Part shown: positions 1 to 64,000 of the stretch, piece after piece
How the letters are laid out: every line of letters starts with the position of its first letter
How positions within the stretch are numbered: position 1 is the stretch's first letter
Source: Paenibacillus sp. L3-i20
GTDB lineage: Bacteria > Bacillota > Bacilli > Paenibacillales > Paenibacillaceae
Assembly (NCBI RefSeq): GCF_022180385.2
Contig: NZ_BQME02000001.1
Location: 2,717,636 to 2,781,635 of the forward strand
Reading direction: 5' to 3'
DNA length: 64,000 bases
Translations under genes and position numbers: made by a program
The notes under the pieces: generated by a model
The model's input: only the letters and a program-made list of their open reading frames with translations
What the model was told of the DNA's origin: nothing
Databases searched by the model: none

Positions 1-312
1 CAACGAACGAATCTAGTTAAACTAGCGTGTACGATTGTTGTTCTAGTTCTTGCTGGTTCAGCTGTTTCAGTAGCAGGGGCTGTTGGTTTCGTAGGGCTGA
101 TCGTTCCCCATCTTACTCGCAAGTTGGTTGGTGTCGATTATCGTTGGATTATTCCATGCTCAGCTATTCTTGGAAGTTTGCTTGTCGTGTTTGCGGACCT
201 TGGTGCTAGGATGGTTAATCCGCCGGCAGAAACACCAGTCGGTGCTATCATTGCCTTAATAGGTGTTCCGTTCTTCCTTTATTTAGCCCGCAAGGAACGG
301 AGGGAACTGTAG
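1..312 (+). CDS. FecCD-family iron-siderophore ABC permease, C-terminal part (5' end outside window)
   Basis: The reading frame is open from base 1 and stops with TAG at 310-312, so only the last 103 residues are seen. They carry the C-terminal signature of BtuC/FecCD permeases: the GAVGFVGLIVPHLTRKLVG block, then two hydrophobic helices and the PAETPVGAIIALIGVPFFLYL tail. The permease moves ferric siderophore or a related chelate through the membrane. The next permease gene begins at the base directly after the stop, so the two are co-translated and probably form the permease heterodimer. The binding protein and any ATPase would lie upstream, outside the window. Confidence 0.93.
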   Translation, partial: QRTNLVKLACTIVVLVLAGSAVSVAGAVGFVGLIVPHLTRKLVGVDYRWIIPCSAILGSLLVVFADLGARMVNPPAETPVGAIIALIGVPFFLYLARKERREL

Positions 313-1347
313 ATGTCATTCGTAACAGCAGAGCAGATTGAACAGAAACGACGTAAAAAGGGTAATGTCGTTCTTGCCATTTTTGTATTTCTAATCATTG
401 CTGGATTTCTTGTTAGTATGAGTACTGGATTTTCTAAACTTTCACCAGTAGATATTTTCTGGACCATTGTCGGTAAAGGAACTCCTAATCAAGAGTTGAT
501 ATTGTTTGAATTCCGCTTGCCGAGGATCGTGTTGTCTGTATTAATTGGTGCTGGACTAGCGGTATCCGGCTGTATTATGCAAGCAATATCACGGAATGCG
601 CTCGCTGATCCGGGTATTCTTGGTATAAACGCTGGAGCAGGCATTATGGTTATGTTATTCTTTTCCTTCTTCCCGTCTAATATGGCGGCACCATTGTTTA
701 TGTTGCCCATTCTAGCATTTGTTGGAGCAGGATTAACAGCAACGCTTATATTCGTGCTTGCTTACAAGCGACATGAAGGACTATCGCCTACAAGATTGCT
801 ACTGACAGGAATAGCGATCGCAGCTGGTATAAGTGCTGCGATGATCGTATTAACACTGAAACTGAGTCCAGAGAAATATGACTTTGTAGCAACTTGGCTT
901 GCAGGGAGCATATGGGGTACAAATTGGAAGTTTGTATTAACATTGCTGCCATGGATTTTAGTACTAATTCCGTATGTCATGATGAAATCGAAAACGATTA
1001 ATGTGTTGAACTTAGGAGATGTTACAGCGAGAGGGCTCGGTGTACATATTTCTAGGGAGCAGATGAAATTACTGGCAGCAGCTGTAGCGCTATCTGCGGC
1101 GAGCGTCGCAGTAAGTGGTGGAATCGGTTTCGTTGGTTTGATTGCACCACATCTTGCTAGACGATTGATAGGGCCGAAGCATGAAATTTTGTTACCGGTA
1201 TCTGCATTAGTGGGTGGTTTGCTTGTTATGGTCGCTGATACAATTGGAAGATGGATCTTACAACCATCGGAAATTCCAACAGGTATCGTCGTAGCCGTTA
1301 TTGGAGCACCATACTTCCTATATTTATTAGCACGTTCTCGCACATAG
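313..1347 (+). CDS. FecCD-family iron-siderophore ABC permease
   Basis: A 344-residue integral membrane protein of normal length for BtuC/FecCD permeases. Visible are a first helix near residues 18-38, the family motif EFRLPRIVLSVLIGAGLAVSG (about 67-87), GGIGFVGLIAPHLARRLIG (about 272-290) and the closing EIPTGIVVAVIGAPYFLYLL. ATG at 313 abuts the preceding stop; its likely ribosome binding site, AACGGAGGGAACTG, lies inside the end of the upstream gene. It is the second half of the permease pair. Substrate cannot be read from sequence; ferric hydroxamate or a similar siderophore is the family expectation. A strong terminator follows. Confidence 0.95.
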   Translation: MSFVTAEQIEQKRRKKGNVVLAIFVFLIIAGFLVSMSTGFSKLSPVDIFWTIVGKGTPNQELILFEFRLPRIVLSVLIGAGLAVSGCIMQAISRNALADPGILGINAGAGIMVMLFFSFFPSNMAAPLFMLPILAFVGAGLTATLIFVLAYKRHEGLSPTRLLLTGIAIAAGISAAMIVLTLKLSPEKYDFVATWLAGSIWGTNWKFVLTLLPWILVLIPYVMMKSKTINVLNLGDVTARGLGVHISREQMKLLAAAVALSAASVAVSGGIGFVGLIAPHLARRLIGPKHEILLPVSALVGGLLVMVADTIGRWILQPSEIPTGIVVAVIGAPYFLYLLARSRT

Positions 1348-1377
1348 GTCATCGTAAAAACTATTAAAGGAATTAAA

Positions 1378-1417
1378 AATAGGGCTCACCTTTTTTATAA
1401 AGGAGCCCTATTTTTTT
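1378..1417 (+). terminator. Rho-independent terminator after the FecCD permeases
   Basis: Perfect stem AATAGGGCTC / GAGCCCTATT around a short T-rich loop, followed by a run of seven T. It closes the iron transport operon. Confidence 0.93.
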
Positions 1418-1433
1418 AGGTTAGAACGTGCAG

Positions 1434-1757
1434 TTACATGTTGGTTGTACATAATTTGTAATAAAGATTTTCTTGTTGCATCAACTCTTCATGCGTGCCG
1501 GATTCAATAATCTTTCCATTGTCCAAAACAACAATGCGACTGGCTAGGTTAGCTAGTTCTATTTTATGCGTAACGATAAGGGCGGTTTTTCCCTTTAAAA
1601 AGGCAAGTAAGTTTTGCATTACCGCTTGTTCGGTTTGATGATCGAGAGAAGAAGTAGGCTCATCAAAAATATACAGATCTGATTGTCTCAAGAAAACTCT
1701 CGACAAGGAAAGTTGTTGTCGTTGTCCCCCCGAAAAATTCGAACCGCTTTCATCCAC
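1434..1757 (-). pseudogene. C-terminal remnant of an exporter-type ABC transporter ATPase
   Basis: The 107 residues match only the last part of an exporter-type (MsbA/CydD-like) nucleotide-binding domain: signature NFSGGQRQQLSLSR, Walker B DLYIFDEPTSSLD, the H-loop IVTHK and the usual ending with GTHEELMQ. Walker A, the Q-loop and the whole membrane domain are missing. Upstream in frame, homology stops abruptly at the first residues (DESG) and the sequence becomes the terminator of the ATP-grasp gene, with a stop at 1800-1802. The only start is a GTG with no convincing ribosome binding site. I read this as a gene whose 5' part was lost in a deletion or recombination. Confidence 0.85.
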
Positions 1758-1760
1758 ATG

Positions 1761-1788
1761 AAAAAGACCGTTCAGTATAAACGATCTT
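1761..1788 (-). terminator. Terminator of the ATP-grasp gene (minus strand)
   Basis: Read on the minus strand, AAAGATCG pairs with CGGTCTTT (one G-U pair) and ends in five T. It lies about 12 bases after the ATP-grasp stop codon and directly abuts the ABC ATPase remnant, marking the junction where that gene was cut. Confidence 0.75.
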
Positions 1789-1799
1789 TGACTTGTCTG

Positions 1800-2984
1800 T
1801 TATCTCCGTATTAGCTTCCGTATTACTTTCTTAAATAGTAGAGCCAAAAAATAGAGGGCAGGTAGAGGATCTTTGATGCTCCAAACAGCAGGAGCTTTCT
1901 TCATAAAATGTGATTTGACGATTTCAAGGATGGTTAGTTGTTTCGTTCTTACGTAATTACGTGATGAGATAAGATCCTCGAACAGAAAGCAGAATGCGAT
2001 GTTGAGATTTTGTCTCACAACATGGGTTCCGATAGCCTTTCCTGTTAGCTCGTTATAGGCGAGAAGGGGAAAGTTAATTCCGCATTTTTGCAGAAGAGGG
2101 TCGAGAGTAGTTGTACGGGCGTTTATTTCTAGAAAGTAGTACTTGCCAGAAAGGGCATCCTTTTTAAACTCGATTTCCCCAAATCCTTTGTAACCAATAG
2201 CTTCGAGAAATGGTGCGCCAATGTGATGGAGTTCCTCTACATATTTTTGCTTTGTGAAGGAGGATGCACCAAAGTTAATCGGAAACTGTCGCAGCTTTTG
2301 GCAGGTCATCCAATGGGTAACTAGGGAGGATTGATCCAAGTAAGCATCATATGTGTACACATGGTCATCAGCGCCAGGAATGATTCGTTGCACGATGACT
2401 TCAAGGTTTGCTTGTTGCGCCTTTGCTATTGCGGCATAAACTTCGTCTATCGTATGGCATGTAAATATTTTTGCTCTGAAGATAGTGACGAATGTTGGAG
2501 AGTCCGTTGGTTTGACGATACAAGGAAACCCGATTTCTGCTGTTACTCGTTCCTCAAAGCGTTCGTCTGTAGGACTAATAGACTCGGGAACTAATACGTT
2601 GTGTTTTGTTGCAAGGGTATGAAGAATTTCTTTATCCATAATCCCGCTCCAAAATCCTTGTACGGACATATTGATTTGATAGTGTTGTTTCAGCTCGTCC
2701 AGATAACAATCAATAAACTCAACATATGGATCTACACTTGGAAAGAGAACGGGCTTTGCATCTTGTTTCTTAGCATAGTCAATTAAAAATTGCAGCAGCT
2801 CTTCCTTTTGCCTTTTGTAGTGTGGAACAATAATTTGTTCGTTTAAATATTTGGATTTGGCACCGTATGTACCATCGGTGGAATAGTCCATAGCAACTGT
2901 ATATATGCCATTGGAGCCGAGACCTCTAATAATGCTTAAACCTGTATAGAAGTTTGAACCGAGAATAACAGCTTTGCTTAGCAT
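1800..2984 (-). CDS. ATP-grasp carboxylate-amine/thiol ligase family protein
   Basis: A 394-residue soluble protein of the ATP-grasp superfamily. The N-terminal Rossmann-like lobe starts AVILGSNFYTGLSIIRGLG. The central ATP-binding lobe shows IGFPCIVKPTDS (about 150-161) and a VIVQRIIPG strand. The metal-binding strand GEIEFKKD...YYFLEINAR lies near 273-292. Such enzymes activate a carboxylate with ATP and join it to an amine or thiol. A basic C-terminal tail of about 50 residues may contact the membrane. The specific substrate is not recognisable. It stands alone, with its own sigma-A promoter at 3080-3108 and terminator. Start ATG at 2984 follows AGGAAG. Confidence 0.8.
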   Translation of the reverse strand: MLSKAVILGSNFYTGLSIIRGLGSNGIYTVAMDYSTDGTYGAKSKYLNEQIIVPHYKRQKEELLQFLIDYAKKQDAKPVLFPSVDPYVEFIDCYLDELKQHYQINMSVQGFWSGIMDKEILHTLATKHNVLVPESISPTDERFEERVTAEIGFPCIVKPTDSPTFVTIFRAKIFTCHTIDEVYAAIAKAQQANLEVIVQRIIPGADDHVYTYDAYLDQSSLVTHWMTCQKLRQFPINFGASSFTKQKYVEELHHIGAPFLEAIGYKGFGEIEFKKDALSGKYYFLEINARTTTLDPLLQKCGINFPLLAYNELTGKAIGTHVVRQNLNIAFCFLFEDLISSRNYVRTKQLTILEIVKSHFMKKAPAVWSIKDPLPALYFLALLFKKVIRKLIRR

Positions 2985-3079
2985 GAAACAACACTCGCTT
3001 CCTGGATGATGGAAGATCAGTTAACGGTTGAGTTGAACCGATCTCACTGATCTCATGTAGATGGGCTAGATATGTTTCA

Positions 3080-3108
3080 ATACTACAATTGGTGGTAAAT
3101 GATGTCAA
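3080..3108 (-). promoter_or_regulatory. Sigma-A-type promoter for the ATP-grasp gene
   Basis: On the minus strand TTGACA (3108-3103) and TAGTAT (3085-3080) are separated by exactly 17 bases, about 95 bases before the start codon. Confidence 0.75.
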
Positions 3109-3470
3109 ATATGGTACATCGTTCGATTTTTTTTCTAATCCGCAGTTCTCTTGGAGATAGTGTTTGGAATTGTCTTGATGGGATATCAAGTGTCAAGAGA
3201 GAAAAAATTGGGTTACTACATGTTTAGTAAGCTGGATAGTTCTACTATCGAAGGGACTATGAACAGACAGCTGATGTTTAGTGAATTGGAGCTGATCCCA
3301 GAGAGTGGGAGTGTGGGGTAAGTGAGCAAGTAGTAAAGCACTTAGATGAAATGAGAGTAGGTTGCGTAGGGAGCGGACAAATTTCCGCCCCTGCTTTGTA
3401 GTGTGTGTTTCATGAATGTCAAAATCTAACGAATTCTAATATGCTTATCGTGCCGAAAATCACTTGTTTT

Positions 3471-3565
3471 GAATTTTAACGAGCCCAGATGAAGCTATAT
3501 CTTAAGATATAGCTTCATCTAGGTTGTGGTTTTCCGAATAGCGATTCTGGAGTTCGTTAAAATTC
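3471..3565. repeat. Nested palindromic element (34-bp perfect palindrome inside 12-bp inverted repeats)
   Basis: The outer arms GAATTTTAACGA (3471-3482) and TCGTTAAAATTC (3554-3565) are exact reverse complements. Between them, 3487-3520 is a perfect 34-base palindrome with arms of 17 bases and no spacer (centre CTTAAG). No coding sequence is inside. The layout resembles a small miniature repeat or REP-like element, but whether it occurs elsewhere in the genome cannot be judged here. Confidence 0.75.
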
Positions 3566-3733
3566 GAAAACGTTACATTTTGATCAATTAAGAGTTACTG
3601 AGTTTGTTAGCTGTTAAACAGTGATCGTTACTGGCTGTCAGGACAGCGACTGTAATCGCAAGTAAATTAGGGTAGTTAGCGATGTAAGCAATATGAATAG
3701 TAATTCAGTTACAAATATTTTTTGATACAGTTA

Positions 3734-3760
3734 TTGACATGGTTATTTATGTATGATAAT
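3734..3760 (+). promoter_or_regulatory. Putative promoter of the padR-ABC operon
   Basis: TTGACA at 3734-3739 and GATAAT at 3755-3760 with a 15-base spacer (short), about 65 bases ahead of the PadR start. The -35 is perfect; the -10 assignment is less certain. Confidence 0.55.
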
Positions 3761-3761
3761 C

Positions 3762-3778
3762 TTTATTTAAGAAATAAA
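3762..3778. promoter_or_regulatory. Dyad symmetry next to the -10 region, candidate PadR operator
   Basis: TTTATTT and AAATAAA are perfect inverted 7-mers spaced by AAG, just downstream of the putative -10. The position over the expected transcription start fits autorepression by the adjacent PadR protein. This is inference from position and symmetry. Confidence 0.45.
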
Positions 3779-3825
3779 CAACGTTGGATATACACCATTG
3801 AATGTTTTGGATTGGAGGTTAACAT

Positions 3826-4347
3826 ATGGCTAATCTTATTATTTTGGCATTACTTCGCAGCAGGCCGATGCACGGCTATGAGATGCAGCAATTTATTCAG
3901 TTAACTCGAATGGATGAGTGGGCTAATCTGTTATCAGGATCAATTTATTATGCTTTGAACAAAATGGAACAAGATGGTTTAGTCCGAACTGAGGCAGAGG
4001 AACGTACAGGAGCTCGTCTTAGGAAAATTTATGGTATTACAGATAAGGGCGAGGAGCAATTCCGAGAGCTCGTACGGAAATCGTTGACATTGACACCTCA
4101 CTCCGTTAAGTCTGACTTTGCACTAAGTCTTAATTGGATCGAGGCTATTCCAAAAGAGGATGCACTCGAGCTACTGTATCAAAATTTGCAACAAGTTGAA
4201 TCTACGTTAGAGATGTGGCGTCAAGGTAAGGAAATAAAAGCTGAATACGGTCTTACTCCAATCGTTGCTGCTTCATTCGATAATGCAATTGCTATACTTG
4301 AACAAGATATTAGCTTTATGAAGAAGGTAATAAGTTTATTGCAATAA
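3826..4347 (+). CDS. PadR-family transcriptional regulator
   Basis: A 173-residue protein with the typical PadR N-terminal winged helix: ILALLRSRPMHGYEMQQFIQ (about 4-23), a recognition region with LLSGSIYYALNKMEQDGLV (about 35-53), and the wing RKIYGITDKGEEQF (about 66-79). The C-terminal part is alpha-helical, as in Vir_act_alpha_C dimerisation domains. PadR proteins are usually repressors released by toxic or phenolic ligands, and many sit next to ABC exporters, as here. Ribosome binding site GGAGG at 3814-3818 supports this ATG. It likely controls its own operon through the dyad at 3762-3778. Confidence 0.93.
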   Translation: MANLIILALLRSRPMHGYEMQQFIQLTRMDEWANLLSGSIYYALNKMEQDGLVRTEAEERTGARLRKIYGITDKGEEQFRELVRKSLTLTPHSVKSDFALSLNWIEAIPKEDALELLYQNLQQVESTLEMWRQGKEIKAEYGLTPIVAASFDNAIAILEQDISFMKKVISLLQ

Positions 4348-4350
4348 TAA

Positions 4351-4370
4351 TCGCCGATTACGGTCGGCGA
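4351..4370 (+). promoter_or_regulatory. Intergenic stem-loop without T-tract, between padR and the ABC ATPase gene
   Basis: TCGCCGA / TCGGCGA form a perfect 7-bp stem with a six-base loop directly after the padR stop. There is no T-run, so it is more likely an RNA-processing or partial attenuation element than a full terminator. Confidence 0.5.
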
Positions 4371-4430
4371 ACTTATTTGCTCAAATATCCAAGGTTGGAT
4401 ATACTACATTGGCTAAAGGGGTGCAAGGGG

Positions 4431-5135
4431 ATGAAAACAATGATTCAAGCTAGTGGTTTGGTGAAGAAATATGGTAATCGCACAGTTGTTAATGGATTAG
4501 ACCTAACAATTGAAAAAGGAGAGGTACTTGCTATTATAGGGCCGAATGGTGCAGGGAAATCAACTACACTAGATTTGCTTTTAAGCTTGAAGAAGTTAGA
4601 TAAAGGTTCTATCAGCTACTGGTGTAAGGACCCTGCGCAACATATTGGTGTACAGCTGCAATCGACACCTTTTTTTCCAGGATTCACGGCGCTTGAGAAT
4701 ATGCGAATGTTCGCTGCTTTCTATGGTCTGCGTCCATCGAACTCAGAACTCTATACGTTACTAGATCGCTGTAGTATAAGCGAAGCAGCTAAGACTGATG
4801 CCACTCGGTTGTCAGGTGGACAACAGAAGCGGCTCTCAATTGCAATGATGCTGATGCACAATCCGCAACTTATCTTTTTAGATGAACCAACTGCTGCACT
4901 CGATCCGAGAGCACGCCGAGAAGTTCGCAACTTAATTCAAGAGTTAGCGGAGTCTGGAACGACTGTAGTCTTCATGTCCCACGATATGGAGGAAGTGCAC
5001 AAGCTCGCTACTCGTATTGTGATGATTTGTGAAGGTCGTATCGAGGCAACTGGCACCCCCGAACAATTATTGCAAAGGTATAACACAGAAAGTTTAGAAG
5101 AGCTTTATATTCAATTAACTGATAGTAACAGATAA
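4431..5135 (+). CDS. ABC transporter ATP-binding protein (ABC-2 exporter type)
   Basis: A cytoplasmic ATPase of 234 residues that powers the permease encoded next. All motifs are intact: Walker A GPNGAGKST, Q-loop VQLQS, signature LSGGQQKR, Walker B LIFLDEPTAALD, H-loop MSHD. The 'SGGQQKR' form and C-terminal layout are those of CcmA/DrrA-like ATPases paired with ABC-2 permeases, commonly drug or lipid exporters. The frame is open back to 4377, but AAAGGGG at 4415-4421 puts initiation at ATG 4431; ATG 4440, with AAGGGG just before, is an alternative. The adjacent PadR gene suggests ligand-induced expression. Confidence 0.93.
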   Translation: MKTMIQASGLVKKYGNRTVVNGLDLTIEKGEVLAIIGPNGAGKSTTLDLLLSLKKLDKGSISYWCKDPAQHIGVQLQSTPFFPGFTALENMRMFAAFYGLRPSNSELYTLLDRCSISEAAKTDATRLSGGQQKRLSIAMMLMHNPQLIFLDEPTAALDPRARREVRNLIQELAESGTTVVFMSHDMEEVHKLATRIVMICEGRIEATGTPEQLLQRYNTESLEELYIQLTDSNR

Positions 5136-5164
5136 ATTCAAAATTATACTAGGAGGAATAAATA

Positions 5165-5947
5165 ATGTTAATTATAATTCGTACGATGTTGGCAGGAATC
5201 TTTCGTGATGTTCATTCGTTGGTTTGGAATATTATATTTCCGATTGGGATGTTGGTAGGGCTCGGGTTATATTTCAATAATCCCGTCTATTCCGAGCAAC
5301 TTCTTGCAGGCGTGTTGACCACTAATGTATTGTTTGGTTCGACGATGGTTACTGCCTTCTATGTGATGTCTCATCGAAACCGCGGTATTTATAAGCTGCT
5401 TCGTGTTACGCCATTCTCAACTATAGCTTTTATTGGTTCTATAACAGCTGCCCGCACGATACTTGTTTTACTTGTAAGCAGCATCGTCATTGTTATAAGT
5501 GTTCTAGTATTAAAAGTTACGCTAAGTGCGATTGGATTGTTGTTGATGCTCAGTATACTACTGATAGGTACAATATGCTTTACCGCAATTGGATTCATCG
5601 CAGCGAATTTTTCCAAGGACGAGAGCAATGTCAACATGATTTCGAACGTGATAAGTTTCCCAATGTTATTTACTAGCGAAGCGTTCTATAGTCTGAAAAG
5701 CGCACCAAAATGGATAGAGATTTTAGGGAGTTTGTTACCGTTCAGCTACTTCGTGGAAGCTATGACTGCTGCGGTTCAGAAGCAAGTAATTTTAGCAGAT
5801 GTACTGATACCTCTTGCCATACTAACAGGATTCACTATCATTTGCGTAATCATATCGGCAGTCACTTTCCGTTGGGATACAGAGGGGTCAGCTTTAAGTC
5901 GCATTAAATCGTTCCTACCGAAGAAACGGAATACGGAATCATTATAA
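5165..5947 (+). CDS. ABC-2 type transporter permease
   Basis: A 260-residue membrane protein with about six hydrophobic helices and the ABC-2 layout: N-terminal helix followed by a loop, a paired-helix core (about 93-155) and the C-terminal motif PKWIEILGSLLPFSYFVEAM (about 180-199), which matches the conserved 'P.w...i...lP.ty..ea' pattern of the family. It forms the channel half of the exporter with the ATPase encoded 29 bases upstream. AGGAGGAATAAATA before ATG 5165 is a strong ribosome binding site. The operon ends at the terminator at 5955. Substrate unknown. Confidence 0.92.
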   Translation: MLIIIRTMLAGIFRDVHSLVWNIIFPIGMLVGLGLYFNNPVYSEQLLAGVLTTNVLFGSTMVTAFYVMSHRNRGIYKLLRVTPFSTIAFIGSITAARTILVLLVSSIVIVISVLVLKVTLSAIGLLLMLSILLIGTICFTAIGFIAANFSKDESNVNMISNVISFPMLFTSEAFYSLKSAPKWIEILGSLLPFSYFVEAMTAAVQKQVILADVLIPLAILTGFTIICVIISAVTFRWDTEGSALSRIKSFLPKKRNTESL

Positions 5948-5954
5948 ATAATAG

Positions 5955-5996
5955 AAAGATGGCGAAACAGGTATTGAACCTGAACCGCCATCTTTT
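5955..5996 (+). terminator. Terminator of the padR-ABC operon
   Basis: Outer stem AAAGATGGCG / CGCCATCTTT with inner stem CAGGT / ACCTG, then TTTT. Confidence 0.88.
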
Positions 5997-6218
5997 CGTT
6001 TGCTGCTTATTTTGTTTCAACCGTTTTATTCTATTAACAAGAGCCAATAATTATCCAGACGTCATTAGGGCGGCTTTTTAGATCAGGGCACTCATTTTTT
6101 AAAAATATAATAATACGTAGTTTTCCAAAGTTGTTCGCAAAGAGGATTATATGATCTAATAGGGAAGTATTCTATTCATTATATTGTGAATGAAGTGTTT
6201 GCTTAGAGAGGAGGATAA

Positions 6219-6623
6219 ATGATTACAAGGGCGAGAATATTCTATGTTGTTGCAATTATTATAATGATCGTTGCAGGTCTTTGTACGAGACTTTGGGCGG
6301 ACAATCTGCCCCAATTCGTAGCGATGCACTTTGGCGATGCTTTATGGGCCGGAATGATTTATTTTGGAATGCGAGTTATAGGAATCAGTAAGAAGTTAGG
6401 TTGGGCAATGATGGCAAGTACACTATTTTGTTTAGTAATAGAGCTTAGTCAGTTATATCAAGGTGAGTGGATCAATAGCGTTAGAGATACAGTGATAGGC
6501 GGGTTAGTGTTAGGTCATGGTTTTTTGATGGTGGATCTAGTGAGGTATGGTGCAGGAATTTTGATGGTTTATCTGATTGATCGATATTTGCTTCAACATA
6601 TGTTCAAGATCGAAAAGGAGTAA
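6219..6623 (+). CDS. DUF2809 family membrane protein
   Basis: A 134-residue protein with four predicted transmembrane segments. It shows the DUF2809 hallmarks: an early GLCTRLWADNLPQFVAMHFGD segment (the loop before a conserved GDALWA), a helix ending LCLVIELSQLYQ-like (here FCLVIELSQLYQGEW), and the D.VIGG..LGHGF motif in the last third (about 91-102). Function is unknown for the family. Ribosome binding site GAGAGGAGG precedes ATG 6219. The end of the gene lies in a 37-bp tandem duplication (6588-6661) whose second copy follows the stop codon. Confidence 0.85.
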   Translation: MITRARIFYVVAIIIMIVAGLCTRLWADNLPQFVAMHFGDALWAGMIYFGMRVIGISKKLGWAMMASTLFCLVIELSQLYQGEWINSVRDTVIGGLVLGHGFLMVDLVRYGAGILMVYLIDRYLLQHMFKIEKE

Positions 6624-6661
6624 GTTGCTTCAACACATGCACAAAATCGAAAAGGAGTGAG
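6588..6661 (+). repeat. Imperfect 37-bp tandem duplication over the DUF2809 stop codon
   Basis: Copy 1 (6588-6624) encodes the last residues and the TAA stop. Copy 2 (6625-6661) repeats it with six differences. The end of copy 2 supplies the left arm (AAAAGGAG) of the terminator at 6650-6694. Confidence 0.85.
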
Positions 6662-6694
6662 TAGCTTCGTAGCGACTTGCTCCTTTTTGTTTTG
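6650..6694 (+). terminator. Terminator after the DUF2809 gene
   Basis: Stem AAAAGGAG...GAGT / ACTT...CTCCTTTTT with a TTCGTA loop, followed by a T-rich tail. Confidence 0.8.
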
Positions 6695-6751
6695 TCGTTT
6701 TGATTGATTTTAATCGTTAATTCGGAATCATTAATGAACCCTAATCTGGTG

Positions 6752-6760
6752 CATAGGATA
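6752..6760 (+). promoter_or_regulatory. Candidate mother-cell sigma (SigE/SigK-like) -10 element of the mmg operon
   Basis: CATAGGATA at 6752-6760 fits the CATAnnnTA pattern of mother-cell sigma factors and lies about 25 bases before the ribosome binding site. TCATTAA at 6728-6734 is a possible but too distant -35 (17-base gap). The orthologous B. subtilis mmg operon is SigE-dependent. The call is weak on sequence alone. Confidence 0.4.
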
Positions 6761-6792
6761 GAGTATGACTGATTTACCGGGAGAGGGTGCGA

Positions 6793-7980
6793 TTGACTAC
6801 ACGAAGTGTCATTATTAGCGCAACGCGAACGCCATTCGGGAAATTCGGGGGAGCTTTAAAAGGAGTAAGCGCAGTCGAATTAGGCGGAATAGCAGTACGA
6901 GAAGCAGTGATGCGTGCAGATATACAGGGAGAAACAATTGATGAGGTCCTATTAGGAATGGTACTGCAATCAGGTAGTGGTCAGCTACCATCAAGGCAAG
7001 CAGCAAGATATGCTGGTCTACCTTGGGATGTGACGAGTGAGACTATCAATAAAGTATGTGCATCGGGATTACGTGCCGTGACGATAGCTGATGGAATTAT
7101 TCGCGCTGGAGATGGAAACATTGTCGTAGCGGGAGGCATGGAAAGTATGAGCAATGTGCCTCATGCTTTGCGGGGGATGCGATGGGGGAGACGGATGGGA
7201 AATGAAGTCGTGTTGGACCTTATGCAACATGATGGCTTGACCTGCTCATTCGGTAATGTACAAATGGCCCAATATGGCAGTAAATCTGCTAAGGAATATA
7301 GGATATCGAGAGCTGATCAAGACAAATGGGCTTTGCGCAGCCATCTGAGAGCGGTGCATGCTTTGGACAAAGGCAGTTGGGATGAAGAAGTGGTACCCGT
7401 GCGAATCTTAGGAAGCAATGGGGTTGAAGTCGTCGTCACAGTTGATGAAGCTCCCCGTAAGGATGCGAATATGGAAGCGCTGACGAAGCTAACTCCTTTA
7501 TTCGCTAAGGACGGTACGATAACGGCTGGCAATGCACCTGGTGTAAATGATGGTGCAGGAGCCTTTGTCTTAATGTCAGAGGAAAAGGCAAAAGAGTTAG
7601 GCAAAGTACCGCTAGCTACAATATTAGGGCATGCCGAGGTTGGGCTTGCGGCGCAGCATATCGCAACGGCATCCGGTTTTGCTATTCAGAAGCTGCTATC
7701 CAAAACAGGTTATTCTGTGCAGGACATCACTTTATTTGAAATTAATGAAGCCTTCGCATCTGTTGTTCTAATTAGCAGTCAAATTGTAGGCTTAGATCCA
7801 GAACGAGTTAATGTAAACGGCGGTGCTATTGCATTAGGCCATCCAATCGGAGCTAGCGGAGCACGTATTGTTATGACGCTCATTTATGAGCTTCGCCGCC
7901 GTGGAGGGGGACTCGGTATCGCGGCTATTTGCAGCGGAGCTGCTCAAGGGGATGCGATATTGGTTAGTGTTGATGGGTAA
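6793..7980 (+). CDS. mmgA: Acetyl-CoA acetyltransferase (thiolase), MmgA type
   Basis: A thiolase of about 395 residues that cleaves or condenses acetoacetyl-CoA/3-ketoacyl-CoA. The opening [17 protein letters not shown], the nucleophilic cysteine in [11 protein letters not shown] (about 88), NEAFAS, the [16 protein letters not shown] histidine loop and the C-terminal catalytic cysteine in [11 protein letters not shown] are all present. The frame is open from GTG 6787, but that codon overlaps the GGGAGAGGG ribosome binding site, so I place the start at TTG 6793. It is the first gene of a six-gene operon in the same order as B. subtilis mmgABCDE-yqiQ. Confidence 0.93.
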
Positions 7981-8002
7981 TTTGGAATAAGGGAGGATAG
8001 GA

Positions 8003-8854
8003 ATGACTATTCACAAGCTTATGGTCGTAGGAGCAGGGCAGATGGGATGTGGTATCGTTCAATCGAGTGCAGCTTCAGGTCTGCAAGTTATTCTCTATGA
8101 TATTACTCCCGCTAGAGTCCAACAGGGGATAGCGAATATTAACGAAAATGTGCTTCGCGATGTTGTAAAAGGACGACGAAGTAAGGAAGAGGGTGAAGAA
8201 ATCGTTGGTCGTATTAGTTCTTGCTACAATCTTGAAGACGGTGTGGGTGTAGATATCGTCATCGAGGCGATTAGTGAGAATGGGCAGCTTAAAGAGGATT
8301 TATTCAGCAAGCTTGATTCCATATGTGCACCCAATACGATTCTGGCTAGCAATACATCATCGTTGTCCATTACCAGACTTGCTGCTGCAACGAAACGTCC
8401 ACATAAAGTTATAGGTATGCACTTTATGAATCCAGTTCCGCGTATGCCATTAGTTGAGATTATCCGGGGGCTTGCAACGTCGGATGAAACGTATACATCG
8501 GTTAGTGAATTATCACGTCAGCTGGGTAAAACACCGATTGAATCTGGTGATTATCCAGGCTTTGTCTCTAATCGGGTGTTAATGCCGATGATTAATGAAG
8601 CTATTTTTTGCGTATATGAGGGTGTTGCTACTCCACAGTCTGTTGATCAAATGATGAAGTTAGGTATGAACCATCCAATGGGACCACTTGCACTGGCCGA
8701 CTTTATAGGTCTGGATACTTCTCTTGCGATTATGGAAGTTCTCCAGCAAGGCTTCGGCGATTCGAAGTATCGCCCTTGTCCATTGCTTCGGCAATATGTT
8801 CATGCTGGCTGGCTTGGAAGAAAGTCAGGACGTGGCTTTTACATCTACGAATAA
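8003..8854 (+). CDS. mmgB: 3-hydroxybutyryl-CoA dehydrogenase, MmgB type
   Basis: A 283-residue NAD(P)-dependent enzyme that interconverts 3-hydroxyacyl-CoA and 3-ketoacyl-CoA. The N-terminal Rossmann motif is VVGAGQMGCGIVQ; the catalytic region has SNTSSLSIT and HFMNPVPRMPLVEI (catalytic His); the C-terminal dimerisation domain has FVSNRVLMPMINEA and NHPMGPLALADFIGLD. Normal length for Hbd/PaaH. It lies 22 bases after the thiolase with a GGGAGG ribosome binding site, and supplies the step before thiolysis in fatty-acid breakdown. Confidence 0.95.
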   Translation: MTIHKLMVVGAGQMGCGIVQSSAASGLQVILYDITPARVQQGIANINENVLRDVVKGRRSKEEGEEIVGRISSCYNLEDGVGVDIVIEAISENGQLKEDLFSKLDSICAPNTILASNTSSLSITRLAAATKRPHKVIGMHFMNPVPRMPLVEIIRGLATSDETYTSVSELSRQLGKTPIESGDYPGFVSNRVLMPMINEAIFCVYEGVATPQSVDQMMKLGMNHPMGPLALADFIGLDTSLAIMEVLQQGFGDSKYRPCPLLRQYVHAGWLGRKSGRGFYIYE

Positions 8855-8877
8855 CAGACAGAGGATGTGATTGCGAA

Positions 8878-10023
8878 ATGATTTTGCAATTCACGAGTGA
8901 ACAAGAAGCGCTGCGACGAATGGTTCGAGATTTTGCGAAGCGGGAGATTTCACCATGTATTCCGACAATGGAGGAAAAGGATGAATTTCCATTAACAGTT
9001 GTCAGAAAGATGGGCGAGCTTGGACTGATGGGTATTGCAGTACCAGAGGAGTGGGGCGGAGTTGGTGCTGATTTCATATCGAATATTATTGCGATCCATG
9101 AAATTTCAAAAATAAGTGCGGCTGTCGGCGTCATTTTATCGGTGCACACTTCAGTAGGTACTAGACCTATTCTAGGCTCCGGGAACGAGGTGCAGAAGAA
9201 GAAGTATGTACCTAAGCTTGCATCCGGTGAGTTTATTGGTGCATTTGCCTTAACGGAACCAAGTGCTGGTTCAGATTCTGCAAAAATACGGATGTCCGCA
9301 GTTAGAAAGGGCGATCGGTATGTACTTAACGGAACAAAGACATTCATAACAAACGGGGGTTATGCAGATACATTCATCGTATTCGCAGTGACAGATCAAT
9401 CACAGGGAAACAGTGGGGTGACGGCTTTTATTGTCGAGAAGGGGACTATCGGTCTTACGGTGGGGAAGGGGGAGAAGAAACTTGGTCTACATGGCTCCAG
9501 TACAACAGCGTTGATCTTTGAGGATGTGGAAGTTCCAGAGGGGCAGCTCCTTGGTCGTGAAGGAGAAGGATTTAAGATTGCATTAAACAATTTGGATGCT
9601 GGGCGTATCGGCATTGCTGCTCAAGCTCTCGGAATCGCGGAGGCTGCCTTAACTTGTTCTCTTGATTATGCAAAGAAAAGATATCAATTTGGGAAGCCGA
9701 TTGCAGAACATCAGGCAATTTCCTTTAAGCTAGCTAATATGGCAACCAGAATTGAGGCCGCCAAGTTGCTCGTTTACCAAGCGGCAGCCTTAAGAAGTAA
9801 AGGGATTCGCTGCGGCAAAGAAGCAGCAATGGCAAAGTTATTTTGCTCAGATACAGCAATGGAAGCTGCGGTTGAGGCAGTCCAAATCTATGGCGGATAC
9901 GGGTATATGAGGGATTATCCAGTAGAGAGGTTATTCCGCGATGCAAAAGTGACACAAATCTATGAAGGAACGAATGAGATTCAGCGTATCGTTATTTCGA
10001 AGCATTTGCTTAAAGATAATTGA
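8878..10023 (+). CDS. mmgC: Acyl-CoA dehydrogenase, MmgC type
   Basis: A flavoenzyme of 381 residues that introduces the 2,3-double bond into acyl-CoA. Recognisable are the N-terminal helical domain, the FAD/substrate region AFALTEPSAGSDSAKI, the GTKTFITNGGYAD strand, the RYQFGKPIAEHQAISFKLA helix and the C-terminal YEGTNEIQRIVISKHLL with the catalytic glutamate in YEGTNE. The frame extends upstream to 8776, but homology begins at ATG 8878 (MILQFTSEQEALRRMVRDFA). The start lies 23 bases after mmgB. Its electron acceptor would be an ETF encoded elsewhere. Confidence 0.94.
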   Translation: MILQFTSEQEALRRMVRDFAKREISPCIPTMEEKDEFPLTVVRKMGELGLMGIAVPEEWGGVGADFISNIIAIHEISKISAAVGVILSVHTSVGTRPILGSGNEVQKKKYVPKLASGEFIGAFALTEPSAGSDSAKIRMSAVRKGDRYVLNGTKTFITNGGYADTFIVFAVTDQSQGNSGVTAFIVEKGTIGLTVGKGEKKLGLHGSSTTALIFEDVEVPEGQLLGREGEGFKIALNNLDAGRIGIAAQALGIAEAALTCSLDYAKKRYQFGKPIAEHQAISFKLANMATRIEAAKLLVYQAAALRSKGIRCGKEAAMAKLFCSDTAMEAAVEAVQIYGGYGYMRDYPVERLFRDAKVTQIYEGTNEIQRIVISKHLLKDN

Positions 10024-10049
10024 TATGGGTGGAAAGGGTGTATGGGGCT

Positions 10050-11216
10050 ATGTCGGATACAAGCTATGTGCCGGGGCTTGAGAACATTATCGCAAGTGAA
10101 ACGTCGATTTCTTATTTGGATGTTGAGAAGGAAGAGATTGTATTACGCGGTTATGACTTAATGGAGCTTGCCGAGCAAGTGTCGTATGTAGATATTGTCC
10201 ATTTGTTGCTGTTAGGAAAGCTGCCTAACTTCGATGAACGTAGTGCACTCGAAGGGGAATTGGTAGCCCAGTATGCTCTCCCGTCCAACATCTATGCCAT
10301 TATCGGTATGCTGCCTAAAGATGCGAACATGATGGATGTGCTAAGAACCGGCATCTCTGCTCTTGCCAGCTTTGACATTGAACTGGAAGATCGCACGAAA
10401 GAAGTGAACGATCGTAAAGCAATCCGATTGCTTGCGAAAGTTCCGCAGATTGTCGCCAACGGCTATCGTGTCGTTAATGGAATGCCGATTGTTGAGCCAC
10501 GTAATGATCTGTCTTATACAGCAAACTTTCTGTACATGATTACTGGAAATGTGCCAAGCAAACTGGAGGAGAAGTTATTTGATCAATCGCTCATCGTATA
10601 CAGCGAGCATGAAATGCCAAACTCAACGTTTGCTGCACGCGTGATCGCATCAACCTTATCCGATATGTATGGTGCTTTAACAGGTGGTGTAGCTTCTTTA
10701 AAAGGAACACTTCACGGCGGGGCAAATGAAGCGGTTATGAACTTGCTGTTGGAGGCGGGCTCGGAAGCAGGCGTGGAAGCGAGCTTTATGAGCAAATTAG
10801 CGAATAAGGAGAGGATAATGGGTTTTGGTCATCGTGTCTATATGAGAAAGGCGGATCCGCGTGCACTGCTTATGAAAGAAGCGTTGTCTACTTTATCCGA
10901 TCAAAGAGGTCAACATAAATTGTTTAAGATGTGCGTCCTAGGAGAAGAAATTGTGCGCAGGGAAAAGAACTTATATCCGAATTTAGATTATTACGCTGCC
11001 CCTGTTTATCATTTGTTAGGCATTCCAATTCCGTTATTTACTCCTGTGTTTCTAGCAGCAAGAACGGTTGGCATATGTGCGCATGTCATCGAACAGCATG
11101 AGAACAATCGGCTGTTCAGACCACGTGTACGCTACAATGGACCAAGAAATCTGCATTCGAAACGACTTTTGGAGCAGGGAGGAGAAGCGGATGAAGACGG
11201 ATCAATTGTTAAGTGA
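10050..11216 (+). CDS. mmgD: Citrate/2-methylcitrate synthase, MmgD type
   Basis: A 388-residue type II-like short citrate synthase. The start of homology is [17 protein letters not shown]. The catalytic region shows [10 protein letters not shown] (His), [16 protein letters not shown] (His) and [16 protein letters not shown] (Asp), followed by the closing [22 protein letters not shown]. It condenses propionyl-CoA or acetyl-CoA with oxaloacetate; the neighbouring methylcitrate genes make 2-methylcitrate the likely product. TTG and GTG codons occur upstream in frame (10020-10038), but ATG 10050 fits family N termini. The 3' end overlaps mmgE by 26 bases. Confidence 0.93.
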
Positions 11217-12606
11217 TATAGCCGACTACGTGCTCCATTATAAAGTGGAAAGTACGGAGGCTGAACGAATCGCACAATACGTCTTAATGGACTCTATAGG
11301 CACAGCAATCTTGTCGCTGCGCTTTCCAGATTGTGCGAAACACATAGGTCCAGTTGTACCAGGTGCTTATTTGCCCGGCGGAGCCCGTGTGCCTGGTACG
11401 AGATTTGAGCTTGAGCCGATACATGCGGCTTTCAATATCGGTTGTATGATCCGTTGGCTTGATTATAACGATACATGGTTGGCAGCGGAATGGGGACATC
11501 CCTCAGACAACTTGGGAGCTATTTTGGCTGTAGCAGATTATATAAGTAGAAGGCGTGTGAGTGAAGGGGAAAGGTCCCTGAAGATGAAGGATGTACTAAC
11601 TGCGGCCATAAAAGCACATGAAATACAAGGAGTGCTTGCCCTGGGTAATGCTTTCAACCGAGTAGGACTTGATCATGTTCTTTTGGTCAAAATAGCTTCA
11701 ACAGCGGTTGTAACTGCCATGTTAGGCGGAACGAAAGAGGAAATTATGAATGCACTCTCCAATGCATGGCTGGACGGAGGAAGTCTCAGAACTTATCGTC
11801 ATGCACCCAATACTGGTTCGAGGAAATCTTGGGCTGCTGGCGATGCGACTAGCCGTGCCGTTCGTCATGCATTAATGGCTTTGAACGGTGAGATGGGTTA
11901 TGCGAGCCCGCTTACTTCGGAGAAGTGGGGGTTTCAGGACGTTCTATTCAATGGTCAAAACATTACGTTAGGACGCCCCCTTGGAACGTATGTGATGGAA
12001 AACGTACTCCTAAAAATTTCATTTCCTGCTGAATTCCATGCGCAGACGGCAGTGGAATGTGCATTCGAGCTTCACAATTCAGTAAAACATCGATTAGAAG
12101 ACATCAGTAAAATTACATTATCAACGCATGAATCAGCCATCCGAATTATCGATAAAAGAGGGCCTCTTCATAATCCTGCGGATAGAGATCATTGTCTACA
12201 ATATATGGTTGCAGCAGCGCTTATCTACGGGAAGCTGACCGCAGAACATTATGAGGATGAGACGGCTAATGATCCTCGGATCGATGCGCTAAGGCAACGA
12301 ATGATCGTTGTCCATGATGAACGATATACTTCTGATTATCTCGATGCGGAGAAACGTTCGATTGCGAATGCCGTTCAAATTCATTTCTCCGATGGGACTG
12401 TATCAGAAAAAATTGAGTGTGAATATCCAATTGGCCATCGAAGAAGGCGTGAAGAAGGGCTGCCGAAAGTGATAGAAAAGTGTGAAGCAAGCCTACTTAC
12501 AAAGTATACGAGGAAAAAGACAGCCGATATTATAAGGCAAACATTCGACTATGAGCATCTAAGTAAAATGGACGTTACAGGATTTATGGCGATGTTGATC
12601 GTTTAA
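11191..12606 (+). CDS. mmgE: 2-methylcitrate dehydratase, MmgE/PrpD family
   Basis: A 471-residue MmgE/PrpD protein that removes water from 2-methylcitrate to give 2-methyl-cis-aconitate. Visible family features are the [16 protein letters not shown]-terminal helix, [37 protein letters not shown]-type core (about 89-125), [18 protein letters not shown] and [17 protein letters not shown], and the smaller C-terminal lid domain with [17 protein letters not shown] 11191 has a GGGAGGAG ribosome binding site inside mmgD; the frame remains open further upstream, but that part is mmgD in another frame. The overlap implies translational coupling. Confidence 0.94.
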
Positions 12607-12678
12607 TTGATGTAATCCGCAAAAGGAAGTAGCGATGCTAATTACGCATTGTAATTCAAAGTTGCTCAGGAGGTACGT

Positions 12679-13581
12679 ATGGTATGGTTAGTTGAAAACG
12701 AGCCTGAACAGAGCCAGCTTGCGGAACGATTCCGTGAGCTTGTCACGAATGGACCCATTTTGAAAATTCCCGGTGCACATGAAGGTATGGCGGCAAGGAT
12801 CGCAAAGCAATGCAAATTTGAAGCACTTTATTTGTCCGGGGCAGCATATACAGCAAGTCGAGGGCTGCCAGATTTAGGACTTATTTATTCAAATGAGGTG
12901 GCAGAGCGGGCTCGTGAACTTGTACGATCATCGGGCTTGCCCTTACTTGTTGACATTGATACTGGTTTCGGCGGCATTCTTAATGTTGCTCGCACAGCTA
13001 AGGAAATGGTCGAGGCAAAAGTAGCCGCTGTACAGATTGAAGACCAAGAGATGCCGAAGAAATGTGGACATTTGAATGGGAAGAAGCTAATACCGATAGA
13101 AGAAATGGTTCAAAAAATACGTACAATTAAAGCCGTTAGTCCAACTTTATTTGTAGTTGCTCGCACAGATGCTCGAAGCATTGAAGGGATGGAGGGAGCA
13201 ATTCATAGAGCTCGCCATTATGTTGCTGCAGGGGCAGACGCTATATTTCCAGAAGCGCTCGAAAGGGAGGAAGAGTTTGAGGAATTTAGCGACTCTATAT
13301 CCTGTCCGCTTCTTGCGAATATGACCGAATTCGGTAAGACACCATATTATTCTGCCGAGCAATTCGAGCGTTGGGGCTTCCGAATAGTTATTTATCCTGT
13401 AACTTCCTTACGGGTAGCTGCTAAGGCCTACGAGAAGGTGTTTGCAGAAATCTATACTTCTGGCACTCAGATAGCTTCAATAACGGAGATGCAAACGAGA
13501 AAAGAACTGTATCATACGATTCGATATGACGATTACGAAGCTTTGGATGACCAGATTGCAAAGACCGTCTTGCCAGAATAG
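12679..13581 (+). CDS. prpB: Methylisocitrate lyase (PrpB/YqiQ type)
   Basis: A 300-residue isocitrate-lyase-superfamily enzyme that splits 2-methylisocitrate into pyruvate and succinate. The motif set is complete: GAHEGMAARIAKQ near the start, ALYLSGAAYTASRGLPDLG, the metal-binding LVDIDTGFGG, QIEDQEMPKKCGHLNGK with the catalytic cysteine (KKCGH), VVARTDARSIEGMEGAI and the closing barrel strands. CAGGAGG five bases before ATG 12679 supports the start. It ends the methylcitrate operon and is followed by a long terminator. Confidence 0.95.
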   Translation: MVWLVENEPEQSQLAERFRELVTNGPILKIPGAHEGMAARIAKQCKFEALYLSGAAYTASRGLPDLGLIYSNEVAERARELVRSSGLPLLVDIDTGFGGILNVARTAKEMVEAKVAAVQIEDQEMPKKCGHLNGKKLIPIEEMVQKIRTIKAVSPTLFVVARTDARSIEGMEGAIHRARHYVAAGADAIFPEALEREEEFEEFSDSISCPLLANMTEFGKTPYYSAEQFERWGFRIVIYPVTSLRVAAKAYEKVFAEIYTSGTQIASITEMQTRKELYHTIRYDDYEALDDQIAKTVLPE

Positions 13582-13664
13582 GTAGGGCAAATAGCATTAG
13601 ATGAGTCGGATTCATACAAAAGAAGATATAAAGAACCCAACTGGATTATTGAAAGTCTATAACA

Positions 13665-13735
13665 GAAAGCAACAGCGAGCTTAGAGTGACAGGGCGTTAA
13701 GCCCTTATTCACATGTTAGCTTGCTGTTGCTTTTT
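13665..13735. terminator. Long stem-loop terminator between prpB and the convergent SDR gene
   Basis: Outer arms AAAGCAACAGC / GCTGTTGCTTT, a middle AGCT pairing and an inner hairpin GGGC / GCCC, then TTTTT on the plus strand. The right end meets the stop codon of the minus-strand SDR gene. Confidence 0.88.
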
Positions 13736-14642
13736 ATAAATACTGAATTCCGGTTAACTCAGCTGACACATCCCATAAACGCTTCGCCAAGGTCTGATCA
13801 TGAGATAGATCACTGGATTTCACTTGAATAGGATACCCGCGATTTTGTAGTTTTCCTGGAGGTCCGAAATATTCTCCACCGATAACATTGTTGTCAGTTG
13901 CTGCTCTTAGTATGGGCAGTGCACCCATTGAAGCAGATTGTGAGAGGAGATGTACGATTTTTTTGGCGAAGAAGTTCAAATGATTTTGTAGATTCGTGGT
14001 TGACCATCCGGGATGAGCAGCTAAAGATAACGTAGAGTAACCCTTATTCTTTAGTCTACGATCTAGCTCATAAGTGAAAAGGAGATTGGCAAGTTTGCTT
14101 TGGCAATAGGCAAGAGTTTTATTGTAGTTTCCCTCCCAATGCAAGTTGTCGAAATAAATAGTGGCACCTTTCCAACCATGAGCTAAACTGCTCACCGTAA
14201 TGATACGTGATTTATTCGTTTTCAATAGAGTAGGTAATAACAATCCAGTAAGTGCGTAATGACCTAAGTGATTTACCCCAAATTGCAGTTCGAAATCTTG
14301 TTTTGTTTTACCCTCAGGGGGCATCATGACACCTGCATTATTAATGAGAACATCCAACTTATCATATTTCGAATTAAACGAATGACTAAACGATTGGACG
14401 GAATCTAAATCGGATAAATCTAATCTTATAGTATCTACAGTGGCGTTTCTATTACTCTTTTTGATCTTTTCAATAGCGGCCTTACCATAATCCACGTTTC
14501 TAACCGCTAATATTATGGTTGCCCCTTTATTAGCTAGCACATTTGCTTGTTCAAATCCAATACCAGCGTTTCCACCTGTAATGACGATAACAGAGTTTTT
14601 TTGGCTCCCAATGTTGTTTTCGTTCCATATCAGTTTGCTCAT
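13734..14642 (-). CDS. Short-chain dehydrogenase/reductase (retinol dehydrogenase-like)
   Basis: A 302-residue classical SDR. Cofactor motif ITGGNAGIGFEQA (glycine-rich TGGxxGIG), an acidic DLSDLDSVQSF segment, VLINNAGVMMPPEG, the catalytic serine in RIITVSSLAHGW and the catalytic YCQSK. The length and C-terminal layout (AAHPGWSTTNLQ, GGEYFGPPG) match the WWOX/retinol-dehydrogenase-like group often found in bacteria and Bacillales. Substrate unknown. On the minus strand, GGAGAGAGG nine bases before ATG 14642 fixes the start; a TTG two codons upstream is unlikely. It shares orientation with the MFS gene behind it. Confidence 0.9.
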   Translation of the reverse strand: MSKLIWNENNIGSQKNSVIVITGGNAGIGFEQANVLANKGATIILAVRNVDYGKAAIEKIKKSNRNATVDTIRLDLSDLDSVQSFSHSFNSKYDKLDVLINNAGVMMPPEGKTKQDFELQFGVNHLGHYALTGLLLPTLLKTNKSRIITVSSLAHGWKGATIYFDNLHWEGNYNKTLAYCQSKLANLLFTYELDRRLKNKGYSTLSLAAHPGWSTTNLQNHLNFFAKKIVHLLSQSASMGALPILRAATDNNVIGGEYFGPPGKLQNRGYPIQVKSSDLSHDQTLAKRLWDVSAELTGIQYL

Positions 14643-14743
14643 CCTCAAAAACCTCTCTCCTATAACAATGACAGCTTACTATATTTCTTTAAGTCTAATA
14701 CTAAAACTTTCAAAATAAGGTTTCATTATAAATAGAGTAACAA

Positions 14744-15958
14744 TTAAGCTGTCAGCTTCGATGTTCCGCTTTTATCCCTCTGCACCTGAATGTTTAAACC
14801 AACATGTCCGCTCCATACATAAATGCTTAACAAAACGATAATAGAAAGACCAATCCAAAATGGCAATTCGGCTTGTAAACGGTATAAAGTTGTACCGCCA
14901 ATTGGTGCAATAAGTGAACCAATACCGGCAGCTGTCGCTGTTAAACCTGCTGCTGCACCTTGCGATTGTTCCCCTGCACTTAAAGAAACGCCCGATTTAT
15001 ACCCTGGCAGGGAGAAACCTCCCCCAATTCCGAACAATAAAAAAGCAACTATTATAATACTGATATGTTCTGCAAGAATGAGTGCTAGAAAGGCAACTGC
15101 AATGATGGGCAATCCGACTCGCAATAAAGTACGAGGCGCTAATGAACGTTTGCGGAGTATTGTCATTTGGACTAGTGCCATCATAAATCCAGTGGAGAAC
15201 AGACCAATTCCGACCCATAGAGCAGTCGTCTTGCCGTCAAACCCGAATTTGTCCTGAATGAAAAAACCTGAAGTGACTTGCAACATAACAATTGTGCTCA
15301 TCAGACAAGTGGCAACTACTAAGTAAGGACGCATGCCAGGACGACTTAAGCTGACAGATGCATGTCGCTCATTCTGTTTTGGGGCTATACGTGGGATTCG
15401 GTAGATGACGAGAAAGATGACTGTGAATGATAAACCTGCGGAGATTATGATAGGTACGACAAGATGAATAGTTGATAGTCCAGCTCCCATCGCTGGTCCT
15501 ATCAAAAAGCCGATTCCTGTAGCAGCTCCAATAAGCGCCATACCAGAAGAACGTTTATCGGGTGGAGTTAAATCAGCAATTAATGCTTGGCTGGAGGATA
15601 TAACAGCAGGGGAAAATAGTCCAAAAAGAACACGAGAGGCGATGAACAAAATAAATAACAAAGTGAGGTTAATGCCACCTCGCAGACCAACTAGAACTAA
15701 TGCGGCAAATATGCTCATACTGAGGGCAAAACCAATCAACCCGATAACCATTACGGGTTTTCTACCTAGTTTATCGCTCCATATTCCCCAAAGAGGTGAA
15801 GTTAGCAGCATAACGAGTGCTGAAGCAGAAACAATCCAGCCAGCATGCTGCTCTTCAAGTCCCACGTCACGTATGAGAGGTGCTAAAATCGGATTTATAA
15901 CACCAAATCCGATATAACAAATCATGATGGACAAAAATACTACTTTTTCAGGTTTCAA
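14744..15958 (-). CDS. MFS transporter, TetA/multidrug-efflux type
   Basis: A membrane protein of about 404 residues with twelve predicted helices. Loop 2-3 carries the MFS motif A (LWGIWSDKLGRKPVMVIG), helix 5 the antiporter-like GAATGIGFLIGPAMGAGLS, and the second half a weaker copy. These are features of the drug:H+ antiporter (DHA1, TetA-like) group, so proton-driven export of a small toxic molecule is likely. GGAGG eight bases before TTG 15958 suggests that start; GTG at 15973 is an alternative that overlaps the ribosome binding site. It lies upstream of the SDR gene on the same strand with a 101-base gap. Confidence 0.88.
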   Translation of the reverse strand: MKPEKVVFLSIMICYIGFGVINPILAPLIRDVGLEEQHAGWIVSASALVMLLTSPLWGIWSDKLGRKPVMVIGLIGFALSMSIFAALVLVGLRGGINLTLLFILFIASRVLFGLFSPAVISSSQALIADLTPPDKRSSGMALIGAATGIGFLIGPAMGAGLSTIHLVVPIIISAGLSFTVIFLVIYRIPRIAPKQNERHASVSLSRPGMRPYLVVATCLMSTIVMLQVTSGFFIQDKFGFDGKTTALWVGIGLFSTGFMMALVQMTILRKRSLAPRTLLRVGLPIIAVAFLALILAEHISIIIVAFLLFGIGGGFSLPGYKSGVSLSAGEQSQGAAAGLTATAAGIGSLIAPIGGTTLYRLQAELPFWIGLSIIVLLSIYVWSGHVGLNIQVQRDKSGTSKLTA

Positions 15959-16090
15959 CTCTATCGCCTCCACAATAAATGATGCAGTAACTAAAAACGC
16001 TCTTCATCTATTGTGAAGGGACTTAATGTTGCGTGCTACCTGAAGACGGATAAATATGTGTTTATTTTGTATTGGATCGGTCAATGAGAT

Positions 16091-16648
16091 TTAAGTAGTT
16101 TCCAAAGCCTCGGGTAATTCACGCTCGTATTCTTTATAAATTTGATATAGCTGCAATCCTTTGGAGCTGTGTAAAGCTTTTTTTGCTTGAGCAATAGCTT
16201 CTAGTCGATTGCCGGATTGAAGCTCAATTTCAGCATATAAAACATGCTGCATTGATACGGATGGCACGTTAACAGCAGTTTTACGAGCAAGAGCTAAATT
16301 ACCTTCTTCAATATGAACAAATGTTTCATAATAACCACGATATTTTGGAGAATGAATAGTAGCTATTTCTGCTTTATATTGTGTTATGTTTTTTTGATAA
16401 CCACCATAGATCGCTTTATATACAGCTTGTTTCTGAGGGTTATAATGTTTGGCGAGCAATTGGTTGAATGCACGAGTAACTTCTTCATCCTGTTTATGAG
16501 CAATTGCATAAATAAGGTTGATTTCAGGTTTTTTGCGTAATTTGATCACATATTTCTCAAGCCGATCAATTCTAGTTTCGATCATAAATATGTGAAGTGT
16601 GGGGTATCCAATGAATAGCACAAAGATGATCAATGCGGCGATAAACAT
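16091..16648 (-). CDS. Membrane protein with TPR-like cytoplasmic part, unknown function (5' part frameshifted)
   Basis: From ATG 16648 the frame encodes 185 residues: one hydrophobic helix (MFIAALIIFVLFIGYPTLH), then a soluble helical region with TPR-like pairs (LEAIAQAKKALHSSKGLQLY). I do not recognise a named family. This ATG lacks a ribosome binding site, and the same frame continues upstream without a stop through another hydrophobic helix and a CxxC...CxxC zinc ribbon (see 16649-16821), so the intact protein was probably about 243 residues: zinc ribbon, two membrane helices, TPR-like tail. A single missing base near the true start separates the two parts. Confidence 0.6.
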   Translation of the reverse strand: MFIAALIIFVLFIGYPTLHIFMIETRIDRLEKYVIKLRKKPEINLIYAIAHKQDEEVTRAFNQLLAKHYNPQKQAVYKAIYGGYQKNITQYKAEIATIHSPKYRGYYETFVHIEEGNLALARKTAVNVPSVSMQHVLYAEIELQSGNRLEAIAQAKKALHSSKGLQLYQIYKEYERELPEALETT

Positions 16649-16821
16649 ATAGATTTTCGGTTGGTCAAAAGAAACGAATAAAAATGAGCTAATAATAATG
16701 AGAGTGTAGGTAATAATGATACGTCTAGTTGATTGTATTGTCGTTCTCTCCCTCTTGATGCAAGTAGTACATGATCGATAATGTTTGATATGCCCCTCGC
16801 AAATTATACAGGTTTTATCAT
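16649..16821 (-). other. Out-of-frame 5' extension encoding a zinc ribbon and a transmembrane helix
   Basis: In the frame of the gene at 16091-16648, this stretch reads as KTCIICEGHIKHYRSCTTC (two CxxC pairs), a basic linker, and the helix RIIITYTLIIISSFLFVSF. No ATG, GTG or TTG is in frame before 16648. An ATG at 16821-16819 (ATGATAAAACC) is one base out of frame; with one more A in the A4 run (16813-16816) it would read MIKTCIICEG and join the whole protein. Either a real one-base deletion, slippage, or a sequence error. No clear ribosome binding site precedes this ATG. Confidence 0.55.
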
Positions 16822-16863
16822 TGGCAGTGCAATTGATACGTTGTAATCCTGTACAAACTATTT

Positions 16864-18321
16864 CTAGCTTGTTCCTAACACTCTCAGATGATTGACAAGA
16901 GGATCAGCCATGCCTTGCAGCTCGCAATTCTGTTCTTTCAAAAGCTTGATATACGCCACGATTTCTTTCGAAATACGTTCGCCCATACAAATGACCGGTA
17001 TACCGGGAGGGTATGCCATCACCATTTCCCCAGCTATTTCGCCGATGGAATCATCTAAGGCAACAACCTTTTTTGGACTGTAAAAAGCGTTTCGCGGCGA
17101 GACGATCATTTCGGGACTTTTTGGAATGGCGATGGAATGTATAACTGCAGCACGTTCTGTTTTGGAAGAGATATCTCTTAATGCATTAACTAGAGCTTCG
17201 AGGTTGCTTTTGTTATCTCCGATACTGACAATCGCCATAATATTGTGCATATCTGATAATTCGATTTGAATGTTATATTCTTTTCTTAATAGGGACTCGA
17301 TTTGGTAACCTGTGTAGCCAATCCCTGCCACATGTACACTTAGTTTCGTTTCGTCGAAGTCATGGCAACCGGGTGTGCCAATCAGTTCCTTCCCAAATGC
17401 ATATAATCCGTCTATCGTATTAATCTCGTCCCTTGCCCATCGAGCAAGTCCTAGCGTTTCCTCTAGCAGCTGGTCGCCAATTGTTGCCATTTGTTTCCTT
17501 GCAACATCCAGCGAGCACATTAATACATAGGATGCACTAGTTGTATGCGTTAAGCTGAGCACCTGACGAACTTTTTCTGGAGAAATGATATCACTTCTTA
17601 GTAACAGGACAGAGCTTTGTGTCATCGAGCCTGACGTTTTGTGCATGCTGGATGCACTCATATCTGCGCCAACCTCCATAGCGGTTAACGGGAAGTCATC
17701 ATGGAAGGACATATGTGCACCATGAGCTTCATCAACAAGAACAACCAACTCATGTCTATGCGCAGTGCGCACAATTGCTTTTAGATCAGAAACTGCGCCG
17801 TAATACGTAGGATTAATGACAAAAACAGCTTTGGCATGTGGATGTTCTTTAATCGTTTTTTTCAAACTTTCTTCCGATATGCCCATTGCGATGCCTAACT
17901 TATCATTGATTTCTGGCTGAATATAAACGGGTATAGCACCACTCAAAATAATGCCACCAATAGTGGATCTATGTGCATTGCGAGGAATAATGATTTTGTC
18001 GCCGGGCTCACAAGCACTCATAATCATGCTTTGCACGCCAGCTGTAGTTCCATTTACAAGAAAATAAGCATGTTGAGCTCCAAATGCATTGGCCATAAGC
18101 TTCTCAGCTTCGAGAATAACACCGGTTGGATTATTGGAATAATCAAGATCCTCCATGCCATTGACATCCATTTGAAATACTCGTTCGCCCAAATAATTGG
18201 CCAATTCCTTGAGGCCGTGTCCTTGCTTATGTCCTGGAACATGGAATGGAACAACACTATGATCTATATATGATTTTAGAGCATCGAATAACGGTGTTTT
18301 TTTTTGATTCAATCTAGTCAA
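16864..18321 (-). CDS. speA: Orn/Lys/Arg decarboxylase, short SpeA/YaaO type
   Basis: A 485-residue PLP enzyme with the aspartate-aminotransferase fold of the short Gram-positive arginine/lysine decarboxylases. Motifs: VPFHVPGHKQGHG near the N terminus, VNGTTAGVQSMIMSACEPGDKIIIPRNAHRS-type region (about 88-119), LVDEAHGAH (PLP-binding Asp, and His), the Schiff-base lysine in SSMHKTSGSMTQSS, and the C-terminal domain with AYPPGIPVICMGERI. It would decarboxylate arginine (agmatine, polyamine route) or lysine; sequence alone does not decide. AGGAGG seven bases before TTG 18321 fixes the start. A good sigma-A promoter lies at 18374-18402. Confidence 0.87.
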   Translation of the reverse strand: MTRLNQKKTPLFDALKSYIDHSVVPFHVPGHKQGHGLKELANYLGERVFQMDVNGMEDLDYSNNPTGVILEAEKLMANAFGAQHAYFLVNGTTAGVQSMIMSACEPGDKIIIPRNAHRSTIGGIILSGAIPVYIQPEINDKLGIAMGISEESLKKTIKEHPHAKAVFVINPTYYGAVSDLKAIVRTAHRHELVVLVDEAHGAHMSFHDDFPLTAMEVGADMSASSMHKTSGSMTQSSVLLLRSDIISPEKVRQVLSLTHTTSASYVLMCSLDVARKQMATIGDQLLEETLGLARWARDEINTIDGLYAFGKELIGTPGCHDFDETKLSVHVAGIGYTGYQIESLLRKEYNIQIELSDMHNIMAIVSIGDNKSNLEALVNALRDISSKTERAAVIHSIAIPKSPEMIVSPRNAFYSPKKVVALDDSIGEIAGEMVMAYPPGIPVICMGERISKEIVAYIKLLKEQNCELQGMADPLVNHLRVLGTS

Positions 18322-18345
18322 TAACCAACCTCCTAGTTACAAATT

Positions 18346-18363
18346 GCTTTAATTATTTAAAGC
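18346..18363. promoter_or_regulatory. Inverted repeat in the leader of the decarboxylase gene
   Basis: GCTTTAA / TTAAAGC with a four-base spacer, between the promoter and the ribosome binding site of the speA-like gene. Candidate operator; no regulator identified. Confidence 0.4.
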
Positions 18364-18373
18364 GATCAAGAGA

Positions 18374-18402
18374 AATATAGACAAGTATGGATAAAATGTC
18401 AA
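18374..18402 (-). promoter_or_regulatory. Sigma-A promoter of the speA-like gene
   Basis: On the minus strand TTGACA (18402-18397), a 17-base spacer and TATATT (18379-18374); about 50 bases before the start codon. Confidence 0.8.
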
Positions 18403-18569
18403 TTGTTTTGTTGCTAGAGGTCGCTCTATGGCTTTATTTGCACGAAAGATCTATTATTTTCGACTTATTTTTGGAAAAGTTATCGATAAAAAATGACATA
18501 ACGTGTAAGATGTATGAAGAGCATTATGTTCAAGCGGACTGATGCTGAAGCGAATAAGGGGGTATTCAG

Positions 18570-19550
18570 ATGACAATTCGAGTAGGCATAGTAGGGTACG
18601 GCAATCTTGGAAAAGGTGTACAAAAAGCAATCTCGCAAAATCCTGATATGAGCCTGGAGGCCATATTCACCCGCCGCGAGCCTTCGCAAATGGAATCACA
18701 ATGGGATGGCGTTCGGTTTGAGCATATATCCTCAGCAGAGCAATACATAGGTAAGATCGATGTTATGCTGCTATGCGGCGGTTCAGCGACTGATCTTCCA
18801 GAGCAAGGACCGGATTTCGCACGTTTATTCAACACAGTAGACAGCTTTGATACACATGCACATATTCCTCAGTACTATGATGATGTGAATAATAGTGCAA
18901 GCAAATCAGGTAAAGTCAGTGTAATTTCCACTGGCTGGGACCCAGGCCTATTTTCACTTAATCGCTTGCTAGCAGGCGCTATATTACCAGAAGGCAAAGA
19001 GTATACATTTTGGGGTAAAGGCGTAAGTCAAGGTCATTCAGATGCCATCCGCCGAGTGCCTGGAGTAAAAGGCGGCGTTCAATATACGGTTCCGGTAGAA
19101 GAAGTAATCGATCGGATTCGCGGGGGAGAGACGCCTGAGCTTGCAACAAGAGAAAAGCATCTGCGTCAATGTTATGTAGTGGCAGAAGATGGTGCAGATC
19201 AAGAAGTTATTCGCGAAGCTATCGTAACGATGCCGAACTACTTTGCTGATTATGATACAACAGTAGAATTTATTTCCGAGCAACAGCTCAAGGATGAGCA
19301 CGCTGGTATTCCTCATGGCGGATTCGTTATTCGCAGTGGCGTAACTGGAGAAGGAACGAAACAAATTATTGAGTTTGGACTTAAACTTGAGAGCAATCCA
19401 GAGTTTACAGCAAGTGTACTTGTTGCTTATGCAAGAGCTGTACACCGCTTAAGTGCAGAAGGACAAGTTGGAGCAAGAACAGTGTTTGATATTCCATTAG
19501 GTTATTTGTCACCACGATCTGCCGAAGAGCTTCGCAGAGACCTATTATAA
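18570..19550 (+). CDS. ddh: meso-Diaminopimelate D-dehydrogenase
   Basis: A 326-residue NADPH-dependent enzyme that reductively aminates tetrahydrodipicolinate to meso-2,6-diaminopimelate, a one-step route to the cell-wall and lysine precursor. The N-terminal Rossmann motif is VGIVGYGNLGKGV; typical Ddh stretches include MLLCGGSATDLPEQGP, DSFDTHAHIP, STGWDPGLFSLNR, FWGKGVSQGHSDAIRRVPGV and the closing FDIPLGYLSPRS. The length matches the family. AGGGGG precedes ATG 18570. It is monocistronic, with its terminator at 19556. The enzyme uses free ammonium, as does the adjacent glutamate dehydrogenase. Confidence 0.96.
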   Translation: MTIRVGIVGYGNLGKGVQKAISQNPDMSLEAIFTRREPSQMESQWDGVRFEHISSAEQYIGKIDVMLLCGGSATDLPEQGPDFARLFNTVDSFDTHAHIPQYYDDVNNSASKSGKVSVISTGWDPGLFSLNRLLAGAILPEGKEYTFWGKGVSQGHSDAIRRVPGVKGGVQYTVPVEEVIDRIRGGETPELATREKHLRQCYVVAEDGADQEVIREAIVTMPNYFADYDTTVEFISEQQLKDEHAGIPHGGFVIRSGVTGEGTKQIIEFGLKLESNPEFTASVLVAYARAVHRLSAEGQVGARTVFDIPLGYLSPRSAEELRRDLL

Positions 19551-19555
19551 TATTT

Positions 19556-21104
<1,549 letters not shown>

Positions 21105-21172
21105 TAACTGAGGACGGTATCTGTAGAAGAAGTACATCTATTTACAAAGGTCATTATACTAGTAGTCATGCA

Positions 21173-21220
21173 TAAAGGGTTGTTATCTAGTTGTCTCTTA
21201 TACTAGGTAACAACCCTTTA
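21173..21220 (+). terminator. Stem-loop after gdhA
   Basis: Perfect outer arms TAAAGGGTTGTTA / TAACAACCCTTTA and inner CTAGT / ACTAG. A proper T-run does not follow (AATATGACTTTT), so termination may be inefficient. Confidence 0.65.
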
Positions 21221-21784
21221 AATATGACTTTTCAGAAAATATGATCGTTTATTAATAGTGTTTGGCTCAAAACTTCACGAATTTTTCATATATTTGCGTG
21301 TTGAAATTATCGTGTTTTGGGTGATCATTATTTAAAATATGCGAGCCTTTATAAATAATCTCACCACGTTATTTCGATGTCGCTTTTTGACACTTTATCT
21401 ATTCAATTTTGTGCATTTCAGCACATGACTCGATTTTTTTCTACATTTTGTGATTTTTAATGATACTTTAGGTTGTGAAATTACCAGTTTTTATTTGGGC
21501 ATTTAGTCTGAGGGGTGATCCTCATTTAGTCTGTTTGAATTCAAACAAAGCGAGTGTTTATAAGGGTTTTTTATAAGCGGATGTAATGAAAATCCAAAAA
21601 TTTTCATGATAAAAATGAAGAGAAATTATGACTTCCACATGGATATTATGGTATGATTAAGAAATTATGATAAAAGTTCTTAATGGTCTGAAAGCGTTTT
21701 TTTAGTTGGCTATTTGTTTTATTGTATAGAAAGTCACCGATGCGAATGCAGCAGAAGTAATCGCTTTGGGAGGACCGTGTTCAT
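21221..21784. other. AT-rich 560-base leader/intergenic region before the GGDEF-EAL gene
   Basis: No gene is seen. It holds two TTTAGTCTG repeats (21502, 21526) flanking a TGAGG/CCTCA hairpin, a perfect palindrome TGTTTGAATTCAAACA at 21532-21547, and an inverted repeat ATGAAAAT / ATTTTCAT at 21586-21607. I looked for a c-di-GMP riboswitch consensus and did not find one. Confidence 0.55.
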
Positions 21785-24442
21785 ATGTGGAAACTAATTA
21801 ATAGCCCGCGTTCAATTCGCAGCTCTTTATTTATTGCAGGTATCGTCTGTTTGGCAATCTTTAGCGCTTTTGAGCAGCTGAAACTTATTTACGGTATTAC
21901 TTTTGCCTTTACGAGTATTATGATGCTTGTATTAATGAGGCTATTTGGTCTACGGATCGGTCTATCGGCATCGCTGATAGTATATGGATCAGCGCTACTT
22001 TTCTTTCAAGCCCCGTTGTTTATTTTGGTTTTTCTACTAGAATCTTGCTGGATTGCCCTTTGGCAGAAGAAAAAACCAAGCCCTGTACTCATACCAGGAT
22101 TTGCATTTTGGGTTATACTCGGCTTTCCTCTAACTCTTGTAGCTTGTTATCTATCCGGTCCGTTCAACACGATTGAGTTTATTTTATTGTTAGCAGTAAC
22201 AGCTGCAAACGGGATGTTTAATGCTCTTATCGCCGAAATTATAGTTGACTATTTACCTCTTCGTCGCTGGCTTAAATTGGATGCAAAAAAACAGAGTCCA
22301 ATTCCATTCAGTCGAGCCATATTTCACCTCTCGATTACGATTGTTGCATTGCCATTTTTGGTTATTATGGTCATTAGCGGCTGGAGCTCCTACCATACTT
22401 CGACGAACTCGACCTTGCAGAGTGTCAGTAATACTGTATCTAGTATTTCGGATGAGCTAGGGAAATGGAACGAGGAGCAAATATTAGGAGTGAAACTGCA
22501 AAGCATTATACAAATAGGTTTTTTACAAGAAATTATTAATCGTCATAACATTCAAGAATCATTTGAAATTGTGATGACTGATCATAATATGAAAATGCTA
22601 GTATCAACATCAAATGAGATAAAAGCAATAAATCGAGATGTCGTGGCAGGTCAAGTAATCGCAGATAACTTCGTAATCGAAATGCCTAAGCAGGAAACGG
22701 TTAAGTTACTTCCTACACAGCCATGGAGAGAGGCGAAGTATGTATATCATGTCAAACTCGAAAAAATTCCAGTTTCGATTGCGGTTAGTGTCCCTGTTGA
22801 TACTTTTAAAGAACAGCTTTTCCGAGAATATATCTATCATTTGTTATACACGTTAGGAAGTGTAATGGTTGCTGGACTGTTAGCATTTGGGATAAACAGA
22901 TGGCTAAGCCACGGTTTAAAGCAGCTTGCTGGATCAACAACTAATTTACCATTCAAGCTAAAACTGGGAGTTCCGCTTGAATGGAAGCATAGCGGCATTT
23001 TGGAAATTGATTCGCTTGTACATAATTTCAAAGATATGTCGCATAATTTATCGGCTATGTTACGGGAATCTGAACGAATGAACCGGCAACTACGCGATTC
23101 AGAAGAGAAGCTTCATCAAATGGCGTATTACGATAGTTTAACTGGACTACCGAACCGTCATCACTTTAAAGAGACACTCAGCAAAATGATAGAAGAATCA
23201 ACGGTAGACGGTGAGAAACTTGCAGTTATGTTCGTTGATTTGAACCGTTTCAAAAAAATTAATGATTCGCTCGGTCATGCAGCAGGAGATTTGCTTCTTC
23301 AACAAGTTACGAAAAGATTTGTTTGCATTGTGGGGGAAAATTGCAGTGTTTATCGGCTTGGAGGAGATGAATTTGTATTCGTGCTTCGTTTCGGGAATCC
23401 TGAGCTGCCGATCGTGTTTGCAGATCTAATATGTGCTTGCTTTGAAGAGCCTTTCGAAGTGAATGAATCGCATGTCTATACGACAACTAGCGTAGGAATC
23501 AGTGTATATCCAGACCATGGAACGACTATCGACGATATTGTGAAAAAAGCAGATATGGCAATGTATACTGCAAAAGAACAAGGTATTAGTAGCAGTTGCT
23601 ATTTCTTCGACCATGAGATGGAACAGTCGTTGAATGAAAAGATGCATTTGGAAATAGGGATGCGCAAGGCGCTTGAGAAGGGACAATTTTTTCTCGAGTA
23701 CCAACCCAAAGTTTGTCCGTATACGGGTTTTACAACAGGCTTTGAAGCACTTATTCGATGGGAGCATCCGGAGAGAGGTCTTATTTCTCCTGTTAGGTTT
23801 ATTCCACTTGCGGAATCGACAGGTTTAATATTGGATATAGATCTCTGGGTTTTCAAAGAAGCATGTAGACAGACGAAGGAATGGCAAAGGATGGGGCTCC
23901 CTCATATTCCCGTCTCGATTAACCTGTCTGCTAAACATTTTTATCATAGCAATTTAGTAGAAAATATTGTAGGTATATTACGAGAAACAGGACTTGATGC
24001 AAGTTGTGTCATTATCGAAATAACAGAAAGTGTCTTTATTAGGCAAATGGAAAGTGTAATTGGGATGCTTACACAATTGAGAGATTTGGGTATACAAATT
24101 TCGATAGATGATTTTGGAACAGGATATTCATCTCTCAATCAATTGCAACGATTACCGATTTCTATTGTAAAGCTGGATAGAACATTTATTAAGGATGCAG
24201 AACATGATGGTCGGAAATCAGCTGTCGTTAGGGCGGTTATTGAGCTCGCACATAGTATGGGCTTAAAAGTAGTTGCAGAAGGAATTGAGACTGAAGAAGA
24301 ACGATTATTTTTTAGCCGATTACAATGCGACGAGCTGCAAGGCTATTATTTTAGCAAACCACTGCGGAGCGCACCGTTTGTCAGTTATATAAGAAGAGAA
24401 CTCCAACGTATTCATCTTGAGAAACGAGGGATTGAAGCATGA
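21785..24442 (+). CDS. Membrane-bound diguanylate cyclase/phosphodiesterase (GGDEF-EAL)
   Basis: An 885-residue two-domain c-di-GMP enzyme. About residues 1-150 form several membrane helices. A further helix (about 180-205) starts an extracytoplasmic sensor loop that ends at the helix near 345-372, followed by a HAMP-like linker. The GGDEF domain has the intact active motif YRLGGDEFVF (about 523-532) without an obvious RxxD inhibitory site. The EAL domain has EALIRWEHP (about 653), INLSAKHF, EITES, DDFGTGYSSL, VKLDRTF and AEGIETEEE, so both activities look competent. The gene overlaps the next one, a solute-binding lipoprotein, by four bases (ATGA). Confidence 0.94.
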   Translation: MWKLINSPRSIRSSLFIAGIVCLAIFSAFEQLKLIYGITFAFTSIMMLVLMRLFGLRIGLSASLIVYGSALLFFQAPLFILVFLLESCWIALWQKKKPSPVLIPGFAFWVILGFPLTLVACYLSGPFNTIEFILLLAVTAANGMFNALIAEIIVDYLPLRRWLKLDAKKQSPIPFSRAIFHLSITIVALPFLVIMVISGWSSYHTSTNSTLQSVSNTVSSISDELGKWNEEQILGVKLQSIIQIGFLQEIINRHNIQESFEIVMTDHNMKMLVSTSNEIKAINRDVVAGQVIADNFVIEMPKQETVKLLPTQPWREAKYVYHVKLEKIPVSIAVSVPVDTFKEQLFREYIYHLLYTLGSVMVAGLLAFGINRWLSHGLKQLAGSTTNLPFKLKLGVPLEWKHSGILEIDSLVHNFKDMSHNLSAMLRESERMNRQLRDSEEKLHQMAYYDSLTGLPNRHHFKETLSKMIEESTVDGEKLAVMFVDLNRFKKINDSLGHAAGDLLLQQVTKRFVCIVGENCSVYRLGGDEFVFVLRFGNPELPIVFADLICACFEEPFEVNESHVYTTTSVGISVYPDHGTTIDDIVKKADMAMYTAKEQGISSSCYFFDHEMEQSLNEKMHLEIGMRKALEKGQFFLEYQPKVCPYTGFTTGFEALIRWEHPERGLISPVRFIPLAESTGLILDIDLWVFKEACRQTKEWQRMGLPHIPVSINLSAKHFYHSNLVENIVGILRETGLDASCVIIEITESVFIRQMESVIGMLTQLRDLGIQISIDDFGTGYSSLNQLQRLPISIVKLDRTFIKDAEHDGRKSAVVRAVIELAHSMGLKVVAEGIETEEERLFFSRLQCDELQGYYFSKPLRSAPFVSYIRRELQRIHLEKRGIEA

Positions 24443-25773
24443 GGGTGTTCTATGCCATTTTTCTTGTAATAATTATATCTGTTACAGCTTGTGATCAACC
24501 AGCAAACGCACCACAGGATGAGGTTATAGGAACGAAGGACTCGGAAGTTAGGTTATCCAAAGAAAAAGTAGAGCTGGAGTTTTGGTCGCATTACCCTGGA
24601 TGGGAGAGCATTGCAGCAGCTTTCGAGAAAAAGTATCCTAATGTTACTGTAAACATAAAGACGTCTACGTATGAGACCTACGTTGATAAATATGAACAAG
24701 CATTAGCAGATGGGAGAGCTCCGGACATTCTAATCGTAGATAGTGAACATTTTGGCAGATTTGCCTCTATTCAAGGATTAGAAAATTTATTGGATCATGG
24801 CGCTGGGAAGTATCGTGATGACTTTAGCAGCAGTTTATGGGATATTAATTATTCTTTCGATGGTAAATCATTAATTGGATTTCCTTCGGGCAGCTCACCA
24901 CTGATAACATATTATCGGGCTGATATAATGGAAAAGTTCGGATTCCCTTCTGATCCAGAGGAGCTCGGGACCTACATGGAAGATTCGAACAACTGGTTAA
25001 AAATAGCCAGAACACTGAAGGCGGAGGAAAGTTATATTACGGAGTGGCCGATGGATGTTGTTCAAATATTTGAGAGCACAGTAGGCTTGTATACCGAAGA
25101 TATGAAATTCGCACGAAATAATAAAACATTTGAAAATGCATTGGAAATTGCTAGTACGGTCTATAATGAGGGATTAACTTCATCGACCGATACATGGACC
25201 AAATCAGGTGCAGAAGCACTTAATAATGGGAAAGTAGCAATGCTTTATATGGGAACATGGGGTGCTTCTCAACTAGAGCAGTGGGCTCCTGACACGACTG
25301 GTTTGTGGCGACAAACGAGATTGCCCTTTAATGTGTATGGGTGGGCTAACAGTTCTAGCTTCATGATCCCTAGCAGTTCTAAAAATAAAGACTGGGCGTT
25401 TGCGTTTATCGAGTTTTGTGTGACAGTATATAGTTTAAATGGAGCGGGAAATAGTGTTCCTTCTTATTTGCCAGCTAGGTCCAATGAAGAAAGATTGTCA
25501 AAAGGGTCACCGTTTTTTGGCGGGCAACGTTTGTATAATATAAACGAGATGTTGGCAAACCGAATGGTAGAAACAAGATTGACCCCTATTGATGGTCAAA
25601 CAAAAACCATTTGGGCAAAAGTTCTTAATCAGGGAATTGATCGGAAAAAAAGTGCTGATCTCATATTGGATGAAGCGCAACAAGAAATATTCAATTCGTT
25701 AAATGAAGAAATAAATATTTTGAGAAACTATTTGGAGTCAGTGCAGAAAGCAGAGGTATCCGAGCAGCCATGA
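24439..25773 (+). CDS. Extracellular solute-binding lipoprotein, sugar ABC (family 1) type
   Basis: A 444-residue lipoprotein: short signal peptide ending in the lipobox VTAC, then the SBP family 1 fold (LEFWSHYPGWESIAAAFEKKYPNVTV, APDILIVDSEHFGRFA, WAFAFIEFCVTVYS). No permease gene follows. It is translationally coupled to the GGDEF-EAL gene through ATGA, so its natural partner is probably the extracytoplasmic sensor region of that protein rather than a transporter: ligand-bound lipoprotein could set c-di-GMP turnover. The coupling is visible; the signalling role is inference. A terminator begins inside its last codons. Confidence 0.88.
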   Translation: MRVFYAIFLVIIISVTACDQPANAPQDEVIGTKDSEVRLSKEKVELEFWSHYPGWESIAAAFEKKYPNVTVNIKTSTYETYVDKYEQALADGRAPDILIVDSEHFGRFASIQGLENLLDHGAGKYRDDFSSSLWDINYSFDGKSLIGFPSGSSPLITYYRADIMEKFGFPSDPEELGTYMEDSNNWLKIARTLKAEESYITEWPMDVVQIFESTVGLYTEDMKFARNNKTFENALEIASTVYNEGLTSSTDTWTKSGAEALNNGKVAMLYMGTWGASQLEQWAPDTTGLWRQTRLPFNVYGWANSSSFMIPSSSKNKDWAFAFIEFCVTVYSLNGAGNSVPSYLPARSNEERLSKGSPFFGGQRLYNINEMLANRMVETRLTPIDGQTKTIWAKVLNQGIDRKKSADLILDEAQQEIFNSLNEEINILRNYLESVQKAEVSEQP

Positions 25774-25799
25774 AAATGGTTGTCCGGGCCTCTTTTTTT
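25752..25799 (+). terminator. Terminator overlapping the end of the solute-binding protein gene
   Basis: AGAGG / CCTCT with inner CCG / CGG and CCAT / ATGG pairings, then T7. It includes the TGA stop codon. Confidence 0.85.
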
Positions 25800-25995
25800 G
25801 CTCTATATGATCACTATTAAAGTAATCGATGACAAAACGGATAGTTGTGGTCGAATGTGTATCTTCCATAAATTAAGTAGTTAGTCTATGCCAATAATTG
25901 AACGCCATCATAGAATGATTTTGTTGGATACTATTTATCTAAATGAAAATAGAGATGAGTAGGATAAAGTTATTTCAAGATAGGAGGAGAAATTA

Positions 25996-26940
<945 letters not shown>

Positions 26941-27003
26941 TAATTATTAAAAACTTTACTTGCAACTGATAAGGAGATTGCTTCCTGTTGTGAAACAGAA
27001 AAC

Positions 27004-27037
27004 GCCAATTGACATTTTTGTCGATTGGCTTTTTTTA
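27004..27037 (+). terminator. Terminator of the collagen-like gene
   Basis: GCCAATTGAC / GTCGATTGGC (one G-U pair) followed by T8. Confidence 0.9.
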
Positions 27038-27112
27038 TCCTAGCGAATTCAATATTTATTAATATGATAAAAAAAGGAAGTTTTCCTATAGATTTCCGGG
27101 TTCGAGAGTAAT

Positions 27113-27155
27113 AAAAAAGCCTTCAGAGCCACATTGAGTGTGGTGCTGAAGGCTT
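27113..27155 (-). terminator. Terminator of the ROK gene (minus strand)
   Basis: On the minus strand AAGCCTTCAGCACCACA pairs with TGTGGCTCTGAAGGCTT (one mismatch), followed by T-rich sequence. It lies just after the ROK stop codon. Confidence 0.88.
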
Positions 27156-27163
27156 CTACATAA

Positions 27164-28012
27164 TTAGGACTGACTCTTTGTTTGCTTACGAATCCATTCT
27201 CGAGCACCAAAAGCGATTAATCGTTGTGGTGTTTTTGGGGTCGTAATTGTACAACATTTGAGCAATTCCGGTAATGCATGAGCATCAAGGGCAGCTTTTG
27301 CAGCCTCCATGTAACCTCTATAAGTTGAGGTACTGCCACCAATGACCATAACACTTGGGTTATATAAATGAATTAAGTTAACAAGTGCATATCCAAGGTA
27401 AGTTCCTGCTTGTCGAACGATCTCAATTGTTTCTTCATGGCCTGCTTCGAGAAGCGCTCGTATAGCTGCGTTATCCTTGTCAGCCTTTTTCGATATTGCA
27501 TAACCACTCGCAATCAGGTCGAGTAGAACAGGCTCGCCATTCATACCTATGAGCATATAACCTAATTCACCGCTCCAGCCTTTTGATCCAAGCAATAATT
27601 GTCCGTTAGCAACGATACCAGCTGCGATGAAGGCATCGAGCATAACTACTGCGATCGTTTCATTGTTTCCGTAATGCGCAGCTTCGGCCATCGTGGCTGC
27701 TTTTACATCATTGATAAATGCTACAGGGATGCTCGCAGTTGTGGAAAATTGATCGGCTGAAACGCCATTCAGTGCAGGCAATACATGGCTAAGTTCGACT
27801 TTGTCACTGCCAACGACTAAACCTGGCATACCCATTCCGATACCGCTAGGTTTATATGGAAGATGAGCTATGAATGATTCAACTTCCTGCTGGAGCTTAA
27901 GTAGCGTACATTCTCTATCAATGGATACAGAATGCTCCAAAAACCCGTCTGGCGTATCTGCCATCAGGTACATTTGTCCACCGTCTAATTCGATGCCTAC
28001 ATATGGATTCAT
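27164..28012 (-). CDS. ROK-family protein, probably lacking the kinase zinc site
   Basis: A 282-residue ROK/actin-like protein without an N-terminal HTH, so of the sugar-kinase rather than the repressor size. GIGMGMPGLV, FINDVKAATMAEA and GELGYMLIG match ROK positions (the last resembles GE.GH). The phosphate-1 loop is VGIELDGGQMYL instead of DIGGTK, and the CGCGxxGCxE zinc motif is absent, replaced by NGEPVLLDLIAS. This argues for a diverged kinase or a non-catalytic sugar-binding protein. GGTGGGGGC eight bases before ATG supports the start. It stands alone with its own terminator. Confidence 0.8.
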   Translation of the reverse strand: MNPYVGIELDGGQMYLMADTPDGFLEHSVSIDRECTLLKLQQEVESFIAHLPYKPSGIGMGMPGLVVGSDKVELSHVLPALNGVSADQFSTTASIPVAFINDVKAATMAEAAHYGNNETIAVVMLDAFIAAGIVANGQLLLGSKGWSGELGYMLIGMNGEPVLLDLIASGYAISKKADKDNAAIRALLEAGHEETIEIVRQAGTYLGYALVNLIHLYNPSVMVIGGSTSTYRGYMEAAKAALDAHALPELLKCCTITTPKTPQRLIAFGAREWIRKQTKSQS

Positions 28013-28305
28013 CTTATTTTGCCCCCACCATCAATAATTATCTTAGATTAATATGTTATAAATGCTAACATATGTATGATTAGAATGACAGTGGAATTCT
28101 GGATCTTTACTTTATAAATTGCTAGAGAGCTTGTGGAGTAAGCTTTACAACAAAAAATAACCCAGCGCATTTGAACTAAACCTCAAACGTCAGATGGTGT
28201 CTAACTATTTAGAGTCACGATCGTTCCGCCTGAAAGGTTAATATCTGTGGATTAGAGTCTATTTTAATCTTTTTGAAATGCAAATAAGGAAAATTATCCA
28301 AAAAA

Positions 28306-28623
28306 TCAATAGAAAATCGAGGGAGTCAGAATAACTCCTACAACAATAAATAGTATGATAAAATGTCCGATCAGCATAGTATAAATTCTTCTCCAGCGTT
28401 TACGTTCGGAGAGCGACAACTTTTCAAAGGAGTATCCCGCAGCCTTTTCTAGTTTAAATGTTTGATAGACGAGTACATTTATTCCAGCAAACAAAAGAAG
28501 AGCAATGCAAGTCCAACCTATTGATCGATCTATACGAAATATTTCTACAGCAAAATAGATTTGGAATGCGGCCATTGTGATAGTTAACATGACTATTGGT
28601 AAGTAAAACCACAAATCGTTCAT
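28306..28623 (-). CDS. Small three-helix membrane protein, unknown function
   Basis: 105 residues with three hydrophobic helices (about 6-28, 36-55 and 81-102) and a basic loop (SLSERKRWRRIYT) before the last helix. I do not recognise a family. GGAAGGAG just before ATG 28623 overlaps the stop of the DUF1361 gene upstream, so the two are co-translated and their products may form one membrane complex. Confidence 0.75.
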   Translation of the reverse strand: MNDLWFYLPIVMLTITMAAFQIYFAVEIFRIDRSIGWTCIALLLFAGINVLVYQTFKLEKAAGYSFEKLSLSERKRWRRIYTMLIGHFIILFIVVGVILTPSIFY

Positions 28624-28626
28624 ACA

Positions 28627-29259
28627 TTACTCCTTCCTCTCTTTTGGAAATATCCATACAACTAATAATTGCAGTAAGGAGATCCATGTTATGAACAAAA
28701 TGGAGTCGGTTGTTAATGAGCTTAGAAATTGCTTCACTATAGAGAATGGTTCAGTAAATACATGAACGGAATGGAAACGAAGAAATCTGCCAATATAAAT
28801 GCCTATACTTCCAAGTACAATGAATATAAGAAGCAGTAACGGACCCCATTTGCTCTGCTTAGTTACACTTCGGATCTGTTGAATCATTAGATGATAATAG
28901 AAAACAGCAATCATTACCCCCGTTGTTAGGATGAAGAAGTGCCACCACTCACTACGCTCTAAAGTTTCCCAAAAATTGAATGAAAATGATTTAAGGTGAA
29001 TAAGATCAGTCACGACATAAAATATATTCGGCGATAATAGAACAAAAACAGTGTAAACAAGAATACTGATTGGTATTTCAGACTTTGATTTAATCGTGAA
29101 TAAGGGAAGTACATAGGAAAGTTCCAGTGCTACAAAAGCAAGAAATAAATTAAATATCATAAAGGAAAACTCGTTATCGAAATATAGCAGCATCAGTGAA
29201 TACACAAAAAATAAAATACGTGCTTTATTACGATCACTGCAATTAATTAATAATGTCAT
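28627..29259 (-). CDS. DUF1361 family membrane protein
   Basis: A 210-residue protein with about six membrane helices. It shows the DUF1361 core motif in the loop LLSPNIFYVVTDLIHL (pattern PNapYivTDl.hL), and later IYIGRFLRFHSVHVFTEPF, the family's 'GR..R.nSwdv...P' region. The function of DUF1361 is unknown. AAGAAGGTGATACT precedes ATG 29259. It is the first gene of a two-gene minus-strand unit, divergent from the sugar ABC operon; a 12-bp palindrome GTTATTAATAAC lies at 29280-29291 in the shared upstream region. Confidence 0.82.
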   Translation of the reverse strand: MTLLINCSDRNKARILFFVYSLMLLYFDNEFSFMIFNLFLAFVALELSYVLPLFTIKSKSEIPISILVYTVFVLLSPNIFYVVTDLIHLKSFSFNFWETLERSEWWHFFILTTGVMIAVFYYHLMIQQIRSVTKQSKWGPLLLLIFIVLGSIGIYIGRFLRFHSVHVFTEPFSIVKQFLSSLTTDSILFITWISLLQLLVVWIFPKERKE

Positions 29260-29399
29260 AGTATCACCTTCTTTGTGAGTGTTATTAATAACATACCATT
29301 ATTATCACCTTAAAGAACATTTTAACAGATAAATATTTTTGATGATAACGAATTACATAAAAATAAAACGAATAGAGAAGTGGATAATTTTGTCCCTGA

Positions 29400-29427
29400 T
29401 TGTGTAAATCTATACCTATTTTAATAA
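29400..29427 (+). promoter_or_regulatory. Putative sigma-A promoter of the sugar ABC operon
   Basis: TTGTGT (29400-29405), 16-base spacer, TAATAA (29422-29427), about 60 bases ahead of the binding-protein gene. Confidence 0.5.
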
Positions 29428-29441
29428 AGAAAGCGCTTTTA
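29428..29441 (+). promoter_or_regulatory. Candidate CcpA cre site
   Basis: AGAAAGCGCTTTTA matches the palindromic catabolite-response consensus (TGAAAGCGCTTTCA) at 12 of 14 positions. It lies directly after the -10 hexamer, where bound CcpA would block initiation, so glucose repression is predicted. Confidence 0.65.
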
Positions 29442-29490
29442 TAATGAAGAAGCAAAACCAATATTGCATATCCATTGGAGGGTCTAAGGG

Positions 29491-30873
29491 ATGAAAAAGA
29501 GCTTATTATTGATGATGGTTCTTATGCTTAGTGTATCACTCGTATTGGCAGGCTGTGGTAGTAAGAATGAAGATCCGAAGCCAAGCAACAACACTGGAGG
29601 TACGTCTGAACCGTCGGCAGAACCTGCTAAAGAACCAGAGAAAGTAGAGCCATTCACAGTATCTTTGCGTCATATCCAAATCGGTGATACACAGAGGTTT
29701 CGTAAAGCGCTGCTCGATGATGTCGTAAAGAAGACAGAAGGCGAAATTCCAGGTCTTAAGTTTGAGCTTGATGCAGTAGAAGATCAAGTAAACCGTTATA
29801 CGAAGCTTCCTGCTGAAATGGCAACTGGCAACCCGCCGATTATATTCGACTTATTCGGAGGAAAAGGTGACGCTCAGAAATATGGAGAGGCTGGTAAGTT
29901 GCTTGAGTTGACACCAATACTTGAGGAGCTTGGCATCAAGGATAAATTTATTAACAACAGCCAATTCATGATTGGAGATAAAACGTACGGTCTGCCAATT
30001 GGCGGTAATAATGAGGGTATTTTCTTCAATAAAAAGCTGTTCGCGGATAACGGAATTACAGCACCAACAACAATTGAAGAGTTGGAGGCTGCTGCAGATA
30101 AGTTGAAAGCTGCAGGTATTACTCCATTCGCAATGGGTTCTCAAGCGGGTTGGGTTCCTAACATGTTAGTGAACACGCTAATCGGTCGTTATGCAGGACC
30201 TGATCTTGTTGAGCGTATCGGTGACGGTTCACTGAAGTTCAACGATCCTACTGTCGTAGCTGCATATAGTAAATACGAGCAATGGGTTAAAGCAGGTTAC
30301 TTCCCTAAAGGCGAACTAGGGATGACATACGACCAAATGTTAAATGATTTCTTGAACAGCAAAGCAGGAATGATCTTCGATGGTAGCTGGCGTTCTTCCG
30401 CATTTAACAACTCAGAGCTGACAAAAAACATTACGCCTGACGATGTTGGTTACATTGCATTCCCAGCTGTTACTGGCGGTATCGGCGATCAAACTTTTAT
30501 TAACGGTAACTATGGCAATGGATATGGTTTCTCCGCTACTGCGAATGAAAATGAATTGAAAGCAATCAAAGCGTTTATCAAAAACTTGTACAACGATGAA
30601 ATGCAAGTCCGTGGACTTCTTGAGGACGGTGTATTGCCTTCAATGAAGATTTCTGGCGACGCGGTTACTAAAGTAACTGATCCTGTTGTGAAGCAAGTTC
30701 TGGATGTTGCGGGCAAAGCAGCAGGTGCATTCTCTCATTTCGAAATTATTATCCCGTCAAAGGTGTATACAGAAACGGAAGTGCAAATCCAAGCAATTAT
30801 TGCTGGACAAACGACTGGACAAAAGGCTGCGGATGCCATTCAAAAAATATTGGAAGCTGAAGCAGGTAAATAA
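29491..30873 (+). CDS. Sugar ABC transporter substrate-binding lipoprotein
   Basis: A 460-residue family 1 solute-binding protein. The signal peptide ends in the lipobox LAGC (Cys 22), followed by an Asn/Ser/Pro-rich linker. Characteristic segments are IGDTQRFRKALLDDVV, LPIGGNNEGIFFNKKLFADNGI and KAGMIFDGSWRSSAF. It captures an oligosaccharide or related carbohydrate outside the membrane for the two permeases encoded next. No ATPase gene is present, as usual for carbohydrate systems served by a shared MsmX-type ATPase. GGAGGG before ATG 29491. Controlled by the cre site upstream and probably by the two-component pair at the end of the operon. Confidence 0.95.
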   Translation: MKKSLLLMMVLMLSVSLVLAGCGSKNEDPKPSNNTGGTSEPSAEPAKEPEKVEPFTVSLRHIQIGDTQRFRKALLDDVVKKTEGEIPGLKFELDAVEDQVNRYTKLPAEMATGNPPIIFDLFGGKGDAQKYGEAGKLLELTPILEELGIKDKFINNSQFMIGDKTYGLPIGGNNEGIFFNKKLFADNGITAPTTIEELEAAADKLKAAGITPFAMGSQAGWVPNMLVNTLIGRYAGPDLVERIGDGSLKFNDPTVVAAYSKYEQWVKAGYFPKGELGMTYDQMLNDFLNSKAGMIFDGSWRSSAFNNSELTKNITPDDVGYIAFPAVTGGIGDQTFINGNYGNGYGFSATANENELKAIKAFIKNLYNDEMQVRGLLEDGVLPSMKISGDAVTKVTDPVVKQVLDVAGKAAGAFSHFEIIIPSKVYTETEVQIQAIIAGQTTGQKAADAIQKILEAEAGK

Positions 30874-30893
30874 CAGCGGAAGTACATGAGATG

Positions 30894-30929
30894 GAAGGCG
30901 CTTCCCGCCCTAGAGTGGGCAGCGCTTTC
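30894..30929 (+). promoter_or_regulatory. Stem-loop between binding-protein and permease genes
   Basis: GAAGGCGCT / AGCGCTTTC with inner GCCC / GGGC. It is followed by TTCTTCT, not a clean T-run. Such a hairpin usually raises the abundance of the binding-protein message over the permeases by partial termination or 3' protection. Confidence 0.65.
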
Positions 30930-30959
30930 TTCTGTTATACGGGAGGAGAGAGACAGACG

Positions 30960-31841
30960 ATGAGAAGCATTTTGAAGAACCCTTATGCCTATGTCATTTT
31001 TATCATTCCAACAATCGCATTGTATTTTTTATTTACGATTTATCCAATGGCATCTTCAGCTTATCTTGGATTTACAGACTGGGATGGATTAAACGATCCG
31101 AAGTTTGTTGGCTTCGATAACTTTGTGACGGCAATTAAAGATCCCTATTTCCAATCGTCTATATTAAATAATATGTACTTTATTTTGTTCTCTGTATTTG
31201 TACAGGTTCCTTTCATTATTTTCTTTGCCATTCTTATTGGCGGTGTAAAAAGATTTCAACGATTTTATAAAACAACGGTGTTTGTTCCATCCATATTATC
31301 GACAGCCGTAATCGGGATTTTGTGGCAATTCATTTACCATCCTGAAGTCGGTATTATTAACAAATTTTTGAGCTTGTTTGGTGTCGATACCATTTATTGG
31401 CTCGCTGATACGAAATGGGCATTAATCTCCATTCTAATCACGAATGCTTGGCAATGGATGGGTTTCTTTATCGTATTAGTGCTTGCCGCTATTTTAGCTA
31501 TTCCAAGAGAATTAAACGAAGCTGCGGAAATTGATGGTGCGAATGGTTTCCAGAAGGCGTTTTGGATTACAGTGCCACTCATTAAACCAATTATTTCTGT
31601 TGTCGTTATGTTATCGATCGCTGGAGCAATGAGGGTTGTCGATATTGTACTCGTTATGACTAGAGGGGGACCTGTAGGCGCAACAGAAGTTATGGCATCT
31701 TATATGGTCAATCGCGCGATCAAATACGGTGAATATGGATATGGAACGACACTTTCAATTATGATTTTTGCGGTTGCCTTAATTCTTACGGCTATTTATC
31801 AACTGACGTTCGGTCGTTCAAAGGATGAGGTGAACTACTAA
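30960..31841 (+). CDS. Sugar ABC transporter permease (MalF/UgpA type)
   Basis: A 293-residue permease with six helices and the EAA loop LNEAAEIDGANGFQKAFWITVPL (about 184-206), the contact site for the ATPase. The N terminus NPYAYVIFIIPTIALYFLF is typical of the MalF/LacF branch. GGGAGGAG upstream of ATG 30960 supports this start rather than one at 30891. The stop TAA shares one base with the ATG of the next gene (TAATG). Confidence 0.95.
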   Translation: MRSILKNPYAYVIFIIPTIALYFLFTIYPMASSAYLGFTDWDGLNDPKFVGFDNFVTAIKDPYFQSSILNNMYFILFSVFVQVPFIIFFAILIGGVKRFQRFYKTTVFVPSILSTAVIGILWQFIYHPEVGIINKFLSLFGVDTIYWLADTKWALISILITNAWQWMGFFIVLVLAAILAIPRELNEAAEIDGANGFQKAFWITVPLIKPIISVVVMLSIAGAMRVVDIVLVMTRGGPVGATEVMASYMVNRAIKYGEYGYGTTLSIMIFAVALILTAIYQLTFGRSKDEVNY

Positions 31842-32668
31842 TGTCTATAGTAAAACGAACCGTACCGCATATTATTCTTATGATATATGTGGTTGCTATT
31901 TTAGCCCCATTTGTGTTCATCATCTTATCTTCTTTCAAAGAAAATAATATCGATATTGCAGAGCATCCATTTGGCTGGCCTGCCAAAGTTGTGTTCGACA
32001 ATTATGTGGATGCATGGGTGAAAGGAAATATTAGCAAATATTTTTTTAATAGCGCTTACTTGTCTGCAAGTTCTGCACTTGCTGGTGTTTTATTATCCGC
32101 AGGTACGGCGTTTGCGTTAGTAAGAATGAAATTTGTCCGTACTAGCAAATTTATTTATCAGATTGTCTTGATAGGGATGCTTATTCCAGGTAATGTATTG
32201 TTTATCGCACAATATATTCTAGTTTCGGATTTGAATTTACTTAATACGCATTGGTCGTTATTTCTACCATACACAGCAGGTGCACTGCCTATTAGCATTT
32301 TGTTGATAGCAGCATTTATGAAGTCGATTCCAGGGGAGCTGGAAGAAGCATCAATTGTAGATGGGCTAGGAACGGCGGGGCTCTTCTTTAAAATTATTTT
32401 GCCAGTTACGATGCCTGCGCTTGTCACCGTATTTATTGTCAATTTCCTTGGTGTATGGAATGAGTATCTATTAGCCAACTTCTTTATTAGTAAAGAAGAC
32501 TTAAGAACTCTTCCAACGGGTATGGTTGGTTTTAGGGACGCGTATCAGACAAATTACGCATTAATCTGTACAGGTATTGTGTATAGCGTAGTGCCTGTCT
32601 TTATTTTATATGCCTTTTTGCAAGAGAAGATTATTGAAGGTATTACTGCGGGCAGCGTGAAAGGATAA
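31841..32668 (+). CDS. Sugar ABC transporter permease (MalG/UgpE type)
   Basis: 275 residues with six helices and the EAA loop LEEASIVDGLGTAGLFFKIILP (about 166-187). The MalG-branch features are the early APFVFIILSSFKENN and the C-terminal FLGVWNEYLLANFF. It pairs with the preceding permease; start ATG overlaps that gene's stop by one base, with GAGGTG upstream. The histidine-kinase gene follows after 26 bases. Confidence 0.95.
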   Translation: MSIVKRTVPHIILMIYVVAILAPFVFIILSSFKENNIDIAEHPFGWPAKVVFDNYVDAWVKGNISKYFFNSAYLSASSALAGVLLSAGTAFALVRMKFVRTSKFIYQIVLIGMLIPGNVLFIAQYILVSDLNLLNTHWSLFLPYTAGALPISILLIAAFMKSIPGELEEASIVDGLGTAGLFFKIILPVTMPALVTVFIVNFLGVWNEYLLANFFISKEDLRTLPTGMVGFRDAYQTNYALICTGIVYSVVPVFILYAFLQEKIIEGITAGSVKG

Positions 32669-32694
32669 GTATGTAAAGAGGGGTGCAGATACGG

Positions 32695-34539
32695 ATGACG
32701 CTACGTTTCAAGCTGTTTGCAGCCTTCTTTATGTTTATTATTTTTCCATTACTATTACTCGGCATAGGTGCCTATTATTATATTACTGATACAGTAGAAA
32801 AAAGTTATGCAGGGCAGACAGAGCTGACTCTGCGAGCATTGCGGCAAAATGTTGATTTTGTATTTAATGAAATGAACAAAGTAACGGACAGTACAATTGC
32901 TAGTAACGCATTGCAGCAATTGCTTAATCAGCCTGGCTATGATCTCAACAATTTATCAAAGTTAGACGAATTTAAGCTTAATGGCATCCAAAGTGAGTTT
33001 CGAAATTTACTCATAAACCATCCATCCGTAAAATATGCCTTAATGTATACACGGAAGGATGGACTTGTCATACCGATTTATTCAAAAGATTATTTTGAGG
33101 TGATGTCTTTTTCTGCATTGAAGATGCAACCGATCTATCAAGATGTAGAAGATCAAGATGGTCAGCCCGTATGGGTAGGACCTTACGAAAACCCGGAACT
33201 TACCGGAGGAAGTTCCTTCTTTACTCAAATTCGAGTGGTAAAGGATATTGGAACACTTCAAGATGAAGGAATTCTGCTTGTTCAAATTAAACAGTCAGGA
33301 TTGGATGAAGTGTTTCGATACTTCAGATTTAATCAGGAGCGCTACAATACAAGATTTTTTATTGTTAATGGAAGCGGTCTCATACTTTATGATAGTTCCG
33401 AGCTTATTAATGGGAAAGAGATGACACAATTTACACGAAACGATTCATTGTCAGGCTCAACCTATATTAGTAATCGACAGTTTTTTGATGGTGAGGACAG
33501 CATCGTGTCCAGTATGGGGTTAAATAACGAAGATTGGCGTTTAGTTTCAGTTGCTTCGTGGGACTCTTTATCAAGCGAAATTGATTTGTATGTGAGAAGG
33601 GTTACCGGCATTGTTACGGTATCTATGTTGTTGGCTATGGTATTTCTAATGTTCTTTGTGAACCGTATAGCCAAAACGATTATTCGTGTAGTGAGATTCA
33701 TGAGGAGAGTAGAGGATGGGGAGCTCAGCATTCGTATGAATGTGGAAGGCAAGGATGAGCTGCATCTGCTTGGCAACGGATTAAATAGTCTAATTATGCG
33801 TATTCAGCATTTGCTTGGGCGAGTTAAGCAGGAACAGGAACAGAAAAATAAAGCAGAGATGTTATTGCTGCAGACTCAGATTAAACCACATTTTATATTC
33901 AACACATTAGAATCTATTAACGTATTAGCTGTTCAGAATGAAGGCAAGAAGGTAAGTCAGATGGTGTTAAGGCTTGCGAATATTTTGCGTATCAGCTTTC
34001 GGAGCCAAGAAGAAATCCCACTGCGACAGGAGATTGATCATGTACGGAGCTACTTGGAAATTCAATCGTTCCGGTTCTCCGAAAGCTTCAATTATTCTAT
34101 GGAAATTTCAGAGTCGTTATTGGATTGTAGAGTTCAGAAATTGACATTGCAGCCTCTAGTCGAAAATTGTATTCAGCATGGTTTTGAAGGAATGGAACAA
34201 ACAGGTCACATTAGTATTCGAGCGGAGTCTGCTCATGGTAAGCTTTTTCTATTTGTTGAGGACAATGGTCGAGGAATGACAACTGAGCAGCTAATAAAAC
34301 TTCATACTTTAACGATTGAAGATGATAGCAGTCTATTGCCTAGAAATAAAGAAGAGCATAACCCTGAACTTAGAGGACTTGGCATTCGCAGTGTTGCAGA
34401 TCGGATTCGTATCCAATACGGAACTGGATATGGTCTTATCATTTGCTCTACTTGGGGGCACGGAACGACCATTAGATGCACCATACCAATGATGGGGCTG
34501 GGTGATATCAATGAGGCTAAAGGCCATGCTGGTGGATGA
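32695..34539 (+). CDS. YesM-type sensor histidine kinase
   Basis: A 614-residue membrane kinase: helix near residues 6-28, large extracytoplasmic sensor domain (about 29-290), second helix (about 300-322), HAMP linker, then the LytS/YesM-type His_kinase domain with the phospho-acceptor in QIKPHFIFNTLESINVLA and a HATPase with LQPLVENCIQHGFEG and VEDNGRGM. It probably senses extracellular carbohydrate, perhaps with the operon's binding protein, and phosphorylates the response regulator encoded next. GTG 32683 is in frame, but the AGAGGGG ribosome binding site favours ATG 32695. It overlaps the next gene by 29 bases. Confidence 0.94.
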   Translation: MTLRFKLFAAFFMFIIFPLLLLGIGAYYYITDTVEKSYAGQTELTLRALRQNVDFVFNEMNKVTDSTIASNALQQLLNQPGYDLNNLSKLDEFKLNGIQSEFRNLLINHPSVKYALMYTRKDGLVIPIYSKDYFEVMSFSALKMQPIYQDVEDQDGQPVWVGPYENPELTGGSSFFTQIRVVKDIGTLQDEGILLVQIKQSGLDEVFRYFRFNQERYNTRFFIVNGSGLILYDSSELINGKEMTQFTRNDSLSGSTYISNRQFFDGEDSIVSSMGLNNEDWRLVSVASWDSLSSEIDLYVRRVTGIVTVSMLLAMVFLMFFVNRIAKTIIRVVRFMRRVEDGELSIRMNVEGKDELHLLGNGLNSLIMRIQHLLGRVKQEQEQKNKAEMLLLQTQIKPHFIFNTLESINVLAVQNEGKKVSQMVLRLANILRISFRSQEEIPLRQEIDHVRSYLEIQSFRFSESFNYSMEISESLLDCRVQKLTLQPLVENCIQHGFEGMEQTGHISIRAESAHGKLFLFVEDNGRGMTTEQLIKLHTLTIEDDSSLLPRNKEEHNPELRGLGIRSVADRIRIQYGTGYGLIICSTWGHGTTIRCTIPMMGLGDINEAKGHAGG

Positions 34540-36106
34540 TGAGCTTCCAATATTGAATAACTTAAAGGCTGTACTCCCTTGGGATAACATGGGAATAGAT
34601 GTTGTAGCTCTAGCTCGAAATGGGCAGGAGGCGCTGCAGTTTTACGAGGAGAAGCAGCCTGAACTTATTTTGTGTGATATCCGAATGCCCGTTATGGATG
34701 GGATGGAATTTCTTAAGGCAGTGCGGCAGCTCAGCAGCGAATGCGAAGTGTTGATGCTGACCGGTTATCAGGAGTTCGAATATGCTAGACATGCGTTGCA
34801 AAATGGCGTGAGGGACTACATCTTGAAACCAATCGATTATGAAGTATTGGAAACGACTGTGAGGAAAGTAAGCGAAGATATTCGTGCGCGCAAGATGAAG
34901 CGTATTCATGCTGTGGCTCGGTGGGATATTATGGCCCGGATGGCGCACGACAAAATATTGTATAACACTTTACTGGGGTTTTCATCGGAACAGAGCCTTT
35001 ATATGCATTTGGAAGAGGATATGCCAATTGAATGTCTGCAGTATACGATGTTTTTGGCTGATACAGATCATTACGCGCAATTATCGTTACAGTGGTCCGA
35101 AGAAGATCGTAAACAATGGAATCTTGAGGTCAGGCGTGTGTTTCAGGAGGCTTTTTTGTCTGAAGGATTTCCCTATTCTGTACTACAACTTCGTGAAGGA
35201 GAATGGTGCATCCTTGTTAAGCATAATAGGAATGAACGAACCCAAACGATGGAGCAAGCAAGCATATGGCTTAGTTCGCTCCAATTATCAGTCAAAGAAC
35301 GGATTGAGCTGCCAATAAGTGTTGGGGTTTATCCAGAAGAAGTTGATTTTAACGATCTCGCAGCAACCTATAAAAAACTTCAGCTTATGTTATTAAGGTG
35401 TTCAAGTAGTATGAGTCCAGATCAATGGGATGAACATGTAGATGGTCATGACAGAAGTCACTCGTTATGGCATACGATCGATGATATTGTATCGGGGCTG
35501 CGTAAGTTGGATCAATCGGTCATGCATAAAGCATTGACGGGGCTTAAGAGGTCGTATATGAAGCAATCTCAACAAACGTTAGTAAGTATGGAGAAGTTCC
35601 TTCATTATTTGCTTATTCATCTGCTCAGAGAAATGCGAGAAATGAATATTGTGAATGGTTATGAAGAAGAGCAAATATGGAGGAAGCTTAACCATAGTGT
35701 ATCTGAGAAAGATGTACTCGAAATTATTATTCAATTAGTAAATGATGCACTAACAAAAGCATTCAGTAAGAAATCAAGGGAGTTGTTGATGTTATCTGCA
35801 AAGGATTATATTCTTAAGCGATTAGCAAGAGATATTGGCGTGGAAGAGCTGGCAGGGCATTTAGGCATAAGCAGCAGCTACTTTAGTATGTTGTTCAAGC
35901 TGCACTTCGGAGAAACATTTGTTGAATTTCTAACAAGGCAAAGAATGGAGCTGGCGCAGTCACTATTAGTGACTTCAGATAAGACAGTTACTGAAATTGG
36001 CGTTGTTACAGGGTATTCGGAACGAAGATATTTCACGAAAGTATTTCAGAAATATGTAAGAATGACACCAACTGAGTATAGGGAACAACATCAAGCAGTT
36101 CGATAA
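34511..36106 (+). CDS. YesN-type response regulator with AraC DNA-binding domain
   Basis: 531 residues. The receiver domain (1-120) has MLVDDE, the phospho-accepting Asp in ELILCDIRMPVMDGMEF and the conserved Lys in DYILKPIDY. A long middle region of about 290 residues follows. The C-terminal AraC-type pair of HTHs contains VEELAGHLGISSSYFSMLFKLHFG and VTEIGVVTGYSERRYFTKVFQKY. It should activate the sugar ABC operon in response to the YesM-like kinase. ATG 34511 is chosen; GTG 34502 and ATG 34526 are in frame. The bidirectional hairpin at 36173 ends the operon. Confidence 0.94.
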   Translation: MRLKAMLVDDELPILNNLKAVLPWDNMGIDVVALARNGQEALQFYEEKQPELILCDIRMPVMDGMEFLKAVRQLSSECEVLMLTGYQEFEYARHALQNGVRDYILKPIDYEVLETTVRKVSEDIRARKMKRIHAVARWDIMARMAHDKILYNTLLGFSSEQSLYMHLEEDMPIECLQYTMFLADTDHYAQLSLQWSEEDRKQWNLEVRRVFQEAFLSEGFPYSVLQLREGEWCILVKHNRNERTQTMEQASIWLSSLQLSVKERIELPISVGVYPEEVDFNDLAATYKKLQLMLLRCSSSMSPDQWDEHVDGHDRSHSLWHTIDDIVSGLRKLDQSVMHKALTGLKRSYMKQSQQTLVSMEKFLHYLLIHLLREMREMNIVNGYEEEQIWRKLNHSVSEKDVLEIIIQLVNDALTKAFSKKSRELLMLSAKDYILKRLARDIGVEELAGHLGISSSYFSMLFKLHFGETFVEFLTRQRMELAQSLLVTSDKTVTEIGVVTGYSERRYFTKVFQKYVRMTPTEYREQHQAVR

Positions 36107-36172
36107 CTAAGCTAATTTGCGTTACAATGCAACAAGCAATAATGGTTAAGTGATAGTTAGTTAAGCGCAAAT

Positions 36173-36210
36173 AAGACCGGGACACTCCTCTAAGGAGATG
36201 ACCCGGTCTT
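36173..36210. terminator. Bidirectional hairpin between the response-regulator gene and the convergent glycosyltransferase gene
   Basis: AAGACCGGG / CCCGGTCTT with inner CTCCT / AGGAG; moderate T-content on both sides. Confidence 0.75.
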
Positions 36211-36227
36211 TACTGTTTAATGGAGCA

Positions 36228-37337
36228 TTATTGAAGTGTAAACATTGCTTCTTTGGCAGGTAGGTAGTCGGGATAGAAGCTGACGGAGGTACGGTAGGCA
36301 TTTTTGGCAAGTGCTTGATTAGACAGTTTCTCGTGGCATTGTCCAATATAATACCAGGCATGAAAAGTGCCGCTGCCTGCCAAAGTGAGATGCCGGGTAT
36401 GACTTTCTCCAAGCTCAATGCAATGCTGGAAAGTGTGAATGGCCTCATCATAGCGCTTTTCAGACATGAGCATAATACCTCGATAAAGATGCAAATCCAC
36501 ATAATCAGGATACATCATAATGGCCTTATCAATTGCAGCGATTACTTTATCATCTATGCTCTTAGCATCTATTAGAATGGAATATTTTAATTTGTAAAGC
36601 AGTGAGGGTGGGGCAAGTTTCTTTTCAAGAAATCCGATGATAGCTCGATTAACGTAACGAAATGACAGATCGTAGTTTTTCAGCCTTACATGTTCACTTG
36701 CGAGATGATAATAGTTCCATGGATTGTCATCTTCTTTTCTTAATGCTTCTTCTAATAAAGCAATATTACGTTTTGATTTTCCTTTGTCAATAACGACGCT
36801 GTCTAAGTAACCATAGTGATGAATTTCAATAGGTAGACATTGAATATCTGTTGTTATTAATTGAGGTAGCACTTCATTTACATTAATGGTCTCGTGGACA
36901 TTATTTTGAAATTTAAAGCCGTAATGGTTTCGAATGATTCGAACCTGATTGTAATGATAAGTTTCGTGAAGAGATACTTTATTCCCAATATAATTAACGA
37001 GGTGGATGGCGTATAAATGGTCGCTGCCCTGCATCAATTGCTGACGTACAAATTCAAGATCATTTATTAGTAGCTTCTCATCTGCGTCTAACCACAAAAT
37101 CCAGTCCCCAGTAGCGAGTTCGAGGCTGAAGTTGCGAGCGGATGCAAAGTCGTTGTCCCATTCATAATGTTCCACTCGAACGCCAAGTGACCGGCAGATT
37201 TCTACTGTGCTATCCGTTGAGCCAGTATCAACGATAATGATTTCATCTGCAAATTGTAATGCACTTTCAAGACATTGTGTAAGCCAGCGTTCTTCGTTTT
37301 TTACAATTAAGCATACTGACAGTTTAATTACCTCCAT
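36228..37337 (-). CDS. Family 2 glycosyltransferase with C-terminal TPR region
   Basis: About 369 residues. GT2 domain: LSVCLIVKNEERWLTQCLES, IIVDTGSTDSTVEICRSLG, the DFASARNFSLELA segment and the metal-binding DxD in WILWLDADEKL. The second half contains TPR-like helices (NPWNYYHLASEHVRLKNY, YDEAIHTFQHCIELG, WYYIGQCHEKLSNQALAKNAY). GT2-TPR proteins of this layout are frequent beside spore-surface and collagen-like genes in Bacillales, where they may glycosylate surface proteins. ATG 37337 gives the best N terminus, but the ribosome binding site is indistinct; ATG 37352 is also possible. It is divergent from the spore-surface gene at 37547. Confidence 0.88.
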   Translation of the reverse strand: MEVIKLSVCLIVKNEERWLTQCLESALQFADEIIIVDTGSTDSTVEICRSLGVRVEHYEWDNDFASARNFSLELATGDWILWLDADEKLLINDLEFVRQQLMQGSDHLYAIHLVNYIGNKVSLHETYHYNQVRIIRNHYGFKFQNNVHETINVNEVLPQLITTDIQCLPIEIHHYGYLDSVVIDKGKSKRNIALLEEALRKEDDNPWNYYHLASEHVRLKNYDLSFRYVNRAIIGFLEKKLAPPSLLYKLKYSILIDAKSIDDKVIAAIDKAIMMYPDYVDLHLYRGIMLMSEKRYDEAIHTFQHCIELGESHTRHLTLAGSGTFHAWYYIGQCHEKLSNQALAKNAYRTSVSFYPDYLPAKEAMFTLQ

Positions 37338-37546
37338 CGGCAGTATAACCATCCTTCCCCTTTGCGAAGTCATAGTCCGCACACATCAACAACTTAAACA
37401 ATCCATTATATGCTCGCTTGTTGTTCTTATTCTTTAGATAACGATTTCTTCTTTTGTAATAAAGTACAACTAGAGCTACATAGGATTGGAAACGTAAGTG
37501 GAATTACACATAGAAGAAAAATTAATTGGAGTGAGGTGAAGATGAA

Positions 37547-37852
37547 ATGTCACAACCGAATATTCCTAATATTACCCCGATTATATCGCTCACCATTGGC
37601 GATAGCATAAATTTGCTATTAGCCTCCATTGCTTTCGAAGAGCTTGCGCTTGCACATATCGTGAATGCTGAAGCTGAGAAGATTCAATTTGTTTTGGGAA
37701 CACTTAGCCCCGGAGTCGAACCTCCACCAACGTTAGAACAGTTATTGGAAATTAATAGAAGTGTGAATCAAACGTTACAAAGTGTAATCACAAAAGAATT
37801 ACTTCTAAGCAAAAAACTATCGGACATCATCGCATTTGTACCGGCAGGGTAG
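37547..37852 (+). CDS. Small spore-surface-type protein (leader domain only)
   Basis: 101 residues, colinear with the first 95 residues of the collagen-like protein at 25996: PNIPNITPIISLTIGDSINL, then a helix with [20 protein letters not shown] and a second helix with NRSVNQTLQSVITKELLLS. It has no collagen or C-terminal domain. Probably an exosporium or coat anchor domain made as a free protein, able to associate with the longer member. GGAGTGAGGTG precedes ATG. It is the first of four consecutive plus-strand genes between two GT2-TPR glycosyltransferases. Confidence 0.8.
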   Translation: MSQPNIPNITPIISLTIGDSINLLLASIAFEELALAHIVNAEAEKIQFVLGTLSPGVEPPPTLEQLLEINRSVNQTLQSVITKELLLSKKLSDIIAFVPAG

Positions 37853-37910
37853 CATTATGTAGTCATTACGTGGAAATGTATATGAGTGAAGCGTTATTTT
37901 CGTTTGTCAT

Positions 37911-37938
37911 CTCCTGCAGTCGATATGGATTGCAGGGG
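37911..37938 (+). terminator. Possible weak terminator after the small spore-surface gene
   Basis: CTCCTGCA / TGCAGGGG stem with a 12-base loop, followed by GTGTTTC. The T-tract is poor. Confidence 0.4.
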
Positions 37939-38063
37939 GTGTTTCATGTATATAATTACTTTCTCGGTTACTACATAAATATCAAAGTGAGGACATATAT
38001 TTGATTTTGTAGACTTCTGTTAGGAGAGCGTTCAAAATTACAGCCTAAGGGAGATTGATAACG

Positions 38064-38369
38064 ATGTCGATGCCACATGTGCCCAATATAACACCCATAA
38101 TTACTTTGGAACGAGAGAAAGTAATCAACTTGCTGTTAACATCGATCGCACTTGAAGAGATAGGGTTGTCGCATCTTTTGAATGCGGAAGCTGAGAAGAT
38201 CCAGTCTGTTCTAAAACATAAAGATTTTTGTTTAGGAGATGCGCTTCTCGTGAATGAAAGTGTTGAACGAATGCTACGTAATATCATTAAAAATCAGATG
38301 CTTCTACAGTTCAAGCTTGAGGATGTCATTCGCTTAGATCATAGGCATGATGATCACTTTGAGGAGTAG
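38064..38369 (+). CDS. Small spore-surface-type protein, paralog of 37547
   Basis: 101 residues with the same leader motif ([40 protein letters not shown]) but a shorter middle and an acidic/His-rich end (HRHDDHFEE). AGGGAG ten bases before ATG 38064 fixes the start; an in-frame TTG at 38055 overlaps the ribosome binding site. Like its neighbour it lacks collagen repeats. Role inferred from the shared domain only. Confidence 0.78.
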   Translation: MSMPHVPNITPIITLEREKVINLLLTSIALEEIGLSHLLNAEAEKIQSVLKHKDFCLGDALLVNESVERMLRNIIKNQMLLQFKLEDVIRLDHRHDDHFEE

Positions 38370-38420
38370 CATTCATCTAGCGATATGTCATATATAGTGT
38401 GATAAGAAGGAGGTAATATA

Positions 38421-38876
38421 TTGCAGCCATACTCTGGAGACAGCATCCCAACAATGTCTGAAGCTCTGTCTCATCTTATCGAGTCTATTGCTTTAGAAGA
38501 AAAAGCGTTATCGCAGCTAGTGGTATCAGAAGCCAACAAAATTGAAGCATTCGTAGGTAAGCAGCAGAATTTCCCTCTTCATCCTTCATCGGATGAAATT
38601 ATTCGGTTCAATCATTCCGTTATTAGTGTCCTGGATTCGATTCAAATGGCGGAGTGGTTATTGTTCAAAAAGCTTCATACCATTTCTCAGCTGTCAGTAT
38701 GGAGTGAAGAGAAAGCACATCTATCAAGTGTTACGACTACAGAAGATACTGTTCAATCAAGTGTTACGACTATAGAAGATAACGATCACCAGGACGATAA
38801 TGGATCATCTGACATTGAAGGGGCCGAAGCTGAGCTTGTTGAAGAAATCGATGAAGAAATTGATCTATCAGAATAA
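38421..38876 (+). CDS. Acidic spore-surface-type protein with diverged leader domain
   Basis: 151 residues. The first 95 are a diverged copy of the leader domain (ALSHLIESIALEEKALSQLV, EANKIEAFVG, NHSVISVLDSIQMAEWLLFK). A tail of about 55 residues is very acidic and contains two copies of a ten-residue SSVTTxEDxx unit, encoded by an imperfect DNA repeat near 38727-38780. AAGGAGG seven bases before TTG 38421 supports that start. The Thr/Ser-rich unit may be a glycosylation target for the flanking GT2 enzymes (inference). Confidence 0.72.
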   Translation: MQPYSGDSIPTMSEALSHLIESIALEEKALSQLVVSEANKIEAFVGKQQNFPLHPSSDEIIRFNHSVISVLDSIQMAEWLLFKKLHTISQLSVWSEEKAHLSSVTTTEDTVQSSVTTIEDNDHQDDNGSSDIEGAEAELVEEIDEEIDLSE

Positions 38877-38918
38877 GATGAGCAAGATTAACTGAGAAAG
38901 AACGAGAGGTGGCGTGCA

Positions 38919-39284
38919 GTGAGTAAGGGGATACAATCGGCTTCATTACTGATTGCAGCTGTGCTGCATCTGGTTAGGGCGCTTCATCGTAGAAAGAAGG
39001 GGATGAAGCGGGAAGTCAGGTTGCAGGTGGAGAACCAGATTTCTATGCTGATCCATCAGATTGCAGAGATCTATATGGCGGTAAGGCGTAATGAAATATT
39101 ATATAAAAGTGTTAAAGATGAATCAGTGGTAGATCATACTTTTACAAATAGTAGCAGCGAAGGGCATAGTGTTGCACATGATATATCAGAGACGATAAAG
39201 CTAATTAAGATATGGGAATTCAACGATATATCCATAGCAACGCAACTGGAGGAGAAACTGCATTATCTAAAGCAATATTACTAA
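38919..39284 (+). CDS. Small basic/helical protein of unknown function in the spore-surface cluster
   Basis: 121 residues: a short hydrophobic N terminus (SASLLIAAVLHLVRAL), a basic stretch (HRRKKGMKRE) and helical remainder. I do not recognise the family. It starts with GTG 38919, seven bases after GAGAGGTGG, 42 bases after the acidic protein, and so ends the four-gene run. The next gene is convergent. Confidence 0.65.
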   Translation: MSKGIQSASLLIAAVLHLVRALHRRKKGMKREVRLQVENQISMLIHQIAEIYMAVRRNEILYKSVKDESVVDHTFTNSSSEGHSVAHDISETIKLIKIWEFNDISIATQLEEKLHYLKQYY

Positions 39285-39398
39285 TGAACGAAAATGCCGC
39301 AGTATATGATTATACAAATAGCGATAGATGCTGGTTCATAATTGCGGATTAATAGGAGTGAGAACGGCAGCAAGAACTGCCGCCCTCGAATATTGGTA

Positions 39399-41642
39399 TT
39401 AGCGTTTTTCTCCTCCAAAATCATAAATATTATGCTGCTTCATGAAATAGACTCGGTTGAAAAGCAAGCTTTTATGATCGGGATAATAGCGGAGAGCAGC
39501 TTCGTTATAGTCGTAAGCTTCCTTATATTGCCCGAGTCGATCGTAGCAGAGGCAGAGCCCAAGAAGCGGCAACCACGTTTTGTAGCCAACATAAGGGGGA
39601 AACTGGTGATAATCATCCTCTGATGATTGTAATGCGTGCTTAAACCATTCAATCGCTGCGAAGTGATTATTTTTATCCATATGCCATTGACCAATTTTGT
39701 AACTAACTTCTGGCCGCGGCGCCCCATATTGCAACGATCTAAATAGTGCTTGAATCCGTAAATCGTCCCGCTCTAGCAGCTTTGCACATTCTGATAATTG
39801 GCAACATGCGGTAATATTATTCTGCAAGGATTCGTTTTTTTCGATCAAAAAGGTGTTGTAATATACGCTGGCTTTATGATAATGCTTATGTTTGACTAAT
39901 TCATTGGCGTAGCCATACGTTTCGTTAGGAGATAATGGTTGCCCACTGATTTCACGTCTTTCGTAGACTTGGAGAATACGTGTTGTTGTTTCAGCGTTTT
40001 TTTTATGATGGATAGAAATGTCGCTGTGCTGAATAGTTCCGTTTACAACTAGGTAGTCGTTAACTGCATCATGCCATAGAAAATCGGAACGACTGCGTAC
40101 AAGCCGATTACAACGTAGAGTGGAAGTGACATGTTCATTATCATCAAAGGATTGATGATACAGCATAGATACACCATCGACGTCAGGATCAAGATTCTTT
40201 TTGAGCAAAAGCAGATGTTCACGTTCCTCCGGCGCAACTACATCGTCAGCATCAAGCCATAAAATGTAGTCCTTAGTAGCTTTACTGAAGGCGTAGTTAC
40301 GTGCTGCTGAGAAGTCATCTATCCATTCAAAATCATATATTTTCGCTTCGAAGGTTTCTGCGATTTCTTTCGTGCGATCCATTGATCCTGTATCTACGAT
40401 GATCAGCTCATCGATCACCCCTGTTATTGATTCTAAGCAACGCTTTAGATGAGCTTCTTCATCTCGTACAATCATGCATAAGCTGACACTAATATGAGAG
40501 TGACTGAGAATATCCTCGTTATACTTCGCTATTTCCTCCTGTATGCTTATCAGGGCTTCTTTTGTAGGTTCATATGTTGGACAAACCTCGATACTGCGTT
40601 CATATGCTTCGATAGCCCTTTCGAAATTCCGCTCTTGCTGCCAACATCTACCGATATAATAGTGCGCCTGAAATGTACCGAGTCCAGACAACGTTAAGTG
40701 GAGAGTCATTCGGTCTCCGAGTGCAAGACAACTCTCGAACGCTTCTCTTGCAAGCGTGTATCGTTCCTTAAGAAATAATACGACCCCTTTAATAAAATGC
40801 AAGTCTACGTAATCCGGATAGAGCTGAATGGCCTTATCGATTGCGGGTTCAATACCTTGATAGCTGCCGAGTGAAAGCATCGTCTCGTACTTTAAGCGAT
40901 ACAGCAAGGATGGCGGCAGTTGATTGCTTTTGATAAAAGCTAAGATGGATTGGTTTACTGACTCGTATGCTTTTTGATGTTCACCGATTTGATTATATTC
41001 GCTTGCAATATGGTAGTGAATCCAGGGGTTAGCATCTTCTAACTCCAGTTCATTTAGGAGCATATTTAGATTGCGTTCTGACTTGTTTTTATTTGTTTTT
41101 ACAGATTCGAGGTAGCCATAATGATTCAGAAAAACGTCTACGTAGCCAACTCGATCTTCCGTTAAACTAAGCTCGCTTACGTTAAGGCGTTCGTGGATTC
41201 GGCCGCTAAACTTAAAGCCAATATGGTTGCGAAAAAGTCGATGCTGCTGTACTTGATAAGCCCTATCGATACTGACTGGATAATCACCGAAATAATTGAT
41301 AAGACCAATGACTCCCAAATCTTTATCATCCCACGCAAGCACTTTTCGAATGGCTTCCGAATTTATTTCCGACAATACCTCATCAGCATCAAGCCAAAGT
41401 ATCCAGTCGCAAGTCGCGTGTTGTAGACCGAAATTACGTGCTGATGCGAAGTCTTCATTCCATTCATAGTGTAAAACTTTAGCACCATAGGACTCACAAA
41501 TAGCAACTGTATCATCGGTTGATCCGGTATCAACAATAATCATTTCATCTACGACTAGATGTACATGCTCCAAACATTGCTTTATAAAAGTTTCTTCATT
41601 TCGGACAATCATACATAACGAAAGGCGTGGAGCCAGTGACAC
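39399..41642 (-). CDS. Double family 2 glycosyltransferase with TPR regions
   Basis: 747 residues made of two GT2-TPR modules in tandem. Module 1: LSLCMIVRNEETFIKQCLE, IIVDTGSTDDTVAICESYG, WILWLDADEVL, then TPR-like helices (about 230-370). Module 2 begins near 386: VSLCMIVRDEEAHLKRCLE, IIVDTGSMDRTKEIAETF, YILWLDADDVV, then further TPR-like helices to the end. Both DxD motifs are intact, so both modules may be active. It resembles a fusion of two copies of the protein at 36228. GGGAGGG seven bases before GTG 41642 sets the start. The neighbouring spore-surface genes suggest it glycosylates them (inference). Confidence 0.88.
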   Translation of the reverse strand: MSLAPRLSLCMIVRNEETFIKQCLEHVHLVVDEMIIVDTGSTDDTVAICESYGAKVLHYEWNEDFASARNFGLQHATCDWILWLDADEVLSEINSEAIRKVLAWDDKDLGVIGLINYFGDYPVSIDRAYQVQQHRLFRNHIGFKFSGRIHERLNVSELSLTEDRVGYVDVFLNHYGYLESVKTNKNKSERNLNMLLNELELEDANPWIHYHIASEYNQIGEHQKAYESVNQSILAFIKSNQLPPSLLYRLKYETMLSLGSYQGIEPAIDKAIQLYPDYVDLHFIKGVVLFLKERYTLAREAFESCLALGDRMTLHLTLSGLGTFQAHYYIGRCWQQERNFERAIEAYERSIEVCPTYEPTKEALISIQEEIAKYNEDILSHSHISVSLCMIVRDEEAHLKRCLESITGVIDELIIVDTGSMDRTKEIAETFEAKIYDFEWIDDFSAARNYAFSKATKDYILWLDADDVVAPEEREHLLLLKKNLDPDVDGVSMLYHQSFDDNEHVTSTLRCNRLVRSRSDFLWHDAVNDYLVVNGTIQHSDISIHHKKNAETTTRILQVYERREISGQPLSPNETYGYANELVKHKHYHKASVYYNTFLIEKNESLQNNITACCQLSECAKLLERDDLRIQALFRSLQYGAPRPEVSYKIGQWHMDKNNHFAAIEWFKHALQSSEDDYHQFPPYVGYKTWLPLLGLCLCYDRLGQYKEAYDYNEAALRYYPDHKSLLFNRVYFMKQHNIYDFGGEKR

Positions 41643-41845
41643 AGAGGTCCCTCCCTAAGTAAACATTTACCCCATCATATGTGTCAGCCTTTTTGAGGTG
41701 CGTATGACATTTTTCTCTCCGTGAAATGATAGCTGAGCCTCTGGAAATTGGCTCGGCCGTTTACGCTTGGTGTAAATTGTTTCTATTTTGGTACGAAGGG
41801 GTAAGAGGATATAGATGGTAATTTTAACTATGGAGGGGTCCAAAG

Positions 41846-42223
41846 ATGAAAAGAGAACTTGTAATCGTAATAATGACAGTACTACTAGTTGGTTGTTCTG
41901 CGAATCAACCGAAAGAAAATACAGAGCAAACGTGGGACTATCGTGAAGGCAACGTAATAGCGAAGGAATCAACTAAACTGTTAGTTGTGGATAGTACAGA
42001 TGTAACGGAGCTAGAGCTCAAACCAGAGCTTAAGACAGTAGAGGAAATATTGAGTGTAGTTAAGCCGGAGGCTGTCTGGGTAACTGCGATTAATGAATCA
42101 GAGCTAGAGGCAATTGAGGTTGGAGATGAAGTTAGCTTGGATATTGAAGGAGATGTATCAGAATCGTATCCAGCAGAGGCATCTGCCAAACGAATTACCG
42201 TAATTGATAAGCAAGCCAAGTAA
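41846..42223 (+). CDS. DUF3221 lipoprotein
   Basis: 125 residues. The signal peptide ends in the lipobox LLVGC (Cys 17). The mature part has the DUF3221 pattern: EGNVIAKESTKLLVVDSTD near the front and the hallmark ESYPAEASAKRI near the end. Small OB-like lipoproteins of this kind are common in Bacillus/Paenibacillus and have no known role. TATGGAGGGG precedes ATG 41846. Confidence 0.8.
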   Translation: MKRELVIVIMTVLLVGCSANQPKENTEQTWDYREGNVIAKESTKLLVVDSTDVTELELKPELKTVEEILSVVKPEAVWVTAINESELEAIEVGDEVSLDIEGDVSESYPAEASAKRITVIDKQAK

Positions 42224-42281
42224 AAATGAATAATAGGAAATGGATTAAAGAAATCTTTCTCTTTTTGTTCCGATTTTTCAA

Positions 42282-42301
42282 TTCTATAATTAGTTATAGA
42301 A
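42282..42301. promoter_or_regulatory. Inverted repeat upstream of the hydrolase remnant, candidate operator
   Basis: TTCTATAA / TTATAGAA separated by TTAG, 30 bases before the ATG of the remnant. Such 8-bp arms resemble an operator for a dimeric regulator; none is encoded nearby. Confidence 0.4.
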
Positions 42302-42331
42302 AAGAAAAATAGGGAGAAAAGAGGGAGAGCG

Positions 42332-42580
42332 ATGAATGCTATACCTTTTAGGGAGAGATGTTTGAGAGTAATAATTGCAGTTGCATGTTTACCACTGACT
42401 ATAGTGCAAACTGTCATTTCAGCATATAACACAATTAAATATAAACATGCCGGTGAGCTAGTGCAGATTGATTCGGGATATCTACATGCTCATGTAACGG
42501 GATCGAGCAAGCCAACAAAAACTCGACCATCACTTCGATGGTCGAGTTTTATTATCTCTTCTAATTTCTATGAGTGCTAA
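42332..42580 (+). pseudogene. 5' remnant of an alpha/beta-hydrolase gene
   Basis: The frame starts with a good ribosome binding site (AGAGGGAGAG) and a membrane-anchor helix, then AGELVQIDSGYLHAHVTGSS, which matches the conserved opening of secreted alpha/beta hydrolases ('GELVDVGGYKLHLHVTGSG...'). Homology ends near position 42510, where the sequence runs into a bidirectional terminator; the nucleophile elbow, Asp and His are all absent. The remaining codons to 42580 translate the terminator. I read it as a gene with its catalytic part deleted. Confidence 0.75.
42517..42552. terminator. Terminator of the APH-family gene (bidirectional)
   Basis: Perfect 14-bp stem AAAACTCGACCATC / GATGGTCGAGTTTT with a five-base loop; T-tract on both strands. 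It serves the minus-strand APH gene and cuts off the hydrolase remnant. Confidence 0.92.
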
Positions 42581-42605
42581 CGATTCGTACAGCTTTGCCA
42601 CACTT

Positions 42606-43586
42606 TCATTTGATAGATGTTCGCCAGATTTCACGATTTTCTTCACAATAGTGCAGAAGTCTATTTCTCAAGTCGATTGCCCAAAGTGGATAAGCGGAGA
42701 TATCCATATCCTCGACACTGCGAAGCAAACGAGCGAAGGAATATAGCTCAGCAAATCTCTGGAACAACGGGATTAATGAAACTTCAGCTTCTTCTAACCT
42801 ACGAATAGATCGATAACCTGATATGAAGCACTCAACCTTTGCCTTAGCTTCATCATTTTCCTCTTCAAGCAAGTCTGAAATTGCAGCTGCAATGTCCATG
42901 ACATACCAATGCACCATAGCATCGTCGAAATCGATAGCGCAAAATGTTGAAGTAGCAGCATTGTAAAAGACATTATCTGTCTCGAAGTCATAGTGGATAA
43001 TACCTTGTGAGGCAACCCCCTCGGGCAATTGTGCTAACGCTGTGCGTAATTGTTGCAGTTCTAGGTGCGCCTCGTGTTCATTAGGATAACGTTGCAATAC
43101 AGTTGCGACAAAGTCGAGAGCATCACTCCAGCTCCGATAGGATGAGTAATCGTAGTTCTCAGATAGCAGATGAAGCCGTGCAAGTGATTGGCCCCACTGT
43201 GCAATCTCATCGTCAGTCATCTCTTCAAGATCGGGCTGATTGCCGCTTGCTTCTGTAAAAACGACGCCGAAGTAACGACCTGTTTCTGTTGATATCGTCT
43301 CAATTAATTGATCATTCATAGAGGAGATAGGTGTCACTGTAGGGTAGCCATTGTTATATAGATAGTTCATAAAATCTAGTTCAGCCGTAATGTTCGCAAA
43401 CTGTTGATCTTCTTCATGAACGAAACGCAAATAATACGTTTCTCCGTGGTGACGAAACAGATATACAAAATTGCTGCTCGCCCTCCAAAATTGCAATGTT
43501 CCTACATCATGCTCCCAATTGCGCAGAAGCGCTTCGGCAGCATCATTAGTTATTGTGCCTCGAACCATGTTAGTTAACGACATCAT
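42606..43586 (-). CDS. Aminoglycoside-phosphotransferase/choline-kinase-like protein
   Basis: About 326 residues with the APH fold: N-lobe strands (ASSNFVYLFRHHGETYYLRFV with a beta-strand pair) and the C-lobe catalytic loop GIIHYDFETDNVFYN, whose Asp and Asn are the catalytic base and metal ligand, followed by the metal-binding IDFDDAMVHWY. This group (like CotS/YcbJ and spore or homoserine-kinase-type relatives) phosphorylates small hydroxyl compounds; a drug substrate should not be assumed. On the minus strand GGGAGG lies eleven bases before ATG 43586; an in-frame ATG at 43610 has no ribosome binding site. Confidence 0.85.
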   Translation of the reverse strand: MMSLTNMVRGTITNDAAEALLRNWEHDVGTLQFWRASSNFVYLFRHHGETYYLRFVHEEDQQFANITAELDFMNYLYNNGYPTVTPISSMNDQLIETISTETGRYFGVVFTEASGNQPDLEEMTDDEIAQWGQSLARLHLLSENYDYSSYRSWSDALDFVATVLQRYPNEHEAHLELQQLRTALAQLPEGVASQGIIHYDFETDNVFYNAATSTFCAIDFDDAMVHWYVMDIAAAISDLLEEENDEAKAKVECFISGYRSIRRLEEAEVSLIPLFQRFAELYSFARLLRSVEDMDISAYPLWAIDLRNRLLHYCEENREIWRTSIK

Positions 43587-43611
43587 CTTTAAAGTTTCCT
43601 CCCATACCATG

Positions 43612-43652
43612 ATGAGAGGCTTTCATTACAATTATGTATGAAGACCTCTCAT
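43612..43652. repeat. Inverted repeat upstream of the APH-family gene
   Basis: ATGAGAGG...TTTCAT pairs with ATGAA..CCTCTCAT around a 13-base centre. It could be an operator or leader hairpin. The remaining intergenic sequence to 43938 shows no gene. Confidence 0.5.
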
Positions 43653-43938
43653 AGGCTTCTTTGTATTGTGATACTGTTTCACACCATCACTCCTTCGATT
43701 CGTAATTTGGAGGCAGGAAGTATAATTTTCACTACTATCCAGACTTCCTTCTTCTATATTGTGATCAAATAGGAAACAAAGCAATGTGAGAAATGACTAT
43801 AACTATTTTTTACAGCAAGTGGTATGGGGAATATGAAAATACATTGAAATTGTCAAAATAACTTATGATTGCAACGTTGTGGCAATCGAAGTATGCTTTA
43901 GGAAGAGTTTTACAATTTCGAATGGGCGGGTGAGACTT

Positions 43939-45222
43939 ATGACACAGAACAGAGCAATAAATTCACCGTGGATGTATGCGTTTGGCATGTTAGCGATGAT
44001 GATTCCAAGCCATGCGTTTAGTACATTTTACAGCTATTACTATGTTGAAAAGTTAGGATTAGGGATAGGACTCTTCACGATTGCACGTACGATCTTTCTC
44101 ATCTGGGATGCTGTAAATCAGCCGATGGCAGGATACTTCTCAGATCGAACGAATACGAAATATGGACGGAGGAAGCCGTGGATATACATTTCTATTCCAC
44201 TCTTCGTACTTTCCTTCATTATGGTGTTCAGTGTCCCGGGCGGCATGTCCGAATTTGGACTATTTACATGGTTTCTAGTATCGCTGCTTCTATTTGAAGC
44301 AATCGCTACAATACTTTGGGTAAACTATGGTGCGTTGTTCCCAGAGTTATTCCGCGGTGGTCAGCTGCGAGCCAAGGCATCATCTATTCAGCAGGGGTAT
44401 CAAATTGTTGCTATTCTTATCGTATCTATCGCTGCACCAATCATAATCGGAGCATTAGGTTATGGACTGATGGCGATTCTTTTATCTGTGTTGTTTGTTG
44501 TGTTTATGATCATTTGTATGCGCTTTACTCAAGAGGATCCGGATACTCGCAGTGCTCCTCAGATGAAACTTAAAGAAGCATTCTCCTCGACGTTACATAA
44601 TAAACCTTTCTGGATATTTAATTTATCGAACTCATTTGCTCAAACTGTAAATGGCTTGCTCAGCGCAACGATTCCTTTTTATGCGAAATATGTACTGAAA
44701 ATACCGGAGGAGCAAGTCGCACTTCTGCTAGCCTCTATTTTCGTATCTGTCATCCCGCTGGTAGGTGTATGGTACTGGATCATTCGTAGGATGGACCCAG
44801 TGAAGGCTTGGCGATTGTCATTGTGGGCATATGCTGTATCTGTCATTCCTCTTTGGTTTGGAGGAAGCTTGGTGGGCGGGATTTTGGCAGGTATTTGTGT
44901 AGGTTTTGGACTCGCAGGTTTCTTTGTTACACCGTCGCTCGTCAACAGTTTAATTATTGATCGTGACTTTGCGGCTACTGGACGCAGACGGGAAGGCGTC
45001 TATACAGCGGTAAGCGGATTTATTATTCGTTCCAGCGGTTTGATCTCTGCACTAGCTTTCCTCATCGTAGGCATCATATTTGGGTATGAAAATGGAGATA
45101 ATCCTGGCGATGATCCAGAAACGACTTTCCGTGTACTTATTAGCTTAGTTCCACTTATTCTGCTAGCGATCTCGATTGTGCTCTCTTATTTTGTAAAGCT
45201 GAAGGGTGAAGAGTACAAGTGA
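43939..45222 (+). CDS. MFS transporter, GPH (glycoside-pentoside-hexuronide) symporter type
   Basis: A 427-residue protein with about twelve helices. The loop after helix 2 reads WDAVNQPMAGYFSDRTNTKYGRRKPWIYISIPLF, the GPH family signature (D..NP..G..sDrt.srwGR.rPwil). GPH carriers import sugars or glycosides with H+ or Na+. ATG 43939 follows GGGCGGGTGAG; the open frame further upstream has no homology. It stands alone, with no sugar enzyme next to it. Substrate unknown. Confidence 0.87.
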   Translation: MTQNRAINSPWMYAFGMLAMMIPSHAFSTFYSYYYVEKLGLGIGLFTIARTIFLIWDAVNQPMAGYFSDRTNTKYGRRKPWIYISIPLFVLSFIMVFSVPGGMSEFGLFTWFLVSLLLFEAIATILWVNYGALFPELFRGGQLRAKASSIQQGYQIVAILIVSIAAPIIIGALGYGLMAILLSVLFVVFMIICMRFTQEDPDTRSAPQMKLKEAFSSTLHNKPFWIFNLSNSFAQTVNGLLSATIPFYAKYVLKIPEEQVALLLASIFVSVIPLVGVWYWIIRRMDPVKAWRLSLWAYAVSVIPLWFGGSLVGGILAGICVGFGLAGFFVTPSLVNSLIIDRDFAATGRRREGVYTAVSGFIIRSSGLISALAFLIVGIIFGYENGDNPGDDPETTFRVLISLVPLILLAISIVLSYFVKLKGEEYK

Positions 45223-45438
45223 GCGGAAGGCTGAGAAAATATAGCTTATGAAGGAATAAGAGTACAGAGACTCTGTTAAGGCAATAGCCAAAGAGCGGTA
45301 TCGCTTTATGGAGAAATAGTTGGCGCAATCCCAGATAGAGGGGGATGGGTGAGGTTAATAGTTGTCGCTATTGCATGCTCCTATTCTCTTATGGTACGGT
45401 AGAAAACATACTGACCTCATGAATAGGAGTAACTGATC

Positions 45439-45783
45439 ATGTATGAAATAACGATAGATTTGGTTAATGATTGGGTGAATACAGCGAAGGAAGTACTTCG
45501 CGGCTCTGGTTATACGCTTACGGAAGGTTTGTCGAATGAGGCAATTGCATTGCAGTATTTTCTTCATTCTCAGCCGGAGGAGCAAGCACGCGAGTTGGCA
45601 AATGATACGATGAGCCGGCTTAGTGAGATGGAAGGCATTATCATCAGTCATATTGAATCAACTATTGTGCCGGATATTCGGAGCCGGACAAAATACGAAG
45701 GAAACGTGTTCCACTTTAGCTGGGTTTACAGTGAAGGAGAACATATTATTGAGCTGAATTCGGAATATCGAATTCCGTTGTAG
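45439..45783 (+). CDS. Hypothetical 114-residue cytoplasmic protein
   Basis: A soluble, mostly helical N-terminal half (LVNDWVNTAKEVLRGSGYTL) and a beta-rich C-terminal half (EGNVFHFSWVYSEGEHIIELNSEYRIPL). No known family recognised. TAGGAGTAACTGATC before ATG 45439 is a fair ribosome binding site and a strong terminator follows at once, so it is a plausible monocistronic gene. Confidence 0.65.
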   Translation: MYEITIDLVNDWVNTAKEVLRGSGYTLTEGLSNEAIALQYFLHSQPEEQARELANDTMSRLSEMEGIIISHIESTIVPDIRSRTKYEGNVFHFSWVYSEGEHIIELNSEYRIPL

Positions 45784-45800
45784 AAGGACTATAGGGGAAA

Positions 45801-45850
45801 AAAGATCGCACCAGTGGGCTTAATATGCCTGGCTTGGTGCGATCTTTTTT
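45801..45850 (+). terminator. Terminator of the 114-aa protein gene
   Basis: AAAGATCGCACCA / TGGTGCGATCTTT with a 21-base loop, then TTT. Confidence 0.92.
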
Positions 45851-45853
45851 GTT

Positions 45854-46247
45854 GTTTTTAAATCTTTTTAAACCTTTTTAAACCTTTTGTATAGGTCTAT
45901 TGGGATGAAAAAGAGACCTATTAAACATGAGCTAAAACGACCATTTCTCAAGTACCTTATTTAGGCACATCATAATACTTGTTTGAGACATTGATACGCA
46001 TGAATATACAACATTCGATATTTTTATACATAAAAATACAATCTGTAAGTAGATCATTAGGATCAGCTTCGACTAGTTTTAAAATTACCAAAAATATGAA
46101 TAGCCTCCAGAACTATGTACTTTTATTGTGAAATCGATATGATTCAATAGTAACAGTTTTTTTTCAACAGAATACACGAGCAATCGATTTAATGTGATCC
46201 AATTACATATAATTTGCTAGAAAACTATAGAGTAGGGGGCAATATTC
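45854..46247. other. Leader/promoter region of the Tad-like operon with a 10-bp T-rich repeat
   Basis: No gene. 45857-45890 is a 10-bp unit (TTTTTAAACC-like) repeated three to four times. TATAAT at 46208-46213 is a perfect -10 about 35 bases before the first start codon, but the matching -35 (CGATTT region) is weak, suggesting an activator or another sigma factor. Confidence 0.5.
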
Positions 46248-47258
46248 GTGCGAGGTAGAGTGCGAAAGAAACAAATTATTGTCATTGCGCTCGGCGCTGC
46301 GGGTGCACTTGTTGTTCTGTTGGTACTTTGGATTGGTGCTTCGGCAGTATCAAAGGCCAAGTGGCAAGGGGAGAAAGCAAAGTACGAGCAAGCATTATCT
46401 CAACATGTACAAAATTTGAGCTTATATGAAACGAAGACGCGAGCCGGATACGTGTTAATTGTACCGAAGTCTGCGGGTGATGCGATTGCTGAGACAGATG
46501 TTGAGAAAAGGGCATTGCCTGATTATTTTACGCCGGAGGATGTTATTGCATTACCAGAACAAGTGATAGGTAAAGTGATGAAGCTGAATGGGAAACCAGG
46601 CACAGCTTTGACAAGTGAAATGGTCTACGATCAGGAGCAACTTGATCCTAGTCTCCGCAAGGAGGAAGCACAATATATTCGTCTTCCGATTCGGGTGCAG
46701 CCGCTTGATATTGTAGATATTCGCATTGTTTTCCCGAATGGCGAGGATTATATCGTGTTGTCTAAGAAGAAGCTTGATGATGTAGATGCAGGGAATCAGC
46801 TTTCCTATTTTACAGTAAATGAGGAAGAGAGACAGCTGCTACAATCCGCATTAGTAGATGCGTATACGAACAAAGCAGAACTATATGGCATTCAATACGT
46901 CGAGCCCGAACTACAGCCAAAAGCCGTTGTTACGTATACACCTAATTTGGATGTGATGAAAGTGTTGCGATCGAATCCAAATATTGTAGCCAAAGCTAAG
47001 CTTAGTTTGAATGAAGGACTTCGAAGCGAACTCGATACGAGATTAAGTAAAATTCCTGAAGGATCTAGACAGCGAATTGGTACAGATGCACCAGATGGAG
47101 GGGCTGTTTCGAAGCGTAAGGAAACGATTGAAACATTGCTACCTCCAGCAAGTGAAGTTGCTGCGCCTCCAGTGCAAGAAACGGGAACTGCTCCGGCAGC
47201 GGGAAATGAAGCAGCAGCTACAGGAGACTCAGGATTATTGGAGGGTAATGCACGATGA
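46248..47258 (+). CDS. SAF-domain membrane protein (CpaB/RcpC-like), first gene of the Tad-like operon
   Basis: 336 residues: an N-terminal membrane anchor (about 9-33), a short helix, then a SAF-like domain (about 65-130) with AGYVLIVPKSAGDAIAETDVEKRALPDYF and VIGKVMKLNGKPGTALTSEMV. A beta domain follows, with YIRLPIRVQPLDIVDIRIVFPNGEDYIVL, like CpaB C-terminal parts, and then a Pro/Ala-rich tail. CpaB/RcpC proteins act in assembly of Flp pili; in a Gram-positive it would sit outside the membrane at the base. AGGGGG eight bases before GTG 46248. Its stop overlaps the next start (ATGA). Confidence 0.82.
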   Translation: MRGRVRKKQIIVIALGAAGALVVLLVLWIGASAVSKAKWQGEKAKYEQALSQHVQNLSLYETKTRAGYVLIVPKSAGDAIAETDVEKRALPDYFTPEDVIALPEQVIGKVMKLNGKPGTALTSEMVYDQEQLDPSLRKEEAQYIRLPIRVQPLDIVDIRIVFPNGEDYIVLSKKKLDDVDAGNQLSYFTVNEEERQLLQSALVDAYTNKAELYGIQYVEPELQPKAVVTYTPNLDVMKVLRSNPNIVAKAKLSLNEGLRSELDTRLSKIPEGSRQRIGTDAPDGGAVSKRKETIETLLPPASEVAAPPVQETGTAPAAGNEAAATGDSGLLEGNAR

Positions 47259-47830
47259 ATATCGGCTTTGTAGGTGATTGCGATAAAGTTGATGTGGCAT
47301 TAATGGCGGGTCTGCTGCTCAAGTCCTATCATGCAGACTCTCCGGTAACCATTGTTGCCGACCGACATCGCCACTATCAGTACTTCAAAGATGAAGTGAG
47401 CGGCATGGCGGTGCAACTCGAAGAAGATAGCCATTCGGTAGAGGGTACCGTCATTTATGATTGGCATTCGATGGAGTTGCCACGGAATCGGTTGGACAAG
47501 CTGTATGCGGTGACGACCTATGATAAGCCTTCACTGGAGTTTGCATGTGAATTTGTGAAAAGACATGAAGTGCAAGGTGTAGTCGTATTAGAGTCTGATT
47601 GCTCCATTACACCGAAATATATCCGCTATCTGTTTCCTGATGTAAAGACACTAAGCTGCTTCGATGATCCTCGCAGACGAATGGATTGGGTATTCGATGG
47701 CAGAGTTTCCACGCGTAAGCTTGGAGATGACTTTACCAGCGTTATTGGCGAGCTCGCTCAAGATATATCCGGAATTACACCCGTTGATCTAAAAAAGATG
47801 TGGATATATTTGAAGAAAAGGAGTGCCTGA
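47255..47830 (+). CDS. Unknown 191-aa protein of the Tad-like operon, Rossmann-like
   Basis: Starts inside the stop of the SAF gene. Alternating beta/alpha pattern: MNIGFVGDCDKVDVALMAGLLLKS, SPVTIVADRHRHY, GTVIYDWHS, KLYAVTTYDKPSLEFACEFV, VQGVVVLESDC. The arrangement suggests a ParA/receiver-like fold, but there is no P-loop and no phospho-acceptor signature I trust. Its position between CpaB-like and ParA-like genes is where Tad loci carry TadZ/CpaE. Possibly the split-off N-terminal half of a TadZ. Function unknown. Confidence 0.6.
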   Translation: MNIGFVGDCDKVDVALMAGLLLKSYHADSPVTIVADRHRHYQYFKDEVSGMAVQLEEDSHSVEGTVIYDWHSMELPRNRLDKLYAVTTYDKPSLEFACEFVKRHEVQGVVVLESDCSITPKYIRYLFPDVKTLSCFDDPRRRMDWVFDGRVSTRKLGDDFTSVIGELAQDISGITPVDLKKMWIYLKKRSA

Positions 47831-47831
47831 A

Positions 47832-48668
47832 ATGCTGGTAGCTTTCTGGGGTCCCACGCCGGGACAAACGTGTACGACAAGCAGCATGCTTGCTGTTGCT
47901 GCGATGCTCGCACTCGACTACCCGCTAAAAATAGCGATAACACATCCAGTGCCTAGGGAGACACTTATTGAGCGATCAATGGGACAACTGAGGTCCCAAA
48001 GAGGGATATCGTCAAGCGGTGACTCAGGTGGAATGGATGCGATTCTGCGCCTTGCAGAATGTGAGATGCTCACCCCAACTACATTGCGGGATCATACGGA
48101 GTCTGTTTTAAAGGGGCGACTGGACGTACTTAGAGGTCCAACGATGAATGCGGATGATCGACTGCTAATGGCACTTCCGCAATTGAAAAGCTCAGCATCG
48201 CGTTATTACGATCTGTTCTTTATAGATGTTGCTGCGGGTACAGAAAATCTGGTTACAAAGCAGGTGCTTGCGCAAGCAGATCTGATCGTTGTCACCTTGA
48301 ATCAAAATGTGGAATGGTTGGAGCGATATTTCGCAGATGTGGATAAGGCACAATTCCCGAATAGCAAAAAGAGGAAGTTCTGTGTGAGCGACTTCGAGCC
48401 AAACTCCAAGCTTTCTATGGATCGTATAAAAAAACAATATAAACTTCATTCCTCGGATCTACTTGGGGTGGTACCTCACAATGTTCGTCTAATGGATGCA
48501 CTCAATGACGGCAATCTCCTCGATTTATTGTTGCGCAGCATGGCTGTGAAGAAGCAGATGTTTGTTCATGATGAGAACCTTGCGTTCATTTCGTCCATAC
48601 GAGATATTGGGAAGCTGCTGCTTCGTTCGCTTGATCTTGCGCCTCTAGAGGAGGTGTCATTGGATTAA
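47832..48668 (+). CDS. Divergent ParA/MinD-like (TadZ/CpaE-like) protein without Walker A lysine
   Basis: 278 residues. The N terminus VAFWGPTPGQTCTTSSMLAVAAMLAL has the shape of a MinD deviant Walker A (KGGxGKT), but both lysines are missing (GPTPGQTCT). Later strands YYDLFFIDVAAGTENLVTKQVLAQADLIVVTLNQNV correspond to the ParA 'D.iiiD......' and 'aD.vvvv' segments, and VVPHNVRLMDALNDGNLLD to the C-terminal part. It is probably a non-hydrolysing polar-localisation protein, as some TadZ proteins are. AAAGGAG nine bases before ATG 47832 fixes the start; GTG 47823 overlaps the preceding gene. Confidence 0.72.
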   Translation: MLVAFWGPTPGQTCTTSSMLAVAAMLALDYPLKIAITHPVPRETLIERSMGQLRSQRGISSSGDSGGMDAILRLAECEMLTPTTLRDHTESVLKGRLDVLRGPTMNADDRLLMALPQLKSSASRYYDLFFIDVAAGTENLVTKQVLAQADLIVVTLNQNVEWLERYFADVDKAQFPNSKKRKFCVSDFEPNSKLSMDRIKKQYKLHSSDLLGVVPHNVRLMDALNDGNLLDLLLRSMAVKKQMFVHDENLAFISSIRDIGKLLLRSLDLAPLEEVSLD

Positions 48669-48670
48669 CC

Positions 48671-50527
48671 ATGCTAAATATTATATTGCTTATTGTTATC
48701 GCTGCTGGAATTATGATGGTGCTAATCAGAATTCTTATTACGAATAAGAAGGTTCAAGCGGTTTCCAAAGACGAGAACAGATTTAATCTTATTGATATTA
48801 GAGCTTATATTCGTTCAGCGCTGCAAGAGCTGACATCTACGCGAATGAATGACGGCAACGTGAGTGAAGAAGAGTTTACTAGGCGTAAAGCAAGAAGACA
48901 TGAATTAAGAAAAGCACTTCGAAGCTGTATGCACGGAGACGTTTTTTCCAAACGATTTGTTAAAGCGAATATGAAGGATTTGCTGGAGCAGACGTATGGG
49001 CTTAGCGAAACGACAATTAATTATGTCATGCCATTTGATCGCCCGGATCGATTAACAACACAAGATCAATTTGAAATATTGCTGCATCATTATCAGAAAA
49101 AACATCGTTATGAAGCTTTTAACGTGCTGATGGCGAAGTATAAGCTTGATGGATTGAAAAAGCTGTCTGACGGCTCAGAGGGCTACCGAGTTACAAGTGA
49201 AGAAATACGTGCAGCATTCGCAGCCGAAGGGTTAAGCCTGACAATGTCCGACAAGCTGGATATTATTGTGCAGCGTGTCTATCAATCCTACAAAGGACTT
49301 GGCGTCATAGATGAAATTCGTGATCAGAATATTGACGGCGTCAATGGCGGGACGAGCGGTTTGCCGTCTGATATTGCGCAATCGCTTGATGTAGCGGGAT
49401 ATACTTCAGAAATGAAGGAAGTGCCGAAAGCGCATGATGCGGTTTGGATTTTCTATAAAGGAAAATCGATTCATCTGTCGTTCCTCAGCTTTGGCAGTGA
49501 AATGGAGCTAAAGCGAGTATGTCAAAACATCTATACGTTCGGAAGTCCAGGACAATTAAACGAATCCAATGGATATATGGTCAATGATATGGCTGATGGA
49601 AGTCGGGTAGTTGTTGTGCGACCTAAGATGTCTGAATCATGGGCGTTCTTCGTTCGTAAGTTCGACATTCAGAAGGCAGAGCTAGAAGAGCTGATCAAGG
49701 ACAAAAATGCGGAGCTTGCCGTTGGCATGCTTACGTATCTTGTGAAGGGCGCACGTGTAACTGGCGTTACCGGGCAACAGGGAACAGGGAAAACGACGAT
49801 TCTTATGGCAATCGTCAAACATATATACCCAACCTTAAATTTACGTATTCAAGAGATGGCTTTCGAACTTAGACTCCGCAAAATCTATCCAGAGCGCAAC
49901 ATTCTTTCATTCCGCGAGACACCGACCGTCAGTGGTCAGGATGGATTGGATACACAGAAAAAAACGGACGGTTCCGTCAACATACTAGGTGAAGTTGCTA
50001 CACATCCGATTGCGAGCTGGATGATCCAGATGGCGCAGGTTGCAAGCTTGTTCACCCTATTCACACACCATGCCAAAACCTTTCCGAATTTAATTTATTC
50101 CTTGCGTAACAGCTTGCTGGCTACGGGAGTGTTCACGAACGAAAAGATTGCTGAGAAGCAGGTAGTAGATGTCATTACGTTCAATGTCCATCTGGTGAAG
50201 GACGAAAGAGGCAGACGATACATTGAACGAATTACGGAATGTATTCCAGTCAGCGATTCAACCGCATACCCAAGAGCATATCGGGAGCATGACGATACCA
50301 ATGGGAAACTGGAAGCGTTCATGGATACGATGACGGAATATTTCGAGCGTTCCACAGATCGCAAAACGTTTGAATACCGCAATATAGTGGAATGGCAAGA
50401 CGGCTGTTATGTAGCTACTGCGGAACTTTCGGAGCGTAATCGGAAAGAGATGCTGCTGCACATGAATGATAAAGATGCCGAGGAATTCAAACAGTTTCTT
50501 CACGTTCATTGGGGGGACGCTTCATGA
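48671..50527 (+). CDS. CpaF/TadA-like secretion ATPase with N-terminal membrane anchor
   Basis: 618 residues. Residues 3-24 form a hydrophobic helix, unusual for this cytoplasmic ATPase family. A long N-terminal domain follows (about 30-340; HEYEA-like regions, 'DRPDRLTTQDQFEILLHHYQ'). The type II/IV secretion ATPase core contains Walker A GVTGQQGTGKTT (about 365-376), a Walker B-like NILGEVATHPIASW and the T.HA motif FTHHAKTFPN. It would power pilin polymerisation or secretion with the membrane protein encoded next. The gene starts two bases after the ParA-like stop and ends with an ATGA overlap. Confidence 0.88.
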   Translation: MLNIILLIVIAAGIMMVLIRILITNKKVQAVSKDENRFNLIDIRAYIRSALQELTSTRMNDGNVSEEEFTRRKARRHELRKALRSCMHGDVFSKRFVKANMKDLLEQTYGLSETTINYVMPFDRPDRLTTQDQFEILLHHYQKKHRYEAFNVLMAKYKLDGLKKLSDGSEGYRVTSEEIRAAFAAEGLSLTMSDKLDIIVQRVYQSYKGLGVIDEIRDQNIDGVNGGTSGLPSDIAQSLDVAGYTSEMKEVPKAHDAVWIFYKGKSIHLSFLSFGSEMELKRVCQNIYTFGSPGQLNESNGYMVNDMADGSRVVVVRPKMSESWAFFVRKFDIQKAELEELIKDKNAELAVGMLTYLVKGARVTGVTGQQGTGKTTILMAIVKHIYPTLNLRIQEMAFELRLRKIYPERNILSFRETPTVSGQDGLDTQKKTDGSVNILGEVATHPIASWMIQMAQVASLFTLFTHHAKTFPNLIYSLRNSLLATGVFTNEKIAEKQVVDVITFNVHLVKDERGRRYIERITECIPVSDSTAYPRAYREHDDTNGKLEAFMDTMTEYFERSTDRKTFEYRNIVEWQDGCYVATAELSERNRKEMLLHMNDKDAEEFKQFLHVHWGDAS

Positions 50528-52620
50528 ACCCGGCTGTTCTCATCTTAATGGTTGTTGTATTTCTTATTCTGTTGTTGGCACTGCTCGTAGTCATTCTATT
50601 AGCAGCACAATCAAGAATTGATCCCGTTGCGTACAAGGAAATGCAGAAGCTTCGGCGATTATTGCCGATGCAGCGCAAAGGCTCGTCCTTCGCTGCTACG
50701 GCTGAGCGGCTTTACCCCGTACTGCGAACGATCCCGATTGTTCGTTCTATGTTGCTAAACAACCGTTACAAATTAATAAAGTTGTACGCGGATGATGAAA
50801 GTTTAGTCCGATCACAATCGGCTGTACTAACGCTCACTATCTGTGGTGTAGTAATCGGTCTTTGGTTGTTGGCATTGCTGCTTGTATCATCGTGGGTTTT
50901 ACGAATCTCAATTATATTGGCAGCGGTATATATCGGTACGGTTGTAGCAGATATGTTGATAGGCAGACGAGAGAAGCGGCTGCTCTATGGCTTATCAGGG
51001 TTATTGCTTGATCTCAGGCATGAATATCATCAGACACATATGGTCATCGAATCGTTAGAGCGTGCTTCCGAGCGATCGAGTCCACTAGTTGCGGCACATG
51101 CGCAGCGGCTGGCGGAAATATTATCCTCCATAGACCCTGAGGAAGAACTGCGCAAATATTACGATGATGCACCTAATCGTTATACGAAGTTATTGGCAGG
51201 GATAAGTCACCTCATTCTGGAGAATGGGGACGGCAGCTCCAAGAAGGAGAAGAAAGAACAGGGCGGTGAACGCTCCCTCTATCTTCATGCTTTATCGAAA
51301 ATAAATGAAGAAATTCGTATGGACATATTACGCAGAGAGAAGCTGGATGCCCAGCTTGCAGGTATCGTCTTCGTTGCTTTTAGTCCGCTCTTCTTTATCG
51401 AGCCGCTTCGTGCATGGGGGGAGAGCAGTTTTCCTACTATGGGAGATTATTACGACTCCAGATGGGGCATGTATTCGCTTATTCTGTTGTATGTCCTTAT
51501 GGGGGTTAGCTTCATTGGACTTCGCTTAGTGCGGGGACTGGATGGAGCAGCGGGACAAGGTGAAGGCCCAGGAACTCTGCTTCAAAAGCTGCTGCGAAAG
51601 CCAATGATACGTCGATGGGCGGATCGATTGACGCCGCCAGATTATTCTACTAAGCATCACCGAGCAAAAACTCAGATTGCGGATGCCAACGATTCGATGT
51701 CGGTCAGAGAGCTATATATGAGAAAGTGGCTGCTGGCGGGAAGTGCATTTGTCATTTTTATTGTCATTCAAGTGTACATGCATGATGCAGCACGTACGTT
51801 ACTAGCACATCCCACTAATCCTACTCAGGGTACTGCGCCTGTTACGAGAAGTGACTATCAAGAGGCTGAGCGATTCGAGTTCAAAGGTGTTGCTATTCGT
51901 GAAGCAATACGGCTACAAATAGCAGACGTTGAGCTAATGGCATATATGCAGCGGCAGATGGACGGGAAATCTTTTGTAGCGAGAGGACCTGAGCTTGATA
52001 AATTTGTAACCGAGCTTGCTGCGGCAGTTAAGAGCTATAGAAGTGAGTCATATCGCTGGTATGAACTCATTATTGCTTTCGGCGTCGCATTCCTAGTTTA
52101 TCGTATTCCGAACATCCTATTGTTCTTCCGAAGAAGTATGCGGAAGTGGGAGATGCAAAATGAATCGGATGGCTTCACATCCATTGCATCGATATTATCA
52201 GGGCTTCCACGCATTAGCGTTATAGAAATATTAGATTGGATGCATCGGTATAGCAGAATTTTCGAGCCGCAGCTGCTTCGCTGCCTTATCGATTATGAGG
52301 CGGGTCCCTTGCAGGCACTTGAGCGGCTGAAGGAGGAGGTTAAGTTCTTTCCCTTCGAGCGGATCATTGATCGGCTGCATGTGTCTGCAGAGCTTATCCC
52401 TATTAAGAAGGCATTCGATGATATGGAGCAGGAGCGAGCATTCGAACTAGAGCAGAGAAAGATGCAATACGAAGGGATGATCAGTCGGAAAGCAGCGATT
52501 GGCAAGTCAATCGGCTTCCTGCCGCTGCAAGCAACTTTCGCACTATATCTGATGGTTCCATTCGCATATATGGCAGTTTCACAGCTTGGTAATCTGTCTG
52601 GCGTAACAAATGGACTTTAG
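50524..52620 (+). CDS. Long TadB/TadC-like platform protein
   Basis: 698 residues with about eight hydrophobic segments (near residues 4-30, 95-145 as two helices, 270-290, 310-335, 402-420, 515-535 and 670-690). Two T2SSF-like helical regions are recognisable: LYGLSGLLLDLRHEYHQTH with HMVIESLERAS (about 155-185) and SIASILSGLPRISVIEILDWM (about 555-575) leading to ELEQRKMQYEGMISRKAAIGKS before the last helices. The length and duplication suggest that one chain replaces the usual TadB and TadC. Start ATG 50524 overlaps the CpaF stop (ATGA), with GGGGGG before it. Confidence 0.78.
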   Translation: MNPAVLILMVVVFLILLLALLVVILLAAQSRIDPVAYKEMQKLRRLLPMQRKGSSFAATAERLYPVLRTIPIVRSMLLNNRYKLIKLYADDESLVRSQSAVLTLTICGVVIGLWLLALLLVSSWVLRISIILAAVYIGTVVADMLIGRREKRLLYGLSGLLLDLRHEYHQTHMVIESLERASERSSPLVAAHAQRLAEILSSIDPEEELRKYYDDAPNRYTKLLAGISHLILENGDGSSKKEKKEQGGERSLYLHALSKINEEIRMDILRREKLDAQLAGIVFVAFSPLFFIEPLRAWGESSFPTMGDYYDSRWGMYSLILLYVLMGVSFIGLRLVRGLDGAAGQGEGPGTLLQKLLRKPMIRRWADRLTPPDYSTKHHRAKTQIADANDSMSVRELYMRKWLLAGSAFVIFIVIQVYMHDAARTLLAHPTNPTQGTAPVTRSDYQEAERFEFKGVAIREAIRLQIADVELMAYMQRQMDGKSFVARGPELDKFVTELAAAVKSYRSESYRWYELIIAFGVAFLVYRIPNILLFFRRSMRKWEMQNESDGFTSIASILSGLPRISVIEILDWMHRYSRIFEPQLLRCLIDYEAGPLQALERLKEEVKFFPFERIIDRLHVSAELIPIKKAFDDMEQERAFELEQRKMQYEGMISRKAAIGKSIGFLPLQATFALYLMVPFAYMAVSQLGNLSGVTNGL

Positions 52621-52637
52621 AAGAGGAGGGATACGGG

Positions 52638-53150
52638 ATGGACAATATCTCAAAATTTCTGCAATGGTCCATTGGGCTGCTCATTACGTTATCCATCATC
52701 AGTATGGGTCTTATGTTATGGAACAAGGCGAAGCCGATTGGTGTCGCTGCCCAGCAGCAGGCGGCTGAGCAAGCGAAGCTAATGGCGGAGGCACAGTTCT
52801 CGGCTTACGATAACCAGTTGCTGAGCGGTTCGCAATTGATAACCGCTTATCGAAGATATTATATGCTGGATGCCTTTCACATTTATGTACAGACAAATCA
52901 GGGCGGCATTAAACAATTTGGGATGACACCAAGCGCACCAGCAGGAGGGGTAGGCCCATCAGCCTGCCCGCCGTTTAGCTATACCAATGGAACGTTAGGT
53001 GGAGGAACATCGAGTAGCTGTGCCGTACTAGAGGCGGACATTAGCAATGTGGCGAATACGAATTACGTCCCACCGCAGGCAAAGTTTAGAACTACGGTGT
53101 TAAAGGACGGCAATGACAGGATTGCTGGCATCTACTTCAAGATGCAGTAA
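52638..53150 (+). CDS. Pseudopilin-like single-pass protein A
   Basis: 170 residues: N-terminal helix (about 9-30, QWSIGLLITLSIISMGLML) followed directly by an amphipathic alanine/glutamine-rich helix and a globular part with two cysteines (SACPPF and SSCAVLEA). The shape is that of a pilin or pseudopilin, but no type III leader (G-F-T or G-x4-EY) is present. It is paralogous to the next gene. GAGGAGGG precedes ATG 52638. Likely a structural subunit of the appendage (inference from position and shape). Confidence 0.7.
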   Translation: MDNISKFLQWSIGLLITLSIISMGLMLWNKAKPIGVAAQQQAAEQAKLMAEAQFSAYDNQLLSGSQLITAYRRYYMLDAFHIYVQTNQGGIKQFGMTPSAPAGGVGPSACPPFSYTNGTLGGGTSSSCAVLEADISNVANTNYVPPQAKFRTTVLKDGNDRIAGIYFKMQ

Positions 53151-53185
53151 TAAATAAAACAAATTTTTTAGGAGGCGAAGAGGTA

Positions 53186-53689
53186 ATGGAAAATATCTCG
53201 GCAGGTTTAAAATGGGCGATCGGATTGATCGTCACGCTGCTTATTGTTGCGGCGGGTATTAGTGTGTATATGTTGGCTAATGGGAACTTCAAGAAGGCGC
53301 AAGATCAAGCAACATCTCAATCGTCATTATTAGATGATTCAGAATTTACGATGTATGATCGTACGAATGTGTCAGGGACTGATGTGTTAGATACGGTGAA
53401 GAAATTTGCAGCACGTCCAGAGTTTACGGTATCGGTGGACACTGGTTTGTCTAATGCTTATTATCCCGAAGGCTTTGATAGCTGTTACTCAGTACCAGCT
53501 GCTACAGCTACTACGGATGTTACGGCAGATGCTACTTGTGGGGGAACAGGTTCAGCTACTATTCCTTATGGAACGATGACAAATCAAGATGCTTTAGAGT
53601 ATGTTAACCCGACAGCACGTTTTGCATCTGCAATCTTCCGCGATGCTAATGCAGAGGTTCGCCTTATTCGGTTCATACAAGTTCCATAA
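53186..53689 (+). CDS. Pseudopilin-like single-pass protein B
   Basis: 167 residues. The N terminus MENISAGLKWAIGLIVTLLI matches protein A (MDNISKFLQWSIGLLITLSI), so the two arose by duplication. After the helix comes an Ala/Gln/Ser-rich linker and a globular domain with two cysteines (DSCYSV and ATCGGTG) at positions comparable to those of protein A, probably one disulfide. TTAGGAGG upstream of ATG 53186 is the strongest ribosome binding site of the operon, consistent with a major subunit. A hairpin without T-tract follows. Confidence 0.7.
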   Translation: MENISAGLKWAIGLIVTLLIVAAGISVYMLANGNFKKAQDQATSQSSLLDDSEFTMYDRTNVSGTDVLDTVKKFAARPEFTVSVDTGLSNAYYPEGFDSCYSVPAATATTDVTADATCGGTGSATIPYGTMTNQDALEYVNPTARFASAIFRDANAEVRLIRFIQVP

Positions 53690-53704
53690 TTCTTTAACAG
53701 CAGC

Positions 53705-53726
53705 CCTGCGGCCTAACAGCCGCAGG
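53705..53726 (+). promoter_or_regulatory. GC-rich hairpin after the pseudopilin pair
   Basis: CCTGCGGC / GCCGCAGG with a six-base loop and no T-run. The position right after the two paralogs fits a 3'-end stabiliser that keeps the pilin part of the message more abundant than the rest of the operon. Confidence 0.55.
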
Positions 53727-53759
53727 ACTACATCATCCCGCAAGAAACGAGGAACGCGC

Positions 53760-54125
53760 ATGGACATCGCACGCTCTTTCTTAATCACTATATTCGTATG
53801 GATCCTATTCGCGGCAGGAGCAATGATGTACCTAAAGGGCGAGCAGGGCATGAACGAGCTATCTGCTGATTGGAGCAAGCCGTTGCTTTTTGAGGGAGCA
53901 TACACTGGCACGGTGGATTTGACTCAAATGGCTGGCGAGCAAGTGCTTGGACTTGTGACCTATGCGAAAGAAGGCGAATTCATCCTCACATTGGATGGAT
54001 TATTGATCAGCCCCTCCACATCGCTAGATTCTATAGATTTCCGCGAAGTTTCGAACAAAACCTATACGCTAACTTTTACACGAAATGCAGCAGGCAAGGT
54101 TATCTCCATTACAGCAGCACGTTAG
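53760..54125 (+). CDS. Single-pass 121-aa protein of the Tad-like operon
   Basis: N-terminal helix (about 5-24, SFLITIFVWILFAAGAMMYL), then a soluble, beta-rich domain. No known family recognised. The frame is open back to 53601, but GAGGAA before ATG 53760 marks the start. Size and layout resemble a minor pseudopilin. It continues the operon, with 14 bases to the next gene. Confidence 0.65.
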   Translation: MDIARSFLITIFVWILFAAGAMMYLKGEQGMNELSADWSKPLLFEGAYTGTVDLTQMAGEQVLGLVTYAKEGEFILTLDGLLISPSTSLDSIDFREVSNKTYTLTFTRNAAGKVISITAAR

Positions 54126-54139
54126 GCGGTGAATTCAGT

Positions 54140-54682
54140 ATGGTAGATGCGTTTAAATCCATCGTCGTACTTGTACTAATAATTATTGGTTTCATCGCTT
54201 ATCCTGCCTTGCGAATTGCAGATCGAAGCGATGATATATCACGGCAGGCAGCCGCAGCGGCTGTGACGGAGTTCGTTGACACAACAAGAGGAAAAGGCTA
54301 TATCGCTGTTTCCGATTATGAAACATTACTAGGTAAGCTTAACGGTACAGGTGTTGTGTTCGATATCCAGCTGGAGCATTACCGTAAAACGATACAACCC
54401 GTTTATACCGACCCCAATAACACCTCGACTTTTCAAAACCGATTTACAGTCGACTATATCGGCACTTTCACCAAAGACATACTCGATAAATTATATCCCT
54501 ATACAGTCGTCGCTGATGAGCACAGACGATATAAGATGCATGCTGGCGACTTAATGCAAGTAAGAGTTGAATCTTTAGGTTCAACACTTGGCGGTCGTTT
54601 GCAGGGTATGTTGTATGGGAAAATGGCTGACATTCCACTTATGGCATCATACGGAGGGATGGTACGAAGTGAAGCCCCTTAG
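54140..54682 (+). CDS. Single-pass 180-aa pseudopilin-like protein of the Tad-like operon
   Basis: Helix at about 5-25 (FKSIVVLVLIIIGFIAYPAL) with polar flanks, then ISRQAAAAAVTEFVDTTRGKGYI, an Ala-rich helix reminiscent of TadE-type minor pilins, and a globular part. Overlaps the next gene by 14 bases, so the two are translationally coupled. Function inferred from layout only. Confidence 0.65.
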   Translation: MVDAFKSIVVLVLIIIGFIAYPALRIADRSDDISRQAAAAAVTEFVDTTRGKGYIAVSDYETLLGKLNGTGVVFDIQLEHYRKTIQPVYTDPNNTSTFQNRFTVDYIGTFTKDILDKLYPYTVVADEHRRYKMHAGDLMQVRVESLGSTLGGRLQGMLYGKMADIPLMASYGGMVRSEAP

Positions 54683-55640
54683 CATTCTTATGTTTTTTCT
54701 CATTATTGCAATACCACTCACCTTTATGCATGACGCAAGGCAGAACTATCTAGACAACGGAGAGCAGAAGTATAAGCAGTACAGCGATCACTTTCAAGCC
54801 GCCGTTGATGATACGGCTTATTATTTGTCCCAATTGGAAGCGCAGCAGAGTGGATTGAATGTTCATTACGCAAGTGCCAAGGAGCTGGAATTTGGCGAAG
54901 AGGCATTAGCTGTATTTTATAATAATTTGTCCATGAAATTTGGTATCGGAAACAACGGGGTAGAACGGCAAAATCTGATGCTTCACATACCTGCACTCGT
55001 CTTTCTCAAATATGACGGATACGTGCTTATTACATTAGAAGACGCTGAAGGCAAGGAAATGAAGCCGATCATCTGGCCGAAACGCCCTTATACATATAAG
55101 CTGTCGAACGGAAATGTCGTATATTTTACACTCGATGATCATGCTGTTGTGTACCAAAAGTCTACTAATCAGTTTGTGGAAGGAAAACATAACGAGCTTG
55201 TTAGCGAGTTAGGTTCAGGACTCATCCGACTGACTGACATTAACGTATTCAGACAAATTAGGCAGAACACAATTGCTGCCTCCTTAGAGAAGGACTTAGG
55301 CGGTGCGGTTAACCGTCATATGGAGCTAATGAAGCGGATGGGATTGAATGTTCAGTTCAGTTTGCCGCGAGGATTGGATGAGCAGGCCTATCAAAATGTA
55401 GGTTTGATCGCATTTATGCAAGGTTATCCTCTTCCTGGCGGGGAACGTCTGGATGCCTTTTCTTATGGCGGAGGTGCTGTCGTTCAGAGAACTGCGCTTA
55501 TAGGTGTGTATGAGCCTGCTCCGAGACAATTCACCGCTTATCCCGAGGCTTGCGTGCCTGTGGGACGTGACTCTATTGAAGTATTTTATGATCCAGAGGA
55601 AGCGGCAAGTAAAGGATATTTTATAAGAGATTGTTCATAA
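54669..55640 (+). CDS. Single-pass 323-aa protein of the Tad-like operon
   Basis: A short N-terminal helix (SILMFFLIIAIPLTFMHDAR) is followed by a helical stretch (YSDHFQAAVDDTAYYLSQLEAQQSG) and a large extracytoplasmic domain. The alanine- and glutamine-containing helix after the membrane segment is again pilin-like. I do not recognise a family. GTG 54669, with GGAGGG before it, lies inside the preceding gene; the upstream open frame to 54588 only shadows that gene. Confidence 0.65.
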   Translation: MKPLSILMFFLIIAIPLTFMHDARQNYLDNGEQKYKQYSDHFQAAVDDTAYYLSQLEAQQSGLNVHYASAKELEFGEEALAVFYNNLSMKFGIGNNGVERQNLMLHIPALVFLKYDGYVLITLEDAEGKEMKPIIWPKRPYTYKLSNGNVVYFTLDDHAVVYQKSTNQFVEGKHNELVSELGSGLIRLTDINVFRQIRQNTIAASLEKDLGGAVNRHMELMKRMGLNVQFSLPRGLDEQAYQNVGLIAFMQGYPLPGGERLDAFSYGGGAVVQRTALIGVYEPAPRQFTAYPEACVPVGRDSIEVFYDPEEAASKGYFIRDCS

Positions 55641-55658
55641 AGATGGGAGGGATTCGTG

Positions 55659-56798
55659 ATGGTATTGCTGCGCAACAAGCTTCTATTAGCACTTGCTAGT
55701 TTGCTGATCGTTATGGTGTTCAGTGGTGTACACGCATCTGCTGCTATTCCGATTGGGGTAGTTGTTAATGGACTAAAAGTAACGTTTCCAGATACGCAGC
55801 CTTATTTGGACGCTAATAAGCGTACGATGGTTCCGATTCGCTTCGTTACGGAGCAGCTCGGTGCGACCTTGGATTGGCAAGGTGGAGGCAAGATGAAAAT
55901 TACATATGGAAAGACAAGTATTAGCTTGAAGCAGAAGGCAACAGAGGCTGTTGTGAATGGAAAAGCTTTGAAGCTTGAAACACCAGCTATCCAACTTAAA
56001 GGCAGGACGATGGTAGGTCTCCGCTTCGTAAGTGAAGCGCTTGGTACGAAGGTTACTTGGGATAGTGAGGCACAAACCGTTCACATTATGGATGCCGTAT
56101 TTGAGAAGAGCAAGCCTTTGCTAGACGCATGGGGAAGACTGATTCGAACGGACAAACAGCCCGGCAATGCAGGCGATTGGGCTTATACGCTCCAAGATAT
56201 TCCGAACATTGCGTATACGATGGACTATCGGAAGCTTTTGGATGAAGGCAGCTTGAGAACGACAGCATCGGAGCTATTTAAGGACGCTAACCTCAATCGA
56301 GAAAATTTGGACAAATGGGCGAATCGGATCAAACGTTATTATGATCTCGTTTTTTCGGTGGACTATCAATTGATAGATTCTTCAACTTGGTGGCAATCAT
56401 TCCAACCTTATATGAATAACAGCAGCATTGACAATACGACGCGCATTCAATATGCGGAATGGGTGAAGAAGAATAATATTCGCTTAGAAGGTTGGGCAGA
56501 ACCAGAGCCATCTATGACGTATAAGCAGGATGGAAAATATATGATGCGCACGAAAGTGAGATTTAGAGTATTGGAATCGGATGCCCTCTATGGCACTTTG
56601 CTAGATTCCTTCCAAGCATCTTATGAGATGAAGCTAAAAACGGGTGTTTGGTATTCCGGTTATGCGGATATTGTACTCTCCACCAACACATCGGGGGACT
56701 CATGGCCATATTACGGCGTCGATTATCATGACCATCTGTTCTTCACTCCAGTAGGGAATATTCAAGAGGAAGTAGGGGGTTCTATTGAAACAAATTAG
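55659..56798 (+). CDS. Secreted protein with copper-amine-oxidase N-terminal-type domain
   Basis: 379 residues. Signal peptide (about 1-29, ending SASAA-like HASAA). Then a Cu_amine_oxidN1 domain (about 33-140): VVVNGLKVTFPDTQPYLDANKRTMVPIRFVTEQLGATLDW-type pattern and the repeated TMVGLRFVSEALGTKVTWD with AVNGKAL-like hairpins. This domain is a cell-surface module in Paenibacillaceae and not a sign of oxidase activity. The C-terminal 240 residues are unrecognised. GGGAGG eight bases before ATG 55659; its stop overlaps the next start by 14 bases. Confidence 0.78.
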   Translation: MVLLRNKLLLALASLLIVMVFSGVHASAAIPIGVVVNGLKVTFPDTQPYLDANKRTMVPIRFVTEQLGATLDWQGGGKMKITYGKTSISLKQKATEAVVNGKALKLETPAIQLKGRTMVGLRFVSEALGTKVTWDSEAQTVHIMDAVFEKSKPLLDAWGRLIRTDKQPGNAGDWAYTLQDIPNIAYTMDYRKLLDEGSLRTTASELFKDANLNRENLDKWANRIKRYYDLVFSVDYQLIDSSTWWQSFQPYMNNSSIDNTTRIQYAEWVKKNNIRLEGWAEPEPSMTYKQDGKYMMRTKVRFRVLESDALYGTLLDSFQASYEMKLKTGVWYSGYADIVLSTNTSGDSWPYYGVDYHDHLFFTPVGNIQEEVGGSIETN

Positions 56799-59700
56799 AA
56801 AAGTGATGTTGTTATTAGTAATGTTAGCAGTAATCGCTAGTCCTCTTTCTCCACTTGCGGATGCACGAGTATCTATAAGTTTCCTGCCGTCGGGTGATTT
56901 GGAATTTACCGTTGTGGAATCATCACGTGCTTCCTCAGGTCTATATAAAGTGGTTGGCTGGGTTGCCAGCAAAAAAGCAGGCTGTGCAGATCCGAGACTC
57001 GAAGTGTGGGATCAACAGTGCAACCCGAAATTAAGTGGAGGTCCAACAGCAGAGTTTCGCACGTTCATAGCAGGAGAGCCAGTAACGATCAGAGGCAGAT
57101 CCTATACGACTTATACAGTGCCGAAAGTTGAGGTTGAGAAGCTGCTTCAAAAGGATGGATTTTCCGATGTGAGGGAGGGTCAAAACCTATATTTCTCTCC
57201 TATCTTTAAGCTGTATAAAAAAGATGCTGCTGGAGCCCTTTCGCCTCTTGGCGGAGAATTCAAAACGCTTCGGGATGTTATTGGAGCACAGGAATGGAAG
57301 GTGAAGAGCGGATTCCGCCAATACTATGATATTCCCGTTAAGTTCGCTAGTAAAAACCCGCTATATGTTGTTTATAAGGATGAGGATGGAGGCATATTGA
57401 CGCCTCCGAAGCTGATCGGTGAATATACAGCGGGTGCTTACCCTGGGCCGATCGTATTGGATCGTGTCCTTAATCGGAATGGGACCACACTGGAGCTAAC
57501 AGGATCTTGGATAGAACGCATAGGAGATGCAGAACCTCGTAGCCGGAGATTTGAGGTGGATGGCTCCATTACGACACGTAATGTGACAGTAGCTTATGGA
57601 GGAACAACGATCGTAGCCATCTATGATGGAGATGGAGCGAGAGTAGACGCTAAGTTTGTTGATGAGAGCGGAAAGAAGCTTATTGATGATGTACACGTCG
57701 GTAATTATCGTACTGGCGCTAAATCTACTTATAAATACGAAGAGAAGGTAGTAGTTGGAGAACATGTATATAGACTTGTTAAGAGCTATCAAACGAATAG
57801 AAGCGATAAAAATCGACGGTTCCTTGAGCAAACATCAGGTAAGGGGATGCTGCAACGACTGGTGGACGTCGAACAAGGAGGACATTTTTTCTGGGGTGTA
57901 TATCGGAAAACCGATGACCCTGCCGTAGCTGTAGATCTCTCACTTCATATCCCACATCATGTAGGAAGTACGCAGACAAATGTTACGGGAACGTTGGAAG
58001 TACTAGCGAATACGAATACTGAGCTTAAGGAATATGAAATTATTGGATTATCGAATGCTTATTACGTCAATGAAAAGCAGAAAAAAGGAACATTAAGCGG
58101 CAAAACTGGCAATCTAAGCATAGCGATTAATGTACCAGTTAATAGTGCAACCAAGACTATCACTGCGAAAATTAAGGTGTATAACAAAGAAGGAGAATTT
58201 GCGGAGGATAGCATCAATGAGACAATTGTAAAAAATGCGAGCGGCGGATCAAGTGACATGGATACTTCTCATAAAACAGTTCTTGAATCTGTAAATAGAG
58301 GCAGCGAGGAATTCGATGTATCTAAGGGCATACCTAGCAGCGAGAGCTTGTATGCGAATGTAACAAATGCGAAGGAATATTTGAATGAATTCCAATATAA
58401 ATCGGTGAATGGCAAGAAAACGTACAGTATTACCGTTAGGAAGAGTTATACGCCATTTTGGTACGAAACGGTAAATGTATGGGGGACGTGCGAAGAGAAA
58501 GATAGCAAAGGCAAAGTAACAAGAGAATACTCTTGTATCGTAGACACAGATGAGGAAAGACGAACAGGCTCCGCTCAAGTTTATAGTGAGACGTATGCCA
58601 TTGAAAGACCATTTAATTACTACGTAACAGATAAATTCGCATTGTATGGCATTGACCATGCTCGTATTAATAATGCCTCAATTTCTGGTGGTGGGGTGAA
58701 TATTAATCCAAGCGGATATTCACCGCCAACTAGAGATGTATGGCATGGCAGCTCAGAGTCAGACCATGTTAAAGACGCAAAAATTATTAGCAGCATCGTA
58801 ACTTTGCCCAGTGAGGAATATTATAGAGGAAGCAAGTCGGAATCTTCGTTTTATTCGGGATTTGAGTCTACGGCTGAAGCCCAAGTCGGTAATGTCTATG
58901 TAAGGAATGACAGAATTATTGTAAACAGTACAACCGTCATGAGCGATGCGTGGACAGAAGAGGAAGCTCCAGCACCTGGGGAAGTTCCTAAAGCGAAAAT
59001 AATAAACAACAACGTACTATACGTTCCTTCTATTCAAATTCCGGCTGCAACTAAAAATGCGGTATATCCTTCAACCGGAAATTTGAAGTACCGCTTGTTG
59101 GAAGGACTGTTCAGTCCTCCTGCTAAGGTAGATGTAACATTAGGACCTAATGCGGTAACCGTCCATACACCAGTTGTGAACGATTCGGTTATACCAGATT
59201 CGAACAGACCATTCGATCAGCGGATGGATACGTATATGAATGTGACGAAACCAATACTCGTTTTGGATCGACCATTCACGGTAGATTTTGACGAGACGGC
59301 GCCTCATTTGAGCATAAAAGGATATGGAAATAGAGATTACAGCGCATATATCGATAAGAAGAGAATTAAATTCCCATTCGATGTGTTCGAGGGAACAGGA
59401 ACGACGTTTTATCCAGCGTTAACGTGGATCGATATGCCTGTTGGCACACCGAGTATGACCTTCAAGCTGCCAACATGGGTAAGTGAAGGCGATTATGAGG
59501 TAACAACTCAAGCTTGGGCTATTAATAGACAGCCTGGCGAAACATGCCAAGCTGATTTGAACGGCAACCGTTCCATTCAGTGTGCTGAACGAAAAATAGA
59601 AGTAAGCGTGACAGGACGAATTCATAGTTTCAAAATTAATGATATAGGAGATTTCCGATTCGAAAATGTGTTCCGTCAATCTGCTGGATCACTTGCTCAT

Positions 59701-60627
59701 ACTGGAGTTGCTTACGTATCAGGCAATAAGGATGCTAATGGAGATCTAATACCGGGAATAGGCAGTAATTTGGTTCTGCCAGTGAGAAAAGGTTCTCATC
59801 CAACACAGAAAAATACTGTACCGCATAATGGTTATCCGATTCAGTACACAGTGAAGAGTATTGGCGACTATTGGGACAAGGGTGATGGTATCCGAGTTGA
59901 GCCTACCTTCTACTTCGTCTCCAAGGATGGCAAGCAGCGTCAAGTGGTGGATCTCTATTACGATACTGCCGGCGACAAGGATAAGATGATCAAGGTTGGA
60001 TCGAATGAGGATAAGCAACTCTATACAAGATCCTATGTTCTTCCTGCGCCAGAGCGGAATATTGTTGAGGCGGAGCTACGGTTCGCAGCAGAGTTTGAGC
60101 ATAACGAGATTATGACGCCAGCTCAGCGTCTACAGACGCCTTGGACAGCTTTTTACAAACAATATAAGGTTCGTGAGACAGCTATCGCCAAAGGGTATGA
60201 CATAAATATATTGTCGTACAAGGCTAGGACGCTCGTAGGACCAACGGTGTTGCCAACGGGTATTGATGCAACTGTGGCGAGACGAAGTGTACAGAAGTGG
60301 TACGGTGAATATAACGTTCCGATTGCTCCTTACATCCTGCCGAAGGGAACGAAGATTAACGATTTGTTGGAGAAGTACAAAGGAGTTCTAACAGGTCGTG
60401 AAAGTGAGTATCTCAAGGGCGGTTACATCTTAGTAAACTTCCAAATCTATATGGTTCGAGGCAATGATGAGAATCGTATGCTCGGCTATAAGACTACGAA
60501 TACCGATATGTGGAAGATTGAAGGTCAAACGACGAATTCAGGCGGATTTGCCTTCGAAAGCGGAGATATCATCCTGTTCGAATCCGATTTCTCAGCTCGT
60601 AATGACTTTGAAAGTGCAGGCAGATAA
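56785..60627 (+). CDS. Large secreted beta-rich protein (1280 aa), possible DUF5704-type adhesin
   Basis: A signal peptide (about 1-27, ending ADA) begins at TTG 56785 after AGTAGGGGG. The rest is Thr/Val/Tyr-rich beta sequence with repeated modules, among them a MucBP-like piece (VVYKDEDGGILTPPKLIG) and another (VDAKFVDESGKKLIDDVHVG). No anchor (LPxTG, SLH) is visible. It resembles proteins that annotation pipelines call DUF5704, but I cannot verify that. Being the largest product of the operon and coupled to its last gene, it is a candidate tip adhesin or secreted cargo. A terminator follows. Confidence 0.72.
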   Translation: MKQIRKVMLLLVMLAVIASPLSPLADARVSISFLPSGDLEFTVVESSRASSGLYKVVGWVASKKAGCADPRLEVWDQQCNPKLSGGPTAEFRTFIAGEPVTIRGRSYTTYTVPKVEVEKLLQKDGFSDVREGQNLYFSPIFKLYKKDAAGALSPLGGEFKTLRDVIGAQEWKVKSGFRQYYDIPVKFASKNPLYVVYKDEDGGILTPPKLIGEYTAGAYPGPIVLDRVLNRNGTTLELTGSWIERIGDAEPRSRRFEVDGSITTRNVTVAYGGTTIVAIYDGDGARVDAKFVDESGKKLIDDVHVGNYRTGAKSTYKYEEKVVVGEHVYRLVKSYQTNRSDKNRRFLEQTSGKGMLQRLVDVEQGGHFFWGVYRKTDDPAVAVDLSLHIPHHVGSTQTNVTGTLEVLANTNTELKEYEIIGLSNAYYVNEKQKKGTLSGKTGNLSIAINVPVNSATKTITAKIKVYNKEGEFAEDSINETIVKNASGGSSDMDTSHKTVLESVNRGSEEFDVSKGIPSSESLYANVTNAKEYLNEFQYKSVNGKKTYSITVRKSYTPFWYETVNVWGTCEEKDSKGKVTREYSCIVDTDEERRTGSAQVYSETYAIERPFNYYVTDKFALYGIDHARINNASISGGGVNINPSGYSPPTRDVWHGSSESDHVKDAKIISSIVTLPSEEYYRGSKSESSFYSGFESTAEAQVGNVYVRNDRIIVNSTTVMSDAWTEEEAPAPGEVPKAKIINNNVLYVPSIQIPAATKNAVYPSTGNLKYRLLEGLFSPPAKVDVTLGPNAVTVHTPVVNDSVIPDSNRPFDQRMDTYMNVTKPILVLDRPFTVDFDETAPHLSIKGYGNRDYSAYIDKKRIKFPFDVFEGTGTTFYPALTWIDMPVGTPSMTFKLPTWVSEGDYEVTTQAWAINRQPGETCQADLNGNRSIQCAERKIEVSVTGRIHSFKINDIGDFRFENVFRQSAGSLAHTGVAYVSGNKDANGDLIPGIGSNLVLPVRKGSHPTQKNTVPHNGYPIQYTVKSIGDYWDKGDGIRVEPTFYFVSKDGKQRQVVDLYYDTAGDKDKMIKVGSNEDKQLYTRSYVLPAPERNIVEAELRFAAEFEHNEIMTPAQRLQTPWTAFYKQYKVRETAIAKGYDINILSYKARTLVGPTVLPTGIDATVARRSVQKWYGEYNVPIAPYILPKGTKINDLLEKYKGVLTGRESEYLKGGYILVNFQIYMVRGNDENRMLGYKTTNTDMWKIEGQTTNSGGFAFESGDIILFESDFSARNDFESAGR

Positions 60628-60640
60628 ATGATTTAACACC

Positions 60641-60680
60641 GAGACGAACCCTGCATAATGTACGGGGTTCGTCTCTTTAT
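60641..60680 (+). terminator. Terminator of the Tad-like operon
   Basis: GAGACGAACCC / GGGTTCGTCTC with a 13-base loop, followed by TTTATATT. Confidence 0.88.
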
Positions 60681-60723
60681 ATTAGGGCAGCCAATGGGAG
60701 TTGGAAGAGGAGTGACAATACTG

Positions 60724-63700
60724 ATGCGGATGAAACGAACGATTATATATGTTGTTATATTTTGTTTACTGGCAACGATGACACCACCGCCACCACCTGC
60801 GAAAGCACAGGCGGCAAGTGCTGCTGCATTTACGGATATTAAAGGGCATTGGGCTCAGAAGACGATTCGGAAATGGCAAGAGAATGGCGATATCGAAGGT
60901 TATGAGGATGGTAGCTTTAAACCGAATCAATCGATTTCACGCGCGGAGTTTACAGCTCTAGTTAATCGGAAAATGAATCTGAATGTGCCTGTGTTTACAG
61001 CTGGATTCCGTGATGTGGAGAGTCAAGATTGGTTCTATCGGGATGTAGCTAACGCAAAGGCGGCGGGCTATATTCAGGGTTATAATGAAATGTTTTTCCC
61101 GAAAAAGACGATGTCCCGTCAAGAAGCGGCTGTCGTTGTACATAATTGGATGGAGAAGTGGAAACCAAAAAGGGGCGAATCTGAAGTAAACGTCGCCTTC
61201 CAAGATGTAACTCTATTTGCAGAATGGTCTAGTACTGCGATTACGCGTGCATCCCAATATAAGCTAATTGACGGATACACGGACGGTCTGTTCAAGCCGA
61301 AGAAGCCGATTACTAGAGCGGAAACGTTAGTTATCATAGATCGTTTGTCTTCTTTATATGACAAGGATGAAGCATTCAATACGACTGCTGACAACGTTCA
61401 ATATGAAGAGGTGGATTTTGCGGCTACGGATCATCCTCTTGTTCATATCACGTCACCAACCTATGCGAATGTATATGCACTTCGTGAGAATGTGGTGACG
61501 CTGTCGGGAAGCACTAATGCAACAACGTCCGACCGTTTGAGCTATGCAACGGATGATGGCAGGAATGGTGAACTAACGACAAAAGATGGGCAGTGGGAGC
61601 TGGCGAGTTTACAGCTTTTACAAGATGAAACAACCGTTACGATCACGCTTAAGGACGATGAAGGTCGTTCGATTAGTGACAAAATTACGATAAGGAAGGA
61701 TACATTGGCTCCGTCACTGCTGCTAACCAATGCACCTCCTGCGGGAACGGTTTATCGGAAGCAAGACGTGATTGATCTGGCAGGTACCGCCTCCGATAAT
61801 GTTCAGCTTGATCGCATTATATACATCAACCACTCCGAAGAAGAAGTGGTTGAGCGGACGGCGGAGGGACTGGAGAAGTGGTATATTGCAGGGCTTACAC
61901 TTGTTCCAGGTGTTAATAACATAACGATCAAAGCAATCGACTACGCAGGAAATGAAACATCACAAAGTCTGCAAGTAGCATACAACGAATCGGCAGTGTT
62001 AGCTGGTGAGCTGGAAGTGTCTAATCAAGTCGTATTCGTAGGTGAATCAGGTAAGTTGTTGTTCCATATTCCTGTTGAACAGTACTTAGACTCACAGTCT
62101 GAGGTAGCTCTAATGGAAGTTGCAGCTAATGGAAACGTCTCGCCCTTAGCTAAGTTGAACGACAATGGCAACCTGTATAGCGGAGATGACATCGATGGTG
62201 ACGGCATATACAGTACGCTACTAACCATTGATACGACTGAAGTTGGGGAGCTGAGATATAGAGCAGAACTAACTCATTCAGGTGAGAAGTCTACCAGCAA
62301 AGATATTGTTGTGCGTGTGGTGAAGCGCAGCTCAGATAAGGAACGCACTGCTTATATCGAGCTCATTAATGAACTACAGCAGCAAGAAGAAGGTAAGATG
62401 TCTGGAGATGAGATCGCAAGCTGGCTAAAGAATCAGCCGGATATAGCATCTACAGGTCTATCAAGTTCGGGCGGGAGCATCTGGTACAAGACGAAGCAAG
62501 GGTTAAGCGGAGCCGTATTGATCGGTGAGAGTGGGACAAAGGGAAGTCCAGTATCTGGTGGTTCTAAAGCTAATTTTGAGGACAAGCAGGTTGCTTCAAT
62601 CGCTTCGTCGCAGTCTACAACCCAATCAACTCAGTATTCAGCGGAGGATGGACAACCGCAATCTAGCAACGAGGATTATATCGCAAGCGCTAATATTTTG
62701 ATCGTATCACCTTTCGCAGCTAAAGGTCTGTCTTCAAAGGCATATGACGAGCTCGCAGAATCATTCAAAGATACGCGTCAGTTCAATGTGAATCATTTGA
62801 AAAATGAAGCAGCAACAGTGGAATCTTTCAAAGAGTTGTCCCGATATGGTGTCATCGTGTTCGATACACACGGCGAAAGAGTCGGCTCTGGTGACGAAGT
62901 GGTACAAGCGATTCTAACGGGTGAAAAGGTGACAGCTGCCAATCTAATGAAATATGAAGCAGATATGCAGACTGGGCTGCTCGTGGAAGTGAATGGTTTT
63001 TATGCGATTACTCCGAAGTTTCTAGAGACATATAACGATCTTCTACCCGGAAGTCTCGTATTTAACGCGAGTTGTCTAAGCTTGTCTGATGCAGGAGTTA
63101 CGCAGTCTTTTCTAGCATTAGGTGCAAAGTCATATTTCGGATATTCGGATTATATTAAAGTAGTGGATGATCAAGCCATCGTATCTGCATTTTTCCAAGC
63201 AATCATTGTAGATCAAGCAACGGTAGGTGCTGCTTACGAACAAATTAAACAATCCAATCTAGCTGGTCAAGAAATGTTTCAGATGATTGGATCAGGCGAC
63301 TTAACGCTGAAAACCCAGTTTTTGAGTACCTCTTTTGAAGAAGGAAAGGTTGCTCGCTTCGATACAAAGGGCGATGTTCGTGTCGTATCTAAAGTTGGTT
63401 CCATCTTACCTGCACACGGTGATTATATGGCGCTTATGAGTACAGGTATTGGCTCTGTTGAGAATAAAGACAGTAGCATGGAGCAGTTTGTAGAAATTCC
63501 AGCAGGCGTTAAGTCCATCACATTTGATTACAATATTATTTCGGAAGAACCAATGGAGTGGGTAGACAGCGATTACGACGATAAATTTAAAGTAACGATC
63601 GTTGATGGTAGTTCAGAAGATGTGACGCTTGCTGAGCAGTCGGTAAACCACAGTCAGTGGCGTGCTGTTCCAGATCTGAACCTTGATGGTGGCGATAATA

Positions 63701-64000
63701 CCGCCTATATGACAGGGTGGAAGCGAGTGAGTGCCGATGTTTCTGATTTCGCGGGAGAAGGTTCTGTTCGAATTCAATTTCAAGTATTGGACGAAGGGGA
63801 TGTGGAATACGATACCGTTGTGCTACTAGATGATGTGAAGATCTCTTATCTAGAAGCGATGGACGAGACGGATGAGGACTACGACGGGCTATCTGACGAG
63901 TTAGAGAGTCAAGGAATTAGAATAGGATATAACGGTAAGTATGTTGCGACCATTAAGCTTGATCCTGAAAATTGGGATACGGATAGAGATGGTTTGTCTG
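60724..64000 (+). CDS. SLH-anchored surface protein with caspase-like His/Cys domain (3' end outside window)
   Basis: Open from ATG 60724 (GAGGAG at 60707) to the last base: 1092 residues without a stop. After a signal peptide come three SLH repeats (about 36-79, 95-139, 159-205; FTDIKGHWAQKTI, FRDVESQDWFYRDVA, FQDVTLFAEWSSTAI), which bind the cell-wall polymer. Ig-like beta domains cover about 235-560. Residues about 655-800 look like a caspase/gingipain-fold peptidase: VIVFDTHGERVGSG (His 716) and VFNASCLSLSDAG (Cys 784), then FLALGAKSYFGYSD. A lectin-like beta domain (about 910-1040) and DxDxDG calcium repeats follow. The gene lies just after the Tad-like operon terminator, so it may be a client or processing enzyme of that system. 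Confidence 0.82.
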   Translation, partial: MRMKRTIIYVVIFCLLATMTPPPPPAKAQAASAAAFTDIKGHWAQKTIRKWQENGDIEGYEDGSFKPNQSISRAEFTALVNRKMNLNVPVFTAGFRDVESQDWFYRDVANAKAAGYIQGYNEMFFPKKTMSRQEAAVVVHNWMEKWKPKRGESEVNVAFQDVTLFAEWSSTAITRASQYKLIDGYTDGLFKPKKPITRAETLVIIDRLSSLYDKDEAFNTTADNVQYEEVDFAATDHPLVHITSPTYANVYALRENVVTLSGSTNATTSDRLSYATDDGRNGELTTKDGQWELASLQLLQDETTVTITLKDDEGRSISDKITIRKDTLAPSLLLTNAPPAGTVYRKQDVIDLAGTASDNVQLDRIIYINHSEEEVVERTAEGLEKWYIAGLTLVPGVNNITIKAIDYAGNETSQSLQVAYNESAVLAGELEVSNQVVFVGESGKLLFHIPVEQYLDSQSEVALMEVAANGNVSPLAKLNDNGNLYSGDDIDGDGIYSTLLTIDTTEVGELRYRAELTHSGEKSTSKDIVVRVVKRSSDKERTAYIELINELQQQEEGKMSGDEIASWLKNQPDIASTGLSSSGGSIWYKTKQGLSGAVLIGESGTKGSPVSGGSKANFEDKQVASIASSQSTTQSTQYSAEDGQPQSSNEDYIASANILIVSPFAAKGLSSKAYDELAESFKDTRQFNVNHLKNEAATVESFKELSRYGVIVFDTHGERVGSGDEVVQAILTGEKVTAANLMKYEADMQTGLLVEVNGFYAITPKFLETYNDLLPGSLVFNASCLSLSDAGVTQSFLALGAKSYFGYSDYIKVVDDQAIVSAFFQAIIVDQATVGAAYEQIKQSNLAGQEMFQMIGSGDLTLKTQFLSTSFEEGKVARFDTKGDVRVVSKVGSILPAHGDYMALMSTGIGSVENKDSSMEQFVEIPAGVKSITFDYNIISEEPMEWVDSDYDDKFKVTIVDGSSEDVTLAEQSVNHSQWRAVPDLNLDGGDNTAYMTGWKRVSADVSDFAGEGSVRIQFQVLDEGDVEYDTVVLLDDVKISYLEAMDETDEDYDGLSDELESQGIRIGYNGKYVATIKLDPENWDTDRDGLS

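What the first reader, a model, noticed from the sequence alone, without database searches (positions are those of the whole stretch)
46248..60627. Divergent Tad/type IVc-like surface machine in a Gram-positive, with an unusual part list
Eleven genes are packed with overlaps (ATGA, or 14 bases) in one direction. Recognisable Tad-type parts are a SAF/CpaB-like protein, a TadZ-like protein, a CpaF ATPase and a TadB/C-like platform. The rest is not standard: no Flp pilin with a GxxxxEY leader, no prepilin peptidase, no secretin (expected for a monoderm), and instead two paralogous single-pass proteins, three more single-pass proteins and two large secreted proteins. It may be a previously uncharacterised appendage or secretion system of Paenibacillaceae.
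Basis: partly seen in the sequence, partly recalled or inferred. Interest (0 to 1): 0.88.

Follow-up and report, generated by a model that had tools for sequence, protein, structure and literature searches.

The report
Tad-like pilus machine beside toxin genes
This bacterium carries a compact gene set for a distant relative of the Tad hair-like surface machine, built from unusual pilin-like subunits, and relatives of it keep turning up next to machines that send toxins or DNA into neighbouring cells, which suggests it helps cells make contact first.

Summary
The cluster is real: twelve tightly packed genes (46248-60627), not eleven; six core parts stand in the same order in 109 of 126 loci compared, and never in another order. 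The motor ATPase is CpaF-like; CpaB/SAF- and TadZ-like parts are present; the platform cannot be recognised by profile. It is not competence pili. The two paralogous single-pass proteins belong to one pilin-like family whose conserved motif starts at the initiator Met (M-x-N-A-x-K-A-L) and has no GxxxxE site. Models show a long N-terminal helix and a beta head, but no significant fold match. The pilins are therefore uncleaved or use a 7-residue, non-canonical leader. Just downstream, past a terminator-like hairpin, lies a giant SLH-HINT-WHH polymorphic toxin with immunity genes. The window's sister clade is linked to type VII secretion in 8 of 8 loci; other relatives sit on T4SS-bearing elements; many stand alone. 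Tad beside T7SS (Garrett 2024) and tad-like loci without prepilin motifs (Imam 2011) are in print. I read it as a new variant of the Tad machine that probably serves cell contact; that function is inferred, not shown.

The parts
46248..47258 (+). SAF/CpaB(RcpC)-like membrane-anchored protein
   Evidence: TIGR03177 E 0.026 for this protein; 10 of 14 aligned members match TIGR03177, best 7.9e-13; FlgA match in PDB by profile
47255..47830 (+). w2, small conserved protein of unknown role, ATGA overlap with SAF gene
   Evidence: no Pfam hit
47832..48668 (+). TadZ/ParA-like protein with a degenerate P-loop (motif judged by eye)
   Evidence: BcsQ match E 9e-6; no PDB match by profile
48671..50527 (+). 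CpaF/TadA-like motor ATPase
   Evidence: TIGR03819 E 7.9e-10; PDB profile matches at E 1e-5 or better are CpaF only, E 3e-14
50524..52620 (+). large multi-pass protein, candidate platform (698 aa from ATG; one gene where Tad has TadB and TadC)
   Evidence: position and length in relatives; homology to T2SSF/PilC not detectable
52638..53150 (+). pilin-like subunit A (MDNISKFLQW...), AGGAGG 8 bases upstream of ATG
   Evidence: family by iterated HMM, N-terminus
53186..53689 (+). pilin-like subunit B (MENISAGLKW...), paralogue of A (29% identical)
   Evidence: AF2 model: helix 3-55 then beta strands, pLDDT 81.8
53760..54125 (+). w8, small single-pass protein, candidate minor pilin (inferred)
54140..54682 (+). 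w9, single-pass protein conserved from Paenibacillaceae to Clostridia, candidate minor pilin (inferred)
   Evidence: alignment A4; AF2 model: helix 2-52 plus beta sheet, pLDDT 90.4
54669..55640 (+). w10, single-pass protein with large outer domain, candidate tip or minor pilin (inferred); GTG start, 14-base overlap
   Evidence: alignment A3
55659..56798 (+). secreted stalk-domain (PF07833) protein; an SLH-domain protein takes this place in several relatives
56785..60627 (+). large secreted DUF5704 (PF18964) protein, TTG start, 14-base overlap
60641..60675 (+). 11-bp perfect inverted repeat (60641-60651 / 60665-60675, loop 13) followed by TTTATATT: terminator-like, not listed by the consensus scan
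   Evidence: read from the sequence; scan does not list it
60724..64000 (+). start of giant SLH-PT-HINT-WHH polymorphic toxin gene (open frame from 60658, likely start 60724; runs past the window to about 67314); probably its own transcription unit

Best explanation
The cluster encodes a Tad-derived, CpaF-powered machine that assembles a surface filament or pseudopilus in a Gram-positive cell. The ATPase (48671) drives a membrane platform (50524) to extract single-pass pilin-like subunits (52638, 53186; minor ones 53760, 54140, 54669) into a filament; the SAF/CpaB-like and TadZ-like proteins align and place it; secreted stalk/SLH and DUF5704 proteins anchor or decorate it at the wall. The subunits lack the canonical prepilin site, so they are used uncleaved or after loss of a very short leader. 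Its likely job is to make contact with other cells: here beside a wall-anchored polymorphic nuclease toxin, in relatives beside T7SS toxin exporters or T4SS DNA-transfer genes. Shown here: gene set, conservation, CpaF relationship, subunit N-termini, linkage counts. Inferred: filament assembly, wall anchoring, contact function.
For: Six core parts in order in 109 of 126 loci. CpaF-only PDB matches. One pilin-like family of 370 proteins in 124 of 126 loci, the two without being cut-short stretches; M1 55/55, N3 53/55, L8 54/55; N3 in 249 of 370 and MEN in 174 of 370, against 136 and 9 of 2287 other ORFs. Two models with a long N-terminal helix and beta head. Linkage: 9 of 23 EssC genes above cut-off within 20 kb of a Tad-like ATPase (0.22 expected), 5 of 5 PrgI genes above cut-off within 40 kb (0.11 expected). 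Window+G097 are sister to 8 loci, all T7SS-linked; T7SS linkage in three tree branches. Polymorphic toxin next door with variable C-terminus between two strains. Analogue: Myxococcus Kil Tad pilus plus T3SS* kills on contact (PMC12075869, abstract).
Against: The window itself has no T7SS or T4SS nearby; its genome's only EssC above cut-off is beside the other copy and PrgI is absent. The toxin gene is set off by a terminator-like hairpin. No significant fold match of either subunit model to any solved structure. Platform homology not detectable. Linkages are not independent: PrgI cases lie in one clade, EssC cases in three. Of 124 tree tips, 79 carry no translocator, ICE, plasmid or relaxase-like label in the flanks held (43 Clostridia, 18 core only, 18 DUF5704 only), against 14 T7SS, 8 T4SS, 16 with only an ICE-type marker gene and 7 plasmid or relaxase-like. 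The earlier mating test of pBsph was negative (PMC4363355).
Confidence: 0.52

Rival explanations
1. An ordinary adhesion, biofilm or surface-sensing Tad-type pilus; neighbouring toxin, T7SS and T4SS genes are hitchhikers of variable genome islands.
For: 79 of 124 tree tips have no translocator, ICE, plasmid or relaxase-like label in the flanks held; many Paenibacillaceae copies share one chromosomal neighbourhood by the lengths of flanking ORFs (by eye), as for a resident appendage. Garrett et al. 2024 leave coincidence open (PMC11217815).
Against: 9 of 23 EssC and 5 of 5 PrgI linked against about 0.2 and 0.1 expected, on several tree branches.
Confidence: 0.3
2. A protein secretion system (short pseudopilus piston, as in T2SS) that exports the DUF5704, stalk/SLH or giant toxin proteins rather than building an external pilus.
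For: Large secreted proteins are encoded with it; DUF5704 lies within 40 kb of a Tad-like ATPase in 24 of 57 copies, 1.15 expected; 69 of 124 loci have just two members of the subunit family.
Against: The secreted proteins look Sec-exported (hydrophobic N-terminal signals, by eye) and 33 of 57 DUF5704 copies are not near such an ATPase; a monoderm needs no outer-membrane exit.
Confidence: 0.18
3. Canonical type IV processing after all: the genome's prepilin peptidase removes a 7-residue leader, cutting at A/G7-L8, so only the missing E5 is unusual.
For: Of 237 unique M-x-N subunits, 214 have A or G at residue 7, 224 have L at 8 and 151 have K at 6; all 32 Clostridia genomes tested have an A24 peptidase hit, 6 of them without a PilC-type hit above cut-off; the window genome has one too.
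Against: E/D at +5 in 0 of 237; the window's own subunit A has F at residue 7; residues 2-4 of the would-be leader are conserved, which leaders need not be (recalled); 26 of 32 Clostridia genomes have a PilC-type hit that can account for the peptidase.
Confidence: 0.35
4. The machine itself moves DNA (a Tad-type conjugation apparatus on plasmids and ICEs).
For: Same operon near relaxase-like, T4CP, TubZ or ParM genes on plasmids.
Against: Such elements carry their own T4SS: annotated PrgI, DUF87 and type IV secretion proteins on the pBsph-like plasmid, PrgI and a VirB4-like gene on the ICE, AAA_10 match in 4 of 5 plasmids, one above cut-off; no relaxase or T4CP recognised near the window copy.
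Confidence: 0.05

Closest known systems
Tad/type IVc pilus (CpaF/TadA, CpaB/RcpC, CpaE/TadZ, TadB, TadC, Flp)
   Same: CpaF-family ATPase, SAF/CpaB-like and TadZ-like parts, pilin-like single-pass subunits in one cluster
   Different: no Flp pilin with GxxxxEY, no TadV in the cluster, one large unrecognisable platform gene, subunits with a conserved motif at the initiator Met, wall proteins with DUF5704, SLH or stalk domains
Tad genes beside T7SSg and T7SSh (Garrett, Higginson, Palmer 2024, PMC11217815; abstract, passages and sections 13-14 read)
   Same: Tad genes next to EssC/WXG100 clusters, T7SSg in Paenibacillus; fits the window's sister clade and two further branches here (subtype not assigned by me)
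   Different: the paper calls it a Tad pilus set and leaves the link open; the parts I read do not treat the subunits, T4SS, ICE or plasmid copies, or copies without T7SS
Gram-positive tad-like loci without prepilin motifs (Imam et al. 2011, PMC3244431; section 12 and passages read)
   Same: tadA, tadZ and rcpC homologues and no protein with an apparent prepilin motif
   Different: those Clostridium and Desulfitobacterium loci contain tadV; their relation to this family was not tested here
Myxococcus Kil system (Tad pilus plus needleless T3SS*; PMC12075869, abstract and section headings seen)
   Same: a Tad-type pilus working with a second, secretion-like machine on contact with another cell
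   Different: diderm, with Flp major pilin KilP and prepilin peptidase KilA; partner is T3SS-like, not T7SS or T4SS
Polymorphic toxin systems (surface stem, HINT pre-toxin, nuclease tip, SUKH/YezG immunity)
   Same: the gene after the cluster has SLH, PT-HINT and WHH nuclease domains and SUKH and YezG-like neighbours
   Different: sits behind a Tad-like cluster, with no T7SS beside it

Membership tests
Tad/type IVc pilus | CpaF/TadA secretion ATPase | tested here: met
   PDB profile matches at E 1e-5 or better are CpaF only, E 3e-14; TIGR03819 E 7.9e-10, well below its curated cut-off
Tad/type IVc pilus | CpaB/RcpC | tested here: met
   10 of 14 aligned members match TIGR03177, best 7.9e-13; the window protein alone only E 0.026
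Tad/type IVc pilus | TadZ/CpaE | tested here: inconclusive
   ParA/BcsQ-type match E 9e-6 only; no PDB match by profile
Tad/type IVc pilus | TadB and TadC platform (T2SSF fold) | tested here: inconclusive
   in 21 relatives no NCBIfam hit, four single chance-level Pfam hits, no PDB hit; hhalign probability 0.3% to PilC
Tad/type IVc pilus | Flp pilin with GxxxxEY leader site | tested here: not met
   0 of 237 unique subunits have E/D at +5 after residue 7; 2 of 237 hold any [GA]x4[ED] near the N-terminus
Tad/type IVc pilus | prepilin peptidase TadV in the locus | tested here: not met
   no A24 hit among the window cluster's proteins; the genome's one hit with the A24_N model lies in a separate T4P-like locus
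Type IV filament superfamily | pilin fold: long N-terminal helix plus beta head | tested here: inconclusive
   architecture present in two models, no significant fold match
Competence (Com) pili | ComGA-type ATPase and pilins with a prepilin site | tested here: not met
   ComGA model only E 0.086, CpaF matches far better; no prepilin site in the subunits
T7SS | EssC ATPase and WXG100 proteins in the locus | tested here: not met
   EssC above cut-off only beside the second copy, 0.6 Mb away; no WXG100 recognised among the window flanks read
T4SS / conjugative element | VirB4/PrgI, T4CP and relaxase | tested here: not met
   PrgI absent from the window genome; no such gene recognised in the flanks read
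Polymorphic toxin system (adjacent gene) | conserved stem, HINT pre-toxin, variable toxin tip, immunity gene | tested here: met
   SLH, PT-HINT, WHH; SUKH and YezG-like; 46% identity over 11-1520, HINT region 67%, no alignment beyond residue 2051 with G097
Tad/type IVc pilus | external filament seen or purified | not testable with these tools
   needs microscopy

The most novel reading that the evidence does not exclude
This is a distinct class of type IV-like filament whose pilins are made without a leader and need no prepilin peptidase, and which Gram-positive bacteria use as a general contact or docking module for whichever translocator they carry: T7SS toxins, T4SS DNA transfer, or wall-anchored polymorphic toxins. 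It would be the monoderm counterpart of the Myxococcus Kil arrangement and would supply an external pilus to some Gram-positive conjugation systems.
Probability: 0.22. Interest if true: 0.9.

Novelty: new variant of a known kind. Interest (0 to 1): 0.66.

Why it matters
Two open questions become testable. First, Garrett et al. 2024 could not say whether Tad genes beside T7SSg/h are there by chance; here EssC lies near this machine about forty times more often than random placement would give (9 of 23 against 0.22), on three tree branches, and the pairing extends to T4SS elements. Second, Gram-positive conjugation and T7SS killing need cell contact but lack an agreed external appendage (recalled); this machine is a candidate. 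The subunits, with a conserved motif at the initiator Met and no prepilin site, would be missed by searches built on the prepilin motif, as in Imam et al. 2011, so such filaments may be under-counted in Paenibacillaceae and uncultured Clostridia.

Tried and rejected
Conjugation apparatus proper: attractive from plasmid neighbours, but such elements carry their own T4SS genes (one of the five plasmids, NC_013792.1, gave no AAA_10 match). Orphan prepilin peptidase: rejected for the window genome, where PilB, PilT, PilC, PilM and pilin-like genes surround it (L040, named by eye). Genome-wide absence of the peptidase as proof of leaderless pilins: failed, 32 of 32 Clostridia genomes have a hit. 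In 15 of 16 stretches fetched around it the PilD query found it (not in L219), with no PilB, PilC or PilT hit within the flanks held; one stretch (L216) has a pilin-query hit on a 417-aa ORF and two (L215, L217) an ORF with a prepilin-like motif. 26 of 32 genomes have a PilC-type hit elsewhere. Fold searches gave nothing significant. PDB profile searches of subunits, w9, w10, platform and TadZ-like protein gave no meaningful match. A first control for the N-terminal motif was contaminated by unlabelled family members and was redone. Viral contigs: no relative by patterns from this one protein. Consensus promoter and terminator scan: no more promoters than shuffles, and it missed the hairpin at 60641. 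No paper in the held library mentions DUF5704; Tad, conjugation, Gram-positive, relaxase and plasmid together: none.

Rows and doubles: the 126 loci are 40 unnamed ones picked by me from the strong matches for long flanks, the window, the second own copy, 4 plasmids and 80 named loci (the best 80 of 477). Linkage tests used 38 of the 106 genomes with strong matches; one PrgI hit below cut-off (G097, another contig) and EssC hits below cut-off (mostly in FtsK-sized frames) were left out; DUF5704 rows that split one gene were merged, 60 rows to 57.
Full report
WHAT IS THERE. The cluster 46248-60627 is one-directional and compact. Gaps and overlaps from the sequence: SAF/w2 -4, w2/TadZ 1, TadZ/ATPase 2, ATPase/platform -4, platform/pilA 17, pilA/pilB 35, pilB/w8 70, w8/w9 14, w9/w10 -14, w10/stalk 18, stalk/DUF5704 -14. 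That is twelve genes. The plus-strand terminator-like sites listed all fall inside genes, but that scan also missed two hairpins that I see in the sequence: one upstream (around 45807-45855, followed by T runs) and one just after DUF5704 (11-bp perfect stem 60641-60651/60665-60675, loop 13, then TTTATATT). An operon from w1 to DUF5704 is likely; co-transcription was not tested.

WHICH PARTS ARE TAD. The ATPase profile of 12 relatives matches three distinct PDB sequences at E 1e-5 or better, all CpaF. NCBIfam TIGR03819 (TadA family) hits at 7.9e-10, far below its cut-off. The SAF protein matches CpaB in 10 of 14 members of its alignment. The TadZ-like protein matches a ParA-type model only. The 698-aa platform candidate is unrecognisable: no NCBIfam hit, four single chance-level Pfam hits among 21 relatives, none in PDB, and hhalign probability 0.3% to classical PilC. 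The last two genes are a stalk-domain PF07833 protein and a DUF5704 PF18964 protein. In the four plasmid neighbourhoods first read and in G139 an SLH-domain protein precedes the DUF5704 gene instead.

THE SUBUNITS. The two paralogues at 52638 and 53186 belong to one family. An iterated HMM from the second collected 370 of 518 candidate small single-pass ORFs, in 124 of 126 loci; the two loci without one are cut-short stretches. In the 55-sequence alignment the only invariant column is Met1; N3 is in 53 and L8 in 54. Clostridia members often begin MENASKAL, ICE-type Paenibacillaceae members MSNAQKAL, others MNNASSAL, the window MENISAGL and MDNISKFL. In the whole family N3 is present in 249 of 370 and MEN in 174 of 370, against 136 and 9 of 2287 other ORFs of the same loci. 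Of the 249 N3 proteins, 207 have a Shine-Dalgarno match, 222 have no alternative start before an upstream in-frame stop, and 124 have five or fewer sense codons upstream of the start. So in most no longer leader is encoded. None of 237 unique ones has E/D at the position a cut after residue 7 would make +5, yet A or G stands at residue 7 in 214 of 237, so a 7-residue leader cannot be excluded. The AF2 model of the 53186 protein (pLDDT 81.8) has helix 3-55 and then beta strands; that of w9 (pLDDT 90.4) helix 2-52 and a beta sheet. This is the layout of type IV pilins (recalled), but neither model has a significant Foldseek match and the VIA-align rows are unrelated proteins, so the fold is inconclusive.

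PEPTIDASE. The window genome has one hit to the A24 N-terminal model, inside a locus whose neighbours look like PilB, PilT, PilC, PilM and pilins (L040, by eye). All 32 Clostridia genomes checked have an A24 peptidase hit; 26 of 32 have a PilC-type hit above cut-off, 6 do not. Around the peptidase itself, 15 of 16 stretches show it without PilB, PilC or PilT hits in the flanks. Whether the subunits need a peptidase is undecided.

DISTRIBUTION. In 197 genomes of the family, 106 have a strong match by my count of the table (best E at most 1e-70), some with more than one copy; in 398 genomes across the phylum only 5, all of this family, at E 1e-60 or better (the Clostridia may count as another phylum in this taxonomy, recalled). 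tblastn found 25 plasmid records with the ATPase, 24 of them covering at least 80% of it.

NEIGHBOURS. The core order recurs in several settings. (i) Stand-alone copies, many Paenibacillaceae ones at a shared chromosomal place by flanking ORF lengths; in G040 those flanking genes look like a keto-acid dehydrogenase cluster, thymidylate synthase and dihydrofolate reductase by their first residues (not profile-tested). (ii) ICE type: in G078, Relaxase PF03432, T4CP PF02534, PrgI PF12666 and a TraG-like VirB4 lie about 23-33 kb downstream. (iii) Plasmids, three of the four first read with annotated replication-relaxation, T4CP, TubZ/FtsZ or ParM genes near (not); the pBsph-like plasmid NZ_CP014644.1 also has annotated PrgI, DUF87 and type IV secretion proteins, and 4 of 5 plasmids have an AAA_10 match, one above cut-off. 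With a pBsph-like plasmid, p1593, in the donor, the element IME8 moved at about 2 x 10^-6 per donor and the p1593 replicon gene was found in the transconjugants (PMC13239906, section 3.3); an earlier mating test of pBsph was negative, and that paper already noted a 'pilus assembly ATPase' on it (PMC4363355, passages). (iv) T7SS: in G139 an EssC-type FtsK ATPase, YukD, kinase-like, VWA and RHS genes lie between the core and DUF5704; in the window genome's own second copy (38% identical ATPase) M23 peptidase, FHA-EssC, YukD-like and WXG100 genes follow.

LINKAGE TEST. In 38 genomes with 48 Tad-like ATPase loci (list typed), 9 of 23 EssC genes above cut-off lie within 20 kb of one (0.22 expected at random positions, 0 of 20000 draws as high); 5 of 5 PrgI genes above cut-off (one further hit below cut-off is on another contig) within 40 kb (0.11 expected); and 24 of 57 DUF5704 copies within 40 kb (1.15 expected). 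These are not independent events. In the ATPase tree (124 tips; rooted by me on the 38% clade) the window and G097 are sister, support 1.0, to eight loci that are all T7SS-linked; this clade of ten groups, support 1.0, with 43 Clostridia loci (whose own node has support 0.49). T7SS linkage appears in three branches, T4SS/ICE linkage mainly in one clade, plasmids on at least three branches, some weakly supported. Labels in the tree: 14 T7SS, 8 T4SS, 16 ICE-type marker gene only, 7 plasmid or relaxase-like, 18 DUF5704 only, 18 core only, 43 Clostridia core only. Flanks differ (10 kb each side at most for named loci, 5 kb up and up to 35 kb down for the chosen ones), so absence of a label is weak. 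Loss of T7SS in the window pair, or gain in its sisters, cannot be told apart.

THE TOXIN. Directly downstream, past the hairpin, is an open frame of 2218 codons (L036:2293-8949; likely start at window 60724) with three SLH stretches, PT-HINT and a C-terminal WHH nuclease domain, followed by a SUKH and two YezG-like immunity-type genes. The G097 counterpart is 46% identical over residues 11-1520 and 67% over the HINT region, with nothing aligned beyond: the pattern of a polymorphic toxin. It is adjacent in both loci of the window's pair (2 of 2) but probably transcribed apart.

MECHANISM. I commit to a Tad-derived filament machine used for cell contact (0.52). Shown: parts, conservation, CpaF kinship, unusual subunit N-termini, linkage. 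Inferred: assembly, anchoring by stalk/SLH/DUF5704 proteins, contact. The closest working analogue is the Myxococcus Kil Tad pilus that needs a T3SS-like partner to kill on contact (PMC12075869, abstract).

NOVELTY. Prior art: Garrett et al. 2024 report Tad gene sets always beside T7SSg and T7SSh and call the link unclear (PMC11217815, abstract, passages and sections 13-14); Imam et al. [quoted passage not shown] What my searches of the held library did not show (listings, of which I opened few papers) is the subunit family with its motif at Met1, a stated pairing of such a machine with T4SS elements in Gram-positives beyond the 'pilus assembly ATPase' remark, or the polymorphic-toxin neighbour. 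Hence a new variant of a known kind.

Noticed in passing
L039:335-19939 (G000:C1:2128335-2147939): Second copy of the machine in the same genome, 38% identical ATPase, followed by an M23 peptidase, FHA-EssC, YukD-like and WXG100 genes: a Tad-like plus T7SS island.
   Followed up: partly
L039:4241-6637: Four tandem pilin-like genes whose first 45 residues are identical; possible dosage or variation array.
   Followed up: no
L089/L090 (G139), L087/L088 (G120): RHS or WXG-headed giant proteins with immunity-like neighbours lie among Tad-like core, T7SS and DUF5704 genes; repeated toxin heads suggest a cassette array.
   Followed up: partly
L032-L035, L041-L044: MOB-suite (PLSDB) calls all 25 plasmids with the ATPase match non-mobilizable, although most of the five that I read carry relaxase-like, T4CP or T4SS genes, and a pBsph-like relative is called conjugative in print.
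   Followed up: partly
38 genomes: DUF5704 is found in 35 of 38 genomes, 33 of 57 copies not near a Tad-like ATPase; it may have a wider surface role.
   Followed up: no
L204-L218: In uncultured Clostridia the prepilin peptidase gene stands without PilB/PilC hits in the stretches read, often in a run with genes of about 352 and 188 aa.
   Followed up: no
L193 (Paenibacillus sp. P25): ORFs of the ATPase, platform and DUF5704 genes look shortened or in pieces: a decayed or mis-assembled copy.
   Followed up: no
window 25996-26940: Collagen-like GAT/GxT repeat protein with a globular end, resembling BclA-type exosporium proteins (recalled, not tested).
   Followed up: no
window 36228-37382 and 39399-41642: Glycosyltransferase plus TPR-like proteins (one with two glycosyltransferase-like heads) near each other; possible spore or surface glycosylation (from sequence by eye only).
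   Followed up: no
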